From a virus, in the IMG/VR virus record IMGVR_UViG_3300021959_004388, positions 1 through 22,624 of that record: a stretch of 22,624 nt of DNA, one strand, 5' to 3'. The number at the start of each line of letters is the position of its first letter. Position 1 is the first letter of the stretch. Shown one piece after another: positions 1 to 22,624 of this stretch. Under the pieces are notes generated by a model. The model saw nothing but the letters and a program-made list of their open reading frames with translations. It did no database searches and was not told the DNA's origin. The position numbers and the translations under genes are program-made.

Positions 1-300
1 CAAAGGTTCAGAACGGATGAAGTAAAAAGTTTCTTTAGCAAAACGTTAATGGACGATTTAGTTTTAGAAAATAACAAAATAAAAATTCTAAAACCTTTTG
101 ATGTTTCGGTTGAGTTTGAAATTGTCCAAGAAGGTGATAGCAAACTTATTGAAGGCTTAGAAGATATGCAGGTAGATGATAATTCTACTGCGGAAATTTT
201 CTGGCTAACTAAAGTTATGGGAGACTATAACATTACTAAATTTGGTGATAATTTCTTATTCACCAACGATACAAAGTCAATGGTTTTAAAAAGGATATAA
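1..300 (+). CDS. C-terminal part of an unidentified protein (5' truncated by window edge)
   Basis: The frame is open from base 1 to the TAA at 298-300, giving 99 visible residues. An ATG at 49 exists, but the bases before it carry no Shine-Dalgarno sequence and the frame continues upstream without a stop, so this is more likely the end of a longer gene. The visible part is acidic and mixed alpha/beta in character, with no recognisable motif. It ends 3 bases before the endolysin start, and its last codons hold the endolysin ribosome binding site (AAGGAT, 291-296). The product is not recognised. Its position before the lysis cassette suggests a late gene, nothing more. Confidence 0.6.
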   Translation, partial: QRFRTDEVKSFFSKTLMDDLVLENNKIKILKPFDVSVEFEIVQEGDSKLIEGLEDMQVDDNSTAEIFWLTKVMGDYNITKFGDNFLFTNDTKSMVLKRI

Positions 301-303
301 ACA

Positions 304-816
304 ATGGCAAAAGAAAACTATCAAAAATGTTTAGAAACAATTTTACATCACGAAGGTGGATATGTAAATCATCCAAAGGATCCAGGTGGTGAAACTAACC
401 TAGGTGTTACAAAAAGAGTTTACGAAGATTTCGGTGGTACCAAGGACATGAAAGATTTAACTGTCGAAGACGTTGCGCCGATCTACGAAAAGAACTACTG
501 GGGACGTATGAAGTGCGATGACATTCCAGCAGGTCTTGACTTATGTGTATTTGACTTTGGTGTCAATGCAGGAACAGGACGTTCAGCAAAATATTTGCAG
601 ACAATGATTGGCACTGTTGCTGACGGTGGCATTGGTCCTAACACACTTAGAAAGTTAGGTGAATACATCGATGAACACGGTATTGAGAATGCCATTAAGA
701 ACTTCCAAGCAGCACGACAGTCATACTACGAATCACTTTCAACTTTTGAAACATTTGGCAGAGGTTGGACTCGCAGAGTTGATGAAACTACCGAACTTGC
801 ACTATCAATGGTATGA
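304..816 (+). CDS. Endolysin, GH108-type N-acetylmuramidase with C-terminal peptidoglycan-binding domain
   Basis: This 170-residue protein should hydrolyse the glycan strands of peptidoglycan at the end of infection. Residues 14-37 match the GH108 (ZliS-type lysozyme) signature: HHEGGY with the probable catalytic Glu17, then the NHPKDPGGETNLGVT stretch. A YEKNYWGRM segment follows at 61-69. Residues 82-120 (FDFGVNAG, then GIGPNTL) match the family's usual C-terminal peptidoglycan-binding part (PG_binding_3 type). No signal peptide is seen, so release would need a holin. AAGGAT at 291-296 is a well-placed ribosome binding site. The gene overlaps the next ORF by an ATGA junction and is followed by spanins and a holin-like gene, which supports the lysis role. 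Family assignment is by motif recognition only. Confidence 0.9.
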   Translation: MAKENYQKCLETILHHEGGYVNHPKDPGGETNLGVTKRVYEDFGGTKDMKDLTVEDVAPIYEKNYWGRMKCDDIPAGLDLCVFDFGVNAGTGRSAKYLQTMIGTVADGGIGPNTLRKLGEYIDEHGIENAIKNFQAARQSYYESLSTFETFGRGWTRRVDETTELALSMV

Positions 817-968
817 GTAAAGCCTGTCTAAATTGCGGAAGAGAACACGAAGGTAAGTTGGTAGAAACTTTCACAGATGGCGACAACCAACCTATTGAAA
901 TAGTAGTGTGTGAAAACGCAAGGCATGATACTATGACCTTAGATGAATTTTGGAGGAACCATGTTTAG
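813..968 (+). CDS. Small Cys-containing protein, unknown function
   Basis: A 51-residue ORF begins at the ATG inside the ATGA overlap with the endolysin stop, and ends at TAG 966-968, just inside the spanin gene. It contains CLNC near the N terminus (Cys5 and Cys8), then Cys33 and His37, a spacing that could form a small zinc site. There is no separate ribosome binding site, so translation is probably coupled to the endolysin. The 3' end (tggagg, 951-956) supplies the Shine-Dalgarno sequence of the Rz gene. It is not recognised as a known lysis protein. The gap-free packing and overlaps on both sides support it being real, but its short length keeps confidence moderate. Confidence 0.55.
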   Translation: MSKACLNCGREHEGKLVETFTDGDNQPIEIVVCENARHDTMTLDEFWRNHV

Positions 969-1392
969 TTCAATTAGAATCGCTATCATACTAGTGGTAA
1001 TCACAGCAGCCGCTGGAGGGTTTTTCTATGTTAAAAAATTACAGAGTGATTTGGAAACAGCAAGAGCCAATGTAGCAAAGATGGAAGTGGCGCTGGAAAC
1101 TAGCGAGAACTCATTGAAACTTGAAAGAGCCGAAACTGTTAGATTGGGAGAACTCAATCTTCAGTTATCAAGCGATTTACAAAAGGCGGAGAAGTATGGA
1201 GATGAACTTCGTGCTACTCTACAGAAACATAACTTAACACACTTGGCTAACAAGAAGCCAGGTTTAATTGAAAAGAGGATGCAAAATGCGACTGATAAAC
1301 TATGGGATGATCTTGAGTCTATCACTGACCCTAATGCTAACATCGGGGTGCAGCCTGCTCAGACCGGAACCGCAGATAAAAATAGTAACTAA
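961..1392 (+). CDS. Rz: i-spanin (Rz-like inner-membrane spanin subunit)
   Basis: The 143-residue protein starts at ATG 961, preceded by GGAGG (952-956). An in-frame ATG at 943 lacks a ribosome binding site. Residues about 5-24 form one hydrophobic N-terminal membrane anchor, followed by KKLQSDLETARANVAKMEVA and a long heptad-like region to about residue 100. This is the N-in, periplasmic coiled-coil layout of Rz. Rz acts with the Rz1 lipoprotein to disrupt or fuse the outer membrane after peptidoglycan is cut. The Rz1 gene starts inside it in another frame, the classical nested arrangement. No sequence identity to a named Rz is claimed. The call rests on topology, nesting and lysis-cassette position. 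Confidence 0.8.
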   Translation: MFSSIRIAIILVVITAAAGGFFYVKKLQSDLETARANVAKMEVALETSENSLKLERAETVRLGELNLQLSSDLQKAEKYGDELRATLQKHNLTHLANKKPGLIEKRMQNATDKLWDDLESITDPNANIGVQPAQTGTADKNSN

Positions 1393-1672
1393 TACTGTAA
1401 AAACTACAGTTCCTATCGTTGCACAACCTAAAGCCGTTCAATTGAACGATGTTAAGATCTATGTGGTCTCAAAAGAGAACTATGAAGAATTCGTTAAGGA
1501 ATTTGAAGCCAAGAATGGAGCGGATGCATACATTGCCATTAGCGTAAAAGACTACGAAAACTTATCTTTAAACTTTGCTGAACTAAGACGTTACATTGAA
1601 CAGCAAAAACAAATTATCGTTTATTATGAAAACGCTGTTAAGCCAGAAGAAAACCCAGCCAAATCAGAATAA
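1286..1672 (+). CDS. Rz1: o-spanin (Rz1-like outer-membrane lipoprotein)
   Basis: The 128-residue protein begins with MRLINYG and a hydrophobic signal sequence ending in the lipobox LTSGC, so signal peptidase II would cleave before the Cys and leave a lipidated N terminus. ATG 1286 has a good ribosome binding site (AGAGGA, 1274-1279, six bases upstream). A TTG at 1268 in the same frame is the less likely alternative. About 107 bases overlap the Rz gene in a different frame, as in other nested Rz/Rz1 pairs. The mature part begins with a Pro-containing segment (RPEPQ) and later has a helical stretch (FAELRRYIEQQKQ). It is longer than lambda Rz1, closer to T4-like o-spanins. It is expected to pair with Rz across the periplasm. 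Confidence 0.82.
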   Translation: MRLINYGMILSLSLTLMLTSGCSLLRPEPQIKIVTNTVKTTVPIVAQPKAVQLNDVKIYVVSKENYEEFVKEFEAKNGADAYIAISVKDYENLSLNFAELRRYIEQQKQIIVYYENAVKPEENPAKSE

Positions 1673-1675
1673 ATA
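1668..1675 (+). promoter_or_regulatory. Putative T4-type late promoter box AATAAATA
   Basis: AATAAATA matches the T4 late consensus TATAAATA at 7 of 8 positions. The TAA stop of Rz1 (1670-1672) forms part of the box. If used as in T4, transcription would start near 1681, leaving a 17-base leader with AAGGAG (1684-1689) before the ATG at 1698. Confidence 0.5.
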
Positions 1676-1697
1676 TGTATATTAAGGAGCGTGTAAA

Positions 1698-2027
1698 ATG
1701 GCAGAAGATAAAATTGTAGTTCCAGCAGATAAGGATGCTGTTTCTAAAAAGGTAAATGTTCAACTTGAAGTTGATACTTCAGTTAAGGACCTCGGTCCTA
1801 ATCCTTACGCAAAGTTAATCCATTTAGCAAGAGCAGTGGATAGTTGGAGAATTTTTCCAAGAGTATTCATTACAACATACATTATTTTGTTATACAAATG
1901 TGTAATTTGGTATATGGAACTTCCAAATCCAACTATGGAACAATCAGGTTTGATTAGTATTGTTGTTGGTGCTGGTGCTGCTTGGTTTGGTTTATATACT
2001 GGATCCAGCAAGAAAATTGACAAATAA
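1698..2027 (+). CDS. Small two-helix membrane protein, candidate holin
   Basis: The 109-residue protein has a charged, soluble N-terminal region of about 50 residues, then two hydrophobic segments: roughly 53-76 (FITTYIILLYKCVIWYMEL) and 82-102 (SGLISIVVGAGAAWFGLYTG). It ends in a basic tail (SSKKIDK). Two membrane helices, small size, a charged C terminus and position straight after endolysin and spanin genes fit a holin that releases the endolysin. Holins are too diverse for a sequence-based identification here, so another small membrane protein remains possible. It has a strong ribosome binding site (AAGGAG, 1684-1689) and may have its own late promoter just upstream. Confidence 0.6.
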   Translation: MAEDKIVVPADKDAVSKKVNVQLEVDTSVKDLGPNPYAKLIHLARAVDSWRIFPRVFITTYIILLYKCVIWYMELPNPTMEQSGLISIVVGAGAAWFGLYTGSSKKIDK

Positions 2028-2053
2028 AAAATTTTTGTCCCCTTAACATTTCA

Positions 2054-2061
2054 GTTAAATA
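2054..2061 (+). promoter_or_regulatory. Putative late promoter box GTTAAATA before dnaJ
   Basis: GTTAAATA resembles the TAAATA-type boxes elsewhere on the late side of the window. The projected start, near 2067, would fall within the left arm of the hairpin at 2064-2089, which would weaken that structure. The match is poorer than the other boxes. Confidence 0.35.
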
Positions 2062-2063
2062 AT

Positions 2064-2089
2064 AAAGGATTGCTTAAGGAGGATCCTTT
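2064..2089 (+). promoter_or_regulatory. Leader hairpin presenting the dnaJ ribosome binding site in its loop
   Basis: The arms AAAGGAT (2064-2070) and ATCCTTT (2083-2089) are perfectly complementary, enclosing a 12-base loop that contains AAGGAGG (2076-2082), the only Shine-Dalgarno sequence for ATG 2095. The linear spacing of 12 bases is long, so folding may affect initiation. Regulation is inferred. The pairing itself is visible. Confidence 0.45.
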
Positions 2090-2094
2090 TTATT

Positions 2095-2943
2095 ATGGCT
2101 CGAGATTATTACGAAACTTTAGGTGTAAAAAGAGACGCATCACCTGCTGAAATAAAGGCCGCCTACAGAAAATTAGCCATGCAACATCACCCTGACAGAG
2201 GCGGTGATGAAGTAAAATTCATGCACATTAGGGAAGCATACGATTGTCTTAGTAATCCCGAAACAAAATCAAATTACGATTATAAAGGTCCAAAAGGCGA
2301 TCAATTCCGAAATGGCTTCCAAGGATTTGACTTTAGATGGGGTGGTGCAGGGAGTGCATTTGATGATATGGAAGACCTATTCAGGGGAATGGGGTTTGGA
2401 AATAGAAACAGAGCTCCTAGACAAAATCATTCAACCAATATAGCATTTGATGTATTTTTGGAAGATGTAATGACGGGCAAGGACGTTGCCGTGGAATTAC
2501 AGATGTCGAATGGTCAAACTAAATTGATAACGATAAACATACCAAAAGGTATTGAGTCGGGACAACAAATAAGATATCAAGGAATGGGTGAGGATCTACA
2601 TCCTGGATTTAGGCCCGGTGATTTGATTGTTACTATCCGTGTTCGGAATCACCCGGTGTTTGAAAGACACGGGGATAATATACTATGTGAGTCTAAAATA
2701 AATGTTTTCGATCTTATGTTAGGTTGCAAAACAAATATCAAAACACTCACTGGCAAGAATTTAGAAATTAACATTCCTGCTGGAACACAACCGGATACTG
2801 TCCTAAGTTGTAAAAGCGAAGGATTACCAAACATTAGAACAAAAAGAAATGGTGATCTGCTTATTAGGATTAAGGCACAGGTACCAAAAAAATTAACCAA
2901 GGATCAATTAGAAATAATTGCAAAATTAAAAAATGGAATATAA
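2095..2943 (+). CDS. DnaJ-family (Hsp40) co-chaperone, no zinc-finger domain
   Basis: The 282-residue protein opens with a complete J domain (residues 1-70), including YYETLGV, KAAYRKLAMQHHPDRGG with the essential HPD at 32-34, and a YD near 61. A Gly/Phe-rich linker follows (about 73-107). Two C-terminal substrate-binding beta domains come next, with GVESGQ-like IPKGIESGQQIRYQGMG and FRPGDLIV. The CxxCxGxG zinc repeats of class A DnaJ are absent, so this is class B, like CbpA. It should stimulate host DnaK ATPase and deliver clients to it. The gene overlaps the deformylase gene by 11 bases, forming an operon with a ClpA-type unfoldase. T4 uses gp31 with host GroEL for its capsid protein; a J protein may have a comparable folding role here, which is inference. 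Confidence 0.92.
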   Translation: MARDYYETLGVKRDASPAEIKAAYRKLAMQHHPDRGGDEVKFMHIREAYDCLSNPETKSNYDYKGPKGDQFRNGFQGFDFRWGGAGSAFDDMEDLFRGMGFGNRNRAPRQNHSTNIAFDVFLEDVMTGKDVAVELQMSNGQTKLITINIPKGIESGQQIRYQGMGEDLHPGFRPGDLIVTIRVRNHPVFERHGDNILCESKINVFDLMLGCKTNIKTLTGKNLEINIPAGTQPDTVLSCKSEGLPNIRTKRNGDLLIRIKAQVPKKLTKDQLEIIAKLKNGI

Positions 2944-3472
2944 ACTAGACATAGATTATAAATTAGGATTGCACGAAGCACTAAACCAAGCCAGCGATGT
3001 TTGGGAGTTCGATAAGGAAAAATATGATCCTGAAAAATTAGAATGGGACATGTGTAATTTTATGATCCAGCATAAAGGAATAGGGTTAGCGGCTAATCAA
3101 ATTGATCTCAAGAAACGTGTCTTTGTAATGGGTAGTGAAGATTTGCCTAACTTTCCAAAACCATTTGCTCTTTTTAACCCAACAGTGTTAGAAGCCAGCA
3201 AAGAAACAATATTAGACACCGAAGGGTGTTTAAGTTTTCCAGGATTATTATTAAAGGTTACTAGACCCACATGGATAGTAGGCCAATGGCAAAATGCCAA
3301 GGGCGAAACCAAAGAAGGTAGAATTGAAGGATATCTAGCCAAATGTTTTCAGCATGAGTTTGATCACCTAAATGGCGTAACTTTTCTTGACAGAGTGGGG
3401 AAACTGAAGTTACAATTAGCAATGAAGAAATTAAATAAGTTAAGGAAAAAAATAAAAAATGATAGAGCCTAG
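2933..3472 (+). CDS. def: Peptide deformylase
   Basis: This 179-residue metalloenzyme removes the formyl group from N-terminal formyl-Met of new proteins at the ribosome exit. All three family motifs are intact: GIGLAANQ (residues 49-56), EGCLSFPG (97-104, metal ligand Cys99) and HEFDH (141-145, two His ligands and the catalytic Glu142). The C-terminal helix of bacterial enzymes is represented by a short basic tail. Phage deformylases are known from marine T4-like phages and are thought to maintain processing of phage or photosystem proteins during takeover. The gene overlaps dnaJ by 11 bases and the clp gene by 14 bases, which implies co-translation of the three. Confidence 0.95.
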   Translation: MEYKLDIDYKLGLHEALNQASDVWEFDKEKYDPEKLEWDMCNFMIQHKGIGLAANQIDLKKRVFVMGSEDLPNFPKPFALFNPTVLEASKETILDTEGCLSFPGLLLKVTRPTWIVGQWQNAKGETKEGRIEGYLAKCFQHEFDHLNGVTFLDRVGKLKLQLAMKKLNKLRKKIKNDRA

Positions 3473-5816
3473 CCAACAACTACAAAAGATTTTTGACGAC
3501 TCAATTGAAATAGCAAAAAAGTTCAAGCACAAACTTATTACAATTGAACATCTTACTTTTGCAATCTTTTCTGATAAAGATTCGTACGAAGGCTTAAAGG
3601 CATATGGTGCTGATGTTGAATATATTAGATCAAATATTGAACACTATCTAAAGAACAATCTAAAAGATATTATAACAACAGAAGAAATTTTTGTTCCTAA
3701 AAAAACAAACACCGTCGAACGTGTTTTAAATAGATGCTTCACACAAGTGTTATTCAGCGGTCGTAATCAAATGGAAACTGCTGATGTTATTATAAGCATA
3801 TTATCTGAAAAGAATTCATTTGCATTTTACTTCCTTACCAAAGGTGGTATAACAAAAGAAAAATTTGTACAGCATTTCCAAGATCATTTCATAGGTGATG
3901 AAGATCCATTTGCAGAAGAAGGAAGAGAAGCAGCATTGTCAAACGATCAAATGGATAAAATTATTAACACTTTCTGTGATAATCTATCCTTAAAAGCAAA
4001 ACAAAAAGTTATTGATCCTGTAATTGGACGTGACGATGAAATAGAAAACATAGAACTAGTACTCGCTAGAAGAAATAAATCCAATGTTTTATTAGTTGGT
4101 GATCCTGGGGTGGGTAAAACCGCTATAGCAGAAGGACTAGCAAGAAAGATTTTTGAAAAGAAAGTTCCTAAGTTTATTCAGGATCATTCCGTTTTTAGTT
4201 TGGATATCGGAGCACTTGTTGCTGGTTCAAAATACCGTGGCGATTTTGAAGAAAGAATTAAAGCGGTTCTTATGGCGCTGGATAGAAAAGGAAAAATTAT
4301 TCTTTTCATTGATGAAGCACACATGATGAGTGGTGCAGGAACTGCGAGTCAAAATTCAAACGATCTAGCAAACATGCTTAAACCTGCTCTTGCTAAAGGA
4401 AATCTTAAAGTGATTGCTTCAACTACCTGGGAGGAATATCGCAAGTACTTTGAAAAGGATCGTGCTTTAATGAGACGTTTTCATAGATTGACCATTGACG
4501 AGCCTACAGCAGAACTTACTGTAAAAATTATCAAGGGCCTAAAAAAGTATTACGAGAATCATCACAATGTTGCCATTACCGATGAAGCGATCGATCAGGC
4601 AGTTAAGTTATCAGTAAAATACATGGCTGATAAAAAACTACCTGACAAGGCTATTGATATCATAGACTGTGCATCAGCAAGATACAAATTAAATGATGAT
4701 CCAGTTGAAGAAGGAGTACAACAGATAGTCGATGTTGAACAAATTACATACGAACTTTCTAAGATGATTAATATGCCTTTAGAAACTGTTGCCCAGAAGG
4801 AAAGTAAAAATCTTTCAGGCCTTGAAGGCTCAATGAAGTCAGTGGTATATGGCCAGGATAGTGCCGTTGAAACACTCTTGGATAAAATATTTGTTGCCCA
4901 AGCAGGATTAAAATCACCTAATAAACCAATCGGTAGTTTCTTATTCCTTGGACCAACAGGCTGTGGTAAGACCGAAACAGCGAAACAACTTGCTGAAAAA
5001 ATGGGCATGACACTTTTACGTTTTGACATGAGTGAATATCAAGAGAAACACTCGGTGGCAAGATTAATTGGTGCTCCTCCGGGATACGTTGGTTATGAAG
5101 AAAATGCAGGACAGTTGATTACTAAATTGCAAGAAAGTCCAAACGCTATACTATTATTAGATGAAATAGAAAAAGCACACCAAGATGTATCTAACATACT
5201 TTTACAATTTATGGATAATGGATTTGTTACGGGAAGCAACGGCAAGCAGGCTGACGGTAGAAACACAATTCTTATTATGACATCAAATCTCGGTGCTGCC
5301 GATAATGAAACAAATACAATTGGCTTTGATGACCTCGAAAAAGATGATGAGGACGAGAAGGCAGTTAAAAAATTCTTTACTCCTGAATTTAGAAACAGAT
5401 TAGATGGTACTATTAAGTTCAATAAATTATCATCAAGTGTTATGTCAAGCATTGTAAAGAAATTTATAAGCGACTTAAATGCACAATTAAAAGATAAAAA
5501 TATTTTAATTAATGCAGAACAGGATGCTATTGATTGGTTATCTAAAGAAGGGTATAGTCCTAAGATGGGTGCTAGACCATTGTCAAGAATAATCGATAAC
5601 AAGATTAAAACACCTTTAAGTAAAAAAGTATTGTTTGGCGATTTAGTTAATGGCGGAAAGGTTACTATTAGCATTTCGGATAATGAACCTGTTTTTGACA
5701 TCCAAGAGATGCCTAAACCTCTTACAAAGGCTGAAAAGAAAGCACTTAAAGCAAAAGCCCTAGAGGAAAAAGCAAGCAAGGAACAGCAGGAAAATGAACA
5801 AACTTCCGACACCTAA
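3459..5816 (+). CDS. clpA: ClpA-type AAA+ protein unfoldase
   Basis: The 785-residue protein has a Clp N domain (about 1-145), AAA+ module D1 with Walker A GDPGVGKT (214-221), Walker B LFIDEA (282-287) and an RR pair at 339-340, then module D2 with Walker A GPTGCGKT (498-505) and Walker B LLLDEI (565-570). The long coiled-coil middle domain of ClpB is missing, so it is ClpA/ClpC-like and not a disaggregase. In D2, IGF occurs at 621-623, shortly before FFTPEFRNRLDG. This is where ClpA has the IGL loop that docks onto ClpP, so the protein could form a hybrid protease with host ClpP. A Lys/Glu-rich tail ends the protein. It overlaps def upstream by 14 bases and the next gene by 23. Confidence 0.93.
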   Translation: MIEPSQQLQKIFDDSIEIAKKFKHKLITIEHLTFAIFSDKDSYEGLKAYGADVEYIRSNIEHYLKNNLKDIITTEEIFVPKKTNTVERVLNRCFTQVLFSGRNQMETADVIISILSEKNSFAFYFLTKGGITKEKFVQHFQDHFIGDEDPFAEEGREAALSNDQMDKIINTFCDNLSLKAKQKVIDPVIGRDDEIENIELVLARRNKSNVLLVGDPGVGKTAIAEGLARKIFEKKVPKFIQDHSVFSLDIGALVAGSKYRGDFEERIKAVLMALDRKGKIILFIDEAHMMSGAGTASQNSNDLANMLKPALAKGNLKVIASTTWEEYRKYFEKDRALMRRFHRLTIDEPTAELTVKIIKGLKKYYENHHNVAITDEAIDQAVKLSVKYMADKKLPDKAIDIIDCASARYKLNDDPVEEGVQQIVDVEQITYELSKMINMPLETVAQKESKNLSGLEGSMKSVVYGQDSAVETLLDKIFVAQAGLKSPNKPIGSFLFLGPTGCGKTETAKQLAEKMGMTLLRFDMSEYQEKHSVARLIGAPPGYVGYEENAGQLITKLQESPNAILLLDEIEKAHQDVSNILLQFMDNGFVTGSNGKQADGRNTILIMTSNLGAADNETNTIGFDDLEKDDEDEKAVKKFFTPEFRNRLDGTIKFNKLSSSVMSSIVKKFISDLNAQLKDKNILINAEQDAIDWLSKEGYSPKMGARPLSRIIDNKIKTPLSKKVLFGDLVNGGKVTISISDNEPVFDIQEMPKPLTKAEKKALKAKALEEKASKEQQENEQTSDT

Positions 5817-6477
5817 AAAAACGAAAAAAAAGTTTTATAACAAATACATCTATAAAATTACGTTAAACTTAAAAGGAAGCGCATCTCTTAGATATAATTC
5901 ATTGGATGAAGTATTAAACAAATGCGTTCAGCAGGACTTCTCTGAAGGAACAAAATGGAGAGATAGAGTATTTAAGGAACTACGTGATAATTCACATCAT
6001 TGGATAAAACTTATAGGCATATTAAATCAATATGATAATAAGACATGGTCCAAGAGACTAGAAGGGGATTATATAGATTTTTACACCAATGATAAATCTA
6101 TGTATAATACAATAGGATTAGAATTCGAACAATTTTGTGTATTAAGATCACAACCGGAAAAAGGCAAGGAACAACAATTGCTAGAAAGCAATAAAGAAAT
6201 TTTTTGCAAGAAATTACCACACGACAAGTATCAATTTAAGGTATATCTCAAACCACATAGAGTTAGACGGGACGAAAAGGCTGCATTAGCAAATTGGTTA
6301 GATAATCAAAGACCAAATATTACATTTACTAGTTCTATTAAAAAGTGGTTGCTTTCTACTGAATCAAATTGGGACCGTAGATACATATACGTTGATAGTG
6401 AATCCACACTACTAATGATTAAATTAAGGTCATCAGAAGTACTAGGCAGAGTTCACAAATACGTGATAAACCGATAA
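5794..6477 (+). CDS. Conserved-looking phage protein, unknown function
   Basis: The 227-residue protein is basic at the N terminus (KKTKKKFYNKYIYK) and rich in aromatic residues and Trp (HHWIKL, TWSKRL, KKWLL, NWDRRYIYV). It lacks a signal peptide, membrane segment or known catalytic motif. The ending, with alternating hydrophobic residues (STLLMIKLRSSEVLGRVHKYV), looks like compact beta/alpha structure. ATG 5794 lies inside the last codons of clpA. AGGAA (5788-5792) is very close, so translational coupling is likely. It sits between the chaperone block and a structural-type gene and would be co-transcribed with clpA. I do not recognise the family. Confidence 0.75.
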   Translation: MNKLPTPKKTKKKFYNKYIYKITLNLKGSASLRYNSLDEVLNKCVQQDFSEGTKWRDRVFKELRDNSHHWIKLIGILNQYDNKTWSKRLEGDYIDFYTNDKSMYNTIGLEFEQFCVLRSQPEKGKEQQLLESNKEIFCKKLPHDKYQFKVYLKPHRVRRDEKAALANWLDNQRPNITFTSSIKKWLLSTESNWDRRYIYVDSESTLLMIKLRSSEVLGRVHKYVINR

Positions 6478-6480
6478 ATA
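6473..6480 (+). promoter_or_regulatory. Putative late promoter box GATAAATA
   Basis: GATAAATA matches T4 TATAAATA at 7 of 8 positions and incorporates the TAA stop (6475-6477) of the upstream gene. A T4-like start six bases after the last A would fall within the ATG at 6485, so transcripts for that gene would be nearly leaderless. The 12-base string TAAATACAGTAT recurs at 6854-6865. Confidence 0.5.
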
Positions 6481-6484
6481 CAGT

Positions 6485-6838
6485 ATGCCTATAGAAACTA
6501 AAACATTATTATCAAACATCGATGCAGTAGCAGCAGATTCCACATTTTCCTATGGAGAAAAGTCTAAGGGGGCTGGATATCATAGTAATGGTGATGGAGT
6601 GCATACAGTTGCATACGTATTAGATAATTTTGTTGGCACAGTCAAAATTCAAGGAACGCTCGAGCAATATCCCGGAGATAATGACTGGGTTGATATAGGA
6701 TCTACAGAAATTGGTGGAGATAGCAGTTTATTCTCTCAGGGCACATACACACGCACATTTACTGGCAAATTTGTGTGGATTAGGGCAGGATATAACCTGC
6801 AAAACGGTACTATTACCGAAATTCGCTATAACTATTAA
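6485..6838 (+). CDS. Small beta-rich protein, probably virion structural
   Basis: The 117-residue protein is rich in Gly, Thr, Ser and aromatic residues with alternating polarity (VGTVKIQGTLEQYPGDNDWV, then GTYTRTFTGKFVWIRAGYNL and ITEIRYNY). This composition is typical of beta-sandwich domains in phage fibre, baseplate or head-decoration proteins. There are no Cys residues, membrane segments or catalytic motifs. The start at 6485 is the only Met near the N terminus, yet no Shine-Dalgarno sequence precedes it and a late-type box lies immediately upstream. The assignment to a virion structure is inferred from composition and late-side location. Confidence 0.7.
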   Translation: MPIETKTLLSNIDAVAADSTFSYGEKSKGAGYHSNGDGVHTVAYVLDNFVGTVKIQGTLEQYPGDNDWVDIGSTEIGGDSSLFSQGTYTRTFTGKFVWIRAGYNLQNGTITEIRYNY

Positions 6839-6851
6839 CTTTACATTCTGC

Positions 6852-6859
6852 GCTAAATA
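6852..6859 (+). promoter_or_regulatory. Putative late promoter box GCTAAATA
   Basis: GCTAAATA lies in a true intergenic gap, 14 bases after the previous stop. The projected start near 6865 gives a 23-base leader containing AAAGGGA (6874-6880) before ATG 6888. A second overlapping TATAAATC occurs at 6863-6870, so the exact start is uncertain. This is a good candidate for the promoter of the modular-protein cassette. Confidence 0.55.
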
Positions 6860-6887
6860 CAGTATAAATCTATAAAGGGATTATGCT

Positions 6888-7568
6888 ATGCGAGATCTAT
6901 TGGACAAACTACAACTATTAGAAGGTTTCATGCCCAAGGAAATGGAGGGTGAGACTGAATTTGAATTTACTGGTGATGATGGTGAAACAGGCTTCGGAAC
7001 ACTATACTACAAAGCACAAATTAAGCAAAGCGATGAGCATGGTTACTATGCTGAAGTTGATCCTAACTCGCTAAGAGGTGAAGCAGAAGGCGACGGCAAC
7101 AATAAACTAGACGACGAACTAGCAACTGCTGTTGTCCAATCCGATGGTCCGGATCACGAAGCAGCAATGGATGCTGCATTTGACGATGCTATGGATATTA
7201 TCAAGAATTCCGATAACAAATACTCGCAAGGGGAAAGCGCAGACGAATCCGACGAACAAACATTTGAAGGTGAGGAGTTCTACGAGTATTATGGTTTCTT
7301 ACCTTGGCACGAAGATATTGTAGATGAAGCAGAATACAGAGGACGCAAGGTTAAACTTGGCAAACCCATGCAGGGTGATGTTAAAAAGTTTAAGGTATAT
7401 GTCAGAGATCCAAAGACTAAAAATGTAAAGAAAGTAAATTTTGGTGATCCTAATATGCGTATTAAAAAATCTAATCCAGCACGTAGAAAATCATTCCGTG
7501 CTAGACACAATTGTGATAACCCGGGTCCAAGAACAAAAGCACGATACTGGTCATGTAGGAAATGGTAA
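6888..7568 (+). CDS. Modular phage protein: capsid-targeting-like N terminus, acidic middle, basic Cys tail
   Basis: The 226-residue protein begins MRDLLDKLQLLEGF, in which QLLE|G fits the (L/I)xE cleavage rule of T4 prohead protease. Residues about 23-130 are very acidic. From about 148 the charge flips to basic: YRGRKVKLGKP, then FKVYVRDPKTKNVKKVNFGD. The protein ends in RRKSFRARHNC and RYWSCRKW, two Cys separated by 13 residues. This basic C-terminal module recurs, from memory, in many marine phage proteins of unknown function. A good ribosome binding site (AAAGGGA, 6874-6880) precedes it. An acidic core with cleavable ends would suit a prohead core or internal protein, which is inference. 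No enzyme motif is visible. Confidence 0.75.
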   Translation: MRDLLDKLQLLEGFMPKEMEGETEFEFTGDDGETGFGTLYYKAQIKQSDEHGYYAEVDPNSLRGEAEGDGNNKLDDELATAVVQSDGPDHEAAMDAAFDDAMDIIKNSDNKYSQGESADESDEQTFEGEEFYEYYGFLPWHEDIVDEAEYRGRKVKLGKPMQGDVKKFKVYVRDPKTKNVKKVNFGDPNMRIKKSNPARRKSFRARHNCDNPGPRTKARYWSCRKW

Positions 7569-7571
7569 CTG

Positions 7572-7907
7572 ATGAAACTAAATGAATTATTCTCACCCAT
7601 AGGCGCACCATCGGATAACGATGACATAAACTATATCGAAGATCTAAAGATATTCATCGATAGTGATAATGAAGTAATGAGTAAAGTATTGTTTCCTGCA
7701 ATTAAGAAACACATGAAATATAAAGGTCATCCTGACGCTTATAAAATATATATCAAGCCATTAGAACAGTGTAAAGAAATGTACTGTAATAAATTTTCTA
7801 TAGAAGACATGCAGGACAAAATTAATAAGGAAAATATTATAGCATTAGCGAGAACTATTTCCGGAGAACAGGAAAAATACATAGAGCGTGGCGACTATGA
7901 AGATTAG
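7572..7907 (+). CDS. Unknown protein with MKLNELF N terminus
   Basis: The 111-residue protein starts MKLNELFSPIG, nearly identical at the first eight residues to the protein encoded at 10847 (MKLNELFSEA) although the rest is unrelated. Unlike that protein it lacks a Glu at the expected prohead-protease site. The remainder is predicted to be helical (KVLFPAIKKHMKYKGHPDAY, then NIIALARTISGEQEKYIERGDYED) and contains two Cys eight residues apart in the middle. It follows the previous stop by three bases, with AGGAAATGG as a possible ribosome binding site, and overlaps the nucleotidyltransferase gene by 11 bases. The function is not recognised. Confidence 0.75.
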   Translation: MKLNELFSPIGAPSDNDDINYIEDLKIFIDSDNEVMSKVLFPAIKKHMKYKGHPDAYKIYIKPLEQCKEMYCNKFSIEDMQDKINKENIIALARTISGEQEKYIERGDYED

Positions 7908-8511
7908 AGAATTATTCGAAGCAGATACTGACAAACACGTAACCTTCTGCTTTGGAAGGTTTAATCCTCCTACCTTAGGACACAAGGAAGTTTTCAAAAA
8001 AATGAAGGCACAAGGAGGAGACATGAAAATCTTTACTACCATGAGCCAGGACGCAAAAAAGAATCCACTAGACTATTCTGCCAAGGTAGATTTTATTAGA
8101 AAGATACATTCTGAATATGCAGATAATGTAGTTGAGGACACGAACCTAAACACAATAACCAAGGTTGCACAATATCTAAATGACCAAGGCTACACACATG
8201 CAACATTCGTGGGTGGAGATGATAGAAAGAATTTATACGATCAATTGGTTGCATACAACGGAAAGGAAGAGGGAAAGAAGGGTCCTTTGGAAAACAAATA
8301 CAAATTTGAAACTCTTGAGTTTGTAAGCGCAGGCGCAAGAGAGGACGGAGCAGAGGGTGTTGAAGGCATAAGCGGAACCAAAGCAAGAGAAGATGCCGCT
8401 AATAACGATTTAAAAAGTTTCACAGCACACACAGGTGCTGGAGAACATGCGGAAGAATTATTCGCCGCAGTAAGAAAAGGAATGGGATTATCGGATAATA
8501 CCGAGGATTAA
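7897..8511 (+). CDS. Nucleotidyltransferase (cytidylyltransferase/NMNAT-like) with capsid-targeting-like N terminus
   Basis: The 204-residue protein carries GRFNPPTLGH at residues 20-29, the (H/T)xGH nucleotide-binding motif of the nucleotidyltransferase superfamily, then VGGDDRKNLYD in the middle and ISGTKARED near 152-160, corresponding to the ISxTxxR motif. It should transfer an AMP or CMP group to a phosphorylated substrate. An NMN adenylyltransferase role in NAD metabolism is one possibility, but specificity cannot be read. The catalytic fold is preceded by MKIRELFEAD, which ends in LFE, a plausible prohead-protease site. ATG 7897 is preferred to GTG 7888 because it begins exactly at this repeated motif. 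It overlaps the upstream gene by 11 bases. Confidence 0.85.
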   Translation: MKIRELFEADTDKHVTFCFGRFNPPTLGHKEVFKKMKAQGGDMKIFTTMSQDAKKNPLDYSAKVDFIRKIHSEYADNVVEDTNLNTITKVAQYLNDQGYTHATFVGGDDRKNLYDQLVAYNGKEEGKKGPLENKYKFETLEFVSAGAREDGAEGVEGISGTKAREDAANNDLKSFTAHTGAGEHAEELFAAVRKGMGLSDNTED

Positions 8512-8525
8512 ACAAGGGGAAAACA

Positions 8526-9467
8526 ATGGGTATAATGGATAAAGAAAGATCGGCATATACTAATCCGGCAGGTGGAGAACTTGCCCGAATGGGAAGAATA
8601 CTAATGGATAAATCAGTCACAGTCAAGGATGACGCACTATCAAACGTGCTAGGTAGACTCGGTGACGAACTAACAAGATACGGTGAGCCTGGCGGAGCAT
8701 CAAGCATAGACGAACTTTCTAAAAAGGTTAGACTGAGTAAGGAACAGATCTTGAAGATGATGAAATGGGCTCAACAGCAAAAGGACACTTCATTACAAAA
8801 AGTTAAGGATCCGGATCCTAAGCCAGATGAAGATGAAAAAGAAGAATCTGTAGCAACCGAAAATACCCCTATCGGACATACAGATGATGAGCGTAACATG
8901 ATTCGCAAGGAACTTTACCAAATGGCAAAGTATGCCAAAGAGATGTTTGAAATGCTAGAAGACCTACCCGCTGACAGTGATTTCCCCCACTGGTGGCAGG
9001 CAAAGGTTGTTAAGAGCCTACAAATGATCAGCAAGGCCAAACATTACTTGGAAAATGAACTAAACGTTCCTGATGTTGATGGAGATAGAACAGAAGAGGA
9101 CATGCACGACAAGGACAACATAGGATTTTCCGACAAGGAAATCAAGATGGCCTTTGGTGTTTTAAACGATCCAAGATACAAGGGCGGTAACTACACGGGT
9201 GCAGTGGAAGTGATAAACAAAATTGCTCCTGGACTAGCAGACCATCCTAGTGTAGCCAAAGCATTAAAAAGAACAAACGAAGCAGTATGTTCAGAATGTG
9301 GCAAGGCTCGCTTTACGGCACTACCAGAAGAAATGCAAAAGCAGTATGAAAGTGTTAATGAAGAAAAGCAAAAGGGCGTTGATGGCAAGGTATGCTGGAA
9401 AGGCTACAAGCGCATGGGCACCAAGATGAAGGGTGGCAAACGAGTTGATAATTGTGTTAAGATGTAA
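8526..9467 (+). CDS. Modular phage protein with CxxC and basic Cys tail, unknown function
   Basis: The 313-residue protein joins several segments: an N-terminal part (1-90) with a helical SIDELSKKVRLSKEQILKMM region, an acidic linker (DPKPDEDEKEE), a helical domain with FPHWWQAKVVKSLQMISKAK, a segment with DKEIKMAFGVLNDPRYKGGN and LADHPSVAKALKR, a CSEC zinc-knuckle-like pair, and a basic end with CWKGYKRMGTKMKGGKRVDNC. These segments resemble building blocks reshuffled among marine phage proteins, judged from memory. The N terminus (MGIMDKERSAY) lacks the MKxxELF motif of its neighbours. AAGGGGAAAACA precedes the ATG. There is no enzyme signature. A role in the head or prohead core is possible by context. 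Confidence 0.75.
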   Translation: MGIMDKERSAYTNPAGGELARMGRILMDKSVTVKDDALSNVLGRLGDELTRYGEPGGASSIDELSKKVRLSKEQILKMMKWAQQQKDTSLQKVKDPDPKPDEDEKEESVATENTPIGHTDDERNMIRKELYQMAKYAKEMFEMLEDLPADSDFPHWWQAKVVKSLQMISKAKHYLENELNVPDVDGDRTEEDMHDKDNIGFSDKEIKMAFGVLNDPRYKGGNYTGAVEVINKIAPGLADHPSVAKALKRTNEAVCSECGKARFTALPEEMQKQYESVNEEKQKGVDGKVCWKGYKRMGTKMKGGKRVDNCVKM

Positions 9468-9667
9468 TGGAGATAGAAGAGTTAAAAAGACTTGCGGGCA
9501 TCTATGAACGTCATGGCTGGAAAGCATATGACGGACCCAATCTATCGATCACAGGCACGGAAAAACAATATCTAGAAAAGAAACACAACATACAACCAGG
9601 AACCCCTGAATGGTTTAAGTTGTGGTTCGCACTACCAAAACTAACAGGCGAGAAACCCATAGAATGA
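9467..9667 (+). CDS. Small phage protein with ELKRLAGI N terminus
   Basis: The 66-residue protein starts within a TAATG overlap with the upstream stop and ends in an ATGA overlap with the downstream start, so it is translated within a coupled string. MEIEELKRLAGIYE carries the short helical ELKRLAG motif I associate with N termini of marine T4-like phage proteins, and GIYE could serve as an (L/I)xE protease site. The rest (GTPEWFKLWFALPKLTGEKP) looks like a compact, Trp-rich small domain. The function is unknown. Confidence 0.7.
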   Translation: MEIEELKRLAGIYERHGWKAYDGPNLSITGTEKQYLEKKHNIQPGTPEWFKLWFALPKLTGEKPIE

Positions 9668-10641
9668 GAGCATACGAGATCATATCTGAAAAAGCAGTTA
9701 GCAAAAAGCAGCAGCAGTTCTTTGGTATTGTAAGAGCAATGCAAAAGGGCGATATGAAAAAGTCTGGCGAAGCAGGCAAAGTTGCTAAAGATATGAAAAA
9801 GAGTGATGTCAAAGACTTTGCTAAAACCAAGCACAAGGGATTACCTACCAAAAAGAAAACATCTGAAGAAGCAGCAGGTGTTGGCATAGTTACAAAACAG
9901 AATGCAACAGCAGACGTTCCCGTAGGCGGCGAATACATGAACGTTAAGAAATTATTCCCCAAGAAGAAAAAGAAAAAGGAAAGCATAGCCTATGAGGATA
10001 TGTTCCAAGGACTAAATCCTAAATCAGAAATATATGTTGATATGGATGGTGTTCTAGCAGACTTCTTTGGTGAGTGGAAGAAGTTGGTAGGCAAGGACTG
10101 GAGAGAAATTAATAAGGACGAAATCGAACCAGCACTTAAAAAAATTAGAGACGAGGAAGACTTTTGGTTAAACATTCCTCTTACATCAAACGCAAAAAAA
10201 TTACTCGGCATTATTAAACAGGTTAAAGGAAACTACAAGATTCTAAGTTCACCATTGGCTAACGATCCTAAATCGGAACCACACAAGCGCGAATGGATTG
10301 AAAAGAATCTAGACTTCTTCCCACCAACTGAAGTCATCATAACAAAGGATAAGGCGAAGTATGCGACAAACCCCGACGGCACACCTAATATCCTCATTGA
10401 CGATTATGGTGTTAATATTGCAGCGTGGGAAAGTGCCGGAGGCATAGGGTTCAAGCACAAGGATCACAAGTTTGAGAGGACTGCTAAAAAACTAAAGGCA
10501 GAGATAGAAGAAAGTTTCCAAAGCCTAATTAGAAATTACATAGAAGAAAAGTGGAGTGCCAAATACAAGAAAAGCATCAACTGCTCTAATCCAAAGGGCT
10601 TTAGCCAAAAAGCACACTGCGCAGGACGCAAGAAGAAATGA
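9664..10641 (+). CDS. Fusion protein: capsid-targeting-like peptide, DUF3008-like domain, HAD-type 5'-nucleotidase, basic Cys tail
   Basis: The 325-residue protein begins MRAYEIISEKA, close in pattern to the T4 internal-protein targeting peptide. Residues about 12-62 (SKKQQQFFGIVRAMQKGDMKK and KDFAKTKHKGLP) match the DUF3008 family. A linker with GVGIVTKQNATADVPVGGEY and a run of lysines follows. From about 123 there is a HAD phosphatase: YVDMDGVLADFF (motif I, Asp126 and Asp128), ILSSP (motif II), IITKDKAKYA (motif III Lys) and LIDDYG (motif IV). This resembles NT5C-type deoxynucleotidases that dephosphorylate nucleoside monophosphates. The end has SINCSNPKGF and a second Cys 11 residues after the first. 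ATG 9664, in an ATGA overlap, is chosen over GTG-type starts further upstream. Confidence 0.82.
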   Translation: MRAYEIISEKAVSKKQQQFFGIVRAMQKGDMKKSGEAGKVAKDMKKSDVKDFAKTKHKGLPTKKKTSEEAAGVGIVTKQNATADVPVGGEYMNVKKLFPKKKKKKESIAYEDMFQGLNPKSEIYVDMDGVLADFFGEWKKLVGKDWREINKDEIEPALKKIRDEEDFWLNIPLTSNAKKLLGIIKQVKGNYKILSSPLANDPKSEPHKREWIEKNLDFFPPTEVIITKDKAKYATNPDGTPNILIDDYGVNIAAWESAGGIGFKHKDHKFERTAKKLKAEIEESFQSLIRNYIEEKWSAKYKKSINCSNPKGFSQKAHCAGRKKK

Positions 10642-10838
10642 GAATATTTGAACTAGTTGAAAACTTTGCTGATGGTAAGAAGAAGGGCAAGAGCCGTCCA
10701 GGACGTGTAAAACGTGCTGGTGCTAGTTGTAAAGGAAGCGTAACTAGCCTACGTAAAAAGGCTAAAAATGCTAGTGGAGAACGTGCTAAAATGTATCACT
10801 GGTGCGCAAATATGAAAAGCGGACGCAACAAGGGCTAA
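10638..10838 (+). CDS. Small basic Cys protein with MRIFELVE N terminus
   Basis: The 66-residue, highly basic protein starts in an ATGA overlap with the previous stop. MRIFELVEN fits the repeated N-terminal pattern M-(K/R)-x-x-E-(L/I) and contains LVE as a possible cleavage site. The remainder is a single module: GKKKGKSRPGRVKRAGASC, a Lys-rich helix, then MYHWCANMKSG, with two Cys 24 residues apart. The positive charge suggests nucleic-acid contact. It reads like a stand-alone copy of the Cys tails found fused to its neighbours. The function is unknown; a packaged DNA-binding protein is one possibility. Confidence 0.7.
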   Translation: MRIFELVENFADGKKKGKSRPGRVKRAGASCKGSVTSLRKKAKNASGERAKMYHWCANMKSGRNKG

Positions 10839-10841
10839 ATA
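10834..10841 (+). promoter_or_regulatory. Putative late promoter box GCTAAATA
   Basis: GCTAAATA uses the TAA stop (10836-10838) of the upstream gene. By T4 geometry, transcription would begin at the A of ATG 10847, giving a leaderless message. AAGGG (10829-10833) lies upstream and would serve read-through transcripts only. Confidence 0.45.
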
Positions 10842-10846
10842 ATAAT

Positions 10847-11260
10847 ATGAAATTAAACGAACTATTTTCAGAAGCATATACGCCTACAAAAGACAAGGCT
10901 GATTACCACGCGAAACAAAAAGCACTACAGGATCTACAGGCAGATCCAAACACATCAAAGGATCCTGAACTTAAAAAAGAAATAATGAAGCGTAAAGCAG
11001 CATTGGACAAGGATAAAGAAAAGATGGAATCTGCCACAGCAGGCGCTACGAGTTCTGGTAATATAGCAAGTGTAGAAGCACCACATCTAAGCCCAGGCAA
11101 AGCACGTGGTAAGAAGTCATATACAGGAAGTCCTGGTAAATCAGGTACAAAAGCACCACCACAACCTGTGGTTAAACAGCCAAAAGCAGCCAACGGAACT
11201 GCTAAAAATGCGCTGGATATGAAGAATAGTATTTTTGGTGAGAACCCGGTAAGAAGATAA
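10847..11260 (+). CDS. Low-complexity modular phage protein with MKLNELFSEA N terminus
   Basis: The 137-residue protein starts MKLNELFSEAY, sharing its first eight residues with the protein at 7572. A charged helical part (residues 15-60) is followed by ATAGATSSGNIASV and a Gly/Ser/Pro/Lys-rich, probably disordered stretch (PHLSPGKARGKKSYTGSPGK). It ends with DMKNSIFGENPVRR. There are no Cys or enzyme motifs. An in-frame start at 10802 would overlap the upstream gene and lose the repeated N-terminal motif, so ATG 10847 is preferred. The disordered, basic character and shared leader peptide fit an internal head or core protein, by inference. Confidence 0.7.
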   Translation: MKLNELFSEAYTPTKDKADYHAKQKALQDLQADPNTSKDPELKKEIMKRKAALDKDKEKMESATAGATSSGNIASVEAPHLSPGKARGKKSYTGSPGKSGTKAPPQPVVKQPKAANGTAKNALDMKNSIFGENPVRR

Positions 11261-11263
11261 ATA
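11256..11263 (+). promoter_or_regulatory. Putative late promoter box GATAAATA
   Basis: GATAAATA incorporates the TAA stop at 11258-11260. The projected start near 11269 leaves an 18-base leader with AAAGGAA (11275-11281) before ATG 11287, which is the best late-promoter geometry in the window. Confidence 0.55.
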
Positions 11264-11286
11264 CTTACTATACAAAGGAAACTACG

Positions 11287-12228
11287 ATGGACTTTAGAAA
11301 TATAATTAAAAAGATGCGCGAATTAGATCCTACTACGCCAGGTCAGGATTTACAGCATTTCACACAACTGGCGGAATCAACAGGTATTGCGCTGGGTGCT
11401 AAAGAAGTAGTTACCGAAGCGAAAAAAGATTCAAAAGTAAAAGAAGCAGCAAAACCAGACTTTCTTGATATGGACAAAGATGGCGACAAGAAAGAGCCTA
11501 TGAAGAAGGCTGCTAAAGATGCTAAGAAAAAGAAAGAGCCTGTAAAAGAAGCAGAACAAGTTGTCAAAGCAGAAAAAGGCGACAACAAAGAAAAAATGCC
11601 TAGCAAGAAAGAAGTTTTATTAATGTGTGGCAAGGGCATGACTAAAGCAGCAATTTGCAAGGAATATTCAGGCTGCGATCAAGAAAAATTAAAAGAAATG
11701 ATTGAGTCTTGTATGGAAGAATACAAGAAGAAAAAGAAAAACGAATCCGTTACATTTGAAGACATGGACGGCGAAATAGTTGAGGCTAAGAAATCAGCAG
11801 CACAGAAGAAAGCACAGGAAAAATTTAAGAATATGGTAAAAGGCAAGAAGTCTGATGATAAAGAAATGGACGAAGCCAAAGAACCTAAAAAGAAAAAAGA
11901 AACGGTCAAGGAATCCGTTGAACCTAAGATGTCATTCGTTGAAATGATGAAGATGGTACGCGAAAGCGGCGGACAGCAGGCTATCGATCCTATGGACGAT
12001 GTTCTTTGGAACTGGGCAAACAGAGTTGCTGTTTCAAAAGTTGAAGAAACAAACAAGCAGGAAATTTTTGCTGCAATGCTATATGAAAGAAACGGCGGAC
12101 GTTTTGAAATGTATGACGTTGTTGAAAAAGGCTTAAACGAAGGAAAGGATTGTAACTGTGGTCCAGATTGCGAGTGCAAAGGCAATTGCGGCGACGATTG
12201 CAACTGTGGTCCAAACTGCGGCAAATAA
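11287..12228 (+). CDS. Lys/Glu-rich modular phage protein with metallothionein-like Cys tail
   Basis: The 313-residue protein is dominated by Lys, Glu and Ala, as in prohead core (scaffold) proteins. It begins MDFRNIIKKMRELD, and QLAEST near residue 29 offers an (L/I)xE protease site. LDMDKDGDKKEPM is an EF-hand-like Asp cluster. The middle holds a possible four-Cys unit (MCGKGMTKAAIC, SGC, ESCMEEY). A globular segment (VLWNWANRVAVSKV to FEMYDVVEKGL) precedes the end. The last 27 residues contain eight Cys in two CNCGP repeats, like a small metallothionein. It is the last gene before the terminator and has its own late-type promoter and a good ribosome binding site. The function is unproven. 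Confidence 0.75.
   Translation: MDFRNIIKKMRELDPTTPGQDLQHFTQLAESTGIALGAKEVVTEAKKDSKVKEAAKPDFLDMDKDGDKKEPMKKAAKDAKKKKEPVKEAEQVVKAEKGDNKEKMPSKKEVLLMCGKGMTKAAICKEYSGCDQEKLKEMIESCMEEYKKKKKNESVTFEDMDGEIVEAKKSAAQKKAQEKFKNMVKGKKSDDKEMDEAKEPKKKKETVKESVEPKMSFVEMMKMVRESGGQQAIDPMDDVLWNWANRVAVSKVEETNKQEIFAAMLYERNGGRFEMYDVVEKGLNEGKDCNCGPDCECKGNCGDDCNCGPNCGK
12148..12213 (+). repeat. Tandem 18-base repeat encoding the Cys-rich tail
   Basis: GATTGTAACTGTGGTCCA (12148-12165) recurs as GATTGCAACTGTGGTCCA (12196-12213), one mismatch, 48 bases apart and in frame. Each copy encodes DCNCGP. This suggests that the Cys tail grew by internal duplication. Confidence 0.7.
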
Positions 12229-12246
12229 TTTTTTACCAAAATTAAC

Positions 12247-12280
12247 AAAAAGCCAGTTAATTAGTTGACTGGCTTTTTTT
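12247..12280 (+). terminator. Strong intrinsic terminator at the end of the late block
   Basis: The arms AAAGCCAGTTAA (12249-12260) and TTGACTGGCTTT (12265-12276) pair over 12 positions with a single U-G wobble, closing a TTAG loop, and are followed by a run of seven T (12274-12280). It lies 19 bases after the stop of the gene ending at 12228. The upstream A run also pairs partly with the T run, so some termination on the opposite strand is possible. Confidence 0.9.
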
Positions 12281-12293
12281 GTGACTATATAAT
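12265..12293 (+). promoter_or_regulatory. Sigma70-type promoter of the dsbA-like gene, -35 inside the terminator arm
   Basis: TTGACT (12265-12270) and TATAAT (12288-12293) are separated by 17 bases, one mismatch from the full consensus. The -35 hexamer is the first half of the terminator's descending arm. The projected start near 12300 gives an 18-base leader carrying AGGAG (12307-12311). Confidence 0.8.
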
Positions 12294-12317
12294 ATACACA
12301 TTAACTAGGAGAAATAA

Positions 12318-12593
12318 ATGTCAAGACATTATGGACCAGAAGAAAAAGCAAAACTAGATCGCTTAATCAAAGAAGGATCAAACGTACTAAGAGAAGTTGA
12401 AGATTTAAATGAAGGTTTAAAAGATACTGTTAAAGCAGTAGCAGAAGAATTACAAATCAAACCAAGCACAATTAACAAGGCAATTAAAATTGCACACAAA
12501 GGTGATTGGTCAAGACACAGTGAAGAATGGGAAGAAATTGAAAGTATCCTAGGAATCACAAATAATCTTCCATCAGATAATTCAGCACAATAA
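12318..12593 (+). CDS. dsbA: DsbA-like double-stranded DNA-binding protein
   Basis: The 91-residue, mostly helical protein resembles the DsbA family of T4-like phages, small dsDNA-binding proteins reported to aid late transcription in T4. The supporting region is LNEGLKDTVKAVAEELQI followed by KPSTINKAIKIAHKGDW, which looks like a helix-turn-helix-like unit with an acidic lead-in, and then EEWEEIESIL. Length agrees with T4 DsbA (about 89 residues). It has a near-consensus promoter and a good ribosome binding site, so it is probably made early. The assignment is by overall pattern and not by a catalytic motif. Another small regulatory DNA-binding protein is possible. Confidence 0.65.
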   Translation: MSRHYGPEEKAKLDRLIKEGSNVLREVEDLNEGLKDTVKAVAEELQIKPSTINKAIKIAHKGDWSRHSEEWEEIESILGITNNLPSDNSAQ

Positions 12594-12602
12594 GGATAAA
12601 TT

Positions 12603-12890
12603 TTGATTCTCACTAATATAAAAGCCTTCTGGCTAAACAGTTTTCACAGTGACAAAGTTGCATTTTGTTTTGAACTTGTAAGTTTTATATTTACGGTTGG
12701 TGCAAGCCTAACACTTGCTTTCAATGCACGTGATCCTAATATGCTTATTGTTTATCCTAATTTTTTCATTGGTAGTATTACTCAATGCTACGCTGCATAT
12801 AGAAGAGGAGCAGCATGGGTAATGGTACTTACTTTTTACTTTAGCATTGTCAATATCTTTGGATTTGGCATAGCAGCAAATTTGTGGTAA
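12603..12890 (+). CDS. Small polytopic membrane protein, unknown function
   Basis: The 95-residue protein appears to start at TTG 12603, preceded by AAGGA. No Met occurs before residue 47. It has about three hydrophobic segments: VAFCFELVSFIFTVGASLTLAF, MLIVYPNFFIGSITQCYAAY and WVMVLTFYFSIVNIFGFGIA, joined by short polar turns with RRG. It ends in a TAATG overlap with the next small gene. The topology is that of an inner-membrane protein. An immunity, transport or host-takeover role cannot be told apart from sequence. Confidence 0.7.
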   Translation: MILTNIKAFWLNSFHSDKVAFCFELVSFIFTVGASLTLAFNARDPNMLIVYPNFFIGSITQCYAAYRRGAAWVMVLTFYFSIVNIFGFGIAANLW

Positions 12891-13057
12891 TGTTCAGAGC
12901 ACAAAAAGAAATAATATGGCACCTTTCATGCCAAAATTGTGGATTCTATTGGACCATGCCAACCATGGAAGAAAAATTACAAATAGAAAAAAACAAATAT
13001 TCCTGTCCAATATGCCAAAAGTCAGGACACGCAAAAGAAGTTAAAAATCCCTCTTGA
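12890..13057 (+). CDS. Small zinc-ribbon protein
   Basis: A 55-residue ORF starts in a TAATG overlap with the membrane-protein stop and ends at TGA 13055-13057, inside the -35 box of the next promoter. It has two CxxC knuckles, SCQNCGFYW and YSCPICQKSGH, about 22 residues apart: the classic zinc-ribbon spacing, with aromatic residues in the strand after the first pair. Such proteins bind DNA, RNA or partner proteins. The function is unknown. Confidence 0.7.
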   Translation: MFRAQKEIIWHLSCQNCGFYWTMPTMEEKLQIEKNKYSCPICQKSGHAKEVKNPS

Positions 13058-13082
13058 CAGACACTCTAGTCTGTGTTACAAT
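13054..13082 (+). promoter_or_regulatory. Consensus sigma70-type promoter with dyad in its spacer
   Basis: TTGACA (13054-13059) and TACAAT (13077-13082), spaced 17 bases apart, are the best -35/-10 pair in the window. The projected start near 13089 is only two bases before ATG 13091, so the first message would be almost leaderless. Confidence 0.8.
13057..13074 (+). promoter_or_regulatory. Candidate operator: inverted repeat between -35 and -10
   Basis: The arms ACAGAC (13057-13062) and GTCTGT (13069-13074) are perfect inverted repeats around a six-base centre, overlapping the -35 box and filling the spacer. Such a position would let a dimeric repressor block RNA polymerase. It is not found at the other promoters in this exact form. 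Confidence 0.4.
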
Positions 13083-13090
13083 ACTAACAT

Positions 13091-13318
13091 ATGAGACAAA
13101 GAAAGAGATATAAAAAAGTGCAATACAAAGACGAATCTCAATACGACCCTAAGAGACATACCAAGACAAAAGGAGGTCTCGGTTTTGGAATGAAAAGAGG
13201 TGCTAAGGAACTAGAATACGAAAACAGTGGTGTTAATCTAGCATCAGTTTTTGGTTGGGAAGTTCCTGAAAACCTAATGCACATAAAGAAAATTATTGAT
13301 CAACGCAATGGAAAATAA
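13091..13318 (+). CDS. Small basic protein, unknown function
   Basis: The 75-residue protein is strongly basic in its first half (MRQRKRYKKVQYKDESQYDP, then KRHTKTKGGLGFGMKRG) and more neutral later (VNLASVFGWEVPENLMHIKK). An in-frame TAA at 13085-13087 excludes an earlier start. Either the ATG at 13091 is used on a leaderless message from the consensus promoter, or Met34 is used after AGGAGG with long spacing. The basic N terminus suggests contact with nucleic acid. The family is not recognised. Confidence 0.65.
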   Translation: MRQRKRYKKVQYKDESQYDPKRHTKTKGGLGFGMKRGAKELEYENSGVNLASVFGWEVPENLMHIKKIIDQRNGK

Positions 13319-13688
13319 CAATTACATCATTGTTTCTAATCACATAGGTATGAACGGAGAGCCGGCGGACAGAATTTACGGAAGCCCAGCAAGTGGTGGT
13401 CAGTTAAGATTAATACAGGCAGATTATTCGACTTATAAAGGAAAGATACACAAGAAGCAACTTATCCTAAGGGGAATAGACGGAAACAATTTTAAATCAC
13501 ACTGCTTCGTCACTGACGATGGTAGGTGGTTTGATAGAACCGGAATTCCAATGTTAAAACCAACAGAGGTCATAGAAGATGAAGACAACGGAACAGAAGA
13601 TAGCCAAAACGCAGAAGAAGGAATTCAAGCATCGAATGAAACTGATACAACTGTGGCTACAGTGGAAGAAAAAATAAATGAAAATTGA
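13308..13688 (+). CDS. Unknown protein with acidic C-terminal tail
   Basis: The 126-residue protein (MENNNYIIVSNHIG onward) overlaps the upstream gene by 11 bases. ATG 13308 is preferred to TTG 13296. Neither has a clear ribosome binding site, so coupling to upstream translation is likely. The first 80 residues look like a small beta-rich domain (GGQLRLIQADYSTYKGKIHK, then GRWFDRTGIPML). The last 45 are acidic and Asn/Thr-rich (EDEDNGTEDSQNAEEG), probably disordered and DNA-mimic-like in charge. The function is not recognised. Confidence 0.65.
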   Translation: MENNNYIIVSNHIGMNGEPADRIYGSPASGGQLRLIQADYSTYKGKIHKKQLILRGIDGNNFKSHCFVTDDGRWFDRTGIPMLKPTEVIEDEDNGTEDSQNAEEGIQASNETDTTVATVEEKINEN

Positions 13689-13908
13689 TTCAATACTCAA
13701 ATGGGTAGCAACTATAATCTTAATCATAGGAACATTTGTTAATGCAACATTTCCTAATTTGTATCCGCTGGGGCCAGCACTGCTTGCCGCGGGTGGTATA
13801 GTTTGGTTGATTGTTTCGTTCATGTGGAAGGAACCTGCACTGATAGTTACAAATGCGGTTCTAAGCGCAGTGGGCATTATTGGTATTAGCCTGTTTTATC
13901 TTGCATGA
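13678..13908 (+). CDS. Small membrane protein, unknown function
   Basis: The 76-residue, very hydrophobic protein has three predicted membrane segments: ILKWVATIILIIGTFVNATF, LGPALLAAGGIVWLIVSFMW and ALIVTNAVLSAVGIIGISLF, separated by short loops (PNLYP; KEP). It overlaps the upstream gene by 11 bases. Similar three-helix proteins occur in marine T4-like phages, from memory, with no assigned role. The end of the gene overlaps the polymerase promoter region. Confidence 0.7.
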   Translation: MKIDSILKWVATIILIIGTFVNATFPNLYPLGPALLAAGGIVWLIVSFMWKEPALIVTNAVLSAVGIIGISLFYLA

Positions 13909-13929
13909 TGATTTGCAAGGATATATAAT
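13901..13929 (+). promoter_or_regulatory. Sigma70-type promoter of the DNA polymerase gene
   Basis: TTGCAT (13901-13906) and TATAAT (13924-13929) are separated by 17 bases, with a perfect -10 box. The start is projected near 13936, leaving a leader of about 69 bases. CTTGCA (13900-13905) and TGCAAG (13914-13919) form an inverted repeat overlapping the -35 box and spacer. Confidence 0.75.
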
Positions 13930-13972
13930 AGTGAAGAAGGTTTTGTCCGCCACTAAAGGACTGTTTGGTATT

Positions 13973-13999
13973 TGCCAGCCGAAAATGGCATGTAAGGAG
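13973..13999 (+). promoter_or_regulatory. Leader hairpin and ribosome binding site of the polymerase gene, candidate gp43 translational operator
   Basis: TGCCA (13973-13977) pairs with TGGCA (13986-13990) around an eight-base loop (GCCGAAAA). The pairing stops exactly at five base pairs because the flanking bases mismatch. AAGGAG (13994-13999) begins four bases later and serves ATG 14005. The T4 gp43 operator likewise has a five-pair stem and an eight-base loop beside its own ribosome binding site. Autoregulation here is inferred from geometry, since the loop sequence differs from T4 AAUAACUC. Confidence 0.5.
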
Positions 14000-14004
14000 A
14001 AAAG

Positions 14005-16668
14005 ATGAGTTACGTAGATGCGTTCTATGATCGCAACGAAGACATTATTCGAATTGTCGAAAGAAAGAACGGCAAGAGAAGTTTCACAGAGTATCAACCC
14101 CGACACATATTCTATTATAAAGATCCAAGAGGAAAGCACCAATCAATCTATGGTGAAGCACTACAGCGAGTAAGTGCAAAGAATATTAAAGAACTTCGCA
14201 AGGAACTTGCGATCCATTCCAACAAGAAATTATACGAAAGCGATATTAATCCTATCTATCGTTGTCTTGAAGACAACTATCTAAACATTGATGCACCAAA
14301 ACTGAATGTTGCATTTTGGGATATTGAGGTTGATTTCGATCCGGAGCGTGGCTATGCTTCTCCTGAGGATGCATTCATGCCAATCACTTCCATTGCGGTG
14401 CATTTGCAGTGGATGGAAGAACTAATCTGTCTTGCTATTCCACCTAAGACACTATCGATGGCAGAAGCACAAAAGGCAATTGAAGGTATTCCAAACACAA
14501 TACTTTATGAAAACGAAGCGGATATGCTTGATGCGTTTCTTGACCTGATACAGGATGCGGATGTGCTAAGTGGCTGGAACAGTGAAGGTTATGATATGCC
14601 CTACACTGTTAACCGTATTATTAAAGTTTTAAGCAAAGAAGATACAAGACGTTTGTGCTTGTGGGATCAATATCCTAAAAAAAGAACATATGAAAAGTTT
14701 GGTAAGGAATCTACAACATATGATCTAGTTGGTCGTGTGCATGTGGATAGTTTGGAACTTTACAGAAAATACAACTATGAAGAAAGACACACATATCGAC
14801 TAGATGCTATTGGCGAACTAGAAGTAGGCGAAAAGAAAACCGTGTATGAAGGAAGCCTTGATGCACTATACAACAATGACTTTAGAACGTTCATTGAATA
14901 CAACAGGCAGGATACTGCACTGCTTGATAAACTGGACAAGAAACTAAAGTTTATTGACCTTGCAAACACTATTGCACACGAAAACACTGTGCTTATACAA
15001 ACCACAATGGGTGCTGTTGCTGTTACAGAACAGGGCATTATCAACGAAGCACACAGACGTGGAATGATTGTTCCGAACAGAGTGAAACGTGAGCCTGGCT
15101 CAGAGCCGGCAGCAGGTGCTTATGTTGCGTATCCTAAGAAGGGCATACACGAGTGGATTGGATCGGTTGACTTGAATTCACTGTATCCTAGTGTTATTAG
15201 AGCATTGAACATGGGGCCTGAAACTGTTGTTGGGCAACTACGGCAGGATGGTACCAAAGCACACATTGATGGACAAATGGCCAAGGGCAAATCCTTTGCA
15301 AGTGCATGGGAAGGTATGTTTGGTAGTGTTGAATACAGTTCTGTAATGGAAAAGGAAATAGGCAGACAGATCACAATTGATTGGGAGAACGGTGACAACG
15401 ATACATTAAGTGCCGCACAGATATATGATTTAATCTATGAAAGCAACCAACCTTGGATGCTGAGTGCCAATGGCACAATCTTCACTTATGAAAAGGAAGG
15501 CGTGATACCCGGCCTACTCGCACGTTGGTACAAGGAACGTAAGGAGATGCAGGCCAAGCAGAAGGAAAGCCAGAACGCAGGCAACAAGATTGAAGAAGAA
15601 TACTGGGCAAAGCGACAGTTGGTCAAGAAGATTTTGCTCAACAGTTTGTATGGTGCAATCCTAAATCCAGGCTGTAGATTTTTCGACAACAGGATTGGTC
15701 AGAGTGTTACACTTACAGGACGAAGCATTACCAAACACATGGCTGCTAAAATCAATGAGATCGTAACAGGCGACTATGATCATACAGGTAAGGCAATTGT
15801 TTATGGTGATACAGATTCTACATACTTTAGTGCATATAGCACACTTAAGAAAGATATTGACGCAGGAACTATTCCTTGGACAAAGGATAGCGTTGTAGAA
15901 CTGTATGACACTATCGGCGAAACTACAAATGCCACATTTGGAAAATTTATGAGCCAAGCATTTCACTGTCCCAAGAAGCGTTCGGAAGTGATTGCGGCTG
16001 CTAGAGAAATTGTTGCGAGCAAAGGACTGTTTATTACAAAGAAAAGATATGCAGTTCTCTACTATGACATTGAAGGTTTTAGAACAGACACAGAGGGCAA
16101 GCCAGGTAAAATTAAGGCGATGGGTCTCGATCTCAAGCGTTCGGATACTCCTGTTGTCATCCAAGACTTCCTAAGTAACGTATTGGAAATGGTTCTGTCA
16201 GGAAAAGAAAAGGAAGATGTATTGGATTACATTACAGAATTTAGAACAGAATTCAAAGCACGTCCTGGTTGGGAAAAAGGTTCGCCTAAACGTGCAAACA
16301 AGATTACTGAGTATGAAGCCAAAGAAAAGAAAGCAGGAAAGGCAAATATGCCTGGACACGTTCGAGCAAGTATTAATTGGAACACACTTAAACGCATGAA
16401 CGGTGACAAGTATTCAGTGAATATCACAGACGGTGCAAAGGTCATTGTCTGTAAGGTTAAGGATAACCCAATGGGTTACACAAGTGTGGCATATCCGGTA
16501 GATGAACTAAGACTGCCGGAATGGTTTAAGGATTTACCATTCGATGATGCTACTATGGAAAATACAGTTATCGATGAAAAACTTAAAAACTTAATTGGTG
16601 TATTGGAATGGGACATTAGTCAAACTCGAAATGACAATAACTTTAATAAATTATTTGATTTTGAGTAA
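14005..16668 (+). CDS. 43: Family-B replicative DNA polymerase (T4 gp43-like)
   Basis: The 887-residue enzyme is close to T4 gp43 (898) and undivided. The 3'-5' exonuclease has FWDIEVD (residues 104-110, Asp106 and Glu108), WNSEGYDMPY (191-200) and the Exo III motif YNRQD (299-303). The polymerase has motif A VDLNSLYPS (388-396), motif B KKILLNSLYG (541-550) and motif C YGDTDS (600-605). All catalytic acids are present, so it should be proofreading-competent. The C terminus ends KLFDFE, like the clamp-binding MFDF tail of the T4/RB69 polymerases, and the clamp gene follows directly. A strong ribosome binding site lies after a hairpin in the leader. Confidence 0.97.
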   Translation: MSYVDAFYDRNEDIIRIVERKNGKRSFTEYQPRHIFYYKDPRGKHQSIYGEALQRVSAKNIKELRKELAIHSNKKLYESDINPIYRCLEDNYLNIDAPKLNVAFWDIEVDFDPERGYASPEDAFMPITSIAVHLQWMEELICLAIPPKTLSMAEAQKAIEGIPNTILYENEADMLDAFLDLIQDADVLSGWNSEGYDMPYTVNRIIKVLSKEDTRRLCLWDQYPKKRTYEKFGKESTTYDLVGRVHVDSLELYRKYNYEERHTYRLDAIGELEVGEKKTVYEGSLDALYNNDFRTFIEYNRQDTALLDKLDKKLKFIDLANTIAHENTVLIQTTMGAVAVTEQGIINEAHRRGMIVPNRVKREPGSEPAAGAYVAYPKKGIHEWIGSVDLNSLYPSVIRALNMGPETVVGQLRQDGTKAHIDGQMAKGKSFASAWEGMFGSVEYSSVMEKEIGRQITIDWENGDNDTLSAAQIYDLIYESNQPWMLSANGTIFTYEKEGVIPGLLARWYKERKEMQAKQKESQNAGNKIEEEYWAKRQLVKKILLNSLYGAILNPGCRFFDNRIGQSVTLTGRSITKHMAAKINEIVTGDYDHTGKAIVYGDTDSTYFSAYSTLKKDIDAGTIPWTKDSVVELYDTIGETTNATFGKFMSQAFHCPKKRSEVIAAAREIVASKGLFITKKRYAVLYYDIEGFRTDTEGKPGKIKAMGLDLKRSDTPVVIQDFLSNVLEMVLSGKEKEDVLDYITEFRTEFKARPGWEKGSPKRANKITEYEAKEKKAGKANMPGHVRASINWNTLKRMNGDKYSVNITDGAKVIVCKVKDNPMGYTSVAYPVDELRLPEWFKDLPFDDATMENTVIDEKLKNLIGVLEWDISQTRNDNNFNKLFDFE

Positions 16669-16676
16669 AAAAGGAC

Positions 16677-16705
16677 TTGTGTTTTATACAAAACCTAAAT
16701 ATAAT
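16677..16705 (+). promoter_or_regulatory. Sigma70-type promoter of the sliding-clamp gene
   Basis: TTGTGT (16677-16682) and TATAAT (16700-16705), 17-base spacing. The start near 16712 gives a 14-base leader holding AGGAGA (16715-16720). A TAAATA (16696-16701) overlaps the -10 box, so a late-type start from the same place is possible, which would allow continued clamp supply late in infection. Confidence 0.75.
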
Positions 16706-16725
16706 GTAATGTATAGGAGAATTCA

Positions 16726-17463
16726 ATGAAAGACATTTTACAAGATATCGTAGGACATACACAGAACTTAGGCTTTCTTACAACTGTAAAGGTTACAGGT
16801 GAGGGAGATAAGACTGCAATGTTTTCTATGGCTGATGATAGATCAGTAATTATGGAGGCGGATACAAACAATCCTTATCCGGATATGCTAGGTGTATTTG
16901 GCATGCCACAACTACAAAAACTAAAGTATTTGCTAGATGGTAGTGAATACAAGGATGATGCAAAGATTAGTATCACAAGTGCGGAACGCAATGGTGCAAC
17001 TATTCCTGTAGGCATTCACTTTGAAAACAAGGATGGTGACTTCAAGAACGATTATCGTTTTATGAACATGGAAATCATTAACGAAAAGATGAAAACGGTA
17101 AAGTTCCGTGGAGTTAATTGGGACGTGGAAGTTGTGCCTACACTGGCAGGCGTTCAGCGTTTTAATTTCCAGGCTGGTGCAAATCCAGAACATCCAACAT
17201 TCTTAGCAAAGACTGAAGATGGTAATTTGAAGTTTATCTTTGGTGATGCTTCAACGCATGGCGGTGAATTTATTTTTGCTACTAATGTTGAAGGTAAGTT
17301 GGATCGTGGTTGGACTTGGCCTGTTGCGAGCATCCTTGCAATTCTAAAAATTGCTGATGTGAATAACACCAAGATGAGTATTTCAAACGAAGGGGCCATT
17401 CAGATTGAATTAGATAGCGGTTTGGCAAAATACAAATATATCATTCCAGCACAGGCGGCCTAA
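16726..17463 (+). CDS. 45: DNA polymerase sliding clamp (T4 gp45-like)
   Basis: The 245-residue protein matches the length and layout of gp45, which trimerises around DNA, tethers the polymerase and, in T4, also activates late promoters through gp55/gp33. Supporting features are the paired beta/alpha domains with ILQDIVGHTQNLGFLTTVKV at the start, DMLGVFGMPQLQKLKYLL in the first domain, the connecting EVVPTLAGVQRF, and WPVASILAILKIADVNNTKM with an ending in alternating strands (IQIELDSGLAKYKYII). It sits directly after the polymerase gene and has its own promoter. The TAAATA boxes on the late side fit a gp45-dependent system. Confidence 0.92.
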   Translation: MKDILQDIVGHTQNLGFLTTVKVTGEGDKTAMFSMADDRSVIMEADTNNPYPDMLGVFGMPQLQKLKYLLDGSEYKDDAKISITSAERNGATIPVGIHFENKDGDFKNDYRFMNMEIINEKMKTVKFRGVNWDVEVVPTLAGVQRFNFQAGANPEHPTFLAKTEDGNLKFIFGDASTHGGEFIFATNVEGKLDRGWTWPVASILAILKIADVNNTKMSISNEGAIQIELDSGLAKYKYIIPAQAA

Positions 17464-17466
17464 ATA
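17459..17466 (+). promoter_or_regulatory. TAAATA box at the clamp stop codon (possible late-type promoter)
   Basis: CCTAAATA uses the clamp stop TAA (17461-17463). T4 geometry would place the start on the A of ATG 17472, a leaderless arrangement. It lies among early-type genes and may be fortuitous. Confidence 0.3.
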
Positions 17467-17471
17467 AAGTT

Positions 17472-19019
17472 ATGAAAAAACCAGTCAATCTAACACCATT
17501 ACAGAAAGACTACGCAGTGTATTTGCCTGCTATTAGTTCTTTCTTCAGCACTTATATTGCTAAACAACGTAAGGAAGAGTTTGTTCCTAAAGAACGTATT
17601 CCGCAGGGTTTTGATCGCGGCATCGAAGGTATGAACTTTTTAAATGAAGAAGAAGGATACTTTACATACAAGTATGGATTGTATTCAGCAGGACACGCAC
17701 AATTAAATCTTGATAAGACAATGGATCAGGATGCAATGGTACAGAGTCGAGATAGAGGAAAGACCATGATACTTGGTGACTCGGGTGGATATCAGGTTGG
17801 TAAGGGTGTTCTTAAGTTTGATTGGCTAAACTTTGAAGGTGCGGCTGCTAATAAGGTTAGAGATGATATTCTTAATTGGCTTGAACTAACAGCAGATTGG
17901 TCAATGCTACTTGACGTTCCGACTTGGGCATGTGACCACATTCATTCGCCTAAGACAGGACTAAAGAGTTTTGAGGACTGCTTGGACAAGACACGTTTTA
18001 ACAACAAGTATTGGCTAGAGCGCAGACTTGGTGCTACTAAATTCCTAAACGTATTACAGGGTTCAGACTGGGATACCGCTGAGAAGTGGTATGAAGGTGT
18101 TAAAGAATTCTCCGATCCTAAGATATGGAAGGACAAGGCCTGCGAAGGTTGGGCTATGGGTGGTGCTAACATGTGCAAGATGCCAATTACACTAAGACGC
18201 TTAATGACTATGAAGTTTGATGGCATGCTGGAAGGCAAGGACTGGATGCACTTCCTAGGCACGGCACAACTTGATTGGTCATGCTACTTAACTTCAATTC
18301 AAAGACAGGTTCGCAAACACATCAATGAAAACTTTACAATCAGTTTCGACTGCGCAAGTCCTTTTATTGCTACAGCACACGGGTTGGTATATACTAACTC
18401 CCAACACACAAGTAAGCGTTGGTCAGTTATTATGGACAAGGCCCCTGATAATAAGAGTCTTGCCAAGCGGCATGATATTCCTTTCCCGTTCGAAAGCGAA
18501 ATTGGCAGACGCCTTAGCATCGCGGACATATGCCACTATGCGCCAGGAATGCTTAACAAGATCGGTAAGGAAGGAAAAACATCGTGGGATAGTTTTGGTT
18601 ATGCACTTATGATGGCACACAATGTTTATCAACACATTGTTGCTGTTCAACGTGCTAATAACTTAACTGATATTGAATTGGCTAAAGAACGTCCAGACTG
18701 GAGACGTTGGAGAAAAGTTAAAGAAGCAGACAAGAGTGATGAATACAGTGATTGGGTGCCACGCAACATCCTATACTTTGATAGATTCGTAGAAGAACTG
18801 TTTGAGTGCAAGACCAAGGATGAAGCATTTGCTATGATTAAACTAGCAGACAGTTTCCTTAAGGATCTCGAAGGTGCAAGGCTGCGTGGTGGTGTTACTA
18901 ACGAATTTAACAGGATGTTCGTGGAGGTAGACAACGATGGAGAAGAGAAAACGCCTTGGTCAGATGATCGAGAAGATGGCGAGTTGGACAAATTGGAGAA
19001 ACAACTACAGGAGGCGTGA
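17472..19019 (+). CDS. dpdA: TGT/DpdA-like guanine transglycosylase
   Basis: The 515-residue protein has the TIM-barrel signatures of the queuine/7-deazaguanine transglycosylases: DSGGYQ (residues 103-108, Asp103 as general acid), LDVPTW (147-152), LQGSD (195-199), GWAMGGA (226-232), FLGTA (261-265) and SFDCASP (291-297, with Asp293 in the nucleophile position). These enzymes swap guanine for a 7-deazaguanine base; DpdA members act on DNA. The CxCxxC-plus-His zinc site of tRNA enzymes is not seen after the nucleophile. Phage context and the nearby FolE and QueD-like genes favour DNA as substrate, but tRNA modification cannot be excluded. A long, charged C-terminal region follows (residues about 400-515). 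Confidence 0.8.
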   Translation: MKKPVNLTPLQKDYAVYLPAISSFFSTYIAKQRKEEFVPKERIPQGFDRGIEGMNFLNEEEGYFTYKYGLYSAGHAQLNLDKTMDQDAMVQSRDRGKTMILGDSGGYQVGKGVLKFDWLNFEGAAANKVRDDILNWLELTADWSMLLDVPTWACDHIHSPKTGLKSFEDCLDKTRFNNKYWLERRLGATKFLNVLQGSDWDTAEKWYEGVKEFSDPKIWKDKACEGWAMGGANMCKMPITLRRLMTMKFDGMLEGKDWMHFLGTAQLDWSCYLTSIQRQVRKHINENFTISFDCASPFIATAHGLVYTNSQHTSKRWSVIMDKAPDNKSLAKRHDIPFPFESEIGRRLSIADICHYAPGMLNKIGKEGKTSWDSFGYALMMAHNVYQHIVAVQRANNLTDIELAKERPDWRRWRKVKEADKSDEYSDWVPRNILYFDRFVEELFECKTKDEAFAMIKLADSFLKDLEGARLRGGVTNEFNRMFVEVDNDGEEKTPWSDDREDGELDKLEKQLQEA

Positions 19020-19020
19020 T

Positions 19021-19197
19021 ATGGGTGACTATACACAAAGGCTGAAATGGTTAAGGGAAACACACCAATACCTAAATAAGAAGATCGATACTATGGAGAA
19101 GACCGGTAAATTTACTGATGAGGAAATTTCCGAAATGAAACGAGATCGACTCAAGATGAAGGATGAAATCGAGAAACTGGAGAAGGAACACGCATAA
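19021..19197 (+). CDS. DUF465/YdcH-like small coiled-coil protein
   Basis: The 58-residue protein starts at ATG 19021 with AGGAGG six bases before it, which is the strongest ribosome binding site in the region. An in-frame extension upstream would lie within the transglycosylase gene and is rejected. The sequence is one charged helical hairpin: RLKWLRETHQYLNKKIDTME, a short FTDEE turn, then RDRLKMKDEIEKLEKE, matching the DUF465 pattern of LKxxRLxLKDEI. It ends in a TAATG overlap. Its constant place behind the transglycosylase suggests a partner or assembly role, by inference. Confidence 0.7.
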   Translation: MGDYTQRLKWLRETHQYLNKKIDTMEKTGKFTDEEISEMKRDRLKMKDEIEKLEKEHA

Positions 19198-19727
19198 TGC
19201 AACGTGATTATGAAACTGGTAGTGCAAGTGACGTAGGATTTTTTACAGGTGTAGAAGTTGAAAAAACTCCTGCACACGGAATGCAAACTCTATTCGTTAC
19301 GGGTCTAAATGATCCGAGCATCATTAGGGATCATGCACAGGATGTTAAACACATCTTCTTTGGTGCCAATCACAGTTTCGATCCTGCTTCACAGAATCAC
19401 AGTGCGGACTATTATGAGGAATGGGAAAAGATGATTGAACCATTTCTCAAGGATGATTTGTTTTGCAGTTTGGATATTCCAATCAATGCTGCCGGGGAGT
19501 TTCTCGAAGGACCATTGGTTGAGTATGATAGATTCATTCCACAGATTAGGGTTCCAATACCTTACATAAAACTTTGGAACTATAACACAATGCTCAAAAT
19601 TGATGACAAGGGTTTTGAAGCAACCAATCCAGGTGTATGGTGCCACAGCCTACATGACTTGATGGACCGTTCCAAATTTACGGAATGGAATGAATACAAA
19701 AACGATAAGATTGTGGATGACAACTAA
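19197..19727 (+). CDS. Unknown phage protein linked to the base-modification locus
   Basis: The 176-residue protein starts in a TAATG overlap. Notable segments are FFTGVEVEKTPAHGMQTLFV, HIFFGANHSF, DDLFCSLDIPINAAG, FIPQIRVPIPYIKLWNYN and NPGVWCHSLHDLMD. The pattern of conserved-looking His, Asn and Cys residues in beta/alpha setting suggests an enzyme or binding protein. It has no CxxxCxxC, so it is not a QueE-type radical SAM enzyme, nor the PP-loop of QueC. From memory, relatives sit beside transglycosylase genes in marine T4-like phages with no assigned function. It is a candidate missing step or partner in 7-deazaguanine handling. Confidence 0.7.
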   Translation: MQRDYETGSASDVGFFTGVEVEKTPAHGMQTLFVTGLNDPSIIRDHAQDVKHIFFGANHSFDPASQNHSADYYEEWEKMIEPFLKDDLFCSLDIPINAAGEFLEGPLVEYDRFIPQIRVPIPYIKLWNYNTMLKIDDKGFEATNPGVWCHSLHDLMDRSKFTEWNEYKNDKIVDDN

Positions 19728-19745
19728 CAGAAAAGGCGCTATACT

Positions 19746-20186
19746 ATGAGCATAACTGATGAAATGATGAAAGAAGCAATGGCAGAAGACAATCACAGAC
19801 GTATCATGAATACGGCAAAGAGAATGATTTGGGTTACGTTCCGCAAGGAAGGTATCCACAAGTATCCTGCGGCACTGGATGATCCCAGTCTTGCAACAGG
19901 TGATGAATATGATGTTTCGTTCTTGGGTTATCCCCACAGACACATATTCCATTTTAAGGTCGGTATCACTGTAACACACAACGACAGAGATATTGAGTTT
20001 ATTCAATTTAAACGTTGGTTAGAAAAACTGTATCAGGAGAAGACACTTGAGTTAGATTATAAGAGTTGTGAAATGATGGCAGATGATTTGTATGAACAGA
20101 TCATTGCCAAACACCCAGGCCGTGAAGTCCATATTGACGTAAGTGAAGATGGAGAAAACGGTGCCCACATTGAGTATGCAAAGTAA
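19746..20186 (+). CDS. QueD/PTPS-like (6-carboxy-tetrahydropterin synthase-like) protein
   Basis: The 146-residue protein shows a T-fold-like pattern. His38 (KEGIHKY) with His64 and His66 (YPHRHIFHF) could form the three-His zinc site. FHFKVGITV and DRDIEFIQFKRWLEKLY correspond to the strand plus DFxxLK segment, SCEMMADDLYEQI resembles the PTxENLA helix, and VHIDVSEDGENGA supplies a Glu near the end where QueD has its catalytic residue. QueD converts the FolE product to carboxy-tetrahydropterin on the route to preQ0. The family match is suggestive and not certain; the usual catalytic Cys is not obvious. ATG 19746 follows AAAAGG. It lies between the transglycosylase and folE. Confidence 0.5.
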   Translation: MSITDEMMKEAMAEDNHRRIMNTAKRMIWVTFRKEGIHKYPAALDDPSLATGDEYDVSFLGYPHRHIFHFKVGITVTHNDRDIEFIQFKRWLEKLYQEKTLELDYKSCEMMADDLYEQIIAKHPGREVHIDVSEDGENGAHIEYAK

Positions 20187-20201
20187 TAAAGGTGAAATAA
20201 A

Positions 20202-20405
20202 ATGGCTATTCAATTCAATCGTGAAGCCTACGATAAAGTTTTTAACGATCTTGAGCGTTTTAAGGACTTCTGTCGTTTCAATCTTGACAACCGCGGTAAC
20301 TTACTTCCTTTCAATGAAAAGGATCTCTACAACAACGCAAGTTATGCGTGGAGAATGTACAGTAACCGCAATCGAAAGAATAAAAAATTTAAAAGGAAGA
20401 ACTAA
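20202..20405 (+). CDS. Small unknown phage protein with basic tail
   Basis: The 67-residue protein contains YDKVFNDLERFKDFCRFNL and KDLYNNASYAWRMYSNRNR, then a Lys/Arg/Asn-rich end (NRNRKNKKFKRKN). It is probably helical with a nucleic-acid-binding tail. AAAGGTGA upstream is a moderate ribosome binding site. Its stop overlaps the glycosyltransferase start as TAATG, implying coupled translation. The function is not recognised. Confidence 0.65.
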   Translation: MAIQFNREAYDKVFNDLERFKDFCRFNLDNRGNLLPFNEKDLYNNASYAWRMYSNRNRKNKKFKRKN

Positions 20406-21445
20406 TGAATGTATGGTTGGTTGATCTCGAAGCAGTAGAAACACGCTACACAAAACAGTGGAAGACTGAATTTCCCAAACTGCTGAAGGCTCACGGCCAT
20501 ACCGTTAGAGTATTAAATGGTGGGGATACGCCTCAGGCAACAACGCCCGGGGCGTTCCTCAACTTTGGTGGAACCAATGTTTATAAATCAAACCAATTGA
20601 TGCAGATCGCGGAAGCATTCTGCAAAGGAGAAGTGAAGGATGGAGATTATTTCCTATATACGGACGCTTGGAACCCGACTGTTATCCAACTTAAATACAT
20701 GGCTGAGTTACTGGGCATTAACATTAGAATCGGTGGTCTTTGGCACGCTGGTAGTTACGATCCTGCTGATTTCCTTGGCAGGCTTATAGGTGATAAACCT
20801 TGGGTAAGAAATGCAGAAAGAAGCATGTATGAATGCTTTGATCATAATTTCTTCGCAAGTGAATTCCACATCGACATGTTCTTTGAATCATTTCCAGAAT
20901 TGGACAGAAGCAAAGTAGTAAGAACGGGATGGCCATTTGAATACATGGATCAAACACTCACAATGTACAAGGGCATGAAGAAAACTAATACTGTGCTATT
21001 TCCGCACAGAATTGCTCCAGAAAAGCAACTGCCCATATTCCAGGATCTAAAAGAATCCTTACCACAATACAACTTTGTGGTGTGCCAGGAAAGGCCACTA
21101 ACAAAGAACGAATACCACAACCTGCTGGGAGAGGCGAAACTTGTGTTTAGTGCGAACCTACAAGAAACGCTGGGCATTAGTTGGTATGAGGGTGCTCTGG
21201 TAGGAGCATTGCCCATGGTTCCGGACAGATTGAGTTACAGTGAGATGGCACTTGATAGATTCAAGTATCCATCAGAATGGACTGAATCAATGGAATCTTA
21301 CAAGAAGCACAAGAAACAAGTAATGGACAAGATTGTTGATTATATGGAAAATTACAAGGATTATCTCGTAAGCCTAAATAAACAGGTGTATAAACTGAAT
21401 GGAGATTATTTCGGTTGCGGAAATCTACTAAAGGTTTTAAAATAA
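20405..21445 (+). CDS. GT-B glycosyltransferase (GT4-like), substrate unknown
   Basis: The 346-residue protein has two Rossmann-like halves. The first contains LYTDAWNPTVIQLKYM and GLWHAGSYDPADFLGR (112-126). The second has NTVLFPHRIAPEKQLPIFQD (195-214) and SANLQETLGISWYEGALVGA (249-268), the GT4 nucleotide-sugar site with Glu254 and Glu262 in the E-x7-E arrangement. It should transfer a sugar from a nucleotide sugar. No membrane segment or signal is seen, so it acts in the cytoplasm. T4 glucosylates its modified base with GT-B enzymes. Its place inside a 7-deazaguanine-type locus suggests, but does not show, that DNA is the acceptor. Host-envelope or virion glycans are alternatives. Confidence 0.8.
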   Translation: MNVWLVDLEAVETRYTKQWKTEFPKLLKAHGHTVRVLNGGDTPQATTPGAFLNFGGTNVYKSNQLMQIAEAFCKGEVKDGDYFLYTDAWNPTVIQLKYMAELLGINIRIGGLWHAGSYDPADFLGRLIGDKPWVRNAERSMYECFDHNFFASEFHIDMFFESFPELDRSKVVRTGWPFEYMDQTLTMYKGMKKTNTVLFPHRIAPEKQLPIFQDLKESLPQYNFVVCQERPLTKNEYHNLLGEAKLVFSANLQETLGISWYEGALVGALPMVPDRLSYSEMALDRFKYPSEWTESMESYKKHKKQVMDKIVDYMENYKDYLVSLNKQVYKLNGDYFGCGNLLKVLK

Positions 21446-21485
21446 CAACAATGGCAATCCACTGCCTTAACATCGGAGACACAAA

Positions 21486-22172
21486 TTGAAAAAATACGAA
21501 GAAGTAACACGCAGAATTAAGGACGCTAACAAGCGTTACTGGGCCGGCGATAATATTAGTGAATTCATCTATGCTGGCGAAAAAGAAAAACTAATCGAGG
21601 AAGCCGCGGAAAAGTTTGAGGGTGTTTTGGACAGTCTTATCATTGATAGGGCAACTGATCCTAACAGCCACGGTACTGCTAAACGCCTTGCTAAAATGTA
21701 TTACAATGAACTAATGCAGGGTCGTTATGATAAGATTCCTACGGCAACAGCATTTCCAAACGAAGGTGAAGATGCTTACACGGGCATGTTGGTTGTAAGA
21801 AGCGAACTAAAGAGTGTTTGTTCGCATCATCATCAACCAGTAACAGGCGTGGCATACATTGGTATTATTCCAAATGGCAAGGTAATTGGACTTTCTAAAT
21901 ACACACGTATCGCACAGTGGTGTGCAAGGCGTGGAACCTTACAGGAAGAACTGTGCAATGACATTGCACGTGAAATTAAGAAAGCAACGAACTCAAAGAA
22001 CATTGGTGTGTATATTCAAGCAACGCATGGTTGCTGTGAGAATAGAGGCATCATGGCACACAGCAGTCTAACGCAGACAACCGTGTTGGAAGGCAGTTTC
22101 AAGGATGATCCAGGAACTAAGAAAGAGTTCATGGACAATATTAAATTGCAACAAGAGTTTGCACCAAGATAA
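21486..22172 (+). CDS. folE: GTP cyclohydrolase I
   Basis: The 228-residue enzyme converts GTP to 7,8-dihydroneopterin triphosphate, the first step of both folate and 7-deazaguanine (preQ0) synthesis. Zinc ligands align with E. coli FolE: Cys112 and His115 in VCSHHHQP, and Cys183 in THGCCENRG. IPNGKVIGLSKYTRIAQWCA is the conserved active-site helix and loop, and SHGTAKRLAKMYYNELMQGR the N-terminal family segment. Translation appears to start at TTG 21486, which follows GGAG by seven bases; no upstream in-frame ATG fits. A 12-codon ORF (21451-21489) ends across this TTG. Position beside the transglycosylase and QueD-like genes favours the preQ0 role. Confidence 0.94.
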   Translation: MKKYEEVTRRIKDANKRYWAGDNISEFIYAGEKEKLIEEAAEKFEGVLDSLIIDRATDPNSHGTAKRLAKMYYNELMQGRYDKIPTATAFPNEGEDAYTGMLVVRSELKSVCSHHHQPVTGVAYIGIIPNGKVIGLSKYTRIAQWCARRGTLQEELCNDIAREIKKATNSKNIGVYIQATHGCCENRGIMAHSSLTQTTVLEGSFKDDPGTKKEFMDNIKLQQEFAPR

Positions 22173-22183
22173 GGAGATTAAAT

Positions 22184-22375
22184 ATGCCAATACCAGAAAG
22201 AGTATATGTTCCAGCAGCCAAGGATCCAGGCAAGGGACATTTTTATGTAAGTTTAATTAAAAGCGGCTTAAGACTGATAGGTTGTTTGGTTGCAGTCTAT
22301 ACGGGTTCAATAGTATTACTTGCACTGGCTCTTGCTGCGGCTGAAATACTAGGCATTGCAGAGGAGTTGGTATAA
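22184..22375 (+). CDS. Small single-span membrane protein
   Basis: The 63-residue protein has a polar N terminus (MPIPERVYVPAAKDPGKGHF) and one long hydrophobic stretch, SGLRLIGCLVAVYTGSIVLL running into ALALAAAEILG. It is probably one membrane helix, perhaps two. AAGGAG seven to eight bases before ATG 22184 is strong. It ends in a TAATG overlap. No function is recognised. Confidence 0.65.
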   Translation: MPIPERVYVPAAKDPGKGHFYVSLIKSGLRLIGCLVAVYTGSIVLLALALAAAEILGIAEELV

Positions 22376-22611
22376 TGAATCTTAACCAAGAACGAGTGTA
22401 TGCCGTTCAACCACAGAAGACACAAACGGACATCAAGATTCTAACACCCAACGAAGCACTGATGTATAATTTGCGTGGTATTAAGTTAGTCGATATGACC
22501 ACACTACATGACCTTACTCCTCACAAGGTAAGGCTGAGCAGAAAGCACTGTCCAATGAAAGGAATAGACTATGGGACCTTATTCGGAAGAACTACAGCAG
22601 AAGCGTTGTAA
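22375..22611 (+). CDS. Small unknown protein
   Basis: The 78-residue, slightly basic protein (MNLNQERVYAVQPQKTQTDI; then LTPNEALMYNLRGIKLVDMT) has a single Cys and a C-terminal KHCPMKGIDYGTLFGRTTAE. It has no membrane segment or known motif. Translation is coupled to the upstream gene by the TAATG overlap. The 13 bases after its stop hold nothing recognisable before the window ends. Confidence 0.6.
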   Translation: MNLNQERVYAVQPQKTQTDIKILTPNEALMYNLRGIKLVDMTTLHDLTPHKVRLSRKHCPMKGIDYGTLFGRTTAEAL

Positions 22612-22624
22612 AAATTTAAAATTA

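Follow-up and report, generated by a model that had tools for sequence, protein, structure and literature searches.

The block 6888-12228 of the 22,624-nucleotide stretch analysed here (the window; IMG/VR record IMGVR_UViG_3300021959_004388) is probably a set of head-cargo genes in a marine T4-like phage, a cassette in which borrowed prohead peptides provide a variation on the T4 internal-protein system. Unrelated proteins, namely a nucleotidyltransferase, a HAD nucleotidase-like protein and small basic proteins, would be tagged at the N terminus with a capsid-targeting peptide of the T4 gp24/Alt/IP class, with hydrophobic residues spaced i, i+3 and i+4 followed by Glu. Inside an infected cell this peptide would bind the prohead core, so that the proteins become enclosed, and a gp21-type protease probably cuts the tag off after the Glu. 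The matured proteins, often basic and Cys-containing, would stay alongside the DNA, possibly passing with it into the next host. Further prohead peptides appear to be reused by some members: a gp23 junction and mature arm in 10847-11260 and a scaffold C-terminal motif in 9467-9667. Targeting, cleavage, placement and delivery are what we infer for this phage, cleavage and delivery into the host by likeness to T4. The features are listed in Table 1 and genes are referred to below by their first position.

Table 1. Genes and peptide features of the cassette and its surroundings (positions in the window)
Position	Strand	Feature
2095-2943		DnaJ gene; left surroundings, outside the cassette
2933-3472		Peptide deformylase gene; left surroundings, outside the cassette
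3459-5816	+	ClpA-like ATPase, 5' of the cassette, after DnaJ and peptide deformylase; not a cassette member
5794 and 6485		Two more genes between the ClpA-like ATPase and 6888; outside the cassette
6888-7568	+	226-aa protein; long leader MRDLLDKLQLLEG at 6888-6926; C-terminal basic di-Cys module FRARHNCDNPGPRTKARYWSCRKW
7572-7907	+	111-aa protein, predicted helical; leader MKLNELFS, no downstream Glu; doubtful cargo
7897-8511	+	Cytidylyltransferase/NMNAT-like protein; leader MKIRELFEA at 7897-7923
8526-9467	+	313-aa protein without leader; C-terminal module KVCWKGYKRMGTKMKGGKRVDNCVKM at 9387-9464
9467-9667	+	66-aa protein; N terminus MEIEELKRLAGIYE at 9467-9508
9664-10641	+	Leader MRAYEIISE at 9664-9690; DUF3008-like stretch; HAD deoxyribonucleotidase-like domain at about 10015-10509; C-terminal module SINCSNPKGFSQKAHCAGRKKK
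10638-10838	+	66-aa protein, pI 10.9; leader MRIFELVE (10638-10661) fused to module KSRPGRVKRAGASCKGS...WCANMKSG
10847-11260	+	137-aa protein; leader MKLNELFSE (10847-10873), insert, capsid-protein-like junction and arm
11027-11077	+	Within 10847-11260: junction Glu61 (11027-11029) and arm SATAGATSSGNIASVE
11287-12228	+	313-aa protein; no typical leader (start MDFRNIIKKM); segment KPDFLDMDKDGDKKEPMKKA at 11452-11511; Cys-rich C terminus
12318-12593	+	DsbA-like transcriptional regulator; right border of the cassette
14005-16668		DNA polymerase gene, beyond the right border

A first-pass annotation had named seven gene starts as sharing a leader, and all seven are present at the positions given. 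The five adjacent genes 7572, 7897, 9664, 10638 and 10847 were recovered with a strict pattern derived from these genes (M-K/R-x-x-E-L/I/F-F/I/V/L), and the description of 6888 and 9467 as looser versions is agreed. The quoted ATG of 7897, 9664 and 10847 sits within a slightly longer GTG-started frame; our gene caller, based on codon usage and ribosome site, chose the quoted starts in the window. The strict pattern was found in 5 of 29 window genes and in the same five among 97 genes of a 79.8-kb contig from virtually the same phage (the two gene sets overlap), and at none of the internal methionines (0/172 and 0/419, respectively). All hits on the contig thus lay within the cassette, and an equal frequency of the leader in non-virion genes was not found. 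Shuffling of residues 2-40 gave expected counts of 0.01 (window) and 0.04 (contig), with p at the lowest level that 1000 shuffles allow, a value that is optimistic because the pattern was built from those same genes. Across 80 related loci, cassette-rich because they were retrieved by similarity to a cassette protein, the pattern occurred in 68 of 1558 called genes and 47 of 1032 distinct N termini.

The proteins had been described as unrelated beyond the leader, and BLAST among nine cassette proteins gave no similarity at E <0.01; the best pair, 7572 and 10847, aligned over the first 30 residues, that is, the leader (E 0.03). A similarity arising at the level of DNA or translation, through a start-region signal, a recombination seam or a recent duplication of 5' ends, would accord with leaders placed exactly at gene starts and with the visible shuffling of modules, but is exceedingly unlikely and is largely refuted by codon comparison. 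Between the two MKLNELFS copies, 4 of 8 codons differ by synonymous changes that leave the residues intact, hence their conservation is at the protein level, and the 30 bases upstream are dissimilar. Leader residues are also invariant in relatives sharing only 18-39% overall identity.

The leaders had been likened to the internal-protein peptide of T4. The resemblance to T4 propeptides holds, but the nearest counterparts are gp24 (MAKINELLRE) and Alt (MELITELFDE) rather than IPIII; in the T4 record IPII and IPIII begin with MKTYQEFIAE. INELLRE of gp24 and LNELFSE of the window follow one pattern, although gp24 is a shell protein and the window proteins have no gp24 match in Pfam or PHROGs. As in the T4 capsid targeting sequence of IPI, IPII, IPIII and Alt, the function of which is covered in sections of PMC9026906, a short N-terminal peptide, mostly with a hydrophobic pair and then x-Glu, is common to unrelated proteins, several of them basic, the genes vary among relatives and a gp21-type protease is present in the lineage. 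In contrast to T4, most leaders in the window resemble those of gp24 and Alt and are shorter by one residue, the proteins have modules in common, some members copy gp23 or gp22 peptides, and targeting and cleavage are predicted. An (L/I)xE, claimed as usable in most copies, is present in 9664 (ISE), 10638 (LVE) and 7897 (LFE), but 7572 (MKLNELFSPIG) has only LNE at residue 5. The leader of 10847 contains FSE in addition to LNE at residue 5. A pI above 9 was calculated for three of the nine cassette proteins (9664, 10638 and 10847), the remaining six ranging from 4.9 to 7.4; the comparison set of 103 other genes counts some genes twice, from the window and from record G001.

The T4-derived register exceeded its shuffled expectation in the window (3 vs 0.28, p 0.003) and in related records G002 (4 vs 1.07, p 0.027), G003 (4 vs 1.07, p 0.024) and G006 (5 vs 1.19, p 0.003), with G001 at 3 vs 0.79 (p 0.051), G011 at 3 vs 1.14 (p 0.11) and G007 at 1 vs 1.41 (p 0.76). 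As a test by itself it was dropped. It was present in 12 of 16 nucleotidyltransferase N termini and 15 of 23 N termini of proteins with the J motif (junction and arm, see below) vs 60 of 1396 others, at moderate frequency in the N-module (9/35) and R-module (9/38) sets, and rarely in HAD proteins (5/47). Of 83 module proteins, 45 also had a leader, vs 132 of 1414 others. For the module counts, as for the scaffold RLAG search, only the first of any proteins identical over their initial or final 25 residues was retained, leaving 1497. Among relatives' proteins with the 6888-type C-terminal module, 11 of 35 distinct N termini start with the IP-type KTFxxYLxE and 12 are MEHFVRIVME-like.

Packaging in the head, as first proposed for these genes, is favoured by homologues in four cyanophage virions, by the gp21-type protease of relatives and by the shared J junction; it is weakened by a leader that was unpredictive in phage S-SCSM1, by members without a leader, and by the MxFxELN-starting family, part of the cyanophage cassette, which was undetected in virions of S-CREM2, S-SCSM1 and S-SZBM1. 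Homologues of the window nucleotidyltransferase (33-38% identity over 190-198 residues) were detected by mass spectrometry in purified virions of S-SM1 (leader MKKFSAFLNEA), S-SCSM1 (MKSFLQFLKEA), S-SZBM1 (MRFRQFIIEA) and S-CREM2 (MKNFSSFLTEA). These enzymes come from similarly composed cassettes and likewise carry an N-terminal leader, but theirs is IP-type where that of the window is ELF-type, and the stretch from leader to domain is longer. In S-CREM2, where 52 of 219 ORFs were detected, the four proteins with an IP-type leader were all among those in the virion (p=0.003), as were 6 of 9 matches to a looser pattern (p=0.0065) and 5 of 9 to the register pattern (p=0.037). S-SCSM1, considered as a second whole-genome test, was set aside: leaders were not enriched among virion-labelled genes (IP-type 1/2, looser 1/8, register 1/5), 48 virion-labelled genes having been counted among the 236 found by our caller, where the record has 282 CDS. 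Virion labels are nevertheless attached to 7 of 9 S-SCSM1 cassette proteins, though most of those labelled have no clear leader. The strict window pattern had no match in S-CREM2 or S-SCSM1. Carry-over of proteins during purification is a possibility acknowledged in both the S-CREM2 and the S-SCSM1 study, and a word search of the main texts of the four cyanophage studies showed that none of them mentions a leader, propeptide or targeting peptide.

The presence of homologues in virions, together with tags that match T4 head propeptides, argues against the shared start being a docking or degradation signal unrelated to heads, read by the phage's ClpA-like ATPase or another cytoplasmic partner. 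This explanation is very unlikely, even with a ClpA-like gene upstream at 3459-5816.

The search for a gp21-type protease that had been recommended alongside the cargo proposal was negative in the window and in the 80-kb contig, as was that for gp23, and positive in 2 of 20 related records, G002 and G003, the same two in which gp23 was found. The polymerases of these records are 70% and 68% identical, respectively, to that of the window. The nearest isolates by polymerase are Atu_ph07 and Phosso, from which the cassette is absent at the syntenic place. The genes found there, some annotated as tail fibre, have no leaders, with Phosso gene 216 as the one exception at most; both phages were therefore rejected as proteomic support, and the reported Atu_ph07 virion gene cluster was not used. 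Named phages searched with the window DNA at near-identity gave no match.

Two cassette proteins carry peptides that resemble other prohead components. In 10847-11260, Glu61 and the arm SATAGATSSGNIASVE behind it match gp23 of relatives at its presumed maturation junction and in the mature N terminus that follows, YLAE/TATAGATSAGNVATL. The protein thus bears the presumed junction of the capsid protein together with its mature start, E/SATAGATSSGNIA, a feature new here. The match to gp23 of G003 spans 16 residues at 68.75% identity, and Pfam returned no Gp23 (PF07068) match; the protein therefore contains a copied peptide and is not itself a capsid protein. With J sites in identical surroundings counted once, P1 was Glu in 21 of 21 sites, and P3 was hydrophobic in 14 of 21 but L or I in only 7 of 21; the junction of the window itself is EKME/S, with Lys at P3. 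A profile of 16 cassette J segments, built without gp23 segments and without segments of other length, was searched against 486 proteins and was significant only for gp23 of G003 (1.2e-7) and G002 (7e-5). The arms appear to follow lineage: TATAGATSAGN, the arm of the window's group, has its counterpart in gp23 of the window's relatives, and the GFTG...EGP.AGYDPLM arm, present in S-CREM2 gp160 and S-SCSM1_97, has one in the gp23 that each of these phages itself encodes. The second protein, 9467, has ELKRLAGI at its N terminus, a form of the (E/D)(L/I)(K/R)RLAG motif that relatives have at the C terminus of their scaffold, gp22; this scaffold motif at a protein start is also new here, and the motif is absent from the C terminus of T4 gp22. 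There is perhaps an even chance that marine T4-like phages load cargo by lineage-specific prohead imitation, using a gp24/Alt/IP-type leader, a gp23 mature arm behind Glu and the scaffold RLAG motif, such that cargo would dock in shell and core contacts and be freed by the maturation cut.

The J arm and the scaffold tail of 9467 also point to assembly partners, and several members are small and very basic. The proteins might accordingly be confined to the prohead core or head structure, the leader siting them in the core or inner shell for assembly or DNA compaction with no action in the host. This is rather unlikely, as two members match enzyme families (cytidylyltransferase and HAD 5' nucleotidase), which would be odd for pure structure, and as the T4 internal proteins and Alt, many of them ejected, bear tags of this kind, according to parts of PMC9026906. 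The 7897 protein is assigned to the CTP_transf_like/NMNAT-type nucleotidyltransferase family and is a predicted enzyme: PF01467 matched above cut-off (E 1.7e-7), a PHROG cytidyltransferase matched at 5e-39, and the nucleotide-binding motif G.R.NPPT.GH is kept in 7 of 7 aligned sequences. The 9664 protein matched the HAD 5' nucleotidase family, its DUF3008-like stretch falling below the Pfam cut-off. A PDB sequence search with both proteins, a literature search for DUF3008 together with phage, and PADLOC on the nine cassette proteins each returned nothing.

The proposed head loading by N-terminal peptides has parallels beyond T4. In phage P1, N-terminal residues of DarB suffice for loading a protein into the head; in the sections of PMC9024508 concerned, the authors report no consensus among Dar proteins, whereas the window proteins have a shared one. 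The strongly diverged head proteins gp53 and gp54 of SPN3US have identical first 15 residues with a protease motif, but these are paralogues with long propeptides and A-X-E specificity (as given in portions of PMC5694885), unlike the unrelated proteins of the window. If the cargo reading is correct, a short readable tag would help to predict in-particle, first-acting genes among the unknowns of marine T4-like phages. It would also widen the T4 internal-protein principle to nucleotide-/NAD-type enzymes of ocean phages, offer a possible explanation of why cyanophage virions have repeatedly yielded such enzymes, and point to imitation of capsid arm and scaffold tail as a new principle of loading.

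The number of tagged cargo proteins may be overstated. That only part of the cassette is cargo (7897, 9664, 10638, 10847 and perhaps 6888), with 7572, 8526 and 11287 as cytoplasmic or structural neighbours, is about as probable as its opposite, and cargo membership of these three is doubtful. The missing downstream Glu of 7572, the lack of leaders in 8526 and 11287, which lie inside the interval, and the undetected MxFxELN proteins of the same cassette in cyanophages all agree with this restriction. For 7572, 7 columns are invariant across 12 relatives, M1 and E5 included; its AlphaFold model (mean pLDDT 83, first 20 residues <60) had no PDB match at E <1 and one viral match <0.001, uncharacterized. 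Against the restriction, segments of the two leaderless proteins recur in virion proteins of S-CREM2 and S-SCSM1: the C-terminal module KVCWKGYKRMGTKMKGGKRVDNCVKM of 8526 is found also in gp160 of the former, and segment KPDFLDMDKDGDKKEPMKKA of 11287 recurs nearly unchanged in virion-labelled S-SCSM1_92.

All gene starts quoted in the first-pass annotation were present as stated, and the leader that it described as common to five neighbouring genes was borne out: written strictly, as M-[KR]-x-x-E-[LIF]-[FIVL], the pattern occurred in 5 of 29 window genes and at 0 of 172 internal methionines, with 0.01 matches expected after shuffling. Extension of the search beyond the window, to a 79.8-kb contig (G001) of a practically identical phage, recovered the same five among 97 genes, against 0 of 419 internal methionines and 0.04 matches expected. 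Across 80 related loci, collected by similarity to one cassette protein, the pattern was found in 47 of 1032 distinct N termini. The proteins behind the leader are indeed unrelated, the sole near-similarity among the nine cassette proteins (designated by start coordinate) lying between 7572 and 10847, at their common start (E 0.03). Between these two leader copies 4 of 8 codons differ, with the residues unchanged. M1 and E5 are among 7 invariant columns in 12 relatives of 7572, some of which are only 18-29% identical, while M1, R4, F7 and E8 are invariant across 7 aligned nucleotidyltransferases. Judged from the sequences, selection on the leader acts at the protein level.

Head tags in the T4 record are MKTYQEFIAE (internal proteins IPII and IPIII), MKTFKEF (IPI), MELITELFDE (Alt) and MAKINELLRE (gp24). 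The likeness to T4-type head tags stood, but the window leaders are closest to the tags of gp24 and Alt rather than to that of IPIII. For the T4 IPIII tag, targeting is described as depending on residues 4 and 7, and processing on residues 8 and 10 (PMC9026906). Tag-like N termini were also seen in T4 gp61.1 and gp2.

The window, a separate virus record of 22.6 kb, is a fragment of a T4-like phage, probably marine to judge from its relatives. By DNA polymerase, the nearest named phage is Sinorhizobium phage Phosso (51%), followed by Agrobacterium phage Atu_ph07 (46%). Over its full length the window polymerase shares 70% identity with that of G002 and 68% with that of G003, two relatives of 146 kb that each encode a gp21-type protease (PF03420) and gp23 (PF07068). 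The other 18 of the 20 records searched (contigs of 32.6-117.5 kb, G001 included) gave no match to either family; the head genes of the window phage itself were not found, gp23 being absent from the 80-kb contig. Its gp23 is predicted to have a mature start of the type E↓xATAGATSxGN, and its scaffold protein to end in RLAG(L/I).

The gp23 of G003 begins MSELFES, and its maturation junction is presumed to be YLAE↓NATAGATSAGNVATLNRVILPVIRR, this being the final L/I-x-Glu ahead of the conserved block. N-terminal regions of gp23 could be read in 59 of 80 related head loci; 28 of these regions were distinct, and all 28 contained the string YLxE↓xxx(A/G)GA(S/T)(S/T)AGNVATLNRV. A near-identical string, ES↓ATAGATSSGNIASV, occurs in cassette protein 10847 and its relatives, the shortest of which carry it directly behind the leader (MRLREIIE↓AATSGATSAGNVA and MRFREILE↓AATAGATSAGSVA). 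Using a search pattern without a requirement for Glu, Glu was found directly before the junction at all 21 distinct sites (19 cassette, 2 gp23), among which upstream sequence varies and several are orthologous. The P3 residue is hydrophobic at 14 of the 21 and L or I at 7, and is Lys in the window's own site (KME). When a profile was built from 16 cassette segments, gp23 being left out, the only significant matches among 486 proteins were the two gp23s, of G002 and G003. The first 60 residues of the S-CREM2 virion protein gp160 likewise had gp23 as their sole significant non-self match within the same phage (75% over 24 residues, 2e-8), as did those of virion-labelled S-SCSM1_97 (1.3e-6); on this evidence the gp23-arm relation recurs in cyanophages, with other residues. 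The former protein also possesses a CWxGY...NCVK module, like window protein 8526. The arm could dock cargo to the inner shell, or could merely mark the cut site.

The C terminus of gp22 reads (D/E)(I/L)(R/K)(R/K)LAG(L/I), or this plus one residue, in 80 sequences from 80 loci, at least 77 of which were recognised solely by their N terminus; the motif is absent from the end of T4 gp22. It is otherwise rare, with 22 matches in 1497 distinct proteins versus 1.3 expected, comprising 2 gp22, 11 members of the 9467 family, 4 arm proteins and 5 others. The 9467 family carries it at the very start, and the arm proteins immediately before the junction (DIIKLAGMEES↓ATAGAT). Searches of the open-licence literature, few of them near the topic, found no earlier report of gp23-arm or gp22-tail imitation, and we regard both as new observations.

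C-terminal stretches that are basic and contain two or more Cys were found in 4 of 9 cassette proteins versus 1 of 103 other phage genes (p = 1e-4), and such modules reappear behind different domains. Relatives' proteins with the 6888 C-terminal module have 35 distinct N termini, 11 with a KTFxxYLxE start and 12 with a MEHFVRIVME-like one, and a G003 protein with this module also occupies the place of 6888; leaders have therefore been swapped before one module. A broadly defined leader was present in 45 of 83 module proteins versus 132 of 1414 others, a contrast whose significance is inflated by related sequences. The leader register (hydrophobic i, i+3 and i+4, then Glu) was frequent in N termini of nucleotidyltransferases (12/16) and arm proteins (15/23) versus the rest (60/1396), lower with the 6888 (9/35) and 10638 (9/38) modules, and rare among HAD proteins (5/47). 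The long leader of 6888 is resembled by the start of a further family in three related records.

The window nucleotidyltransferase is 33-38% identical to homologues reported in virions of cyanophages S-SM1 (PMC3037559), S-SCSM1 (PMC9602691; also record labels), S-SZBM1 (PMC9146016) and S-CREM2 (PMC10665884). These begin MKKFSAFLNEA, MKSFLQFLKEA, MRFRQFIIEA and MKNFSSFLTEA, respectively, and their alignments to the window protein start downstream of the leaders. The same tag is borne by the S-CREM2 virion proteins gp6 (SAM hydrolase, MKDFDSFLEE), gp13 (MKDLHSFLTE) and gp14 (kinase, MKRFDAFLTE). An excess of the leader in virion genes was upheld in S-CREM2, where 4 of 4 IP-type matches (p = 0.003), 6 of 9 looser matches (p = 0.0065) and 5 of 9 register matches (p = 0.037) were virion proteins against a baseline of 52 of 219 ORFs, but not in S-SCSM1, where three patterns gave 1 of 2, 1 of 8 and 1 of 5 virion-labelled matches. 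Seven of the nine S-SCSM1 cassette ORFs 89-97 are virion-labelled. The window's strict pattern had zero matches in either phage, and carry-over is considered possible in both of the original studies (PMC10665884, PMC9602691). A family starting MxFxELN (S-CREM2 gp159, S-SCSM1_96, S-SZBM1_135) was undetected in three virion sets, so an EL-type start is insufficient as proof; the membership of 7572, 8526 and 11287 as cargo is uncertain. Tag-like peptides at other positions were seen in S-SCSM1_93 and in S-CREM2 gp12, the annotated start of which may be too early.

By analogy with T4, for which tag binding, enclosure, cleavage and ejection are described as established (PMC9026906), the tag would bind the prohead core, the tagged protein would be enclosed in the head, the protease would cleave after Glu, and the mature protein would stay with the DNA and might be ejected. 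To judge from their domains, the enzymes may act early, on nucleotides or NAD. By title, none of 15 papers found to use 'capsid targeting sequence' concerned marine T4-like phages, and in the only one also containing 'cyanophage' the word occurs in a reference. None of the four cyanophage virion papers speaks, in its main text, of a targeting peptide, leader, propeptide or internal protein.

Coordinates and peptides of features in the window, its relatives and reference phages
Record	Position	Feature	Peptide
Window	943-1672	Spanin-like gene; overlapping frame with lipoprotein-like signal	MILSLSLTLMLTSGCS
Window	7897-8511	Nucleotidyltransferase	
Window	10847-11260	Cassette protein with gp23-like arm	
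Window	21486-22172	GTP cyclohydrolase I	
G003	36692-37585 (L100 17692-18582)	QueE-like radical SAM protein, below curated cut-offs	
G003	~54.8-70.7 kb	Run of genes, radical SAM-like by eye (cysteine motifs), mostly minus strand	
G006; G011; G003	17441; 76379; 1742	Family with 6888-like start	M[RK]DxxDxIxNIxxIY(E/D)S
S-SCSM1 (MK867354.2)	91626-91835	S-SCSM1_93, virion-labelled, DUF3008-like; tag-like peptide at C rather than N terminus	KKRTFKEFLEYIE
S-CREM2 (OR473000)	7704-10313	gp12, annotated Cas9-like nuclease, in virion; tag-like peptide at residues 17-26	LRFASFMAEA
T4	18966-19130	Gene 61.1	MKTFKEFIKE
T4	76061-76885	Gene 2	MAIFQIINE
		Candidate gp21-type cleavage peptides besides leaders	EKMESATAGATSS; gp23 junction YLAENATAGATSA

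The overlapping frames near the start of the window are perhaps an Rz/Rz1-like pair. A 7-deazaguanine pathway is hinted at by the window's GTP cyclohydrolase I together with the QueE-like protein of its relative G003. The run of radical SAM-like genes in G003 is unusual for a phage.
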